Shown here one piece after another: positions 1-64,000 of a stretch of 64,000 bases of DNA. The translations under genes were made by a program, and so were the position numbers. The notes beneath the pieces were generated by a model, which was given only the letters and a program-made list of their open reading frames with translations, made no database searches and had not been told where the DNA came from. The stretch's first letter is position 1. The number at the start of each line of letters is the position of its first letter. Origin of the DNA: Isoetes taiwanensis (taxonomy: Eukaryota; Streptophyta; Lycopodiopsida; Isoetales; Isoetaceae); contig JAJEKV010000063.1 in NCBI GenBank assembly GCA_021234155.1, positions 3,409,536-3,473,535 of the forward strand, given 5' to 3'.

Positions 1-210
1 CATGGTAAAAAGTAAGGCATGACAAAAAATGATGAACAATTAAGCCAAAGAATGTTCAAGACGATAAAAACGAGATTTCTAAATCTTGATCGAGCAACGA
101 CTAACTTCAAACCCAAAACTATGATTTAAAGTGTGTTTATCTATCTGTGACATGAATTGGCAAGCTTAAGCTGCATTTCTACAATTGATGTAATAAGGGA
201 TAAGTCTTAC

Positions 211-555
211 CACAACAGGCATTTGGCAAGCCTTGGGCCAGGACCGAATCCCATTTTTCTGTAATTCTCCATGGTGCTGCCATTGAATCTTTGATAATCT
301 CCTCCATTCTAAATCCGTCTTCATAATTTAAGATTGTAAGATGATCTTGGGCAACTCTTTTAGAAGCTGGTCCATTATGGTGCCTCACGGTTTTCAATCT
401 AACATGAAAATGATCTTGAAAAGCTACCAAACAAACAGATGTTTTCATAAAAACAAATAGTTCGACGCATGAAGCTTACCGCGATCTTTTAGAACAAAAA
501 TCACCATCTTAATGGCAGACCAGATCATATGTTGTCCATATTTAAACAATCCGTT
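211..555 (-). CDS. Unassigned two-exon gene fragment
   Basis: Two open stretches on the minus strand fit one spliced reading frame. The upstream exon (about 555-480) is open and ends at a GTAAGC donor. The next exon (423-211) follows a GGTAG acceptor, stays open for 71 codons and ends at a GTAAGA donor. The frame is continuous across the short intron. The second exon contains the run RVAQDHLTILNYEDGFRMEE and later AAPWRITEKWDSV, which look like genuine protein rather than random translation. I do not recognise the family. The upstream exon start is not fixed, because no clear acceptor is visible before 555. It may be part of a host gene continuing past the window or a fragment carried by a transposon. 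Confidence 0.3.
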
Positions 556-559
556 AGAT

Positions 560-2720
560 ATAAGCAAAAAAAAAATTTAGTGATATGGAAAAGAGACCTC
601 GACTAGCAAAATGGAGAATCTTTGGAAAATACCTTCATGTCCCTTCACCGGGACAAACAAAATTTGAATGCGAAAAATGCCATTGACCAAGAACTCGATC
701 GAGGATACGAGACCGATTCAAACAAACGCTAGCCATGAAGCATAGGCTAGAAAAATGAACAATGGCTAAAGATGCATCAATTTTGTAGCGAAATGCAACT
801 GAGCTAGGCCCTCACTAGTGATGGTTGGATTAAGTCAGAAGAAGAAGAAAGCTAGACGAGCGGACTAAATAAAATTACGAGACAAAATTGAGGTGTCATG
901 GCTAGCATTACAATTCTGAGCTTAAGTCTTGTGACCAATGAACGACCTCCCTACATCTAGATTTTATTTCTAGGCTGTTATAGAACATAACATTTATTTG
1001 CGAATAATAACGTTACATGTTTGTGGCTAACTTATCATGCCATATGGTGATGCTGTCTCACAATATCTGCGGACCTACATTTTAAACCCCAGATAAATAA
1101 GAACATGGAGGGATTCAGTTGTAAGAATACAACAAGCTTTTAAAATACACAATGTATGAAATATGCTTCAAAGGAGGTTGGAGAAATAGGCGGCAGATTG
1201 CGATTAAGGCATGTCCGGATATAACTCTAGCGAATTTGCCGGGTTGAAGATCTTGGATAATAAACAATTGAACTGAAACAACACATAAACCCAACATCAT
1301 CCGGGCAGAATGCATGGCGGTGCCTACATCATTACTTGCATATAGAATGCTTCGTAAAGTAAATTGTCAATTGGTTATTTTAAAATCTTAAATACAAAGA
1401 TAAAACTCTTGGCCCATGGTTAAAGAAACCGGCGGATAGAAGCGAGGGGATCATAGAAGCACATCCGCCGATGCCCGGTTCCAATAATGGCAACGAAGAC
1501 TAATACATCAAAAAGTAAAACATTTACGAACTCGCTTACCGACACTCAGAAATGCAACACCCTTCTCAATCGGCGCAATTACATAGTAAAATATTTACAT
1601 AAAACATCATAAATAACACGGAAACGTAAAGTAGAGGCTCCACGACAACCAGCGGGAAACGGTTTGGCACTGCGGTTATGGAAGCGCATCAAATACTCTT
1701 CATTTTTTACTCTAGCAAAAGGTAACGTGCGTTTCACAAAAACAGCGAGGTTTATTTCTTCATTCACGCGGTGTCATGTGAACCATCCAGAGACAACCTT
1801 TGTCTCACCATTGAACCGGTCCTATAACGACCGAGCGCCATTTTCAAGCTATCTTAACTTGTTACAAGGGTAGCGACTAATAGAACATCATGTATTTCCC
1901 CGCATCAGAAATTTTTTGCCGCCATCTTAAAGCGGCATTGGCCCGGCAACCGCGATTGCAAAATCTGCACATTATTCTCATGAAATGCCATCTTCTTGAT
2001 CTCCTTTTTTGTGCACAAGCAATCTCCACATCAAATCTACCCTATTTGTCACGCTTCATATCTTTGAAGCCACAAGACAACATTCAAGCTCTTCCACGCA
2101 TCATTGTGCGCAAACCCACGGCATCATCTAGCGGAACTTCGGCCGCTAGAACTCATCATCGAGGGTCAGACCCTATCTTTGCTATGGAAGCCGAATCCTA
2201 CATTATTTATTGCATTTCCATCAGTTGAACTTGATTTTGCCGACATAATACGCTTGTGGAATTTTGGATGACTACGAAAGCATTCTGGCGTGACCGGTTT
2301 TTAGCGATCATCGGTATATGCTAGGTATATCGCAGGCATATACGGAATAATACCCACATACCCACATAAACGAGGGTTTGCCCCCCTAGGGGCAACCCAA
2401 AAAGAAGAAGAAGTTAGCATGTGTGCTAGTTGTTCATACTGTACACATTGTGTGGACTTGATAGGTGAAATTTGATAGCATATATGATAAGGTATTTTAT
2501 ACTTCAAACCTTGCTAACCCATATGAAAGTGTTGTTTCGTATTAAAGGTATATTTAGGACACAAAATAGGGACAAGTACACTTTGATGTATACAATCCTA
2601 TTCTGTAGTTCCTAACGCAAAGTTACATGGTAACACTAAGGTAACTAGGCACATTCATGCATCTCTCTCACTTTAGGAGCTTTCTTCGAAATACGTTTAG
2701 GAGGAGAATTAGGTCCATGT
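560..2720. other. No recognised gene
   Basis: Short open frames on both strands (for example 1890-2228 on +) show no motif that I recognise and no convincing splice-site chain. The base composition is ordinary for the window. I see no terminal repeats. Confidence 0.4.
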
Positions 2721-2739
2721 TTGATCACATGTTTGAAAA

Positions 2740-3740
2740 TTATTCGTTCCACTGACTCTGTCTCAGACTTGCATTTTTCAGACCTCAAATCTGCGTTTTT
2801 CACTCTGAACTGCCTTTCTCGACTTGCAAATTGGGAAAGTCCCTCAAAGAAAAAAATCCTACTTAAAAAAAAAATAAAAAATAAAAAAAATTGCTACCTT
2901 TCCCGACACGCGTGTCGAAAACTGTATTTTTCACTCTGAGCTGCCTTTCTCGACCCTCACCATTGTGTTTGTCACTCTGAGCTGCCTTTCTCGACTCGTG
3001 AGTCGAGAAAGGCCCTCTGGTCTGCGTCTTTCACTCTGAACTACCTTTCTCTATTTTATTCTATTCCATTCGACTCGCGAGTCGAGAAAGGCCCTCAATT
3101 TTTTTCCCCTACTTGAAAAAAAGCAGATGTCATGTTTTATTTATTTATTTTATTTATTTTTTTTGCTTTGTGCTACATTTCTCGACTCGCGAGTCGAGAA
3201 AAGCCTTCAAACCTGCATTTTTCAATCTGAGCTGCCTGTCAAAAAAGGTCCTCTGACCTGCTTTTGTTTCAAAAATGACCCTCAGACCTGGTTCTTTTTT
3301 TATTTGTATTATCTGTAGCATCACTTGACTAATTTGATTTTATCTCTTTCAGTCCAGATCGCGAATAGAAAGGACTTGATCGGAAGCAATGGAAAGACCT
3401 GTTCATTGAAGAAAGGGGACAAGAAGAGGTTTGTGACATGGGTTGGACAAGTCAGCACGTTCAGATTTCTATTCTCTTCAAGTTGCTCTCGTGGCTTAGA
3501 ACACCTCCGACCTTGCTCCACACCTTGTTCCCAGTAGGCCGTCTGTGTGCGAAGATGATGTAATAGTTGTGACAGCCGGACCACCAAGGTCTCTTCAACC
3601 ACTATGAAATAGAATGTAATGAAATTATTTATGAATAAAAATTCAGTGTAGAAGAGCACTTCGTTTACAGAGAGATAGCATTTTCATTCATTTTAGATGT
3701 GCTCTTTGCCTTCTCGACTTGCGAGTCGAGAAATAATTTT
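2740..3740. repeat. Diverged repeat with CTCGACTCGCGAGTCGAG palindromes
   Basis: A unit made of a phrase like TTTTTCACTCTGAACTGCC, a palindrome and then GGCCCTCA recurs several times between 2740 and 3300, with a lone copy of the palindrome near 3710-3735. The best copy, 3178-3201, is a perfect 24-base palindrome built on CTCGACTCGCGAGTCGAG. Other copies near 2992-3016 and 3070-3090 carry one change or lack the flanks, and degenerate versions (CGACACGCGTGTCG near 2901) also occur. Poly-A and poly-T runs interrupt the units. Between the last two copies, 3320-3660 holds an unrecognised stretch that is open in two frames, with a possible acceptor at CTCTTTCAG (about 3345). Confidence 0.7.
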
Positions 3741-3759
3741 CCCTAACATTTTTTTTTCT

Positions 3760-5870
3760 TACAAGAAAAAAGGCATCTTCTAAAGCAATAAAGGGATTTC
3801 AAAAGTTTCGCACGTCCTTTTTGTGTAAGATAACAAGGTTCAAAAAAAAAATGGGAATCACATGTGACCCACTTTAATTAAATGCGACTTAATATAAGTG
3901 AAGCTGAAGGACTACAAGGCCTTGGGTTGAGAGACGGATCCTTCAAGACTGCGCCCTTCATCTCATAAGTTACCGAATTCATCAAAACCAAAACGCAATT
4001 TGAAAGCCTGGGATTTCCATGAATTTTGCCGATTGTAGATTAAATTCAACGATTCCTAGCCTCTTCAGCTGCAAAGAAATCCTTGTTGGCTGCAATATGG
4101 ATAGCCTCACAGTGCAAGAAAGTCTGCACTCGCGTTCGTGCAAAAGTGTGAAAAAAAAAAAAAAAAAAAACAATTAAACCCCTCCCCATTTTTTTTTTTT
4201 TTCCCCTTGTCGCTTAAAGCCGGGATAATGGCGAAGAAGGGTCTACTATTCACCTTTGCCTTCCCCCATTTCTCATATAATCTAGAAGCATATAATCAAA
4301 GGTATTCCAAAGAGTATTATCTGGAACTTTTTAATAAAATGAGTGTAAATTTAAATACCCATTTCTCAATTTCAAGCCTAAAAGCACCATGTCATCAATT
4401 ATAGCTAAGAATTTCCGGATAGATGAAGAAAAGAGGTGATTTTCTTACCTCAATTTGCAGTAGAGCTGAAGAGCTCTGATTTCTCTTTCCTGGCTACTTC
4501 ATCAAGGTAAATCTTTTAAATACTTGCCAAATCAGAACCCATCGAACTCATAGAAGGCAACAAAGAAGCTAGGAGCTCGCGCCTTGAGGCTCTAGTTGAG
4601 GCACCAAGAGCTCGCGCCTTGTGGATCCACTTGAGGCGCCAGGCGCCAATAGCTCACTCGGCGCTAGGCGCTAGGAACTTGCATTGGCCGCCAGGCACCA
4701 GGGAAAGAAAAAAGAGATAAACAATGAAACTCGCCTGGCCACTACAAGCACCAGATAAAGACGTTCCCATTTAGGAAGAAAAAAGAACTGACTAAGCCCA
4801 AAATTTATACTGCATGGGAAGCCCATAACACTCGGCAGGAAATCCAAATTTTAATAGTAGGTGGGAACACTGGGCACACTGGGCGGGAACCTTAAAATCA
4901 ACACTCGTGGGAAAACCAAAAATTAAAACTAGGCAGAAACCCCGAAACTAACAACTCGAAACTGACACACGGAACCCCGAAACTAACCCCCCCCCGAAAC
5001 TAATACCCGGTGCGTTCAAAATCATGGAATAATTTCGAATTAATAGAATCATGGTTTTATTTCATAATTGTTCATTACTCACGGTTCACATGATCTAGTT
5101 ATGACATGTAACGTTATCATATTTGGATGCATTCGTAATGGTTTGATATTATATTCTCATGATTCAATCTTTGTCTCTTTCATATATTTGATGTAGAATA
5201 CTGACAACATGTGGGTTTTGCACAATGGGACTCTCTTATAGTAAGTTGTTCTATCTGAGAATAGTTTTCATAGTTGTATTATTTAATGCAATATGGTACT
5301 TGGGTCGTAAATTTGGCGTTATTCTTCGTGATGCCATTTCCATTGCGAGAATGGCATTTTAGAGGTCGACCATTTAGTCTTTTATGTTTCCCCCGGTTTC
5401 CGGCCGTTTGTTTCTTTTCTTTGGATTGATTCTTTACATGGCCATAGCTTGAATCCGCCCCATCACGTTTTTGTTTAGCTTGTCTCCATAGTGGTAGCCT
5501 TAGCAAGGCCATATTAATAGTTTATAATCCCTCTTTTTTTGCCGAGAAAGGGAAGAAGAAGAAAGGATCTGGATCTAAGAAATAGGTCTAGCAAAAATGT
5601 GGAAGCACGGACCTTATATATGCTTTAGAAAATATTCAGCTTTGATGGGTACGTGAAGGAAGACGATTTGCACATAAGAAAAGCCGAACTCATGAGAAAG
5701 CCGGAAGAATGCCAATGTAGAAAAGGATAAAGCGGAAGAAAGCCGGATCTGGAGAGGATAACATAGAAGAAAAGCCGATGTAAGAAAGAGAAGAAAGCCC
5801 CATCATTTTTTCGCCTCACAAACCCCCATCATTGCAGAGCTTCATTTATAAAATCATCCTCTTTCATCTC
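3760..5870. other. No recognised gene; short GC-rich repeats
   Basis: This stretch contains long A and T runs near 4150-4205, a GC-rich patch at 4570-4700 with repeated CTCGCGCCTTG, AGGCGCCAGGCGCCA and GGCGCTAGGCGCTAGG, and a patch at 4840-5010 where CCCCGAAACTAA recurs. Open frames are short and unrecognised. Confidence 0.4.
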
Positions 5871-6030
5871 ACAACCCCAATTCCTAAAACCATAGACTAT
5901 ATCCATCGCCGCTATGCCATCTTCCTCATCGCCATCGCCATCGGTAGCTCACGCTCGTATCGCCATTCTGCCAAATCGCCCATCGCTGGAGGAGGAGGGG
6001 AAAAATTTTGCCCAAGTACCATATTGTAAA

Positions 6031-6134
6031 TTCAAGGCATATGGTGCGCCGCCATTTCGGCATGCCATTACCCGGCTAACGCCCGGTCGCGGGACCATAC
6101 ACACATGCCGTATTGGCATCCCATATGCCTTGAA
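6031..6134. repeat. Fold-back hairpin
   Basis: TTCAAGGCATATGG at 6031-6044 is exactly complementary in reverse to CCATATGCCTTGAA at 6121-6134. A second pairing block, CGGCATG at 6058-6064 with CATGCCG at 6104-6110, lies inside it, so the roughly 104-base segment can fold into a long interrupted stem. It could be a small fold-back element or a hairpin RNA precursor. Nothing in the sequence decides between these. Confidence 0.55.
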
Positions 6135-6139
6135 CTGGT

Positions 6140-7365
6140 ACATTATGCTTATGTATGATGTCTTGGCCATTTATTAGCACCCTTAAACCCCTACTTAGTC
6201 TTTATGACTAACCCCACGTGTTCATGGTGTAATCAGATAGACATGAGGCTTGAAGGAACGTCAAGCAGTTCAGGGCCTCAACTAAGTTAGAAGTCTGGGA
6301 GATATTTGTGAGCCTTTAGCAAGGCCTTATTATTGTCTTATAAAACTTAACTTGTGGATTCTTAGAGCATAAAGTATTGTCAATGTATAAAGCATAATAT
6401 TACATCTTTGAGAGTTGAGCTCATAGGTGTTATTAGATATGGTTTGGATTAAATATTCAATTCTTTACCTTGAGTTTGGCTTAAGAATGCTTTTGCATTG
6501 CATTGTCCAACTCATGTACACGAACTTGTTATTAGTGATCATGCAAGCCTTGATGGGATCTCGAGTTATCTGGAGGGCCAATCGGTAGGCCCGTTACATT
6601 GATAGTCCAGGGTGCACCTCGTTTAGAGAATATGTAGCACAATAATAGGGGTTCCAGAAGGATTTCATATATGGATGTAAAAATAACAATTCCTAAAACC
6701 ATAGACTATATCCCTCATTGAATGGGTTGTTATTGATGACGTGGCAGCCATGGTAGGTCACGTGTATGCATACTCAAATCATATAATATTTGCATATTTA
6801 GATTAAGAATTTATTATGAAGATAGCCCATAAATTCATTATTTTATCGCTCTTTCTCGTGCCATTAGTCTTAATGATCAATTTGTCTTATCATACACACA
6901 TACAAATTTGCATTGCATGTAAAAATACTATTATGATAGAAAGATATACATTTTTACGTCCATGAATACCAAGAAAAAGGGGGCTAACCAAGAAAATCCT
7001 TCCCTCCTCTTAGAAGTAAAGTTTTTGCATGATGAAATCTATTCCCAAAATAGCCCTTTGCCAGCCTGGTGTCTGGAATTTTTTTTTTTCTTTATCAGTA
7101 AATAATAAAAGACATATTGAAATAGAGAATAACGGATAAAACAAATAACAAAGAGATGGGAAGGTTAGGTTTCAGATAAAAAATCCATGCTTTTCCAAGT
7201 ATTCAACTCCCTTTTAAAAATCACTAGAACATAAGCTAAGCTAATGCGCAGGTATGAAGGCTGCTTTTTGTCATTGCTATGCTTGCATCGTTTGGGGGCT
7301 GGAACTTAGGTGCTTCTTGATTCAGAATTAATATGAAGTCTTTTTGTGCAAATCTGACTAAAGCT
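6140..7365. other. No recognised gene
   Basis: No coding motif is visible. A 27-base exact direct repeat (CAATTCCTAAAACCATAGAC and 7 more bases) is present at 5878-5904 and again at 6687-6713, 809 bases apart. The rest is AT-rich sequence with short frames only. Confidence 0.4.
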
Positions 7366-7369
7366 TATC

Positions 7370-8938
7370 AGTTTTGGTTGCTAAACTTGAGAAAAAGTGT
7401 ATTGCTTTGTGGACGTTGGACAGTCCCATCCCTCCTTGTATTCTGGACTATCTATGGAAGATTCTTCTGCATGGCAATACCACGAAGTTGCTTAGTATCC
7501 CTATCGAAATTCACGTCTCTGCTTCAAATGCTTGGGATGAAATTATTACAGGGTTGTAAAAACACTTATTTTGGTGGAATATAGCTAAACTATCCATGCC
7601 CGGAAGAATCACTATGGCTAAATTTGTTCTAGTAATACTTATGTCTATATGGCATCTGCATTAATAGCTCCTCAGTGTGAGATGGAGGAGATTGTGCATA
7701 TCGTCAGGACTTTTATTTGAGGTGGAAATGAAGCAAGAGCTGTGGGCAAGGTAGCTTGAAAGAAGTGCATTACACCTCAGGCAGTTGGCGGTCTTGGAAT
7801 GTTGGATTTTCACCTTCAAAGTAAGGTGATGATATTGAAGTTATTTGGAGGATTCTCATTAGTAAGCATGATTCTCCTGGCCTGAGGTTGCTGATACAGT
7901 CGATTTAGCATTGACTTTCATTTCATAAGGCCACCATTAAGCCTCTCCTTCCTTGGACTTTGCTTTCTAAAGGGGTTGCTTGCTGCTTGGGACATTGCTA
8001 GGTCTCTTTTGCATTACAATCTTGAGGCGTGTCTTTAATTGTCTACTCCATGCTGGTGGATTCCTTTGTAGGACACTCCTGAGAATGTTCTTCTAAGTGT
8101 TGTTGTTCATCCAAAGACACAAGACGATGGATAGTAGTTGGTATAAGCACCATTGCAGCTTGATATGAGTCTAGTCATCTCATGTCATGGAAAGCATTTA
8201 GAACAAAATTCTTATTGTACAGATGGGATAGAGTAATTTGGACTCGTGTTGTTGCATTGTTGCCACAGGATTCTGGCCCACAAATTGAAGTAACGGTATG
8301 GGATTGCCATCAGGGTATCAAGCCAGGGCGCTTTGTTTCTTCTGTATATAAAGTGCTTTTACATTCTGAAATCTTGCTTCCATCTAATAGGTGGCATCTT
8401 CAGGTCCCTCAGCCACAATGGAAAAGTGTTTAAAACATGAATGGGATTTCAGAGCTTTGTCCTGGGTTGAGAGTATTGAGCATTGTTTTTTCTTATGTGA
8501 GTGGCTTCGGCAGGCATGGACTTGGTTGTTAATCCTATTTGGCATGTCTCGATCTAGCCAGCAACTTCTGCTCGCTATCTATCCTGATGCATGGCCCAAA
8601 TGCCAGAAACGAGCTTTTCATCTTGGATGTGGATGGCTTTTATGGTCGATTTGGAAGAGAAGGAGACTATTTATCTTTAAGAGCATGGATACTGCAGATG
8701 AGATTCTTCTTCAGTGCATACGGAATAAAATTATTATGGCTTATAATAATTGTTCTTCTCTTGATCAAGAGAAGAAAGTACTGATTTGGCATACTTATCT
8801 TCAGATTCATTCTTATGCATAGACAGGTGGTTGTGCTCAGTTGGATCAGTTTATCCACTGGGGTTATAATCATGTCTTTGCATTTTATATTGTTATAATT
8901 TTGATTGGTAAATAAAGCTTGTCATCCTTCAAAAAAAA
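7370..8938 (+). pseudogene. 5'-truncated LINE, reverse transcriptase C-terminal part
   Basis: This is the broken 3' portion of a non-LTR retrotransposon. Around 7580-7680 the translation reads WNIAKLSMPGRITMAKFVL, the LSL-GRI type motif of the thumb region in plant LINE reverse transcriptases. From about 8391 to 8820 the frame encodes a C-terminal zinc-binding-type region (zf-RVT): it contains SIEHCFFLCEWLRQAW followed by GWLLWSIWKRRRLFIFKS, the Trp-rich tail usual for these proteins. The body needs several frameshifts, has internal stops and lacks the endonuclease and the catalytic reverse transcriptase core, so it is dead and 5'-truncated. It ends in a short A run at about 8930-8938 following AATAAA, as expected for target-primed insertion. 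I could not identify a target-site duplication. Confidence 0.75.
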
Positions 8939-8939
8939 T

Positions 8940-10440
8940 ATGTGCTTTAATTTCCATCTGGCCTTCATAAGGGCGACCATTTTCTCTAGTAATGCACAGG
9001 AATTTGTTAGAGGTCCCTATAGTACTTGCTTTTAGAGGGAAAAAGTTGGGCATGGTTCCAAATGGAGTACCGAATTTCTTTTTATCTGTACTAGTGATCA
9101 TAGTTGTTAAGCGGATTATTCTTCCTATCTAACCCTTTGATAAATATATATCAGACGAGAGAGAAAATTAGAAGGGAAAATGAAGGAACAAAATGATGGA
9201 AAAAGTGTGCTTGATTAATGGCAAACTAAGGGCAAGGACATGCGCTATTGCAGTGCCAAAAAGCCATGTCTGAGCTTCTTTTTGGCATTGCTAAACAAGG
9301 TCCATGAAGAAATTGCTCTCTGTTGCGATATGCAAAACTTATGCTAGCCTTTGCTGAATTGGTAACCTCCCACTCCTCGTCCCCGTGGAGCAAATCAAAA
9401 TCGACAAAAACAGATAACATTTGCTCCAAAACTCGATACCAGAAGACGCAATGCCCAAGCTTACTTGCGAATCTCATCATGGGCAAAGCAAGGGAAGAAT
9501 TGGCAAAAATTTGTTGGTGCACTAGAGCTTTACCAGCTCGTTTTGTATATGTTCTGGATAGTTTTGGGACATTTTGTGTGCCAGAGCATGCCCATTAACG
9601 GGTGCTCACACTTTCAATGGTGTCTTAACCATTGCCTTGTTATATATATTGTTGTATTAAATTGGAGTTAGTTAGATTGTCCTCTAGGAAAAATGCAACA
9701 AAATGAAACCTTAGTAACCAATATTTTCCATTTTCACCAACAAGCCTTAAAGAGATACTATAACCGTGTAATTTTAAAATTTGACACAATTAGATTGTCC
9801 ATAATTGGAGGTTCATGTTCATCTTGCACCATTTCAAATTGACGGAAATGTTATTAAACTGGTATTGCATTATTAAATGTTCGATGTTAATATTGGGTTT
9901 AAATGAATCTTTGTGGTAAAAAAATATCATGGAACACGTTACAGTTCATTTTGCATTGGATCTTCTGCTGTTAAGATTCTTCAATCAATTTTGTTGTAAC
10001 AGGTTTGGAATCAAAGAAATGCGAGAAATAAATATGTGCGCTGATGCTAAATATGACTATTGGATCATGCCAACCTGGATGAGCCAAGCATAGATGTTGG
10101 TTATTGAAAGCACTTCTCATTGCCTCACCTATTTGCCTGGGTGTGTAGAAGTAACAAAATTTGAAATCTTAGTCTGGAAGGCCCTGTAGTTGGCGTCATG
10201 AAAAACGAATTTCTTGAGGAACATGCAGAATAGCGATTCGCATGACGCAAGGGTGTGGAAATAAGGTTCTCCAAGATGTAACCAATAACTACCCCCAATA
10301 TGTGTTGAAGCAGGTGAAGATGATTCCTTCACTAACACCAATGGATTTTCTATAACACCAATGGATTTTCTAATGTGTCTACCTTTTGCTCAGCATGTTT
10401 GTTTTATGTGAGCATTATTTACAACAAATCTCGACTTCAC
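8940..10440. other. No recognised gene
   Basis: Only short unrecognised frames are present. A 10-base inverted repeat, TGCCAAAAAG with CTTTTTGGCA, lies near 9254-9288. The distal part is the upstream region of the multicopper oxidase gene. Confidence 0.35.
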
Positions 10441-10472
10441 TATTCATATGTACAGCTGGCGGTCACAATCCG

Positions 10473-10492
10473 CCACGTAGACTACCACGTAG
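10473..10492 (+). promoter_or_regulatory. Paired CCACGTAG boxes upstream of the oxidase gene
   Basis: CCACGTAG occurs at 10473-10480 and again at 10485-10492, about 230 bases before the oxidase start codon. ACGT-core elements of this kind are bound by bZIP and bHLH factors in plants. The spacing of 12 bases (about one helical turn) makes a paired site plausible. Function is inferred from position and sequence only. Confidence 0.3.
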
Positions 10493-10717
10493 GATGCGAC
10501 ACAGGTATGGCTAACAGGGCATTCTTCTTCCTTTTCTTCTTCTTCTAGGAAGTTGGCCGGATCAAAAAATGTCAAGCATTGGTTTCCAAGCCACACACGT
10601 CCATGTCTGTTTTGCTTTACTCCCTGTCCTGCACTGCAGCCCCTGGAATTCAATAATATCCTTCCTAACACACCCTGTTATCTTGCAGCTTCTGGGCTCA
10701 ACCTTTTCTATCTAAAA

Positions 10718-12931
10718 ATGCAAATTCTATGGCCGATTCTTTTGCTTCTCTTTCTTTCTCTGTGCCCTGTAGTTATTGCAGAGCTGAATGCGAATCTGTT
10801 TGATGTTGCAAGCTTGAGACAGTTTATCCAACAGCTTCCTGATTTGCCAAGAATCAAAGCCTACAAGCAGGTACATGCAGAGCTTTTTGTTCCAGCAAAT
10901 ATCAGCATCGGAATGCATCATGTCAAATGGGTGAGCCATTAATTTTTGTTTCCCTGCCAAAATATGTGTATCTTTTTCTTACAACCGCCACTTTTGTCAG
11001 CACTAAAATTAGTTTGTTTGTCCAACTTTTGATGATTTCTCCAACATCACTTTTTTGTGGATGTAGAAATTTCATCCTGATATTCCAGCAACGACAGTGT
11101 TTGCATATGGGCAAAGCAAGGATGAAGCAACAGTTCCAGGGCCTATAATAGTGGCCAGAAGAGGGATTCAAACACATGTTTTGTGGGAAAATCATCTGCC
11201 AAAAGACCATATCTTACCCATCGATAGAACTATAGCTATTGCAAGTCCAAAAAAAGGAGTACCGGCAGTAGTTCATCTACATGGAAGCCTGTCTGAACCA
11301 GAGAGTGATGGCAACTCCAATGCTTGGTTTACAGCTAATTTTGAAGAAAAGGGTTCAGCATGGAGCAAGCAAATGTATTCTTACAGCAATATTCAGCTGC
11401 CTGGTACTTTGTGGTATCATGATCATGCAATGGGGCTTACTAGGGCCAACATTCTTGCAGGCCTTTCAGGAATTTATGTTCTTGAAGATCCTCAATTGGA
11501 GAAGCCCTTTAAGCTGCCTTCTGGATCTGAATATGATAAACTCATGCTCATTTGTGATAAGGCCTTCTACAGAAACGGATCTATTTACATGTCAACAACT
11601 GGCAACAATCCTGAGATACATCCACAATGGAATGTAAGCATCTGTTTCATATATTTTCTTCAGAGTGGAAAGCTATTTGACATTGACAACACCTCTAATA
11701 TGGTGCCCCCTACTTTTCTCATAAAAAATACTCTTTACTATTTAACTACTACTGCTGGTCATGATACTGCTTCAAGCTTTACACTATTCAACTAGTGCTG
11801 GTCATTTCAGCATACTTTTTCAGCAGATTATGCAAGCCTACATAGTCATTCATAATTCAAGTATGTTTTAGTCTCTCATCCATTTTGCTCTCTTGTTTGC
11901 AGCCTGAGTACTTTGGTGATGTGATAATAGTTAATGGCAAAGCATGGCCTTACTTGAAGGTCCGGCGCCGCAGGTACCGGTTCCGCCTTGTCAATGGAAG
12001 CAATGCTAGATTCTTCAAACTTGCGCTTAGCAATGGCCTCAACATGACCCAAATTGGGTCAGATGCATATTACTTGCCTCGTCCAGTTCTTCAAAAGCAA
12101 ATACTTCTGGCCCCTTCTGAAATAACAGACTTCATCATAGACTTTGCAGAGTGCGCAGGGCAAGAAATTATTTTAACTAATTCTGCTCCATATCCATTTC
12201 CTGACGGAGATCCAGTAAATGCCCAGAATGGACATGTTATGAAATTCATTGTAGATCATATACCAACTGAGGACTCAAGCACGATTCCAAAGTTCCTAAT
12301 TCCCATTCAAAAGCTGAAAGTTAAAGATGTTGCCAAGATTAGGTATATCACTATGTTTGAGTATGAAAGTTCCACAGAGGAACCTACACATTTGCTCCTA
12401 AATGGATTAAGGCCGGAGTCTCCGGCAACAGAGATCCCGACATCAGGAACCACTGAGCTATGGCACATAATCAACCTGACTGATGATAACCATCCTTTGC
12501 ATATGCATTTGACAGGGTTTCAGGTGATGTCAGAACAAAAGCTCAGGAATGTGGATGAGCTCAGAAATTGTTTGCAAAAGAAGGCTGCTGAACAATGCAA
12601 TGTATGGAGCTATGTTAAGGGCCAAGCTAAAAGAGCTTCCAAGAATGAAAGGGGATGGAAGAATGTGTACAAGATGAAGCCTTCTCATGTGACTAGTTTT
12701 CTTATCAGGTTTTCCACTCCGAATGGGGAGCCATTTCCATTCAATGCTTCTGCTGAGCCTGGATATGTCTATCATTGTCATGTAAGCACTTCTATTCCAG
12801 AAATTATAGTCCCTTTTCTCCCTCCCCCTTGTTTTTTTGGTTCTGTCTAACCAATTCAGTGTTGGCCTCAGATTTTGGATCATGAAGATAACCAAATGAT
12901 GAGGCCCTTCAAGATTCTGTCTTGGCCTTGA
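10718..12931 (+). CDS. LPR1-like: Multicopper oxidase, LPR1/LPR2-like
   Basis: Four exons read through cleanly: 10718-10930, 11067-11633, 11903-12781 and 12872-12931, all introns GT-AG and all phase 0, giving about 572 residues, close to the roughly 580 of Arabidopsis LPR1. The start is the ATG before a hydrophobic signal peptide (MQILWPILLLLFLSLCPVVI). Copper motifs are present in order: VVHLHG and LWYHDHAMGLTR in exon 2, NHPLHMHLTGFQV in exon 3, and the C-terminal YHCHILDHEDNQMM spanning the exon 3/4 junction, which supplies type 1 and type 3 ligands. In Arabidopsis the LPR proteins are secreted ferroxidases that act with phosphate limitation to restrain root growth; the same role here is inferred. 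I see no frameshift or stop, so this is the one host gene in the window likely to be functional. A bacterial CotA or bilirubin-oxidase-type name would describe the same fold; the plant introns favour LPR. Confidence 0.93.
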
Positions 12932-12934
12932 TGT

Positions 12935-13400
12935 GAATCCTAGAAAAGCTGCATGCAAGAGAAAGAGGTTGTGTATCTGCTCCATTCATCAAATCAGTGG
13001 AATATTTGGAATTAAAGTCCATATTTGGAAAAGGATGTGGTGTCCTTACGTGATAGAAGGGAAGAATACGCTGATCCTCACCACTGGTGTTGAACTTAAT
13101 TTTTTCAATCTAGCAATTCGTAAGCAACAAAGAAATGTGAAAATATATAATATCGTCCCTTTAGGGCGGGGTCTCATGTAGACGTTGACATCGATCGGTA
13201 GATGTCAAAAACCCAAAATAAAAGGGTCACATTATGCAGTTTCCTGATATGAAACCAAATCACCAATGTAAAATAGCAAGTTAATATGAAATATGATTAA
13301 AGAAAGTAGGTTGTCCAATAAGTTTTTCGTTGTTGGAATTTTTTTTTTGGCGGAAGGTTTTGTTCTGTGGTTGGAGATAGGCAGAATATCTGGTTGAAGA
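12935..13400. other. 3' flank of the oxidase gene
   Basis: No further gene is seen. An AATAAA-like signal occurs near 13216 and could serve as the polyadenylation signal of the oxidase transcript. Confidence 0.3.
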
Positions 13401-13409
13401 TAGCATGTG

Positions 13410-13520
13410 TTTATGTGAGTGCTTTATAAGCCTTTGGCAGATTTGTGTCGAATTGAGGTTTTTGCATCCAGCACAAGCTCATGGGATATTCTTTGTTCAA
13501 GGACCAGGTAGCACAGGTAA
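13410..13520 (+). pseudogene. Possible PIF1/Helitron-type helicase scrap
   Basis: A short open stretch ends in GIFFVQGPGSTGK, which resembles the Walker A segment of PIF1 and Helitron helicases (usually FF-DGPGGTGKT). The ACAG/GTAAGT sequence inside it also looks like a splice donor. No other helicase motif follows, so at most this is one isolated exon remnant. It could be chance similarity. Confidence 0.3.
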
Positions 13521-13946
13521 GTTCGACAGTTTATTTTTTGGGTTTCTTTTATTCTTGTATTCTTTGGGCTTGATCTCTTGTTTTAGTTGTCGATGAGTGC
13601 TTGGGCTGCCATGCTCACTTCTATTTATCTGCTCAAAAACCATTGAATTCGATGATCTATGGGCATCAAAATGTAGGGTGTTGTAGAATACCTCAGCTAT
13701 ATTTTGCGCGTCTAGCTCTATCGGGGCCGTATCCACATTGTATGTGACTCCATTTGCTTGCAAGATGCCTTCACGATTTGGCTGCCTCCTCCTCGCTGAG
13801 TTTTGAAGCATCATTGTGCCTGTAGTCATTTTGCCAAGGCAATTTACATTGAAATTAGTAATTTGAGTCTTGAAGATGCAAAATAAGGACAAAGGAAAAA
13901 CATTGAGGATAATAAAGGCGGGCTTAAAAATTGGCCATTCCTTCAT
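13497..13946 (-). CDS. Unassigned 149-codon open frame
   Basis: This is a continuous minus-strand frame of 149 codons. The central part (MMLQNSARRRQPNREGILQ, then a region ending in AEVFYNTLHFDAHRSS) has a protein-like composition, and an internal ATG for MTTG would trim the hydrophobic, probably untranslated, first part. It overlaps the helicase-like scrap on the other strand, so at most one of the two is real. I do not recognise it. Confidence 0.25.
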   Translation of the reverse strand: MKEWPIFKPAFIILNVFPLSLFCIFKTQITNFNVNCLGKMTTGTMMLQNSARRRQPNREGILQANGVTYNVDTAPIELDAQNIAEVFYNTLHFDAHRSSNSMVFEQINRSEHGSPSTHRQLKQEIKPKEYKNKRNPKNKLSNLPVLPGP

Positions 13947-14089
13947 TACAATATGTAACCATACCTAATACTATATGCACACAAAGGATTAGCATGATTG
14001 TCGTCGCGACCAAAAACTCCATGATAAAAAAACTTCGAATGTCACACACACAAGAGAGAGCTGGGGCCAAGAACAACATGCCATATGAA

Positions 14090-14440
14090 GATACTATGCA
14101 TGCATGTCTAGGCACATGCATGCACAACCAAACCAATGGTTCACAGAAGATACCATGCATGCATGTCCAAGAATATGCATGCACCAAACCAAACCAATGG
14201 TTCACAGAAGATACTATACATGCATGCCCAAGAACACGCATGCACCAAACCAAACCAAGAAGATACTATACATGCATGTCCAAGAACATATATGCACCAA
14301 ACCAAACCAATGCTTCACAGAAGAAATGCATGTCCAAGAACACGCATGCACCAAACCAAACCAATAATTCACAGAAGATACTATGCACGCATGCTTAAGA
14401 ACACACATGCACAAAACCAACCCAATGGTTCACAGCACAA
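14090..14440. repeat. Minisatellite, about six 52-61 bp units
   Basis: Units starting at GATACTATGCATGCATG begin near 14090, 14149, 14210, 14262, 14323 and 14377. Each contains a CATGCATG box, AAGAACACGCATGCACC, AAACCAAACCAATG and TTCACAGAA. Units 3 and 5 are shortened by internal deletions. Open frames crossing the array on both strands follow from the repeat, not from coding. Confidence 0.9.
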
Positions 14441-14449
14441 AACTTAACA

Positions 14450-15150
14450 AACATACATGGTGCGCTCTGTAAATACCCCAACCATACGCACACGCAAATA
14501 TAAAGCACAATCATATGAAAACCTTAGCAAAATAACCGTATAATTATATATTTTGGACGATGAACCATTTTTTGTGATATTCTTATGATCAAACAACTAT
14601 TATTACTGATGGTGAAAAACTTTTTGATATTTTCTCATATGAATATGCCCAAAGGTTTTTCGTGTTTTGGACGTCAAATATTTTTTACGGCAGTCGAAAG
14701 ACTCATTTTACCCTATTTTTTCTCTCTTAGACAATTGGTATTTTACCTTTAGGTTGGAGCGTTTTTTTTAGACCTTTTCTTAGAATCAATTTTCTGATAT
14801 ACGTTTTCACAAGCGTTTTTTAGAATCATTTTTTTTTTAAGAAAACAAAACAAATTAATCTGCAACAAGACTATCTACAACAAGCTTGTTGTAAGCGTCG
14901 TCTTGGATTTGTGGAAGGACATAGATATGTTATTTGATACGGATCAGAGCAGATAAGGCCATATGATTTATAAGTAAACCTTTATGTGCATGCACGAACA
15001 CATGTATGATTGAGAAGTTTTGTTCGGAAAGGCTACTTTTTATACCCACATCGATACATGTGCTTCTACTTATCTTTTTAAATCAAAATCTTTTGATTTC
15101 TAACAAACAAAATAGCTTCAATCTCTCGAGCCAACAAAACAACTTCCAAA
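14450..15150. other. No recognised gene
   Basis: AT-rich sequence with several TTTTAGA and TTTTTT runs at 14600-14840. It is presumably the 3' flank of the split receptor-kinase gene. Confidence 0.35.
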
Positions 15151-15156
15151 TACAAT

Positions 15157-15377
15157 TTATACGATATACTGCAAGCATTGAAAAAACATTGCAAAAATAT
15201 GAACAAGATGTTGGAAATCGACATCCGAATTCAAGCAATTGCTAGGGCAATCGCAGTGCCTGCACCTCTCAAATAATCTATATTTATGCCAAGCTAGGAT
15301 GACATTACTTTCAAATCTAGCTACGTCCAAGAACGTTGTCGCTGGCCTATGTAGCTCTGCAAGAACGTTGGCCATTT
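15157..15377 (-). pseudogene. C-terminal end of split LRR receptor kinase
   Basis: Read on the minus strand from 15377, the frame gives ANVLAELHRPATTFLDVARF, exactly what should follow the kinase-end motif PSMREM that stops at 23038. Removing the intervening 15378-23037 transposon and one ATTT copy rejoins the codons in frame. The true stop is not certain; the frame stays open to 15157. This piece and 23038-24906 were one gene before the insertion. Confidence 0.85.
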
Positions 15378-15769
15378 GGGTGCAAAATCGGTACTGGGTA
15401 GCAGAAATCACCGTCCAGACGCCGCTTACAAGTGCTTAAAATCGGTGTGTTTTAAACACGACGTGCGTGATTGAAGTATTGACATGTAGGGTGCTTGGAT
15501 CAAATGACAAATGAGAGAATCATGAACATGTTTGGTGCGGAAAACATGAATGCACAGTAGCCCATATATTCACGGATGGCGGGCTAACCCATCTTAATTC
15601 AAGCAAAATGGAGGGACTAATTGTTTCCAAGAATTGCACGAACCGAAATTCAACAATTTGCCCTCACCAATTCAAAGAATACACGTAAATCGGGATAGAT
15701 GAAACCCAATTCCTCTCCCCGCTTCAATTTCTGAGCCATTGATGCGACAAGGAAGAGAGATCGAGGCGA

Positions 15770-18200
15770 GATTGTATGCAAAGAAGGTAGCAATGAAGAA
15801 GAATTCCCCTTCTAAAGATTCACCCTTCAAAGACGAATAAGAAATTGAGGCCGAGTGGACCAGCGGAATAAGAGAAATTTCAAAGAGAAATTTATGAAGT
15901 ATTCAACCAAATTAGTACAAATGTTGATGACAATGACAAAGGCCGCATCATTGACAGTCTTCTTTGGAGGGCAAAGAGATTTACCAATTGCTTCTATATA
16001 AAGAAATCTAAGCGGTTACTATGGCCGAAAGCAAATGGTGAAGAATTTGAAGGAAACAATGCAAGAACATAAGTTTGAGAGGAATTATGACATGCTTCGT
16101 GCAAGGAAGTCCACCACGATAATGGCAAAGAAGGTACAAATGGTGTCAAGCCATTGAATCAGCGAGAAGTGGCCGATTGCTCAAAGATCCCCAAAAAACA
16201 ATTTCAAATGCTTTTCAAAGAAGGGTGCAAGCTAACAAAGGGGAAGGACCTTGGTCAATGTTCGGGGAGGAGGAAGCGGATGGATAGCATGTTAGATCAC
16301 AATAGAGAAGTCGTTATCAAGTTCTGACGAAAAATACAAGAGTTTCTCCATACAAGAAAGACGGAGGAAGTATGTATCGAGAGGCAGGGAATAAAGATGG
16401 AACATCAATTCACCTTCTTGAAGTCACCAAGTAAGTATTCATCCTATATTGTAGGGTTCATTATATGTAGCATTTATTTGGCATTCACACGATTTCCTGC
16501 AGTTGCAATTCTACCTCGGGTTTAGAGAGGAGAATCCTCATATCAAAATTGCATTGCGGACTTTTGAGAGGTTGAAACCTAGTTTTGTAAGGAGGATCGC
16601 GTGAGAGGCATACATCTTTGTTGCATTTACCACTTGAAATTTGAATACATCATGCAAGGATTGAACTGAGAAAATCGGTGGAGTTCATGACAATTGCAAC
16701 CGCCATGTGAGATTTGTGGCCCTGGCCCGAGAATGTGCGAGCCAAGGAGCATACAATCAAGTGTACCAGATGATTTATGGAGACAAGTGGTCCGCAAACA
16801 AAGGTGATGATGAGGAGTGGTTTGATCATAACCGCTTGATGTTGGCGTGTAAAAAATGTGGGTTGGATAGAATTAGAAAATGTCCACAGGAAATGGATGG
16901 CACGGGTTCAAGACTAGTTACTTGGAAGACATTTGAAAAGCAACCCGTGGACCGGGACGGTTCAGGGATCCAAGAAAGGCTTTGAGGTACAAACTGCCTT
17001 GAGATTAGTACGAATGACGTAAGTCCCAAAGAATTTCAAGAGGAAGTGAAGAAGGTAATATTAGATTTTGTTCCACACAATTACATAGCACATTGGCGAG
17101 GCTATCCGGTTTTAAAACAAGCGGTGTGTCATCATTTCGGAAGATACAATTGTATCACGTTATTGACTTTCTTGAAAAATTACAAAGATCAAGATCCGGG
17201 GATGAGCCCCGGTCAATGCACCGGTATACGGACCAAGTTTCTATACTTGTTCACATAACATATAGGCATGACAAAAGTCTTGATATTCCTGTTCTGTCTG
17301 ATTTAAGAAGACCGTCCAAAGAAGAGAAAAAAAACGAAAGGTTGGAGCGGATCGGGAATAGACTCAACAACGGTAGGAAAGATCATAAAAGAGACTCACT
17401 TTACATTTCCGATGATAAAGTGCATGACTCATTATTTGTGGAACACCGCCTACAAAAGTATGTTGCATGGCTTAAGGAACAGGAAATAGAGTATGAGAAG
17501 CATTGGTTTTGGAGTGATGGCTGCTCATCACAATTCAAGTCGAAAACCTTTTTTTTCTTAGGCGGTACTTCACAATCAATGACAAGGAAATAGTGTGGAA
17601 CTACTTTGCCAACGCTCATGGTAAAGGTGAACATGATGGTGCGGTCTTTGTTATCAAAAAGGTCGCTAAGTAAGGAACAACTCAAACCCAATGGTGTGCA
17701 ACCGAGGCATGCTAAAGATATTGTAAAATTTACGTGTACATATTTCAATGATCTACCGGTCGATGAAACAGATGAGATCAAAAGATATTTTTGGGAAATT
17801 GAACTGTTGTTGTGGCAAACATGGAAGAATATGAAATTGAAACACTCAAAGGCACAAAGAAGATTCATCAGTATCGGACTGTCGTGAGGACTAGACCAAA
17901 AGCAGGGCTTGCTCATAGATGCACATCATGTTTCTCGCTTTCGTTTTGCATGGATCATAATTGGGACTCTGCATCAATACAGTAGATTAGGAAAGTGGGA
18001 GGTAACCCGACTTAAAACCGGGAGTTGAGAAGAAAAAGGAGACTCTTGAACAAGCCAATGAATGGATCGATAATTTGGTAGAGGTAGGTGACAATTTTGC
18101 GGTGAATCTTTGAGGTAGACAATTCGAGAGGGTATGGACTTCTACATCCTCAAGTGCCTGCAGAACCCAAATGCACACTTGAAGATTCATACGAAGATGG
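15770..18200 (+). pseudogene. Sola-like DDE transposase, decayed
   Basis: Conserved blocks appear in order through several frames. An intron with donor CCAA/GTAAGT (near 16430) and acceptor TTCCTGCAG (near 16502) precedes a block reading NPHIKIALRTFERLKPSFV. Then come LACKKCGLDRIRKCPQEMDG, the run HNYIAHWRGY, YISDDKVHDSLFVEH, and at 17500-17540 HWFWSDGCSSQFKSK, followed after a frameshift by VWNYFANAHGKGEHDGA. Further down, HRCTSCFSLSFCMDHNWDS resembles the C-terminal Cys-rich part. The SDG-SQFK and HGKG-DG pair marks a family of plant and animal transposases with a DDE-type catalytic core. Several stops and frameshifts (for example at the T run at 17551-17558) make this copy inactive. It starts just inside the left end of the element and reads towards the middle. 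Confidence 0.75.
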
Positions 18201-18837
18201 ATGGGGGCAAAAATTTGGAGTGCATGAGGTTATCTTAAGTGGATTGTATTATCAATTCTTGGGTAATTTCAAGTATATGTTGCTCACTAAACAACCCAAA
18301 GCCTCAGGTGCAACGTACATGTGGTAAGATATCCTAAAATTGATATGGAAAAAGTAGAAGGCCTGACGACATGTACAAATTTCCACAGAGACCCATGAAA
18401 AATTATGGCCAGTCTCCCAATAACAATGTAATTGTTTGACACTTAACGAAATTGATGTTATTCTTTTCAAGTGATTTGTTGTTCCAAAGACCTAAGCATG
18501 TAAGCACATATTTTTTTATATATATTAACAATAGTGAGGATGCACAAGGGGTGGTGTGCATGGACACGCATTTGAAATGAAGATTGAATTGTTGTTTATA
18601 AGAATGTAGATTTGTGACATTGGAATAAGGTTCAATTATTTATTTTGGTACCATCACTATCCCAACATTCTTGGCAAAAATATATTGTCAAGGCGTTTCC
18701 TCGATGTGACATGTGTCAATTCGGTAGTCATCTGAAAATATTGCGGCACGGTTCTGAATTAATTGTTATGTGAGGTTTATCGTGCAATTGGACGCCTAAG
18801 CCGCGGGACTTAAGCGGTAAAGCCCACAAGCTCACGC

Positions 18838-19310
18838 TCATACAAGCTCTCCGCCAATTCATCCATCAGCCAATTCCCTCCTGCACTCAGCCCAATCCGC
18901 ATTCCTCCCAATCCTCCCAAGATGAAGCGAGCACATAGCGAGGAGCCGGGAGGTCACCTCGGGCGGCGCTTACTAAGCGTAGAAGAGGTGTTCCCTCCAC
19001 TCTTCCGCCTCTGCCGGGAAGTGCTTGCGCCTCCCACTCTGGCTTCTTCTCTCCGCCCACTCTACTCGCCTCCCGGTTTGAGGAGTCGATTCCGATTCCT
19101 CATCTTCCATTCCTATGAGGAATCGAGAAAATGAGGAATCGGAAAATAATTGCGGGAATATGTCACCGCAAGCGATCACGCGAGGGATGGATAGGCTAAG
19201 AAGAGGAAGAGGAAGAGGAAGAGGAAGAGGAAGAGGAAGGGAAGAGGAAGAGGAAAGGCGAGGAAAGCCGACTTGGAGGAGCCGTGGCTTTCCTTAAAGG
19301 TACATACAAA
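18838..19310 (+). other. Shared first-exon-like module, copy A
   Basis: A pyrimidine-rich leader (CTCCGCCAATTC) leads to ATGAAGCG at 18922, then sequence including GAAGAGGTGTTC, GGAATCGAGAA and GAGGAATCG, a (GGAAGA)n run at 19200-19255, GAGGAGCCGTGGC and a GTACAT splice-donor-like end near 19302. The same order and many of the same words recur at 39680-40075. Neither copy gives a recognisable protein. The conserved ATG-to-donor structure suggests a first exon of a transposon-borne gene; in copy A the reading frame breaks between 19115 and 19134. Confidence 0.55.
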
Positions 19311-19424
19311 TTTTCATTTGTTTTACGTTTTCATTTTTTTCGTTTGTTTAATCTTCGTTTGTTTAATTTTTTAGTTTGTTTCATTTGTTGCGGATGGAGA
19401 ATGAATGCGAGGAGCATGAAGATG

Positions 19425-19530
19425 AAGAAGACATCCCTTGAAGAAGACACCCCCTGAAGAAGACACCCCCTTGATGAAGAAGACAACCCCCTTTGAAGAA
19501 GACACCCCTTTTGAAGAATACACCGGCCTC
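19425..19530 (+). repeat. Tandem GAAGAAGACACCCCC repeat
   Basis: About five short units of the type GAAGAAGACACCCCCT, with small length changes, run from about 19430 to 19520 inside the 7.66-kb transposon. Confidence 0.8.
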
Positions 19531-19759
19531 GGGGCCAAAATTTTGTAAAATTTTTTGTAAAAATTTTGTACATTGGCCTAATGGCCTTTTTTTTATAAAA
19601 AATCTTGTTTACCATCAAACTTTGTTGTAACTTTGTTTCTTGTTTCATTGAGATCTCTTCTTCTTCATCTATGAAATGTTATTTTTGTCTATCTATCAAA
19701 TTTATGAAGTTCGAATTCCTGTGCAGTCCATTCAGATTCTGCTTGAATGTAACAGTGCT

Positions 19760-20060
19760 CTAGCTCTTTCATTAGTTTCAAACACTAAGCATTTTAATCA
19801 CTTTCAGCAGTGCCCGTTGAGTAAACAGCTTTGAACACACGAAAGCACTATGCAATAAATGACTACATTTAAGCAGGTTATATGGCTTAACAATAAGCAC
19901 TGCACCTTACCTGCATGACAGTAAGCACATGATGACATTAAGCAACTACATAAAAGTATCTGTCACTGCAAGACAATAAGCAGTATCTGCCATTAAGACT
20001 CAAACCATAGCACTTGCAGGCAATTTTTTTTTTAAGCACTTGATAAGTTTTAAGCATCCC
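19760..20060. repeat. Dispersed TAAGCA(C) motif cluster
   Basis: TAAGCA or TAAGCAC appears at least eight times in this 300-base stretch, mostly on the + strand, including TTTAAGCACTTG near 20032. It resembles the AAGTGCTTAAA words at the ends of the same transposon. Possible roles are internal protein-binding repeats or the 3' region of the minus-strand gene that ends at 20296. Confidence 0.45.
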
Positions 20061-20295
20061 TTTCAGTCAGCATTGAAGTATATATAAACAATATAGCAAA
20101 AACTTATAGACAAGTCTGCATTGAACTACATAAACAATATAGCAAAAACATTCTTAAATTAAGATAAAGATGGTACATGAAAAGTGTAGGATTCCTTGGC
20201 CTAAATAAATGACAAACAGACCAATAATCATGGAGAATGACAAAGCGTCATCACCATAAACCTTCTCAATTCCTCCTTCACAAACCTGGCAGAAT

Positions 20296-22889
20296 CTAAA
20301 TCAAGTTTTTCGAAAGTCTTTCCAAGCATAGCTTCATAATCTTTCTATCTGTCTTAGGCCAAGGCTTGTATCTATGTGTATTCTTCACCAGTAACTTCAT
20401 TTCTTCCTCAGTCTTGGCCTGCAGTATTTCTTCTATCTTTGGGGTGAGTACTGGTAGCACTTCATCATGGACATCCATCTTGAATGCAGGTACCCGCAGA
20501 AATTTCCAGGGACTGCTAAGGTAAGACTTGTACAATGAATCATCAAGAAGCAAAGTCTTACCCGAGAATCTTGGGTATGACTCATATATTTTTCCAAGTG
20601 GCTTCATCATGATCGGACGGCCCAGGGTTTGTTAGGTGGTGAAAAACCGGTTACGCACACATTTTCCCCGTCCCCATACAAATTCAAATCATCCCTCAAA
20701 TCGACATAGTACTTGCACACATCTTCCACATTGGAGAGTTGCATTGATGACCATATACCAACACAACACTTCAGAACAAAGTCTTCAAGAAGAACATACG
20801 CTACGGTCTCGAATATCACTTTCTTTACGCTTAGTGTATGTCATTGTCAATCCCGCTTCCAAGCGTATGTGTTCATTTGCACCAAATGTTTTACCAACAC
20901 ACCATTTAAATCCAAGACAATGAGTTTATCTTTGGGCGGCAAATCAATATTTAGTACGTTGGAACATCCCGAATACCTACACAACAGAATTACTACATGA
21001 ATAAATAGATGAAGATGAAAATGAAAAATGGGTTGAATGTGGAAACCTTTATCAGACAATGAGGATTCTCGACTCCAACAGAATGAACTGTAATCCTACA
21101 ATTAATGCAACAAAAGAAAATCAATAATATTCAATGTTTTAATCAACACTAAGTTGTGGCCTTCTTGCCCAACAATGCCCATACCCCTTTCCGGGTTAGT
21201 AATGGCGTAATCACTTGTTGAAGATCGGGCTCACCAAACTTGAGGGCCCGATTACGCATTTTCTTGAACACACTTCGATATGTGTGGTGTCATGATTGAG
21301 GCCCTTCCGCATCTTTTGCATAGCTACTTCTTGTTCTCTTTCTTGTAGCCCCGAACAACTACTTTGCTATCCTCCACCTTACCCCTCTTTGTTCTTACGC
21401 CCTTTCCTTTTACGCAAATATTGACCAAGTTGCCCTCATCCGATGGAATTACTCCCTCAACTTCCTTAGGTGCTTCGATTATTGGCCTGTCCGTTGTTTT
21501 TTCCACAACCCCAGTCTTTGTGTTTACGACTTCTTCTATAGCTTCTTGGGCGACTTCTTGGGTGGTGGTGGTGGTTCTGTTGTTGCAATCAAATCGATCA
21601 CAATTGATTTGCTCCTATAGGACTTTGCAGGTGTTGTGCATCTTCAAATGGCACCATTGTCCTTCTTTGAACCCTCAACGGTGAGACCTCAATTGCGGAT
21701 CCGGATTAACACATTCTTTTTGGTGTACTATTTGAAGCACACAGCAACATGGCCAAAACCTAGCTTCGTCAAATACACCCTCCGGCACCTTTCGGGGCAA
21801 CCATGAATACATTGTCCTCCTCTCAACAATGAACAACAAGCTATATGATACTCATGTTGGCAATTCGGTGCTAAACTTAACCATAAGCTTTAGTGAATTC
21901 CAGGACCACATCTTAAACATGTATAAAATGAATCTTCCACTAGCAACTTATCTCATTATAATAGTAGAGATGCTAAATGTTCTTGAGGAGTATCCATTTT
22001 CAGCTTCCACAAATTGTTTATGTAGAAATCACGAAGTCTCGTTCTTCTTCGAGAACTTTTAACTCCTCCTCAAGTTTGAGTTTCACGTTTGACCCGCTCA
22101 TTAACGGATGTAGGGGTTCATTGCTTTTTGTACCTTGTTCATTGCCAAGTTTCCATCCGACGGTCGCTCCAAATCTTTAATTTACGCCTCCAACTCACAT
22201 GTTGGATTAAGCGAACTCCTCCGTTTTGTAGCCAAATCATTTGTGGCCTGTCTTAAAACCTGTTTTTTCAGCCTCTTCCAACATCATTTTCTCGTAATTC
22301 AGAGGCCTTCTCATTGCCTTTCAGCTCACTTCCCTCTTTTGCTTCCATTCTTTGTGATAAGTAAAAGCGATATTCCAATCTCCTGACTTTGCATTCTCTG
22401 AAAGGTTTTTATGTTTTCATCACATGCACCGACCTCATTTGATCCAAATTGCCACCTTTGGCTTTGCCTTCATTTCCGAGTTTTCCTAACATGTGCTACA
22501 ACATGCGCCTCTGTTTTTACTTGTCTATTGTTGTGGTATCTTTGACATTGCACGCAACAAAATGCAGCCCGGTTTTTTGTGTTCCTCAGGTGCAAGTATT
22601 GATCTAGTGCAATTTTCAAACGCAAAAGCAAAGGGCCAGGTTGCTTTCTTACTTATTTGTTGTGACAATTCTTGTAGATTTTTCGGCAGAGTGTTTCCAA
22701 CTTCTCTTGAAGATGCTCCTTTGCACAGTGCCATTTTATCTTTCCCTTGTTCAACTTCTTTGTCCAAACAGAATCCCAATCTCGATCCGTGACATTATTT
22801 TCCAACCAAGCTTCTTCCTCGTGGGGCTTCACCCCCGAATTGCACAGACCTCTGATGGTGTGAAAATCATCCGCGCTCCATGCCTCCAT
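20296..22889 (-). pseudogene. FCP1/HAD-type phosphatase-like gene in transposon
   Basis: This is a multi-exon minus-strand gene. The likely start is ATG at 22889 (MEAWSADDFHTIRG), 148 bases inside the right end of the transposon. The first exon includes WLENNVTDRDWDSVW and a Lys-rich helix, and may end at a GTAAGA donor near 22650. Middle exons are hard to define; 21670-21320 gives a basic segment with KGKGVRTKRGKVEDSKVVVR. The C-terminal part, 20975-20296, is an FCP1-homology (small CTD phosphatase) domain: DKLIVLDLNGVLV, VGIWSSMQLSNVEDVCKYYV, GKTLLLDDSLYKSYLSSPW and a final charged helix. The first motif is DLNGV where active phosphatases have D-x-D-G-T/V, so the second Asp is Asn. Small frame breaks occur near 20850 and 20610. 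A few plant proteins carry a similar DLNG form, so loss of activity is likely but not certain. Confidence 0.7.
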
Positions 22890-23037
22890 CGTCAACAGTG
22901 AAACACTGATCTGAGTTTTTGCGCCCAGGGGGAAAGGAGGGAGAAGGGCGTGACGGGCTTCGACGTCCGCGAGTTTTAGCACTTAAAGTGCTTAAACGCT
23001 TCGCCAAAAGTTGTACCCCACTAGCGATTTTACACCC

Positions 23038-24906
23038 ATTTCCCGCATACTTGGTCTAGTACGTGGATTCTCATTTGTGCACAACAACGCTAGCCTCAGA
23101 ACAGTAAGTATTTCCTCTTCTTCCTTTCCTTGATAATCCCTTATCCTGGGGTCAAGGACCTCGTCAACAGACTCTGTTTGCTGGATAACAAGCCTAACAC
23201 ACTTCCCTAAATCCACATCTTCTGAAGAACTGGAATCAACAGTTTTTTCCGGTAATTAGTTCTAGAAGCACCATTCTGAAGGCATAAACATCAACTTTTT
23301 CGTTCACCTTCATAGTGTAATAATAGTCTGTCAGGGAAATTATGCATGTTAAATGAAAATTTAAAATTTCAGAGATATTTTGAGGTCTCTGGACTTACCT
23401 CGTGCTATGTATCCGTATGTGCCAACAATAATTATAATAGATACAGATAATCCATCTTTGTCAATCAATTTTGCTATTCCGAAGTTTGTGATGCAAGGCT
23501 CCATGTTAGAGTGTAACAACATATTGCTGGATTTGATGTCACGATGAATAATCTGGGGATGAATATCATGGTGCAGGTATGCCAATCTATGTGCAGTGCC
23601 TAATGCAATGTTGTATCTTGTTTTTCAATCAAGAGCAAGTGTCCTATGCAGAGCATCTCTGAGGCTTCCTACTTCCATGTACTCATATATGATTTAACCA
23701 ATTCCATTCTAGGCTGAGTACTCAATGATGTTTATTAGATTTCTATGTTGTAACTTGCCTACAGTTTCTAACTCCCTTTCAAATGTTGCTCCTACTGTCT
23801 TTTTTGGATAGCTTCAGTTTTGTTACTGCAAGTTATTGTCTAGATCTGCTAAGGACTTTTTATATTAATCCATATGCACCTTTTCCTACAACATTATTTG
23901 TGGCATGCAATACTTCCGTTGCAGACGGTTTCCTGGAACCGTTGATAAAGAATACTCTTGCTTTGCCTTTCTGGCACAATGAGACTATTGTTGTATAAAC
24001 AATTAAAAGACAAAGTGCAATTGCTCCAAGAATTATCCCAGCAAGAATGCCTTTTTTAGCCCCTTTTTTCTTTTTCTGATGTAGTCACAGTGCAGGATGT
24101 ATTTGAAGTGCACAACTTCTGGTTGCTAGCAAATGACAGAGGATAAGAAATCAGGAACCCTTTCCATGATTGGGGAACATCTTCTAATAAATTGTTATAT
24201 GAGACATCTACACATATCAGCTTTGCCATGTGATCTTCTAACTTGTTATGTCACAAGTCCATCTGTTCAAGTGAAATATGTCTAATTCAGCCGGTATATT
24301 CCCAGTCAGCTTATTGTAACTTAGATTAAGCATATTTAAATGCAAGTGCTCAATTTCTCGAGGTATGGAACCTTCCAGTTCGTTATCTCCCATTCTCACC
24401 TCCACAAGAGAGAGATTGCAACAAAAAAAAAAATAAAACTTGGGATTTCGTCTGCCAGTCTATTCCCTTCAAGGATTAGAGTTTCCAAAATTTTGAGACT
24501 ATTCATCTCTTGTGGGAGATTGCATGCAAGAAGGTTATTGCTCAAGTCCAGATAGACCATTTCTGTGCAGTTGGCAAACTCTCTGGTGGAATCTTAGATC
24601 CATTTACCAAGTTAAAAGAGATGTCCATATATTCCAGTTTTGATTGTGAGCAAAATCTAATTTTTGAAGTTCTTGAAGAGCAGATATTTGGGAGGAAATA
24701 CTTTCACTTGGAGATGGGCAGGAGAGATTAAGAGCACTAACCATGAGGCCATCGGTGTGGCAGGAAATACCGACCCACAAGCACGGACTAGAATCAGAGG
24801 CATTCCAAGAGTGTAGCACATCTGTGGGATTTGCAACAACAATTGAAAAAGCTCTCTTGATCAAAATGGAAACGTTTGCAGAAACAAGCCATCTAGTTTT
24901 GTACAA
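23038..24906 (-). pseudogene. LRR receptor-like kinase, main part
   Basis: Reading leftwards from 24906, the N-terminal cap gives DVLHSWNASDSSPCLWVGIS, then about five leucine-rich repeats (for example NMLNLSYNKLTGNIPAEL), a transmembrane segment near 24050-23980 (ILAGIILGAIALCLLIVY), and a kinase domain with ATEVLHATNNVVGKGAYG, IIHRDIKSSN, GTYGYIA and PRTRPSMREM. It would have been a plasma-membrane receptor kinase related to subfamily XI/XII types. Breaks: frameshifts around 24090 and in the P-loop region 23600-23900; the Mg-binding DFG is NFG (23478-23486); an extra A in ITGK near 23250 shifts the frame; and a 7.66-kb transposon cuts the C terminus at 23037. An intron follows GTYGYIA. It is clearly non-functional. 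Confidence 0.9.
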
Positions 24907-24929
24907 TATTGTCTCCTTAAATCAGAGGT

Positions 24930-25120
24930 TATCTTGATAATCTTCTGAATTGCATCAGCCCGTTATAGTTGAACCTAGTTCACATCATGGGGGATGTGTC
25001 CATTCACATTCTCGTTCATCAGAAAGAGTGGCTAAAATGTCAGACCCAACAGGCGCAGATAAATGCCTTCATATTTTGACTTCAAGTCTTGACATTGCCC
25101 TCATTCTCTATAGTTGTCTA
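24930..25120. other. Upstream flank of the receptor-kinase pseudogene
   Basis: No gene is seen. The stretch ends in GTCTA (25116-25120), the left target duplication of the Copia element. Confidence 0.5.
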
Positions 25121-25672
25121 TGTTGGAGTTCATATCACAATTTGTTTATTAATCTTTAAGTGCATATAGTAGAAGACCACAGACAATATCTGTACATACT
25201 TGAGAAGACAGAGAAATGATCTAAGGTTGAAGTCAGAAGGATAAGAGCAGGCATTTGTAGATATGCTCAGATTCATATTTGATCTAAGCAAATGAAAGAG
25301 TTCTTAGGTTTAGCAATTGACCTAAGAAAATGATATATTCCTATGGTTATTTGTTAATCATTGAAAAACAGTTGCGAACCATTGAATTAAAACAGGGGAA
25401 TATTCGAAGCCTCGACGAGATGCTTGCAGCCAAATTTGGTTTGAACTGGCTCGGTCCAATGCAAAACAAACATGAAGATTGTGTTGAATCTGAAAACCTG
25501 CTAGCGGTCTGGCATCACCGCCAGACTGCTAAGATTAAAAGAAGATGTAAGATAGGTTATAATTCAGTTGGTGCCACGGTGAGCAGATTGATTCGAAACT
25601 GTGGAAAGATCAAAGATAAAAGGGTTTTGTGAATTGAATCTATATTGCTACAGTATCTATTATAGTTCTAAA
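25121..25672 (+). repeat. 5' LTR, first part
   Basis: Matches 36475-37026 of the 3' LTR and ends at the A after which the Helitron begins. Both LTRs hold an open frame starting MIYSYGYLL (25330-25632 here, 36684-36935 in the 3' copy) of 100 and 83 codons, with many amino-acid differences and a length change caused by an indel. It is probably not a protein gene. Confidence 0.93.
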
Positions 25673-26490
25673 CTAGAAACGTGTGCCCGGCGATGCCGGG
25701 CATTAGTCATGGATGTGTGAAATGAGTCGAGGTGATAAAATTTGAAAGTGTTGTAAAATATGTAGATGTAATCATACTCCTAGGTTAATATATGAAGGGC
25801 ATTGTGTGTATGTATGTGGCCTGGCCTGCATACGATTGAACAAAAGGCATAGGAGGGTGGAAGGGAAGGACCTTAAGATTTATATTCTTATTTATCTCAA
25901 AATCAATTAACCGAATAATTTAAGGAGTAGATTTTGTATATCACATATACGTATCTACAACTTTAAAATTTTTGGGTACATAGAGAGCATATAGTCTTAG
26001 AAATATTGTTAGCTAGCACATCAAATTAGAGAGAAATCCCTTTGAGTAATGTATGTCGGAATAAAAGTGGTTAATACATAGTTTAACTGTATTAAAAAAA
26101 AGAGCGTAATTTCTATAGGTGCAATGGTGTTTGGAGCTGCAAAAGAGTTAAGATAGATACAGAATGGTTAGGGCAAATATTTTTTTCACAAAGGGTCATT
26201 TATGATATAGAAATACAATGCTTAGGGCAAATATTTTATGCACAAATTGCGTCTTCCATTGGCTCTATAGTTTAGCATGCTTCGTCCTTTAATCTGAAAT
26301 TGAAAACATTTATTTGATAATAGATAGATAGCATATGTAGGGTATGTGTTAACTTGGTTATCGATAAAAGGTTCTAGATTTAAACATTAAATATAAATTT
26401 ATTCAACAAATGTTCGCCTACTTCAAAGTTCTAAACATGTCAAAATTCTATGCTAAACACATCCCGAAAATTATGCATGAAATCAGATTT

Positions 26491-26598
26491 ACACAAAGTA
26501 ATTCTTAAGCACCTCTTTTCCCCAAGAGGCAAGTCAAAACAATTGACACAAAGTAATTCTTAAGCACCTCTTTCCCCAAGAGGCAAGTCAAAACAATT
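26491..26598. repeat. Two-copy tandem repeat in Helitron
   Basis: The unit starting ACACAAAGTAATTCTTAAGC and ending AAGTCAAAACAATT occurs twice back to back (about 54 bases each), with one T inserted or lost in the CTTTTCCCC run. Confidence 0.9.
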
Positions 26599-27399
26599 CT
26601 TTGATCTCAGAACCCTTGTCCACATTATAGCACTCCAACAAAGATATTAAGAATGCTATTATGGGGTTTCCTTTGGGATTCATGTCTTGATCGCATCATG
26701 TTGAAACATTTGAAATTGGGAGATCAAGCTATGGAAATTTCTAAACTATGACAACTCTATGCTTTTAAATTGCTTAGCTCTATTTGAACAGAGCTAATCT
26801 CTAGAAAGCATATGCACTTGCAAAATGGACACGTCTAACTTTAATGTTTTTAGAAATTTTTCCTTGGTCATAGGTTTTCCAAAATCCAAAGAATTAATGT
26901 TGAGCAACTTCATCAATATAATGTTTCACCTTGAATTACTCGCAACATTTAGCTATTGTAATCCCCTTGGAGTGACAAACTTTTTCTTAATTCCTGGATC
27001 ATATAGGGGCTCTTTGCTAGCTGCATTGTTACATTCTTCAAGTGGCCAGACGACAAAGTATAGTTTTGTTGTGCTCTTTTCCTTATATTGAATCCCATAG
27101 ACCCGCTGGTGCCCGTGGACGGCATGTTTCAAACATGCATGTTGTCCATGGCATGCTTATATTACATTCTCAATCGCCACGCTAAATTGGAAAAATAAAT
27201 CTATATGCTAATCTTTCTCTGCAAAGGTAGCAAGGGCAGGATGCACCTGTCAAGTTGCAGAACTACCTCCCAAAAGACAAACCTGCATTATAGAATAGAC
27301 TTGAAGATATTAGAGATTAAATGCACAGCAATAAGAATGCAGTTGCAACATACCATCGAAATGTGCCACCATCTTGCAGATGATCTTATTTATTTACCA

Positions 27400-29240
27400 T
27401 TTCAAAAGACAAATCTCTATGCTAAACTCTCTTTGCATGGGCAGTAAGGAGGAAAGAAAGTACCTTGGAGTGCGAAAATTGTAGAACATTAACTTCATGA
27501 TGGATGCTCTATATGATTTGCGTATACTGATTTGAACCAGTCTGCAATAGTTCATCTGAAGAATGGACATGTACCTGGTGAAGAAGTATTTCAAGTATGT
27601 ATATCAAACAAAAGATGGCAAAATTTCCCCACTCATACATAAAACAAAGGAAAAAGGAAAATTGCACACACTACTTAAAGCATACCAGTTGTATGAAAGC
27701 ATGGCAGACACTATATGACTTCTTTGCGCACATGATGCAAATTGCCAGAAATAGCTGCTTGAACATTACCAGAATAATGTGCTTCCACATAATGAATGGT
27801 ATCCCAAAGTAGATGACAAAATCTGCAACCACAAGGATTAAAAAAATTTGATCATTGGGATGGTTGGGAAAGAAGAAACATCATTAAATTTTATGCTTTG
27901 GTATAAATTCTTCATTGATATGCAATATCTACAGTCATGGACAAAAGGACAACAAAAAATGATGGTATTCAAAACAACATAAAAAAAGACGCAGCAATAT
28001 ACATGTATAGTCTGCTCTATTAGAGAAAGTACAAAATGTGAAAGCCCTATCTCAAAGCCCTGCTTCTATTAAACATGCAACGATGAGCATCTCAAGCATG
28101 CAGCACAAAAGAAAAAGTGAAATCATCAAAATTGCTCAGAATAGATAATTGCCCTTTGTGCTCACGGGAATAACAATGCTAGCAAGGGTTTCTAGATCAA
28201 TTTAAAGATTTTGAAAAGCACAAAACATTTTGTAACATACATAAGCAAAAATAATTCATACCTTGCGATTCTGGAACAATACATAATAAGCAATGCCATG
28301 ACTCTCCACGTAAAAGTCTAGTTGTGCAATATGCTGAAAAAAATAGTATCTATGCTGTGTCTGTAAACATAAAAGAAAAAACAATAAATTCAGAAGTCAT
28401 TGTATTTACATGTTCTCATGTATTAGACGAAAAAACAAAACGATGAGAGGAGTGAAATAGTACCTCCATAGCTTGATCTGCATTGCTCTATCCTTATCAA
28501 TCCAGTTCTCTAGAGGACGCTCATAAATGGAACCTTATACAGTAAAAAAAAGAATGACTAAGAGAGAGCAAACTTAAAGAGAGAAGTATTCATAGAAAAC
28601 CTTAGAAGAAGACGAAATGAGGAGAAACATGAAATCCCTATTTAAGCAAAAAAACTCCAGTTGAATCTGTTGCATCTTGTCCTATACACCACCATTGGTA
28701 TTGCTTACGACAAAAGAAAAACTTCCGCAATAGAATGTTTGCTTTTTATCAGGTTGTTGCAGGATACCAATTCTTCAGACACAATCCCTAGAAAGAGACT
28801 AAGCAAGTTCATTCAACGAATCTTCATAAATAAAAGAAGGATCATGAAAACAACATCTTACGAAAACCCTACTTTTGACTAAGGATCTTGAAGCAACTAC
28901 ATGTCCACCTGTTATCTGTATATGGATATTATTAGAGGTAATATTTTCACTTAATGGAAGCTATTAACATTTTCACTGAAGTGTTATAGAATAAGAATTA
29001 AAACAAAAGAAGAACTTAGCAAGATTGTGCCACTTCAATCACACCTCATAAAAGGCAAAATAGCGGTAAACCAGCAATTTCTCTGCCTAGCTCAGTATAT
29101 TTTGCAGCCAGGAACTGGTAGATTTATTCATTTTTGATACCTACCAGATATATTGGATACGCTAGCAACACAAATAAAAGTGTGAACCACCCATATGTTG
29201 TGGACCAATCTAAATTCTTCTATATGGTCTCTGTTAGCTG
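27400..29240 (-). pseudogene. Exon-like fragments of unidentified gene(s) in Helitron
   Basis: Several short minus-strand open stretches have plausible GT/AG borders. Near 29225-29150: WSTTYGWFTLLFVLLAYPIY, a membrane-like helix before a GTAGGT donor. Near 28540-28465: SIYERPLENWIDKDRAMQIK before GTAC. Near 28355-28260: YYFFQHIAQLDFYVESHGIA, ending at GTATGA. Near 27815-27760: VIYFGIPFIMWKHIIL after GTTGCAG. Near 27590-27470: MNYCRLVQISIRKSYRAS before GTAC. All lie on the strand of Helitron sense, as expected for captured exons. I do not recognise the protein and cannot say whether they come from one gene. Confidence 0.4.
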
Positions 29241-29640
29241 CATTTCATTATGTTATTTTCTCCACATACAGATGAACATCAGTGTATAATATTTAAAAAT
29301 CCTAAGAAATTCAATAGAACAGTGTATAAAGCTTACGGGATACCATGAATCAAATGGGGTTGGCTTTCAACATGCAAGAATCAAATGCTTCAGCTTGAAA
29401 AGCTCAAAGCCCAGACCGCACCTACGACAGCATTACAAAAAGGACTGCTGACGCTGCAATAACAGATGGTGGAAAGGCCAGAAAAGAGATGTCTGCACAT
29501 CCTCACAATAAAATATTAGGTAAGCATTCGGAAGGAAATGGCTCTGCCTTTCTTGCCCACAAATCATCACCTTTCAACCTGCATTTCCTTCATAAATCGT
29601 CAAAACCAAGCGTGTGCATGTAATAAGAAAAAGGTGTTAC

Positions 29641-29940
29641 GGCACTGATTCTCCACTCCAGAGTACTCGGGACCAATAGCTCCATGACTAATCAGTTGGC
29701 TGTAGTTTTTGTTGGAAAATCTTTGTGACACTCCACCAGCTACTTCCCCTTTCATCAAACTTTCAAGCTGCCATAGCTGCAAGTTCAGGATTTTCTTTGG
29801 TTAGACATGAGTATAGTTGAAAGGCATCCATTTGTGAAAGGAACGCCTTACCTCAATATATCCTAGATTCTCAGGATCTAGCTCTTCCATAAATAATCGT
29901 TCTGTATAAAGATTGAAATGCTTCGGCATCCTACGTTACA
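29641..29940 (-). pseudogene. RBOH-like: Captured RBOH (NADPH oxidase) exon fragments
   Basis: Two minus-strand exons fit a plant respiratory burst oxidase homolog. The first (about 29930-29852) ends MEELDPENLGYIE at a GTAAGG donor. The second (29776-29641) follows an ACTTGCAG acceptor and starts LWQLESLMKGEVAGG, continuing NKNYSQLISHGA. MEELDP-NLGYIELWQLE is a hallmark of the region after the EF-hands in RBOH proteins. Upstream of MEELDP the expected Ala-Glu-rich sequence is in another frame, so at least one base has been lost. No heme-binding, FAD or NADPH regions are present. The fragment lies within the Helitron and points in its sense direction, so it is best read as gene capture rather than a local RBOH gene. 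Confidence 0.75.
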
Positions 29941-30196
29941 TGCGCTCCTCTGAGGCGGAATGCCAAAACGTAGATAGGCAAGCATAGACAGGCTGTAGAC
30001 GAAAAATGAAAATTCAAAATTGGTGTTGCTGCATCCCGCAAGAGGGAGAATGCACGATCTTGCAGAGGCCCGCAGAGGACCCAGCTCAAGAACCAGTTGC
30101 GCAGGCACAGAGAGCATGGAGTGCAAGAAAAGATTTGCATAAAATTGGCATTCAATGCCGACAACCTGCGTCCCGCAAGGGGACATGCAACCGGAG

Positions 30197-30234
30197 AGGG
30201 AACGCCGCATGCGGCGTAAGATGCGGCGTTCCCT
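30197..30234. repeat. 14-bp inverted repeat near Helitron 5' end
   Basis: AGGGAACGCCGCAT (30197-30210) and ATGCGGCGTTCCCT (30221-30234) are perfect inverted copies separated by 10 bases, ending 39 bases from the 5' terminus of the Helitron. The arms are much more GC-rich than the surroundings. Confidence 0.9.
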
Positions 30235-30273
30235 GGCACAATTCCCAACACGCTCCCAAAATAAAAAAGAAGA

Positions 30274-30505
30274 TGAACAAAGGTGCATTATTCTTTGAGC
30301 CAACGGTTTTGTATGATTTGCTAAGTTGAATTTATTAATGTGCCTATACTAAGAGATTGGGATTGATCTAAGAAATAGATGTAATATGAGGTGTTCTTTG
30401 GACATTAAGAATTAATGTCTTTATGTGGTCATAAATTGTTGTGAAACAATGGTTGCATTGTTCTAAGTGAATATTTGTTTTATTCTTGACTCTGAATTTC
30501 TTACA
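30274..30505 (+). repeat. 5' LTR, second part
   Basis: Matches 37025-37256 of the 3' LTR with three visible substitutions and ends TTCTTACA directly before the primer-binding site. Confidence 0.93.
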
Positions 30506-30506
30506 T

Positions 30507-30518
30507 TGATATCAGAGC
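30507..30518 (+). promoter_or_regulatory. tRNA-iMet primer-binding site of Copia
   Basis: TGATATCAGAGC follows the LTR end by one base. It matches the usual plant Copia site TGGTATCAGAGC, complementary to the 3' end of initiator-Met tRNA, at 11 of 12 positions. Confidence 0.9.
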
Positions 30519-30532
30519 AGGGTTAAGATAGA

Positions 30533-31455
30533 ATGGCCAGTAGGTTTGGTGCAGGATTGCTAAATGCAATAGATGTGTTCAAGGGAGATTTAGGGTTCCA
30601 GGTGTGGAAGGAGAAAGTCAAGCATGTGTACAAGTAGAGGCGCTGTGGGAATTGGTTGAGCCTATTGAGGGGAACAACAATATAAGAGGCACTGCAAGCA
30701 GAGGAATGGCTATTGCAGAAGAAGGAAGTGGTTCTTCTAATGAAGAAACTGAAGGAGTTCAGACACGAGATGTAAGTGTGACATCTAGAGGGTTGACATT
30801 AACAGATAATGCAAAAACAAGAGAAGCACAAGGGATTATTATGAGCAAGGTGAGCTCGAGTATAGTCTTGAAATTAAGGGGTATGAATCCTAGTCAGATG
30901 TGGAACTACATGCTTCTTACCTATGAGGAAAAAACATCCTCACAAATAGATGTGCTGGAAAATAAATTAAGGAGGCTGAAGTTTCATGACAAGGATAATG
31001 TCAAGGATTTTTTTTCAAACATTTGATAATATTATAACTGATTTGGAGGGAGCAGGAGTCTATTACACACAGCAACAACAGGTTCTGGCAATTTCAAGGG
31101 CAGTAACTAGTCTTGGGAATATAGCTATGTTTATAAGAACTTTGGCAAAAATAAGAATGGAAGCTGAAAGAATGTTGAAAACAGAGATAGAACAGAATAG
31201 AGTGATTGAAGATGATGAAGCAACTCAAGTCTTGTTTATAAAAGGAAAGGGCAAGGATGAAAATAAGAAAAGAGGGAAAATAGGTCCATGCTACAACTGC
31301 AACCAGTATGGCCAGTTGAAGATAGATTGTCCTAACATGACAAAAGAAATAAATTGCTATAATTGTGGAGGAAGGGGACACTTTGCATCAAACTGCTCAT
31401 CTCCAAAAATGTTCTCAAAGGGAAAAGAAAAGGGAGCAAGAGGAAATTTAGCAGC
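30533..31455 (+). pseudogene. Copia gag, frameshifted
   Basis: The likely start is the ATG at 30533 (MASRFGAGLLNAIDVFKGD). A stop at about 30634-30636 forces a change of frame near 30604-30640, and a T run near 31010 needs another shift. The product would be the capsid/nucleocapsid protein. Two CCHC zinc knuckles lie at 31289-31330 and 31355-31396. The second, CYNCGGRGHFASNC, is canonical. In the first, CYNCNQYGQLKIDC, the His is replaced by Gln, which should weaken zinc binding. The basic stretch after the knuckles (KGKEKGARGNLAARGRGRG) is typical of nucleocapsid tails. Gag continues into protease at about 31500. Confidence 0.85.
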
Positions 31456-34400
31456 AAGAGGAAGAGGAAGGGGTAGATTCAGAAATGCAGAAGCAGATGT
31501 GGCAGAAGAAGTTCATCTTGAAGAAGATACAGAAGAAGAAGAAGAAGATGAGGTAAGGAAAAATTCAGCATTTATTGCTAGTCATGAGAAACTTGCTGAC
31601 AGTGATTTTCTGATATTAGATAGTGGAGCAGAAAAGTCCATTGCATGCAGCCCAAAAATCTTGAAGGAAAAGAAAGGAAGTCAAGGTGGACATATACAAG
31701 TTGGAAATGGTGACTTGCAAAAAATAGAAGATGTTGGAATTCTGGATTTGTTCGATTTGAATGGTAGAATAGTGAATTTGCAGAATGTGTTGTGTGTACC
31801 TAGTCTGGTTAGAAACTTGATTTCACAACTAGTTGATATGGGATTAAAGGTTGTATTTGACAGATCTCATTGTAAGATTTTTGAAGGAAATGAATTAAAG
31901 TTTTTGGGAAGAAGAGTTGGAAATCTTTTTGGCATAAGTTCTCAATCCATTGGAAGTATTAATTTGACTTTGGCACCAAACATAGCATTATGGCATTAAA
32001 GGCTTGGGCATACAAATGTGAAAAATGTTGAATTTATGATAAAGCAAGGTTTAATAGAGTTACATGATAGAAAAACAGAAAATCACACTTGTAGAGGTTG
32101 TATGCTTGGAAAACATTCAAGGCTACCTTTCTCAAAGTCAAAGGGGAAAGCAAAATATATTTTAGAACTAATACATACTGATCTCTGTGGACCCCTAAAT
32201 GTAAGAGGAATAACTGGGAAAAGATATTTTATAACATTTGTAGACGATTTCAGTAGAAAAACAAAATCGTATTGTCTAAATACAAAGGATCAGGCATTTG
32301 AAGCTTTCAAAGCATTCTCAGCAGAAGTAGAATGTGAAACAGGAAAAAGGATAAAATGTGTCAGGTCAGATCGAGGAGGAGAGTATATGTCTAGCAAACT
32401 TTTTAGATATTGCATGGAAAAAGGCATCAAAAGGCAATATACATGCAGTCATACACCCCAACAAAATGGGGTAGCAGAAAGAAAAAACAAGACAATTCTA
32501 AATGCTGCCAGATCTATGTTAAAGCATGCTGGCTTACCTAATTTTCTTTGGGAAGAAGCAGTTAAGAGTGCTGTATTAATACATAATGTATTGCCATCAA
32601 AATGCTTAGAAGGAAAAAATCCAGAGTTTGCTTGGTCAGGAAAAACTCCAAGCTATGAAAAATTTAGAGCATATGGCTGCCTTGGATATACACATATTCC
32701 TCAAGAATTAAGGCAAAAGTTGGATGACAGATCGATTATAAGCTATTTAGTAGGTTATGACATTCACTCAAAGGGTTACAGAATGTATGATCCACTCAGA
32801 AAGAGAGTAATGGTAAGCAGGGATGTGACATTTGTTGAAAATACCCTGTATCGACCATTGCTGGAAGATGTGGTTACAAGAAAAGATGACAGACCTACTG
32901 AAACAAAGAAACTTGTAGATACAAGCACAAAAATAGAAGAAAATGAATCTCATGATGCTTCAGGAGACATGGATTCTGATGATGACAGTATTGATGATAA
33001 TAGTGATGAAAAAGAATCAAGGGAAAGACTTGAATCAGAAGAAAGCAGTAAACCTAATGAATTGTTAAGAAAAAGGAAAAATGAAGGGGAGAGACTTCAA
33101 GAAGAGGTCAACATTGATCTACAAAAATTTGGCAGAAAAGAAAATGGAAGAAGTAACAGACTACAATTGCAAAGAGAAAATGTAGAAGAAGTTAACATGG
33201 TCTTAGAATCAGGAACACCCGAAAGCTTTGAGGAGGCAATTAATTCTTTGGAGTGTGAAAATTGGAAAGAAGCAATGGCAGAAGAAATGAAATCATTTGA
33301 CAGAACATCTACCTATGAGTTGGTAGATTTACCAAAGGGAAAAATTCCTATATGAAATAAATGGGTCTACAAAATCAAAATAAATGCAGATGGGAGTCCA
33401 AAGTATAAAGCAAGATTAGTTGCTCAAGGATATTCACAAAGGAAGGGGATTGACTTTGATGAAACATATTCACCTGTGGTAAAATTAGCAAGCATTAGAA
33501 TGATAATTGCTATCTCAAACGCTTTAGACCTTGATTTACATCACATGGATGTTTGTACTGCTTTTCTTAATGCAGATCTAGAAGAAGAAATTTACATGAA
33601 ACAAGCTCAAGGATTTGAAGTAGGCAAAGAAAAAGTATAGAGATTGAAAAAGGCAGTCTATGGTTTGAAGCAGTCTCCAAGACAATGGTATTTTTGCATT
33701 GATAATTTTCTGAAAGGATAAAGTTTTACAAAGTTTGATAATGATGGCAATGTTTATATGCTAAAAAGGGGAAATGATTTTTGCATAATGACAGTATATG
33801 TAGATGACTGTATTTTGGCTTCTAACAACTCAGAATTTCTGGATAATTGCAAAGAAATGCTTAATAGGAGATACAAAATGACAAACATGGGAGAACTGTC
33901 ACAATTCTTGGGTATTCAAGTCAAAAGGGACATAATTAACAGGAGGATCTCATTGAATCAAAGTAAGTACATTGATTCTGTTTTAGAAAAATTCAGTATG
34001 AAAGAATGCAATGCAGTAAGAGCTCCAATACTTGCTGGAAGCAAATTGTCAAAGAAATTATGTCCAGAAAATGAGAAAGAAAAGGAGAAAATGAGTAAAG
34101 TGCCATATAGGCAGTTAGTTGGAAGTTTGTTGGTTATTGCTAACAACACAAGGCCAGATATTGCATTTATAGTAAATGTGTTGAGTAGGTACAACAATAA
34201 CCCAGGGTTTGAACATTGGTTGGCAGCCAAAAAGGTGTTAAGATTCTTAAAGGGAACAAAAGATACAGGGATTGTTTACTGCTCAAGTGATTTAAATTTG
34301 AAATGTTATAGTGATGCAGATTGGTGTGGTGATTTGGATGAACGTAAGTCCACTTCAGGTTATATTTTAATGTTGGGAGGTGCACCAATAAGTTGGAGGA

Positions 34401-34465
34401 GTAAAAAGCAATCTTCAATAGCACTTTCAACAGCAGAGTCAGAATATGCTGCAACTACTCTAGCT

Positions 34466-36153
34466 GGGTGTAAATATGGTAATGCTACCCAAAAAAACGC
34501 GAAAGCACTTAGCACTTAAAGCACTTGGCTGCGCTCGGCCAAAAGTCATGCCGTAAATGCTTCCTGCCTGTACTTTGTTCTCGGCTAAGTTAGATTAATA
34601 ATTATCACCTCTGATACTCTCCAATCTTTGCATTTTGATGCCATGTAATGTCAAATTTTTTTTTTGCTGAGATAGATTACATGGCAGTTTCGATGTTGGA
34701 TTGGTTTCAATAGAGTATGGAGAAAGTTAGAGAGAAAATAACAAACAAAGAAGACGGTTATCCATTCAAAAAGAAGTAATGGAATTGCAAGGATAAAACT
34801 AAGAAGTAATGGAATTGCATGAATAGTATTAAGATTGTTTTAATCTGAGACGGAATTGCAAGAATGTATTAAGATTGCTTTGATAAAAAGGATCTCAAAA
34901 CTCGATTAACAAAGCTTGATCAATAATGTAAATGACGAAATGTGAATGCACGCAAGACTACTCACAACAATATAGAACAACAATGATCATATAAAAGACA
35001 ATGTTAACCCACTATTAGTGAAAATTGACCAACTTTGAGAGGTCATTTCTCCCGCATCCAAGCTCAGATTTAATTAATTTAAACTGCAAGAGAAAGGCCA
35101 TAGTGTCTACTTTTAGATGCAGGTAAAATCATCAAAAATTATTCATTAAAACTCAAGATATCAAATTCTGAGTTTTGGTATATTTCTGTGACAAAAATCA
35201 GAACACAGTAACAAAAAATCAGAACTTTGAGAGACTCTTCTCACTCCTCATAGCTCAGATTTGAGTGATTTAAATTGCAAGAGAAAGTGCTAAATGTCTA
35301 GTTTTAAATGCATGTGAGATCACTCAAAACCGATCAGCACCACTCAAGATATTAAAGTCTGAATTTTGTATATTCTTGTGACATCAATTTCTGCACCACT
35401 TGTAACAGAAAATCAGCCAAGTTTGAGAGGCTATTTCTCACTCCTCAGAGATCGGATTTGTGTGATTTTGATTGCAAAAGAAAGAGACCGAAGTATACTT
35501 CTAGATCAAAATGAAATCGCTCCAAATAGATTGGTAGAACTCAAGATATCAATGTCTAAGTGCAGCGTCAATTTTCCCATTTGGGAAAACAAAATAACGT
35601 AGATCTAGGATACAACATTAGAGATGCATAATACATTGAAAGAATGGAACAAAAATACTCTTAAGAAAAACAAAGAGTAATCAGATTGTCTCTTCTCACT
35701 TGATTTGAATCCTAAAAAAGCTTCTTCCCAGGTTAAATGGATGCTTTCAAGAGAGCTGCCCACAATTCAATCTCCAATGCAAATGAGATTGAATTATCAA
35801 TCTAAATCAAATTGCAATAAAACATTGTTAATTCACCTATGATTTCTATGCCGATTTGAACTCTAATTTGTGTTCTTATCTTTGCAAAAGAGAAACTCCA
35901 TCAATCTTGTCCCCGCCAATGGAGTTCCGCCCTTGAAGATCCTCGTCGGCCCGATCCTTACCATTTCCGGAGATCTCCCACCGGGATCATCCATCTCATC
36001 GATCCTTACCTCCACGGAATGATCCATCCTATTTCTGGAGTAACAACCCCCCGAGGTCGTTGAATGAAAAAGCACTCGAGGGTAAAGCACCTAAAGCACT
36101 TAAAGCACTTGTCCGGATAGTGCTTTTTGGGTAGCATTACCATATTTACACCC
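34466..36153. mobile_element. Non-autonomous DNA transposon, GGGTGTAAA termini
   Basis: It lies inside the RNase H region of the Copia, flanked by AGCT (34462-34465 and 36154-36157); AGCT is its own reverse complement, so a 2-bp GC duplication with slightly longer ends is an equal reading. The inverted ends are identical for 30 bases (34466-34495 and 36124-36153), starting GGGTGTAAATATGGTAATGC. Inside both ends are tandem TAAAGCACTT words (34502-34530 and 36083-36112). No transposase is present. Ends, subterminal words and a 4-bp duplication match the 7.66-kb element at 15378-23037, so it is probably a relative mobilised by it. It contains three diverged ~194-base tandem units, and a small minus-strand frame (36090-35863) with MDHSVEVRIDEMDDPGGRSP that may be a captured exon. 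Confidence 0.9.
35031..35570. repeat. Three ~194-bp tandem units inside the small transposon
   Basis: Diverged units begin at 35031, 35223 and 35419 (spacing 192 and 196), each starting with a version of AACTTTGAGAGGCTATTTCT, followed by CTCAGATTTGAGTGATTT, GCAAGAGAAAG and, later, ACTCAAGATATCAAA. The last unit is incomplete. Confidence 0.85.
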
Positions 36154-36464
36154 AGCTGCCAAAGAGATCATATGGTCTAGAAGATTCTTAAATGAATTGG
36201 GAATAAAGCAGGAAGAGAGCACAATATTATTTTGTGATAACCAGAGTTGCAGCTATGGCAAAGAATCCTGTTCTACACGAGAGAACAAAGCATATTGAAA
36301 TGGAGATGCATTTCATAAGAGACATGGTAAATAAAGGATTCATTCAGTTGAATTATATCAAATCAGAAGATCAATTAGCTGACATTATGACTAAAGCATT
36401 AGGTTGGAGAAGGTTCTTGAAATTGTCAACAGAACTAAATTGCAGAGACATTAAATTGTGACAT

Positions 36465-36474
36465 GAAAGGGGAA
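36465..36474 (+). promoter_or_regulatory. Polypurine tract of Copia
   Basis: GAAAGGGGAA directly precedes the 3' LTR and would prime plus-strand DNA synthesis. Confidence 0.88.
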
Positions 36475-37256
36475 TGTTGGAGTTCATATCACAATTTGTT
36501 TATTAATCTTTAAGTGCATACAGTAGAAGACCACAGACAATATCTGTACATACTTGAGAAGACAGAGAAATGATCTAAGGTTGAAGTCAGAAGGATAAGA
36601 GCAGGCATTTGTAGATATGCTCAGATTCATATTTGATCTAAGCATATGAAAGAGTTCTTAGGTTTAACAATTGACCTAAGAAAATGATATATTCCTATGG
36701 TTATTTGCTAACCATTGAAAAACAGTTGCGAACCATTGAATTAAAACAGGAGAATATTCGAAGCCTTGACGAGATGCTTGGAGCCCAATTTGGTTTGAAC
36801 TGGCTCGGTCCAGTGCAAAACAGACATGAAGATTGTGTTGAATTCGCAGACCTGCTAGCGGCCTGGCATCGCCGCCGGACTGCTAAGATTAAAAGAAGAT
36901 GTAAGATAGGTTATAATTCAGTTGGTGCCAGGTGAGCAGATTGATTCGAAACTATGGAAAGATCGAAGATAAAAGGGTTTGTGAATTGAATCTATATTGT
37001 TACAGTATCTATTATAGTTCGAAATGAACAAAGGTGCATTATTATTTGAGCCAATGGTTTTGTATGATTTGCTAAGTTGAATTTATTAATGTGCCTATAC
37101 TAAGAGATTGGGATTGATCTAAGAAATAGATGTAATATGAGGTGTTCTTTGGACATTAAGAATTAATGTCTTTATGTGGTCATAAATTGCTGTGAAACAA
37201 TGGTTGCATTGTTCTAAGTGAATATTTGTTTTATTCTTGACTCTGAATTTCTTACA
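36475..37256 (+). repeat. 3' LTR of Copia
   Basis: Uninterrupted 782-base LTR, TGTTGG...TTACA, followed by the target duplication GTCTA (37257-37261). It preserves the pre-insertion sequence of the Helitron target site at about 37021-37035. Confidence 0.95.
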
Positions 37257-37354
37257 GTCTAATGCTACCAAGGTTTAGGATGAAATAATAGGTACTAATT
37301 GCCAGATCGTTGAGAACATAGCTTGAACTTTTAATGCTTTGGGATGATGGAGAA

Positions 37355-38815
37355 AAGCCCTCCCTTTCCTTTTGCTCTATTCTATTTCCATTTCTTATTT
37401 TCCATTTCTTTTTTATTTTCTCTACTTTTTTTTTTTCTTTTCTTTTCTTTTTTCTCGTCTTTCTCACATGTTTCCTTGTTTTCCCATCCCTTTCCTTCCC
37501 CCTTCCCTGTTCCCGATAACTTTTTTCCCTTTCCTTTTGCTCCTTTCTCCACCTTTTCCCTCTTCTCCTTTTTCTTTGCCCTTTCCCTTCCCTTTCTCTT
37601 TTTTTTATGCCTTCTCTTTTCCCCACCCTTTTTCCATGTCTTCCCTTTTTTCTCAACCTTTTTTCTCTTTCGCCCTTTTCCATGCCTATTTTCCCCTTCT
37701 TTTCCTCCTTTTCCCACTCTTTCCTCCTTTTTTTTTGTGTGCCCTTTTCCTTCATTTTCTTTTCTCCCTTTAGATTTCCATGCCCACTTTTTTACCTTCC
37801 CTTTTTCCATCTCCTCATCCTTTCCTCTTTTCCCTTTCATGTTCCTTTGTTTGGTCTAGTGGTAACACACTAGGTCTAGCAACTATAGGTCTAGGAGTTC
37901 GAGACATAGCCCGAGGAAATCGCACTCTACAGGCCAAGGTGTCCACCTAAAACCCACGAGGCGCAATGTATAAGTGGTTGACGAGGGCCCAACAAGCAAT
38001 ATGTGTGGTGTGGTCGCATGTCCCTTTTCCATGCCTTTGCGTTATTTGTTTTATTCCCTTTCCACTTCGGTTCTCTCTATTTCCCCTTTTCCATTCTTTT
38101 TTCCCACCTTTCCTTTTCCCTTGCTCTTTTCCCACCCTTTTCCCATTTTTCTTCCTTTTCCTCCTTTTCCACCCCTTTTCTTCGGGTACAATTTTCCTTC
38201 TTTCAACCCTTCCTTTTTTTTCTCTTTTCTCCTCATGTCCTTTTCCCTTTCCCTCCTCCATCACTCCCACAGCACCCCTTTGCCGATCCTTTTCCTTTTC
38301 TTGATGGATTCTTTTCTTTCCATTTCCTCTTTCCCTTTTCCTTTTTTTTCCCCCCCTTTCATTTTTTCCATGCCTTTTTCCATTCTTTTTGTTTTATTCT
38401 CTTATTTCCTATACCCATTTTCCTCTTTTCCCCACCCCTTCTCTCTCTCTTTTCCCTTTTTCTTCCCTTTCCCTTTTCCTTTTCTTTTCCTTTTCTTGAT
38501 GGTTTTTTTCCTTTTCCTTCTTTGCTCTCATGCCCTTCCCTTTCCCTTTCTTTCCCTTTTCCTTGTCCCTTTTTCCATGCCTTTGCATTTGTTTTATTCT
38601 CTTATTTCCTATACCCATTTCCTCTTTTCCTCACCCTTTCTCCTTTCCCTTTTCCCCCATTTCCTTTCTTCAGATTTTCCTCTTCCCTTTTCTCCTCAGC
38701 CCTTCCCTTCCCTTTTCCGCCCTCCCTTTCCTTGTGATTACCTAGGTTCCCAAACCCCATTTCCCTTTCCTTTTCTTTCTTATCTCTTTCCCTTTTCTAG
38801 CCTCATTAGTGGTTG
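37355..38815. repeat. Pyrimidine array A (C/T on + strand)
   Basis: Almost pure C/T on the + strand, built from words such as CCCTTTTCC, TTTTCCATGCC and CCTTTTCCTTTT. A longer unit recurs at about 38017, 38366 and 38571: TTTTTCCATGCCTTTGC, then TTGTTTTATTCTCTTATTTC, then CTATACCCATTTCCTCTTTT. A SINE interrupts the array at 37849-38016. Long open frames through the array on both strands (for example 38003-38737) reflect the near absence of stop codons in C/T sequence and are not genes. Confidence 0.92.
37849..38016 (+). mobile_element. tRNA-derived SINE in pyrimidine array
   Basis: This 168-base non-pyrimidine island has a polymerase III A box TGGTCTAGTGG (37852-37862) and B box GTTCGAGAC (37897-37905), 34 bases apart as in tRNA-derived SINEs. 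It is flanked by CATGTTCCTTT (37838-37848) and CATGTCCCTTT (38017-38027), a 10-of-11 target duplication. The tail is a short TGTGG repeat rather than poly-A. The head does not fold as a normal tRNA as far as I can see, so a functional tRNA gene is unlikely. Confidence 0.7.
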
Positions 38816-38819
38816 CCAT

Positions 38820-39310
38820 CTCAAATGGCCTCCTATGTATTTAATTATGTTGGTTTTCCTGACCTAGGGATGCAAACTCTCTCATAAAATGCCACTTGCA
38901 TTATAGCATACAAGAACTCATGATTTGGTGTCTTGGTAGCGTCTTGGCGTCACCGGGCTTCTACATTTCAAAATTTGAATGTAGGTAGAAGCTTTGTATC
39001 GATCGTTTCATTTTCGAGGCGTTTACCATTCTTAACCGATCTTCACTTCATCCTAATACTGGGCTTCCCGCCCCCTACAATTCAAATTTTGAATTGTTTA
39101 ATGTATAAAAGCATGGATTGTAGGAGAATGGACTTTTCGATTTCCATATGCACGCTAAATTTCAAAACGGTTAGTACTGCGGACGCCTTCTAGCTCACAA
39201 AAGCTTATTTGTGTTAGCATAAAAATACCACACCTTGATTTCAAGGCCGTCTGCATCTACACGCATGGAAGTTGCTTGTTGTCAAATTAAAACTTAAACA
39301 CAAGTGAGGT
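38820..39310. repeat. Dispersed direct repeat, copy 1
   Basis: Shares an ordered series of words with 40700-41210: GCATTATAGCATAC, CTACATTTCAAAATTTGAATG, CTTCATCC, CCGCCCCCTACAATT, AGCATGGATTG, AGAATGGACTTTTCGATTTC, TTCAAGGCCG and TATGGAAGT. Its last part (TTGTTGTCAAATTAAAA, AAACACAAGT) also recurs at 40500-40535. The pair brackets the shared module at 39680-40075. It may be a pair of terminal repeats of a short element or a local duplication. Confidence 0.75.
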
Positions 39311-39468
39311 CTTCCAAGACTTACGTGGTTTTCTCGAGGAGGGTTTGAGTGTTTTTAAATCCCACCATCGACATAGTGTGACGAGCATCTTGGTATTAAA
39401 TAGTATGTTAAATTAATTACCTCTGTTCATTTTCGTGTTAAACTCAAATCATATAGGTTTAGGAATAA

Positions 39469-39565
39469 GGTTAAAAAAGGAAGATATTGGATATTTAGGA
39501 ATAAGGTTAAAAAGGAAGATATTGGATATTTAGGTATAAGGTTAAAAAGGAAGATATTAGATATG
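39469..39565. repeat. Three-copy ~36-bp tandem repeat
   Basis: TTAGGAATAAGGTTAAAAAG followed by GAAGATATTGGATAT is repeated three times with minor changes. Confidence 0.9.
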
Positions 39566-39679
39566 GCTCAAATTTCTAGATATGCACATAATGGCATGTA
39601 ATGATGGTTGATAGACTGAATACCTAATCATTCCTACGATTTTTACGCCTAATCCAAATTCATATCTATTCCACCTAGA

Positions 39680-40075
39680 TTGGCGCCCATTCTCCTCCCA
39701 ATCCCACCATCTTCGCCAGATCCTCCGCCCAATTTCTCTAGTCCATCGCCATGAAGAGATCGGCCCACTTAAGACGGGAGGTGTCCTCCAAGAGGCCCCC
39801 ACACGGCTGGAAGAGGTGTTCTCCTCCGCAGCTCCCTGCCTACTCTGTTCTGTTAATGCCTTCGATTCTCCGATTCTTTTGACGAGGAATCGAGAATGAG
39901 GAATCGAAAAGAAAGGAGTTCATCACCGTGTTTCTTGAAGGTCGGATAGGAGATTCTTCAAAATGAGTGGTCTACCAATCGGAGAAGAAGCGAAAGATGA
40001 TGAAGAAGATGAAGAAGTTGAAGGCGAATCCGTGACTTCGAGGAGCTCTCATGGCGTTAGTTCATGGTACATGCA
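39680..40075 (+). other. Shared first-exon-like module, copy B
   Basis: The second occurrence of the module at 18838-19310. ATGAAGAG lies at 39750, then GAAGAGGTGTTC, AGGAATCGAGAA, GAGGAATCG, an acidic stretch (GEEAKDDEEDEEVEGESV in one frame) and a GTACATGC donor-like end near 40067. It suggests that a second copy of the same transposon type, or of a gene carried by it, once lay here. No GGGTG-type ends were found around it. Confidence 0.55.
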
Positions 40076-40699
40076 TATTTTCTTTCTTTTTTAAGCATTC
40101 AACTAACGGTTATTTCTTATTTTTTTTTTGCGATGGTGAAGCGGATGAATGAAATTTGTTAGGGCGAGCACCTCTTATTTTTTTTTTCCTCGTTCTTAGC
40201 CTCCAGCCTTCTTACCATATGGCTGCAATAGTTTTTGTTGTGAATAGACCTCCCCGGCATTTAAATTTACAAAATGATGTAAAATATACGGCCATAAAAA
40301 ATTTTGAATGTAAAAAGTTTTGCTTCTAATTCCATTTGAATACCTAACTTTTTTTTATACATGTGTTACCACTCTTAAGTACATAAGTCATTATCCCTTT
40401 TCAAAGAGCATATTATTTTCAGGATCACACCAAGCTTAATAGTATATATGCAACAAAAAATGGAACACACTAAATTCAAGATCGTGGTGATCCACTTTCT
40501 ATTTGTTGTCAAATTAAAATTAAACACAAGTCCCTCATCAATAGTCTCCATTTGCATATAAAATATCTATCATTCCAAGTTATATTATGTTTTATGAACT
40601 AAAAATGGCCTCCCATCACCATTCCATCGTCATATTTCCGCCCCCTTTTTCGTCGGTTTGTTTTGGAATATTCTCCCTCGAATAAAGGGAATCGATATC

Positions 40700-41210
40700 T
40701 ATGGCGCTTATATGTGTTTAATTCCTGTTGGTTGTCGACAGATTGACCTAACATCGCATGCTTCTAAAAGCCACTTTGCATTATAGCATACCGGCAACTC
40801 ATGGCCGGTGTCTCTTGGTTTGTCGGACACCAATCATCATCACCCATTCTTGTCTTGGTTCTATTTTCATTTAGAGTTCATTCCCTTCGCCTTCTACATT
40901 TCAAAATTTGAATGTGTAGGTTGAAGGAGTATTAGACTTTTCGTTTTGAAGGGCCATGATTATGCCTTAAAAGTTCTCAGAACGGGATCTTTACTTCATC
41001 CCACATTCCGCCCCCTACAATTAATTTTGAATTTGCTTGTATAAAGCATGGATTGTGAGAGAATGGACTTTTCGATTTCCATATACCGTTGCAAATTTCA
41101 AAACGAGGTTAGTCTGACCGAAAGCCTCAAACGGCGAATTGTGCTGGGGCATACAAATTGTACACATTCATTTCAAGGCCGCGGCGATCCACGGTATGGA
41201 AGTCTAAATG
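40700..41210. repeat. Dispersed direct repeat, copy 2
   Basis: Partner of 38820-39310 (see that entry for the shared words), with small insertions and deletions. A third, partial copy of the distal part lies at 40430-40535. Confidence 0.75.
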
Positions 41211-44200
41211 ATGTGTGGATAAGGATCCAATCGACTTCGGGGAATATGCTCCGGTCTTCAATGCAAAAAAGAGGTCCTAAAATAAGAACTTAGACCTCGA
41301 CATGTTGCGCTTGGCAGCTCAAAAGGGTCGGCTATCTATGGGATGGCAGTTTATATCCATTGGATCCGTTGAGGCAAGAAACCGCTATTTGGGACGTTTC
41401 AAGTTTAGTCGATTTTATGGTGATCGGTAACTCGGCCTCTTGGGATATTGTAAGAGATTGAGAGAGATGAAGGCATTCTAATCGAATACTGCTTCCTTGA
41501 GATGAGCCGCCCGATTGTCGCAAGAGAATTATAACTTAAACCAAAGACTTTTTTTTCTCGCCCATTACTCCACCGTGATGAAGAAAAGGAATGACAGGGA
41601 GAGGGAAACTTTGAGATACAGGAGGGACAAGTCCAAATTGGTGATAGGGCAAATAAGAAAAGATCCAAGAGCTCAAAGAGCAAACTTTGGGCTTCAATGT
41701 AGGTTAAAGAATTTGAAGAAAACACCCCCTTGGCTTGGCGAAAAGGAAGAAGCATTATCGACCGACAGAGGAAGGTTTGGATCCGGTGCATCCGGGGCGG
41801 GGTCCCGCCACAAGGTCCACAAACACTAGCAAAGGCCGGGTTAAGATCCGGGGAAACTAGAAGCAATCTTGGTTAATGTGGTGAAGAACCTAGTGACGAA
41901 CAGAGGAGATAGTGGGACATGATTTGTCAGCCTACAACTCTCCCTCCTCAAGAAGATGGTATTGGAAATGGTACTGGGGAGATCTACAAAAAGAAGTTAG
42001 AAGTGATGATGTACGTGATCATTTTAGGATGATATGCATCGTCCATTAAAGCTTGTTATTACATTCTCTATTCAAAGCCATTCCACTTAAGCATTGAAAA
42101 GAATACAATAAAAGTATTAGCCCCGTCCACAAATTGTCGAGAAGCGGTTACTAGGACAAAATGGTGTATGCCATATTAGGAGAGATGTACCACGTTGAAT
42201 ATTTAGTCACCATAGCCATAAAGATAAGAATGGCAAGGATTGTTTGTGATATAGTTGGAATGAATAGGCACTGTCTTTGGGTTATTTGGTTACTCTTACA
42301 ATTCCTTGTCCAAAATATTATGACTTACCGATTCGCGGCTTAATGGTGAGATTGAGTTTGCATAAAAATTGGATGGTAGGCCAGTTTGAGAAGTGAGGGA
42401 GGTGTCCGTTGTCATCATAGATAGAGCAATTGAGAATGCAATTGCACATGCTAAATCAAACAGAGAATAATAAAAATTACGAAGGTGGCGGGTGGGAAGC
42501 GTGGGAAAGGTGGTTTCTTGTCATTGAAGATGACGCATTGGTTAGGTCTCTCTTTAAAGATTTGAAAGAAACCCACGGTATTGAAATGGGTGTTCAATCA
42601 AGCTGACATCCAAAGTCTAATGTCTGGGTCAGGGAGAAGAATGCAAGTAGATCACTGCAGGTCTAGTATTTTCACTTCAGTTAAAAGCGAAAGCAATGTA
42701 ACATAGTGGAGGACAAAGACTTCAAGGAATTATTATCGCAATCATCTGCAAAAGTCAAATCTTTGGGAGGCTGTTTCCAACCTTGTCGCATAACCAAGCA
42801 AATGCTCCTATGGGAGAAAGAATCTTAAGTTCCATGGCATTTTTCCCATTCCGAGCAGAGTTCTGCACTTTGCCGACTTTGTGAGAATCTCAGCCAGAGA
42901 TGATATTTTTGAAATTGCAGTTAAGTGGAACATTTGAGACAAGAGAAGAGGAAGGAGGTCGTGGGGTTGAACATGTTCTATGGAAGCGGGTTTGTATTGA
43001 ACCATTAGATGACAAAGTCATCGCCTCGTAAGGTGTCAGTGGAGGTGAAAACTCAGGCTATAAAGAATCATAGAGGCTTTGAGCGGAAGTAGGACAGGAA
43101 AGGTCTATGAATTTGGAAATTGCTGGTTGATGCGGGCGGGACCCGCCCGCAGATGGCGTTCGTTCGTCATTGAGGAAAAAAAAAAAGCATGGATAGTGCA
43201 GATTGTTACCATGGAGAATGGACTCTCGAAGATGAAAATGTTCAGCCGAATAACAAATTCAATAAAGCTTTCATAGGCATGGGAGGTGATCTTTCTTGCA
43301 TCTTTTGATGGACATGGTTTGATGGGCTTCTGTGATTGGGTGTGATGTATTAAATAATATAATGACACTCAGGGGTGAAGTAGTTAAACTTCTCAGACGG
43401 ATGGTTTTGGTGGCTGAAATCATTGAAGGTGCTGAGAACAACCAGTGGTAAACTCATTAGCATAATCAGAAGGTTTGTGGCAAAATTCTAGGGCCCCACT
43501 AACGCCATGTGATTGGAGATCAGGGGACAGGTGGTGGTATATGATGTGGCATGTTCACCCCGGCAAGTACTTGCCTCCAACCTTGTTTACTGTTGCTTGT
43601 GGCTTCAACGTGTTGTGATCATCCTCCATCCAAGTGACGTTGGGGTTGCTATTGCCTGCACATTTATGTGGCTTAGTGCTGAAACTGAGATAATAATAAA
43701 AAGGTTACTTTTGGTTAGTTGTGAAGATCATTTGATGAAAAACTAAAATACAGCATTTATTTGCTCACGACTCTTCTTCATTATCTTCATCATCGCTCGT
43801 AAACATAATCATAATCTTCGTCTTCATCTCTCTTTCCCCTCAAGCGAAGCGATCACTATCAGCATTCTCCATTATCTTAAAATGCTGATTCCTGGTCGGT
43901 TGGTGGTGCGTCATCGTCACCATCCGACCTTCTATTCAACGCTGATTTGCCTCTCGACATGGGAAGGTTGAATTCATTCCTCTTCTTGAAGGTCGTCTTC
44001 AATATCTTACCCAACCACTATATGGAAGAATTCCTCCTCTTCGTTTTGCTATCAGTTTGAGATGTGGGCTAGATAACAGTGGTGATTGATGAGAACTGAA
44101 CTCTAACCGGTGGAGGCTGCAAGGACCTCAAGTTTATCGCGGACATGCTCAGAACGTGCCGAGGCGGATTCTGTCGGTTATCGCGGCTGAACATTAATAG

Positions 44201-45100
44201 TCTTGTCGCTGGAACAGTTATTGCTATTCTTCTGCCGTATATCGCGAAATCTTTGCGAGCTTTAAAAACTATTTAGGGGTTTAAGCCGTGGTATGTATCA
44301 TTCTATAGAAATTAAAAAATAGGAAAGCGTAATATTATTTATTAAAACTTGTTGAAACTATTTAGCATTTAAAAAGCAGGCCTCTAGGAGGCCGGGTACT
44401 CGTCGCAGGCTCTGGGAGGCGGGGTAATTTTTACATATAACGTGCCCACTTGTGCGTTCTCATATTAGCAACCTTATCTTCCCGCTCCTTCGGGTTGGGC
44501 CAAACTGACCTCTCCCGCTTCGATTGCGGCCCCTAAGCCCTCTCTTGGGTTATATCTCAAGTAGTGTGATCTAAATGACCGTGATTGTGCACTAAATCAC
44601 CTCCTGTGACTATAATGGCGTCTGTCATTCTTTTCTTTTAGAAAGTGGATCCAGTTTCTCAGCTTATTACAGATATTGCAATTTCCTTGACAAAACTTGA
44701 GACAAAGATAAATGGGCTGGTGGAGGCCATTGAAAGTGATGGGAGCTGAGGATGTGGTAGAAACGAGGATGCGGCCCGGATAAGCAAGATGAGGCTAAGC
44801 GATTTTATGAAACTGAGATCACGTTTGGTTCTGAATCTGATTCAAGATAGATAAAGTTATTAATAATAGTCCTCACGGTAGAATTATAGCATACAGGTGC
44901 CAGGCTTAGCGGTGGCTTTGTATATTCGCATCATGGGATCAATCATATCTAAGCCCGTCTTGTATGTCTGGTGGTGCAAGACCAGTATTATTTGTGCCAC
45001 GTCCTTAACGCTGGCGTTGTCATCACAAGCCACGTGTGAATAGGCGTTGTCATCCACATGCAGGTCATCACCGTCACGCTGGATAACATGTTATGCTTTT
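41210..45100. other. Degenerate sequence, no recognised gene
   Basis: Open frames such as 41515-41829 (+) and 41405-41866 (-) are unrecognised. The stretch at 41300-41360 gives DMLRLAAQKGRLSMGW in one frame and could be a relic of a transposon protein. A short possible helix-rich segment is seen near 44645-44750 (QLITDIAISLTKLETKINGL). No terminal repeats were found. Confidence 0.35.
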
Positions 45101-45114
45101 CATTAATAAATTAG

Positions 45115-46810
45115 GGGTTGTTAGCAGGGTGTGGAGATCATCTGACCTTGAAAATCCATTGATTGCTACCTAATTGCAAGAATGGCATTTAAAATCTGTA
45201 AACAAAACAAGAGCGGATAGAAGCAAAATAGAGCAAATTTTTCTTTGAAACAAAATATGTACAGCTCACGGATCTTCGCGGTCATACAGGCATAAGTGGG
45301 ACTTCTATCTCTAAGCATTTCGAAGCTTCTTCTCCATATCTTCTAGCGCTGCGAAATATTGTGTCTGGGTTGGCGCCTGCGACCCTCGGCTATTGGCCTC
45401 TCGGTACCGGTTAATGTGACCAAGGTCGCTCATGCAATGACCCCTCGTGAATTCTAACATCACGCCTCCATCTTCGTGACCAAGGCGTTTTGATAAGTGA
45501 ACCTCCTTGAATCTCTTCATCACCCGTAGGGTGATGTCGCTGACTCACGGTAACACTGGAGGAGGATGAAGATGCTGCATCGGAGGAGAAAGGCGGGCCG
45601 GGCGGAGAAGATGAGCGAAGCGGAGGACGGAGGCCGGTGCGAAGGCAAGATAATCCAGAAGGTCTTCTATTTATAACGAGGATTTCATAGTAGCTTGAGT
45701 CCACCACGGCCGAAGGGATCTAGTGGGTCGGGAAAATGGATATAGTTACTTCTCGGCGTGGAGTGTGAGGAAAAGGACCGTTACTTCTTCACAACGTCTT
45801 TTCACTTCGAGGAGAAAACGTGTGATAATTTTTGTATTGATAATTTGGGTGATACAATCTACATAAGTAATTTTGCAGTACATAGCAGGATGAAACTCAT
45901 TTGAAGCTTAAAAATGCGGCGACGGCATGGAGATCACATGGCCCGAAATCCGATGATTGCTACCCTAATTGAAAGCAAGGCATTTGGCGTCGTGTGATAT
46001 TAATAAAGCAGACATACATTGGAACAACGAGGATGAAGGCAAAATAGAAAGCTTTCTTTGAAGCAAAAAAATGGGTGGATGGCGGCTAGGGATTCATGCT
46101 GATCCTCAATTTTCATAATCACCCGGTGGCGGTAAAGGGCTGGCGTTCTCATCCTCTGTTGGGGCTTCTTCTCCCTTATCTTCTAAGGCCTGTGAAATCA
46201 TGTGAAGCGATTTCAAGCTACCCTCGACCTGCTGCAGCTTTCGTCGCCTCTTGGTACATAGCCGAATGTTTCCCACGCGAGCTCAGCGTCTACGCCTAGA
46301 TGCGGCCCGACTCCCTCGACAGAGAGGCTATTAGGCTGGCCTCTGGAGGCTACCGGCGGGCCAAGGGCGGTTTGTTTTCATCATGGATCTCCTTGAATCT
46401 CTTCATCACCGCTGCCGGTGGGTATTCACAGTAGCTCAGGCGGGGAGTGCTATCTTGGCGTGGTCGCTTGTTAGAGAAGATGATGATGCCATGGACGGAA
46501 AGGTGGAGAAGCAGGCCGGGAAGTAGAAGATGGTGGAAAGGCGGGCGTGGTCGGGCGTGGACATCGGTCTTCTATTATAACATAAGGTCACACGAGTTGC
46601 TTCGCGTCGTGTAGGGAATAAATTAGTGTTTTTGTATGCTACATTCTTGAGATGAATATCACAGCGCAGCCTAAGATATATAATCGGTGATGTATTTGCG
46701 TGATGTAGATAAATACAAATAAAATAATTTTTATTAGGAATTTGGAAGGACAATGCATACATAAATAATTTCACAAATACAAGTTGGAAACATATAACTT
46801 CAATTTAAAC
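45115..46810 (-). repeat. Tandem duplication, two ~0.8-0.9-kb units
   Basis: Unit 1 (about 45115-45910) and unit 2 (about 45915-46810) share ordered words: GGAGATCA, GATTGCTACC, GAAGCAAAATAGA-type, TTTCTTTGAA, GCTTCTTCTCC-TATCTTCTA, CTCCTTGAATCTCTTCATCACC, GAAGATGATG-type and GGTCTTCTAT-TATAAC. Divergence is high. On the minus strand each unit has a TATA-like box (TATAAATA at 45675-45668 in unit 1) ahead of a short frame starting ATGAAGAGATTCAAGGA. Confidence 0.7.
45311..45523 (-). CDS. Small open frame in tandem unit 1
   Basis: The 70-codon frame starts MMKRFKEVHLSKRLGHED and ends with an amphipathic EDMEKKLRNA. It lies about 145 bases after a TATAAATA box. The matching frame in unit 2 starts MKRFKEIHD but is broken by stops. 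Both begin with the same MKRFKE, which argues that this was once coding. I do not recognise the protein. It may be the first exon of a transposon gene. Confidence 0.3.
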   Translation of the reverse strand: MMKRFKEVHLSKRLGHEDGGVMLEFTRGHCMSDLGHINRYREANSRGSQAPTQTQYFAALEDMEKKLRNA

Positions 46811-46814
46811 GAAA

Positions 46815-49800
46815 CTGTCATTTCCATGCTCTTTCAATCCCACAACACTTGATCCAACAATGATGACTTCCATATTATCGACTGACTTCCAACCTTGGGT
46901 AGATCAAACCGTGACTAAAATTTAACATATTGCTCGCCCATGATTGACTTAGTTGTCAAAATATTGTAACTTTGTATCCCCATAGAATTACTATCACCCT
47001 TTCGAGTGTTTGATGCCAATTGGGAATGGTTCCGAACATACGCAATGGATCCGCAATAAACCAAACTCACTGCACCCCAGAATTTGAAGTTACGCTGAAA
47101 GGCGATTATCTCCCATTCGCGATCTTGAGATGCTCTCGTAACAATGTAAGTCCTTCAATCTTTCACAGCTCCCCGTGCATGTCGGCCAAGAAAAAATCAT
47201 CTACTTCCCACAAATAAGAACCCTGGAAAAACTATCTTCTTCACATTTATCTATATCTGGGCTTATCTTGATAGAAGGGCCTGCAAACTTGAATCTGCTG
47301 GCAGCTTTGCAGGTGGGTCTTCTTCCTGTGGTGATTAGCCTCATCTTGAGCCGTCGAGACTCCGACCTCTCATAGGCTTCTTTAAGCTTTACTTCAAATT
47401 ATAATTGGGCCTTCAAACATCTCTTTGTCCAAATCCTGTAAGTCCATTCAGTTTACCATTGGTAAAATCTTGTCGCTAAGTCTTCCACAACAGCACACAT
47501 TAAGCAACAAAAGGCAGGTTCTCGGTATATCCTTAATAGGTATTCTTTGCCTTCCACTAAAATTAGCGTTATATCGAGACCAACTTTAACATCCTCATCC
47601 CCCATCTATATCACCTTGGATATATCCTCACCGGATTTTTAAGGCCAGTCACGTCGAAGCTAAAACTCCTACATTCTTGCTCTTCTTCTTGTGGGTCCAT
47701 CCATTTTCGTCATAATCGGCATCATCACACATAAGCGGCCCCCCTTGACAAAAGATTTCATTGTTTCGATGCTTATCTTGGTTTGTGACGGAGATACAAT
47801 AACTAAGCAGTGGCAAAAGAAAGTAGATACTTCTTAAGCCGCAGGGGCCGGCCCGGAGGGCGGGTTCGCATTCTTGAAAACATCTTCCTGCTGCAAATGG
47901 GGCGCCTCTAGAGCTGGTTTTGGAATCCACGAGCCGGGGACATACGCGGGCGTGCGGGCAGGCCGGCGGTCCGGGTGACAAAGGCAACCTCGCGATAGCA
48001 TCAAGCTCGCTTCTTGTTGCCAACTCCTTGCGTGACGGATAATCGCGATTGGGCGCCTTCCGCCGTTGTCGCGGGGGCGGATGCATACCATTCCGGGAAC
48101 CACATAACAATCCATGGCCCGAAGCAAGCGGCAACGAAGATGTTTAAGAGCGATGATGCTTTGAACTCAAGTAGTTGTCGATTAGAGGACCACAGTTGCC
48201 GAGAACCCCATCCATTACATTTGGGTTAGGGTTAGGATGATAGGGGTTGGATCCTGCAGCCTTGAAGACTACTATGTGCAACAAAAAGGCTGGCTGCTGC
48301 TGGCGTCGTGTGATCCTCAAAAAAAAAAGCAGTACGAAGCTAGGCTTCTAAGAAGAAATGGACAGAGATTAGAAACATAAAGCCATTGGTGAAAATATTA
48401 TAGAAAAGCTTACAAAAGGCACTTCATTGCAGTCTTTCTTCTTATTATAAAATTTTTGACCATATAGTACTAAGGGATCCCTTACGTAGGCGGCATGTCC
48501 TTGGGCATGAGTCACACTTGGCATGTATTCTTTGCAGGCTGCAGTCCCTCGACGGGCCAAGCCTGCCAAGCTGGCTGAAGCCATTTGAAGAGCATTCGTG
48601 ATTCAGCAGTTATAAGCTGGTATGATGTATCGCTGCCAAATCTCTACAGGCTGGCAGTGGGAGGCCGGAATGACCATCTCGGTGCTGCCGTTCTTGTCGC
48701 GGAAAGCTCCCCAATGCCAGGAGCTTAAATCTTCCGCTTCAATACTACCTCTTACTGACATTTGGGCTGTGCTAAATGGCTCTTCCGTGGCAACCTCCCT
48801 CACTGACATTTTGCGAAATTGTTCCTGTGACTCTTGGAAATCTCCTCGATACTGGTAGCCTTCCCTTTACGAGATTACAGGCCTCCTCCTTTGATTTGAG
48901 GTCACGCTCCACGGGAGGCAGGGGAGGAAAGGAAGAAACTGGCTGGCCATTAGTAGGCATCTTGGCTACACTCGCCCAGTCTCACTATTTCATCCTCACA
49001 TCTCGAGCCAGGAGTGCACCTCCCTACTTGGGGCTGCCTTCTCCGCCCGTCATCATCACAGTTCTTTTCAGATGTAGGCATGGTGGAGGAGAATCTCTAT
49101 CGGAGACTTGGTGGGATGAGGACTAATGTAATCACACAGCCTTACACCACACGGATGGATCCTTGCCGGTTGCTTGGCTGCCATGGCTTCCGGCGGATGG
49201 CGCTTTATACCTCTGAACAACATGAAACTAAGTAGAAGATAAATAAAAAGCCAGTTAAAGTAAAATATGATGGTAGCGTTTTTAATGTTCCATGCAGACC
49301 CTAAAAAAATATAGGACAAATCTGGAACCCTAAAAACGCCAGACAAAAAACACAAATAAAAGCAAGAGATTCAGCGCTAATGAGTAGACAATTTCTTGTT
49401 GATCGCAGACTCCTTTAAACTTTACATTTCCTCTTGCACCTTAACCAACCCCTAATGCCATCAATAAAATAATGGGTATTGACGTCTCTCTTGCTCTTAG
49501 CTCACGATAATATGGCCATTCGCTTTCCATGGTGGGTACGTATAGTAGCTTTCTCCCCCTCTCACATACTAGAATATCACCTTGGTATACGGTATAGTGT
49601 CAAGCAGCGGCTCCCAAAAAGTTATGCGACCTCTCTTTTTACCATTTCCTTCGTTCTAGTTGACAATTAACGTATAAATATTTGTTTTGGAGAAATATGG
49701 CGAACTTAAAGGACACTTCTCTGGACCTCACATTGGTTGTGGGATGATTAAGTAGATCGACATCCAGCGGACAAAAAATAAGCCATCCACAAAATCGGCG

Positions 49801-50841
49801 GGGAAAGCATATCGCCCGAACTTTTGAACTCCCTGCGCCATCTGAAATATATTGCTTGACCTGGCGTGTGAAGATTTTTGGAAACCTCATCCTCAAGCCT
49901 CAGTTTTCGGACATTCGCTTGCACCTCGTCGACCATGCGTTTCTTCATTGCAATTACGTCTATTAGTACATAGCTTACAAAGTTCCTTAAAGGGGCAATT
50001 CAGCGGCCTCATTTACGTGCCTACGTTATAATCATGTCAAGTGAAGCAGATGCTATGTCACTTTGAAGATCATCATACATGAAAGGACAATTCCGATGTC
50101 TATGTGATACGACAAGAGTACACTACTAATACTTTGGTAGAATGACATCCACGACGTAAATAAACATAAACTGCACAATAAATTTGTTTGCTGACAAACA
50201 TCCTTGAAAGAAATGAAAAATAAGGAGATCACCACGGCCGAAACTATCTCTAGCGATTAAGTAGGCGGCGGCTAAGCCCGCGCGTCATGTGGTCGATTAA
50301 AGGTGGTTACCATTTGGGCCATTGGGAAAATTTGTTTTGGTGGAGATAGCTCTTTGTGCATCTTTGGGAAGAATTATATGCATATCGTATTGTTGTACTT
50401 TCCACTTCAAGTAAATTCAACTTGAACTCTTTTATACCTATCAATGTGTCCGCCGCGTCGATTGCCTTTGTATCTATACTCGCCCTCGTTGATGGCGGCC
50501 TCTCCACCTGAACCTAATGTGAGACAAAACCTCCCACTTAAGGGTTAAGTAGAGGCAAGAACCACGAAGTCGGGAGACCTGCAGTTGAGGTGAGAATAAA
50601 TAGAAGCGGAGTGGGCCAGAAGTTTGGGCGTAAAATTTGACGAGGGGTTGTAGTCACTGCAGCGGTGGCGGTCAAAATCACCGTGTTTTAGGCGTGACGC
50701 TCTCTCCGAAAAATCACAGACCATTAAATGCAGTTGAAATAAAAACGACATCCCCCTATGAAAATCGCCATGTGGATGCAGTAGCTGTCCATCCTTCACC
50801 TCCAGTGTCAAACTTCATTAAAAAGTTTCAAACTGATTGGT
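46815..50841. other. Degenerate sequence, no recognised gene
   Basis: Minus-strand stretches with protein-like composition include 49948-49748 (VQANVRKLRLEDEVSKNL), 48809-48603 (EAEDLSSWHWGAFRDKNGS) and 50507-50307. A TATAAA box on the minus strand near 49209 precedes an ATG frame reading MAAKQPARIHPCGVRLCD. These could be remnants of one or more transposon genes on the minus strand, but none matches a family I know. Confidence 0.3.
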
Positions 50842-50941
50842 NNNNNNNNNNNNNNNNNNNNNNNNNNNNNNNNNNNNNNNNNNNNNNNNNNNNNNNNNNN
50901 NNNNNNNNNNNNNNNNNNNNNNNNNNNNNNNNNNNNNNNNN
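50842..50941. other. Assembly gap, 100 N
   Basis: Exactly 100 undetermined bases, a conventional placeholder of unknown true length. It lies about 70 bases before pyrimidine array B, so the gap may reflect that repeat. Confidence 1.
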
Positions 50942-51009
50942 CTGTGTCGGCATTGGGAAATCTTTAGCCGAGATAAGGCCATTTGGATACACAAATCATA
51001 GCCCTAATG

Positions 51010-51375
51010 TTTCTTTTCCCCTCTCCCCATCCTTTTCTTGTTCCCCCTTGTCCCTTCCCTTTTCCTCATTTTCAACCTTTCCACTCTTTTCTGATTTGTT
51101 TTTCCTTCCTTCCTCTCTTTCCCTTTTCTACAATTCTTTCTCTTTCCCCGTTTTCCATATGCCTTCCTTGTACCATGCTTTTTCTCCTTTTCCATCTTTT
51201 CTCCTTCATTTCTCCTTTTCAATATATTTTTGTACCATTTACCTTTTCCTTCTCCTCATTGCCTCCTTTTGGTTTTCAGCCTTTTCTATTGTCTACCTTT
51301 TCCTTTTCCTTTTCCTACCTTTTTGCCTTCATCTATCTCACTTCTCTTTCCTTTTCTGTTCACCCCCTTTCCTTG
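51010..51375. repeat. Pyrimidine array B (C/T on + strand)
   Basis: C/T-rich array of CCTTTTCC and TTTCTCCTT words, same strand polarity as the other arrays. Confidence 0.9.
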
Positions 51376-51379
51376 AGAT

Positions 51380-52170
51380 CAATGTAATCCAATCGATGGT
51401 ATGACAAATCAGTATGATTCAGAATTCAAATTCAAATTTTCCTTGCAGTGTCATAATATAAGATAAAGTCAATTGTATGGACTTGTTTGGGATGGATGAC
51501 TTTTCCCATTTTCACCCATTTCTTGAAACATATTTATCTTTATAGGCTGTTCTAGGCTTTCAATGCATATGATGTTTGGTGGGCTTCCTTGATTCCCAGC
51601 TATTATTGCTCTGTTGTAAAAACTAAGAGCATTGATGGTTTGTCATATTTGACTGTTCAATTCAGGAATTTGAAAGCAAGTATGCCCAACGTTATTTTAG
51701 GCTTTCCTTGAGTTTTTCAAACAAATATCTTGTTGCGAAACAAAGCTTGCAAATGTAAATCTTCTTCATATTGTCTTCTTTGGCATTGGCCAGGTTGTAG
51801 TTCGATATTGGTTGGTGTGGAAATGGGCCCACATGCATTCAAGATGGTTGTGATTCAAGATAATCTATTATTTTCATTTGATTTCAGTTTGACACTTATG
51901 GATATCAGTCTAGTTAGAAAAATGTGAAGGAATTCAATAACACCTTAACAGATCCATGCTTGTGTAGGTATTTCTGCGTTGAGATTGGTGCATGTCTTTT
52001 TCCTGGGTAGCGGCACAATGGTATCTTTTGGAGATCGAATCTTAGATTTTGATCTGTGTTGGGCATTATCCTATTCAATTAATTGCCATTGAATCATCTA
52101 CGGCATACATGTTTTCAATTATGTAGCCTTGAACAATTAGCACCGTAAGTTCTGTAAGGCTGAGCGGAGA
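51380..52170. other. No recognised gene between arrays B and C
   Basis: AT-rich unique-looking sequence with short frames only. Confidence 0.4.
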
Positions 52171-52174
52171 TCAT

Positions 52175-52435
52175 GTCTTTCTCACTCTTTCCCTCTTCCT
52201 TTTCTTGCTGCCTCTTTTCTCATTCTCCTCCCTTGCTTTTCCCTTCTCTTTCCTCCTTTCTTTCCTCTTAATCCTTTCATTTCCCTTTCCCGCAATACTC
52301 TGTTTCTTTTCTCCCCTCCTTTCCTTTTCTGCCTTTCGCCCTTTTCCCAACTTTTTCGCATTACCTCTTTTCCTCCCCACCCTCTTCCCATTTTCCATAC
52401 AATTTCTTTTCCTTTTCCATACTCTCTCAATTCTT
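52175..52435. repeat. Pyrimidine array C (C/T on + strand)
   Basis: A 260-base C/T tract with words such as CCTTTTCTT and CTTTCCTCC. Confidence 0.9.
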
Positions 52436-52439
52436 GGAT

Positions 52440-55400
52440 ATCAGAATCGGCTATCTCAGACTTTCCATATGGTAAGTATACTGTCACGAGACATTATATG
52501 ATTACAATATTAAAGCGAGAGGGATCGTTGGGCAGAACAAAGGAATATTCCTCAAGATTCTTTTTTTTCAAAGGCTAAAATAAGGTTAAAAAAAAAAAAG
52601 ACATAAAACATCTTGACTTTAAAATCCTGATTTAGAGGAATAGCTATTTCAAAGTGACACTTTTCTAATAATAAGTTTGATTCAGTATCTTTGACCTCTA
52701 ATTTGAGGAACTATATTTAACAAACTTTAAGTGAAGTTTATAAACATTTTCAAAGTTAGAGGACAATCTTCATTCATTAGTTGGGTCTTTTTCAGTTTGG
52801 TTGCAACACAAAGTGGAGATCACGGAGGGATCCCATCCTTGTCTCATTTATGCCATCTTCGTCACCGCCCAACATCGGCAGGGAAATTAGCAGGTTATGT
52901 TCACTTATCACTTTGTCAATTTGAAGCATTACCACCCTCTTGTACTTTAACAACTTCGTCCTCGCTACAAAGTAAATTAGTTGTTCTAAAGTAAGCGATT
53001 GTCGGTTCAATTTGATGCAGCATAGAATACTCACTGCGTATGTCGCTCATTCTCATGCCTCTTGGTTTTCCCCTTGCTGACTTTTAATTTCAATCATACT
53101 TCAAAAGCGTTTTACGGGCGATGTAGCCATCCGATCAGATCTTGAGTTTGATGCAGAAGGCCTTCCTCTTTGTAATTTTACATGATATACCAGAATATTT
53201 TGCGTCTTGGCAGGGTACATGACCAGTCACTGTGCTTCCTGTAACGGTGGTGCCTCTTGGTGCTGGACCTGCCTAGTTAAAGATTCGTGGAAGGCGTGAA
53301 TAATGGAGCTTCCTCCATTGCCTTAGAGCTAAGTTTTGATTCTGATCGTTTGTTGACCAAAGCTTCTCCACCATTTGGTCTTCTTCAAAAGTACTTAAAG
53401 CCCTTGAAATTCCGCTTTCAATTGCTTTTCAAGGGGTGTGGGGTGCTTCTATTTGCTTTGACTCTTTTGGGTTTTTGGTGGAAATTTTGCTCGACGCAGT
53501 TCTAAAAGCAGGTGTGGGAATATACTCATGACCCTCACGGTGGATCGGATGCTGGCCCAGTGGTGTATTTCTTCCTTACTCCAAAAACTGCATCTATCCT
53601 TCGACAAGCTTGATGTGGTGTTAAGCAGTAATATCATTCGGCAATTTCGGCTTCTTCTCTAGGCCGCGACGAGAAAACCAATTCCCTAAAATTGATGATC
53701 TCCACTAGAAGCTCAACCAGCGGCATGGGGTGTAAGAGTCTTCAATGATTCGAGACTTCATCAGGAGACAAAAAGCCTTCTTTCAGCTGCCGGGCGAGCG
53801 GAGAAAATCTCTTTGTGGTCCTCATCTGGTGTGCTACCAAAGTCCCAGCCAGCTTTTTGAAGATCCCTAGCTCCACTAGCATGGCAGGCAAGCAAGGTAG
53901 TTGAGGTTTAGCATTCTCCATGGGGTGTTACTAAATTTGGGGTGAGTACTAGGAGGTAATTAGCTCTTGCTCACAAAGCACCTTATTAAGAATTATAGCG
54001 ATTGGGTTGGTCACCATGCAAGTTAGGATCGTCAAAAGACATTGCACTTTTGGGCAGCCTTTGAGACCACTTAGCTCCAACAAGGGTGGACCCGCTTGAG
54101 AGAGCATTCCTCTGGCACATCTTTGAGATATTTCAAAGTGAGATAGTAGTCTTTTTGATCCATCCCATCAATCTAGCGGACATATCTACGTTAGACGTTC
54201 AAGAGCTTTTTCCTGTGCTTAGCAAGCTTCCTTCTCGGTGCTTGTTGGTCACGGTGTCTATAAAGCTTAAATTTGTCGCGATGCTCTGTTCAGAATTCAG
54301 GTTCAAAACATTCTTGAAACAAGTTAGAATGAAGAACTTCAACACTTTTTCGACCTCATCTTTCTGCGGTTCTTTTTAAATACTGAATTACACTACGTAG
54401 AGCACCGGACATCCTATGTTTTCGGGGAATTTTGGATAGTAGACTTCGCAATTTGGTGAAGTGAGAGTAAAGGTCTTGGGGTGCATGTTTCTTTGTCTCT
54501 TGGCGGTTGAAGACATAGTTTTTGTGATGTTGTACGTCAAATGATACATTTCTTGTTTGGCAGCTTTTCATGTCTCTCAGGCTGCCAAACTCTGACACCT
54601 AAAGTGCATTGTTGCAACTCTTCTGGTGATCATCGATTGCGGGGACTTTATCCAATCTTGATTATTGAGACATTACAGTGGACCCTGAGCACGGTGAACA
54701 ACCATAAAACATTTCTAGCACACTTTTCACCTCATGTGTTTGGTATTTCTGGGTGTACCTAACAAGTAGGCGTTTCGTTAAAATAAGTATCCTTCAGGCC
54801 CTTTGTTTCTAATTTCACGAGTTTAGCCATGTTCAATTTGGTGATGCAACCCAATGGTGACATCTAGTAGTTCTTAGAATTCTCCTCATTTTATTTCTAC
54901 AATCATAGGTTTTCCTTCTCCACGGATGAACATCTCAATCATAATCCACCACGAATTTTGGGTAGTTTACGTTGAAACGCAATCTAGATTTAGGTTGTTG
55001 CTTCATCTTGATTCCTATAGGTGGCCTCCTCTACCCTCTTGGTATGTTTCCCAGAAAGAGGCCCCTCGTGGCTGATCCGGAAAAGGCGGAGGCCACGGTG
55101 TGCATCATGGAGATGGGAGCACTTTCTGTTGTGGCGCTGAATATTTGGCAGCATCATCTTGTTGAGGGTTCTTGCAAACATATCTCTTCTTGCACTTTGA
55201 AACTCTGCAAGCCCATGTGTCACAGCCATGTGCCCGGTGTTGACTGCAACATGTCCTCATTGTGTGGCGTGTATTGAGAAGTTGTGGTGAATCTACGTAT
55301 TCAGGTAGTCTGACCAGGACGCTATTTGAGTGATGGAGATATGACAAAGGAGTGGGGGGAGCTGTTCGATGGCGTTGCATGTGGAGCACAATGCGCACAG

Positions 55401-56080
55401 GAAGGAACCGAGATGGTGGAAGCATATTACATACAGATGAATGAATGGAAATGATCACATTTTGTCACAGGGACTTAGTGGCCAGGCTGGAAGGGTTGTA
55501 GCAACTGTTTGTTCTGGACTTGGGTGTCGAAGGCGAGCGAGGAGTTCTTTGAGGAGCAGAGATGGAGAAGAGGTGGTATCATGACAAACAACGTCTTGGA
55601 CCAAGGCTCCCTCCGGCCCAGATGAACTAGATACAGCTGGTGGTAAGCTGTTGCAGGTTAACCATCTGCAAGCTGCAAAACATTTGTTGGTAGTAATCTG
55701 AAGTGGTGTGCATTTGCCGGGAATGGGTGAGTTGTCTTGTGAAGGAAGGCAGAAGACAAAAAGCGCAAATGTGACCAGGAATACCACGATTGGCCCACAC
55801 AGCGTACTGTGGAGTTCACATAGAACTTGGACAAGCGTGTCGGTATCACACAAAAGGAAAAAATCGCCCCTACTCCTTCGACTTCCGTGACTCCGGTGGC
55901 AGACCAGTGCCTCGCAAATTTCGCTCGGTGTATTCCGATTTGCATAGGCTTACCATGGACAGGATTGGTCTTTGACTTGTCATTTTATGCGATACTTTTA
56001 ATCATTCAAGTTAGAGCGTCTTTGTCCTTTGTCCTTCGAAATTGTTAAAACACCACTTGACTTTCGTGTTAGTAAGCAGT
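52440..56080. other. Degenerate sequence, no recognised gene
   Basis: The best protein-like stretch is 53287-53610 on +, reading SIALELSFDSDRLLTKASPP, then a hydrophobic segment (GVLLFALTLLGFWWKFC) and, after a stop, SDAGPVVYFLLTPKTASIL. I do not recognise it. The region 54086-54379 has another open frame (MDPLERAFLWHIFEIFQSE). Confidence 0.3.
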
Positions 56081-56084
56081 GTTA

Positions 56085-58632
56085 AGATACACTTTTGCCT
56101 ATCAACAGCCGAAGTGTGATCGAATCTACTGGCTGTGTCCGATCAAACCAAAGTGTATTGGATACATTTGAAGCTAACGATGAAAAGCCAAAGAATACAC
56201 TTTGGCTTAACGGTGAAAGCAAAGTGTATTGAGTGCCCAACTAAGCGATCTAAGAAAAGTGTATTAAAGAATGGCTTTTGCTTTACTTTGTCCAACCAAA
56301 TATATTGAATACATTTTGTATAAGGCTTTAGAATTAAAGGATAACCTTCTTTTAAGTGTCGAAGCGCTTGTTTTCTCTGTTTTGTTACTTTAGGCAGTTA
56401 ATCTGCTCTAGTTTGTTTCCCTAACGACATACCATTACTCGGTAAAACTACGGAAACAACTTTGCTAAGAAGATCGTGAAGCATGCAAAGAAGCACGGTA
56501 TGCAGGTGGCCCTGATTAGCTGTCTGAATGTTTTGAAACTCGGTGGTTCTTTACTAGAAACCATAGGGGCAAGTACTCCCTCAGTCCTGCCATCTGCAGG
56601 TCAGGGGCAGAAAGCATTCCGGCAGTAGTTCGATTACATGGGCCATATAAAGTGTTAGCCAGTGTTGCTAGGCGATGCAGGCGCGGTGGCATTTAATACA
56701 TCACGAGAGGATGTTTGTTCTTGATGAGCGCTATGTTGTTTAAAGGTAAACTTGAGTCACTTTACGATATGTGGCACACTATAAACAAACAAAACCTTTG
56801 TTGTCCATTGTACACCTTGTAAGTTCTTACGTTTGATGAGGCTGTGGTGGCAGAGGAAGAAGAACAAGTGGAAGAGCACTAGCGACCCATACGATAATAG
56901 AGGCAAAGAGGATTTGTGGAGCCATGCAAAAGAGCCACGAAGGCCCAGTGCCATGAAACACTTTATTCTTTGCGCTAAAGAGCGGCTAAGAAGAGAACTC
57001 AGGCATTAACATGACACATCGGAAGAGCCGAAGAAGAACCAAAACAAAGAAGGCAGAGGAAAAAAGGCTTGAAAGCCCACAGTACATTAAAGAAAGTGAC
57101 GAGACCTCGGAAAAATAAGCGTGATAAGCAGGGAAAAGCTTGTGCAAAGGTGTGATGCTCTTGCAAGTAACATCGATGAAATGCCACCAAAACAGCGGTG
57201 AGACCTCTTCAAGTTCGGAAGATCTATACGGATCATTTAAGAACTTGAAGAGACGAGGATCGAGAGCAATCGTATGCTCATGCGCTCCTATAGTTGTACT
57301 TTGTTGACAGCGATTACATTGACCCACCGATTATGACAAAGAAAAATCACGGATACCTACCGCGTTTGTAGTGTTAGGGAACCACGACTTTAAAGCAAGG
57401 AGGCAAGCTGTACAGGGAGAAGTTCAACCTTGAGGTGCTCAGCGGTTGCTGTGCGGGTATATTGTGCTGGCGGGGTGACACCACAATCTTCGGACTGTGA
57501 GTACAAATTGAAGATGAGCCGTGGACAAAATCAGGTTTATGCACGGACATTAGAGCCGGATACATTTTGTCCATTAAGGTTCTTGGAAATGTCATGTCGA
57601 CTTTTTTAAAGCTGTCCAGCGAGAAGAGCTCCGATTATATCTCGGCCGGTATGTGGCCTTTTGTAATTAATCTGATTGCAACTAACCGTAGTATCATTTT
57701 TCGACATAACGATCGAACTCAGTTCAAAAAACTTTTTGTAGCAATGGGTTCGTCTTCCACAAGATCTATAAAGTGATAACCCATTCATACATCTTTGATA
57801 TAAATATACTCCAGAAACAGCAAAAAATCATAATTTTTAAAGTGTATAATATATTGAAACTGTCTGTATATCGTGAAAGATCTTTTCATTCCGCATCTAA
57901 TGCAACAAGCGCAACATTTTGATAAGTGGATCAAAAGTTATGGGGAAAAACAACAACAATGAGTTATTGGTGGTACACATTAGTGGATAATAAAGGGTAG
58001 CCATTCCATTTGGAGTTCATGGGGATTAAAAATGAGATCTCAGTTCCTCGTATATATTTAAAGAAAAATATAAGCGACGACCTAAAGGAAATGACTACTC
58101 CTTAGACTCAAAGAGGCGTGTGCATACAGTGTTTGTCTAAAGTCTGACGAGAACTGTGGACCTCTACTTATTGCCCATGACAAGCTGGTTCCGAGCTTGC
58201 TTTTACCCAGAGGAAGGAAGGGTATGTACGCATTTTGGTTGCGATAGCTAGTCGGCATTCTATGGGCCATTGTACTAAAGCATCAGCATTGCCATGTGTT
58301 TGGTCGCGGGATTTACCATGAAATTTTAATATGTTCGTGCCGGAGACCTCAAAGTAAGGCAGAAGTGGCCAGGACAGAAAAAAGGATCGATGTTGAAAAT
58401 GACTATCAGCTGTCACGGAGAGCTTCAAGTTTGAACGTTAGTTATTAGAAATGTTCTTGCGAGGTTGTGGACCAAAGATTTAGAAGAAATGTGAAGGGTT
58501 ACTGGGGCGTCTTTTGAAGTTTGGCGCCGGAATCCGTGCGGCCCAGAAGCGCGAAGCAAAGCCAAAGTGTATTCCGTATCTGCCTGGCTAACGTCAGGCC
58601 AGTGTGGAAAGCCAAAGTGTGATACACTTTAA
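56085..58632. repeat. Two clusters of CAAAGTGTATT motif, 2.5 kb apart
   Basis: The word AAAGTGTATT or its complement AATACACTTT occurs near 56087, 56148-56160, 56194-56207, 56220-56230 and 56256-56265, and again at 58561-58573 and 58611-58630, often extended to GCCAAAGTGTATT. Mixed orientation and clustering at both ends of a 2.5-kb interval are typical of subterminal repeats of a DNA transposon. I could not define exact ends or a target duplication. An internal stretch near 56455-56620 reads AKKIVKHAKKHGMQVALISC, unrecognised. Confidence 0.5.
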
Positions 58633-58639
58633 CTTCGTG

Positions 58640-60430
58640 TCGTCATGTTCAGACTGCTGGTTCTTGTTGATGGTGTTGTTTTGGCGTGATTGGTTCTTAC
58701 GTAGGCGATACAATTCTCTTGGTTTGGATGTTGCAGCGGAAGGCGTCATTACATATCAAAGGCATGTTTTGATGGAACAATTGAATGTGCAAACATGGGA
58801 GCGGTGCAAGGAGCTTTATCCTATTGCTACATCAGCGAGAGGGTAATTCGGTCACGGCTCAAATTTTGAGAATTTGGGTAAGCACCTTTGAAGTTAGGTG
58901 GCGTAGATTTATAAATATTCCTAATTATTTTGTGGATTTAAGGTGAGAAAAACAGGATTCTGGAAAGGTTTCATGCACGTAAGTTGCTAAAGGAAGACTT
59001 GGCGAGGCGTGGAGTCCCTTGAGCAGGACTGACGTTTATTTTATGGTAAAACAATCTCCTCCATTGTACATAGAATTGCACCAAGCTTATGGCAGTGTAA
59101 GCCTGATTTTCACTTTAAGAAGAAGTATTCTTGTGGTCCCTATGAAGCTACAAGATTAAAAAGCGTTAATCTGGTGGCTCCTTTTAAGCATCACGGTTTA
59201 TTGATTCATGGTAATGAGGATCAACAGGCTGAACCTTGAGGCGGCTGGTGGTATTCCTCCAGTGTGCAAGGCTGGTCTTATCAAACTAGCTTCAATCACT
59301 TTGGATCTCGATGAGGGCCCAGTGATAAAGTGCGGCAAATGGAATACACTGCTTGTTATTTTCTTTTATTTAGCGACCATTGACCTTTCTCTTATGGAAG
59401 GTACAAGCAGAACATAAATTATCTTATGTATTGGAGGCCCGGTACATTAAGCAAAGTCTCTGGAATATCTGCCACGTTAGTTCTGGAGCTTGATGGCAAG
59501 AGGGACCATGGAGCATTCAACACTACTTTAGTGTTTAGAGTTTCTGCGGTGTTGGAAGAGACCCCAGGTGCAGGCGAATTGTGAACCACTACTCCAGGCC
59601 CCAAAAACTCATCAAGCCATCTCATTGACATATTTTCTCGTCGGGAGATTGGAGTTGGCAATCAGGTCTCATTACAGGTACACCATGCATGTGCATAGAG
59701 AAATTTGAAATTGTGTGGTACATGGGACATAGGCAGAGACATGTGAACTGTTAAGATGGATTCAACTTACCAAACCTTTGCAGTGAGAATCAAGGCTAGG
59801 TGCAAATCCTCCTTCAGTTAGCAGGATGGCGTATCCAGTTTGAGCCACCTCTGAGCTCTGATAATGGCGAAGAGTTGTTTTAGCACCAGAGCTAAAAAGA
59901 AGTTGCTCCAGTTGTTAATCTAGAGACAAAGCTACGAAGAGCAGGTTGATTCACGGACAGCGTGATCGACATCAAAAGAGAGCACAGACAAGCGAAGGTG
60001 GTGGCGGTATATCTTGGACCTTTGAATTTAAAGCCAGTTAATAAATTATTTTTGATGTGTGTTACCAAAATATCAAAATATATCTTTTTATTACAATTGG
60101 TGGTTTTGCGTAATTTGATAGATTTATAAAATTTGCCCTTTTCAAGTATGTTGTTTTACAAGAAAACAAGTTCTCCCTGCATGAGGTGCCAAGACAGATG
60201 AAATTGAACTATTGAAGAATCTCGCTCAGCCCAAAGATCCGCTACGGATCATGTTGTGTTTTCACGGGGAATCTTTGCGGCAGGGTTGTCACGGCCTCCG
60301 GTTTCAAATCTATTCTGTTGCTATTCTTGCCACAATTTTTTTCCAGCTTCCTTGAGCGGTTTTCTTCCTGAGATGGCGGTTCTTTGCTGGCCTCCTTCAT
60401 TCGTCCATAGGCGATTGGTCTGTGGACGAT
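58640..60430. other. No recognised gene
   Basis: Short frames only (for example 58604-58846 +, 59208-59417 +, 59661-59419 -), none with motifs I know. Confidence 0.35.
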
Positions 60431-60439
60431 AAAAATCAT

Positions 60440-61105
60440 TCACTTTCTTTCTCTTCCCCTTTTCCTCTTCCCTTTCACCATTTCCCTCTCCCATTTTCTT
60501 CGTGCCTTTTTTCCCTTCTCTTTCTCCTTTTTGCCTCCTTTTTTCTTTTTCCTTTATTTTTCACTTTTTCGATGCCTTTTTTTCCCTTTATTTCTCTCCA
60601 TGTCTTTCCTCTTCCCCTTTTCCCATGTCTTTTTTCTCTTCTCTTTTCACATGCTCTTTTTTCGCTCCTTTTTTTTTCTTTCTTCACACTTTTTCTTTTT
60701 CCCATGCCCTTTCCTCCTTCTCTTTTCCGCTTTCCCTCTTCCTTTTTTCCTCGCGCCCTTTTTCATGGATTTTCTTTCGCCCTCCCTCCCCTTTTCTTTT
60801 TCCTTTTCCTTTCCTTTTCATGTTCTTCTCTCTACCCTTTCCTATTCCCCTCTTTCTTTCTTGTCTTCCTTCCTTTCCTCTCTTTTTCCCTTCCCTTTTC
60901 CCCTCCCTTTTCTATTGCCTTTCCCTTTACCTTTTTCCATGCATTTTGGCCTTCCCTTTTCTCCTTTCCTCACCCTTTCTCTCTTCCCTTTTTTTCATGC
61001 TCCTTTTCCCTTCCCTTTTCCCCTTCCTCTTTTCTCTTTTTTCGTGTCTTTTTGCCTTCATTCCCCACTTCTCCTTTTCCTCCTCCACATTTCTTTTCTC
61101 TCTTG
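60440..61105. repeat. Pyrimidine array D (C/T on + strand)
   Basis: A 660-base array of CCCTTTTCC, TTTTTCCATG and CTTTTTTCTTT words resembling array A, including repeated CCATGCC-type interruptions. The long plus-strand frames across it are compositional. Confidence 0.92.
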
Positions 61106-61109
61106 CCGC

Positions 61110-62025
61110 AAAATTCAAAACATGACTGATACCCATTCAGTGCAAATTGTCACGATAAATCTTGCGCCCTTGAGTTATTGGATGATCTGGCTATTCAAAT
61201 TCGACGATCCAAATCCAGTCAAAATCCAATACCGTTATAATATAAGATTATATAGATTATATAGAAACATTTACTTCCTCTCGAAGAAAAAAACCCTCAA
61301 CATATTTAGTGTGAGATGGTCCTCTAAGCGAATCTAGTTTTTACAAAGTTCTTTAGGTGATCCATATGTTATGTCATTGTGTGCCTCCTCCTGCATACGA
61401 TCCTTATCTTTATTATTGAAAATTGTGTAAAAGATTCTCAATTAAGACCTCATTCACGCTATAGATCATTAAGCTTGTCGCTATATTAGGGGTACTTGTT
61501 AAGGTGACACATTTATTAGTTGAGTCATTTCAAATATCATGAATGCCTTATTTTTCTCATGATATGTTGTTGTTTGATACATATTTGAGCCCAGTGAGAC
61601 ATTCACCATATTATTGGCGGTGATTAAAATCGTACCATATACAGATTGCACTACTCCAATTGCATGATGTATGCAAAATTGATCATTTTTTGGTTCACTT
61701 GCAACCATACGCAATATCTATCATCAGAAATAAATACCTCTACATATCTAGGACCAGGTTGTCGATCAATCTAGAAATTATTGTTATCTCTTAAATGGTA
61801 CATTTCGGTAGCCAAGTTGATATATTATCGAACTAGCTCTCCCAAAACCTAAAATTGAGAAAATAAAATATCGATATATTAAAATCTGCATGGGCTTTTA
61901 GATTTTAAAATTGTCACTGTCATCTCACTAAGAATGATGTCTTTGCTTGTCAGACAGATCCCAATAATGATCTAATATAATAGAAAGAAACCAAGGTACT
62001 CCATTATTGCTGTCCGGCCATTCTT
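61110..62025. other. No recognised gene between arrays D and E
   Basis: AT-rich sequence. Open frames are short and unrecognised. Confidence 0.4.
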
Positions 62026-62029
62026 CTGT

Positions 62030-62835
62030 TGCCACACTCTTTTCTTTTTCCTTTTCCTCATTCACACTTCCCACTTTTTCCTTTTCCCTTTTTTTTCATT
62101 TCCTTGCATGCTTCCTTTTCTTTTCTTTCTTTTTTTCTTCTTTCTGTCCTTGTTTCCCCTTCCTTTCCTTCTTCCCAAGCCAGTTCTTTTTCCTTTTCCT
62201 CTTTCCACCCTTTTCCCTCTTTTTTTCTTTCTTTTCCCTTCCATTCCATTCTTCCATTCCCTTCCATTCCTTCCTTCCACTGTTGTTCCTTCCTTCTTCC
62301 TTCCATTCCATTCCTTCCTTCCTTTTCCATTCCTTGTGCATTCTTCCGCTCCCCTCCATTTTTCTTTCCGTTTCGGTTTCGGATTCGTGGCCGTCTCGTG
62401 GCAAATGTTTCCGCCGCTCCACTCTTCCCTTGCCCAGGTCAGTTGTGGCCATCAGACGCCGGCACTGGTTTTCATATCGGCTTTCCTGAATGCGTTTGTT
62501 GTCCTTTCAGCCTCCTTTTCTTTCATTCCATGCGTTCTCAGTTAACGGCTTTTGTATTCACGTTCTCCAGCCTCATTATGTTTTCCTTCCCTGCACTCAG
62601 CCTCCCGGCCTTTCTTTCTCCACTCCCATCGCCAGTTACTGTTACTCCTTCATCAACCTCCCTCTTCCCGTAGATCCACTTTTCCTCATTTATCCTCGAT
62701 TTCCTTCCGGTCCATCCCTTCCTCTTTCTTTCCTTCCGGTTTTGTTCCATTCCATTCCATTTCCATTCCACTTCCTTCCATTCCTTCCTTCCATTCCTCT
62801 TTTCCTTCCTTTCCATGTCCATTCTTTTTCCTTCC
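62030..62835. repeat. Pyrimidine array E with (CCATT)n
   Basis: The C/T polarity is the same, but here CCATTCCATT/CCTTCCATTCC pentamer-like repeats dominate (62235-62335 and 62745-62830). A 250-base less biased stretch at 62370-62650 (GGTTTCGGATTCGTGGCCG onwards) splits it. Confidence 0.88.
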
Positions 62836-63179
62836 TTCAGGGATCAGGATGTTAATCTGTGGAGTTGGTGGGTTGATTGCCAATCTGGGCCTGTGGATGC
62901 CAGTCAGATGGAGATCTAAACCATACAAATTAGGGTTTGCTTTACTTGACATATATGCTATAACTTTATAATATAAGATAGTCACATATATGATGAATAT
63001 TACCTTGACGTTAGACATACACAAAGCAATTTAAAGTACTTCCAATTATTTAACTTTAAAGGGTATTTTACACATCTAACACACCTCCACCATCATAGAT
63101 ACGACAAAATTTAGCCATAGAGCTTAAAAACAAATGCTGCTAAGCTGAGAATTAAGTTTGCCTAGATAGGGGCAAACTT

Positions 63180-64000
63180 TTGGCTATAATTAAATGTGGC
63201 TTAAATGGAGAGACAGCCACCACTGCAATAACATATTTTGGTGCGGGCACATCTCTACATTATCTGTTTGGTGCACCTGCGCGATTCATGAAGTATGATG
63301 TTTCCGAATGTGTGGCCTCCTTGCAGGCTGGCAGTTGGTCGCGTGTTTTGCAGGATCCGCGACAGGCTGAACGCAATGGTGGCAGAAAAACGATCTATCC
63401 CTCCTTGAATTTTTAGAAGAATGGGTAAAACAAGATGAGATTGACTGACAAAAGTGAGCAACTTCGCTAACTTTAGCGATATGACCACATTCGATGCCGC
63501 AAGATAATGATCAACCATTACAAGAAAATGATCTTGGAACGAAGGGCCCTGCTTCGTCCTTGTATCACCATTTTAGCGACCAACTTCAGCTACCACCAGC
63601 ACACAAAACATCGCATAAAGAGTGGGTTTTAAATCGTCGTCGCGACCCACGACGTACAACATTCCTGCAACCACCACTCAGCAACAACAGGCATCCACAT
63701 CTATGCAACTGCCACAAATGATGACAATTTCAAAAGACGCAATTGGCCAAAGCTTGGATGCAATGGATTGCCAATTGCTACTAAAAAAGTGTCGCTTGAC
63801 AAATGAAGACGAGATACTGTTGATCACGTTCTTGGAATGCTAGATGTCAACAATGCATCTGCAACAAAATGCGTCCAAAATTCATTAATGAAAATGAGGA
63901 CATTGATATCTCTACTCAAACGTATACAAGAAAGTGAAAAAGATACTCCCATATGAAGCACAATTTCATTATAATGGGAAAATTTTTAGTAAACTGGAAT
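63180..64000 (+). CDS. Unassigned coding-like stretch at window edge
   Basis: Frames at 63494-63721 and 63622-63843 are open and overlap. The second has a Gln-rich segment (TTQQQQASTSMQLPQMM) followed by DAMDCQLLLKKCRLTNEDEI, and after a stop at 63841 a nearby frame gives MKMRTLISLLKRIQESEKD. This looks like the start of a regulatory or transposon protein with a helical region, broken by a frameshift or an unseen intron and continuing past the edge. I do not recognise it. Confidence 0.25.

Follow-up and report, generated by a model that had tools for sequence, protein, structure and literature searches.

Structure of the element and its insertion site

The window, that is, the whole stretch of 64,000 nt of Isoetes taiwanensis DNA that was analysed (assembly GCA_021234155.1, contig JAJEKV010000063.1, positions 3,409,536-3,473,535, forward strand), contains at positions 15378-23037 a single transposon of 7660 bp in which a transposase gene and a second, accessory gene converge (Table 1). 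An earlier note on this DNA had fixed these boundaries by inverted ends, an ATTT duplication and the rejoining of a host reading frame, and all three signs were recovered. The left end of the element reads GGGTGCAAAATCGGTACTGGGTAGC. Excision in silico, joining the flanks with one ATTT, restored RPSMREMANVLAELHRPATT on the minus strand, where the rejoined host frame runs from RPSMREM into ANVLAELHRPATT with the junction at the removed element. By eye, the interrupted host gene was read as a receptor-like kinase; a Pfam search with two short pieces of it gave no match.

Table 1. Position of the features found in and around the element (window coordinates).
Feature	Position	Strand	Remarks
Target site duplication ATTT, left	15374-15377		
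Left terminal inverted repeat	15378-15398	+	21 bp; 18 of 21 bases match the right one
Subterminal motif AAGTGCTTAA	15430-15439	+	10 bp; 52 bases inside the left end
Transposase gene	15703-18340	+	broken in the window copy; limits approximate
First (predicted) catalytic Asp region	17159-17176	+	VIDFLE; VDFAENY in relatives
Second (predicted) catalytic Asp	17510-17542	+	WSDGCSSQFKS
Third (predicted) catalytic Asp	17617-17643	+	HGKGEHDGA
Transposase C-terminal stretch	18199-18234		GWGQKFGVHEVI
Intergenic spacer, part	18801-19664		7 of 20 copies do not align here; GC-rich patch and GAAGAG repeats
Accessory gene	20237-22889	-	several exons; broken in the window copy
NIF/FCP1-like domain	20480-20927	-	motif I DLNGV (D-x-N), motif IV LLLDDS
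NIF stretch	20521-20556	-	TLLLDDSLYKSY
NIF stretch	20739-20759	-	GIWSSMQ
NIF stretch	20892-20927	-	KLIVLDLNGVLV
RING-H2-like finger	21800-21930	-	decayed in the window copy; limits approximate; CQHEYHIACC at 21833-21862
Accessory N-terminal domain	22653-22889	-	MEAWSADDFHTIRG...; 37% identical in the second lineage
Subterminal motif near the right end	22986-22995	+	AAGTGCTTAA; part of a short palindrome, 22973-22997
Right terminal inverted repeat	23017-23037	-	21 bp
Target site duplication ATTT, right	23038-23041		

In the 64 kb the subterminal motif has just two plus-strand occurrences, at 15430 and 22986, and is found once in reverse, at 20032. Of 200,000 random position pairs, none combined identical 4-bp flanks with a match at 12 or more of 13 end bases. 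By contrast, when the two ends were aligned locally (score 27), 5 of 1987 random pairs of 100-bp stretches scored at least as high. Allowing up to two mismatches, the 13-bp end pattern was found 3 times versus 2.27 expected in shuffles, which means that it is not rarer than expected; its exact matches, two in number, are those at the ends of the element. Judged by the statistics of the window sequence alone, the ends are not overwhelming, and they are settled because other copies of the family share both of them. An inverted-repeat listing omits even the known ends and therefore says nothing about inner ends either way.

The transposase gene

In some copies the transposase frame opens 325 bases in from the left end, and the start of the gene was placed accordingly; some copies also have frames that stay open for longer than in the window, 427 aa in L016 for example. 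Among 10 transposase relatives, D179 is nearly invariant and D270 and D312 are invariant, the third acid of the triad being Asp and not Glu. In the model, the protein has an RNase H-like core, with which the order of elements agrees, and this core is predicted to be catalytic. Hence, of the DDE-type transposase relic proposed earlier, the relic of a transposase stands, and the triad has to be rewritten as DDD.

Profile searches gave no convincing Pfam match for 12 transposase relatives and no NCBIfam match for the 3 that were tried, and Foldseek alone found nothing in the PDB at E 0.001. No relatives were found in viral contigs or in bacterial and archaeal genomes. A tree of the window transposase and 11 relatives placed the former on a long branch without a firm position.

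The accessory gene and its domains

The accessory ATG at 22889 lies 148 bases inside the right end, and the gene runs on the minus strand towards the plus-strand transposase, in agreement with the earlier description. The same description had given this gene an FCP1-homology C terminus. In the window copy the NIF domain is readable only across frame shifts: single pieces did not match Pfam NIF, whereas two hand-joined readings did (E 4.6e-5 and 2.6e-4), as did one of two frame paths built by script (E 6.8e-4; all 8 control stretches were negative), the other path and a join of whole ORFs remaining without an NIF match. From this copy alone, the domain would be likely, not certain. Natural single frames of other copies matched Pfam NIF (PF03031) with E 2.8e-10 (L012), 7.2e-10 (L024) and 2.1e-8 (L025), at 34.5-40.5 bits against a cut-off of 21.8, and because of these single-frame matches the identity of the domain, and with it the proposed C terminus, is no longer in doubt. 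In L012 and L024 the open NIF exon measures 198 and 213 aa, respectively, longer than in the window. When the L012 domain was compared with solved structures, UBLCP1 was the sole chain up to E 1 (E 3.8e-5). Protein-database searches gave nothing at E 0.001 for the joined accessory protein of the window and nothing at E 10 for its NIF part, and counts of stops and frameshifts along the element did not clearly separate the genes from the background.

While the FCP1-like part of the accessory protein had been recognized, two further parts had been missed. The N-terminal domain is conserved between the two lineages described below (pairwise E 6e-18), and it is followed by a RING-like finger that is whole in copy L013 (CSACGLEF...CQHEYHIAC...CIHGC). 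This finger matched the RING of RLIM with E 3.5e-4, C2H2 fingers coming next at E 0.005; that of the second-lineage element L032 matched several Pfam RING models, the best with E 4.7e-4, all below the cut-off. Other readings fared less well. A Myb/SANT reading of the N-terminus had been seen by eye only and was not supported; a PHD-finger reading of the Cys/His stretch had no match when tried on the window copy, which is decayed there, and the copies have RING-H2 spacing; a zinc-knuckle reading of CKRCGRASIMTPHISKC had no Pfam match, and the copies use another frame there.

Copies of the element in the Isoetes genome

The genome searched was that of the window itself (1.66 Gb). A right-end query returned 491 first-look candidates, of which the best 40 were scored (97-100% identical, one of the 40 being the window), and the 20 next rows of this list were fetched as copies, so that the choice was made by right ends. 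All 20 cover the element from its first base to a point between bases 7548 and 7660, with main pieces 89-93% identical, and therefore hold both gene regions; the convergent order is the same throughout, with NIF motif I on the minus strand in every copy. Copies lacking the phosphatase-like gene, which the earlier note had named as evidence of a one-off capture, were thus absent from this set. Perfect 4-bp duplications, all different, flank 15 of the 20 copies, and that of L030 is imperfect; in L021, L027, L028 and L031 the duplication is unreadable because the fetched stretches end before the right end.

A composite origin, in which a transposon carrying the NIF gene was nested in another one, was also weighed, since one nested case does occur in this window. 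It is highly improbable: the left end is common to all 20 copies and the right end to the 16 whose stretch includes it, the subterminal motif stands near both ends, and the spacing and orientation of the pair are mostly fixed.

This spacing was seen when the best-scoring candidates for each gene were set side by side. For the window lineage, 96 transposase loci (110 rows) were set against 150 NIF rows, giving at least 33 convergent transposase-NIF pairs no more than 10 kb apart, the distance being 2.7-3.2 kb in 27 of these; among the listed pairs, 3 were arranged otherwise, including one in which the genes converge and overlap. L016 sits among 63 loci without a listed partner, yet it contains the NIF region. 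In the second lineage, a comparison of 150 transposase rows with 96 NIF rows below 80.7 bits yielded at least 12 convergent pairs within 6 kb versus 0 in other arrangements, among the rows listed. The 54 strongest listed NIF rows (80.7 bits or more), which are probably host genes, had no transposase among the 150 rows listed for this lineage within a distance of 6 kb. Because all lists hold the best of thousands of candidates, the pair counts are lower bounds.

A second lineage carries the same gene pair

Searching the genome with PF03031 yielded 3261 first-look NIF candidates, and the best 150 were scored. Five loci were fetched from this list. In L032, L033 and L034 a transposase is convergent with the NIF gene, and in L035 and L036 no transposase was found within 5 kb of the NIF domain. 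L032 is a whole element of 7751 bp (1597-9347) whose ends match at 25 of 25 bases (GGGTGAAAGTATGCTAGTGGGTAGC) and which is flanked by a TATA duplication; a scripted search of L033 came back without an exactly matching pair of ends. Identity between the two lineages is ∼49% in the transposase (L032 against the window family) and 33-34% in the NIF domain, and the L032 NIF domain lies in an open frame of 348 aa and scores 72.4 bits.

The convergent pair thus occurs, with defined ends and 4-bp duplications and in many copies, in two distant lineages. The genome does contain strong host-looking NIF genes, the 54 rows mentioned above, from which a single transposon copy might have picked up an FCP1-like gene. 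Nevertheless, because the gene is present in all 20 fetched copies and in a lineage whose transposase is only about half identical, such a one-off capture of one host gene is excluded, and the earlier view of an element with an accessory protein, as opposed to random capture, is borne out by the distribution of the pair, the role itself being our inference. An ancient capture that has since travelled as a passenger, without a role in transposition, deserves separate consideration, given that transposons do carry captured genes and that the accessory function is putative. We consider it distinctly improbable, as the three domains, their order and their orientation have been kept across lineages this divergent, and many of the listed NIF frames are free of stops.

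Motif I of the NIF domain

In each of the 20 copies, as well as in L032, L033 and L034, motif I of the NIF domain reads D-L/I/V-N-G-V, and the D-x-D-x-T/V motif with both Asp was found in none of them; L035 and L036 did not match the motif I pattern used. The corresponding motif is DLDET in SCP1-3 and DIDYT in UBLCP1. In enzymes of the FCP1/SCP family, the second Asp of this motif serves as the general acid/base. By our own reading, the domain retains the nucleophile Asp, the Ser/Thr of motif II, the Lys of motif III and both Asp of motif IV.

The gene had been called phosphatase-like, and an active phosphatase acting on the CTD of Pol II or on the transposase had been proposed. The family assignment stands, and the enzyme has become doubtful. 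An active phosphatase would be consistent with the nucleophile and the residues kept in motifs II, III and IV, and with a phosphatase, UBLCP1, as the nearest solved relative; against it, the residue replaced by Asn in the two lineages is precisely the general acid/base, and we regard this possibility as rather unlikely. Since motif I is D-x-N and not D-x-D, a phospho-binding pseudophosphatase is the likelier reading of the domain. Plant FCP1-like host proteins may also have a D-x-N-G motif, which, if correct, would indicate the source of the accessory gene.

Relation to known systems and proposed role

Transposase-helper pairs are known in plants. PIF/Harbinger elements encode a Myb-like second protein beside their transposase, and Mutator (MURA/MURB) and CACTA (TnpA/TnpD) are likewise two-gene elements of plants, in which a helper gene accompanies the transposase. 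The present family resembles them in having an accessory protein as its second gene and differs in that the proteins are unrelated and the duplications have other lengths, 3 bp in the case of PIF/Harbinger. With the FCP1/SCP/UBLCP1 phosphatases the accessory protein shares the Pfam NIF family and the order of motifs, UBLCP1 being the nearest solved chain, whereas it has D-x-N in place of D-x-D, carries a RING-like finger in the same gene and is transposon-borne.

Sola elements, in the section devoted to them in PMC10741241, have 4-bp duplications, a DDD transposase, a length of 2-9 kb and variable inverted ends of 11 bp or more, and are 'not common in flowering plants'. The family agrees in duplication length (ATTT in the window, perfect duplications at 15 copies, TATA in L032), in the DDD triad with its predicted catalysis, and in length and ends (7660 bp with 21-bp ends; 7751 bp with 25 of 25 matching bases). 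The label Sola-like given earlier therefore fits, and the family probably belongs to the Sola superfamily, an assignment made by the described traits. The same section of PMC10741241 names no second gene, and the window family has one. In searches of open-access papers we found no description of a RING-like plus FCP1-type helper on a transposon; a repeat database may hold one.

Taken together, the explanation we favour, with somewhat better than even confidence in its parts jointly, is a two-gene cut-and-paste family, probably of Sola type, with a working accessory factor of the pseudophosphatase kind. As a cofactor, the accessory protein would bind phosphorylated Ser/Thr peptides, of the Pol II CTD or of a host regulator, through its NIF domain and with little turnover, while the RING-like finger would recruit a partner. 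It might act with the transposase or on expression of the element, and the two modules could in this way couple transposition or element expression to the state of host transcription. Such a role may be likened to that of the Myb-like and MURB-type helper proteins that serve other plant transposons.

More tentatively, and with the odds somewhat against it, the second protein of a long-lived transposon group may read host phospho-signals, for example those of the Pol II CTD, and thereby control where and when transposition takes place, or protect it, and the many copies of the group may have spread FCP1-domain genes through plant genomes, where they are perhaps annotated as host genes. If a helper built from a RING-like finger and an FCP1-type domain is real, cut-and-paste transposition would be linked to phospho-recognition of the Pol II CTD type, the pair would supply a testable pseudophosphatase, and dispersed plant FCP1-domain genes, a class to which the 3261 first-look candidates (best 150 scored) may contribute, could be transposon genes.

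Differences among the copies of the element, and further NIF matches

Comparison of 20 retrieved genomic copies of the two-gene transposon revealed that part of the spacer separating its genes (window positions 18801-19664) was unaligned in seven of them (L014, L018, L020, L021, L022, L025 and L029), despite the fact that both genes aligned in all seven. Copy L019 carried an insert of ∼2 kb whose low-complexity frames resemble the long C/T-rich tracts present at 37335-38864, 50634-52575 and 60356-62968 of the window and, because of this resemblance, the C/T-rich DNA may represent a dispersed repeat.

A second NIF match was located at positions 268-681 of L034, a locus in which a transposase gene converges with a NIF gene. 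This second match lies on the same strand as the first, ∼4.4 kb away, and perhaps belongs to a neighbouring element. In the genome search with PF03031 (NIF), the NIF genes of loci L035 and L036 scored 79.7 and 81.9 bits, respectively, and no transposase was found within 5 kb of either gene. Either might be a host gene, a domesticated copy or part of a broken element.

Other genes and repeats in the window

A Copia-type retrotransposon was also identified, and its 5′ LTR is interrupted by a 4.6-kb insert (25673-30272). Read on the minus strand, the insert starts with TC and terminates in a GC hairpin followed by CTAG, with A and T as flanks, termini and flanks that match Helitron anatomy.

Components of the Copia-type retrotransposon
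Feature	Window positions
5′ LTR (split)	25120-25672 + 30273-30505
Integrase and reverse transcriptase frames	30980-34516
3′ LTR	36474-37256

The window also contains a plus-strand multicopper oxidase gene with long, open exons (11067-12847) and a tandem repeat comprising six copies of a 61-bp unit (14087-14435).
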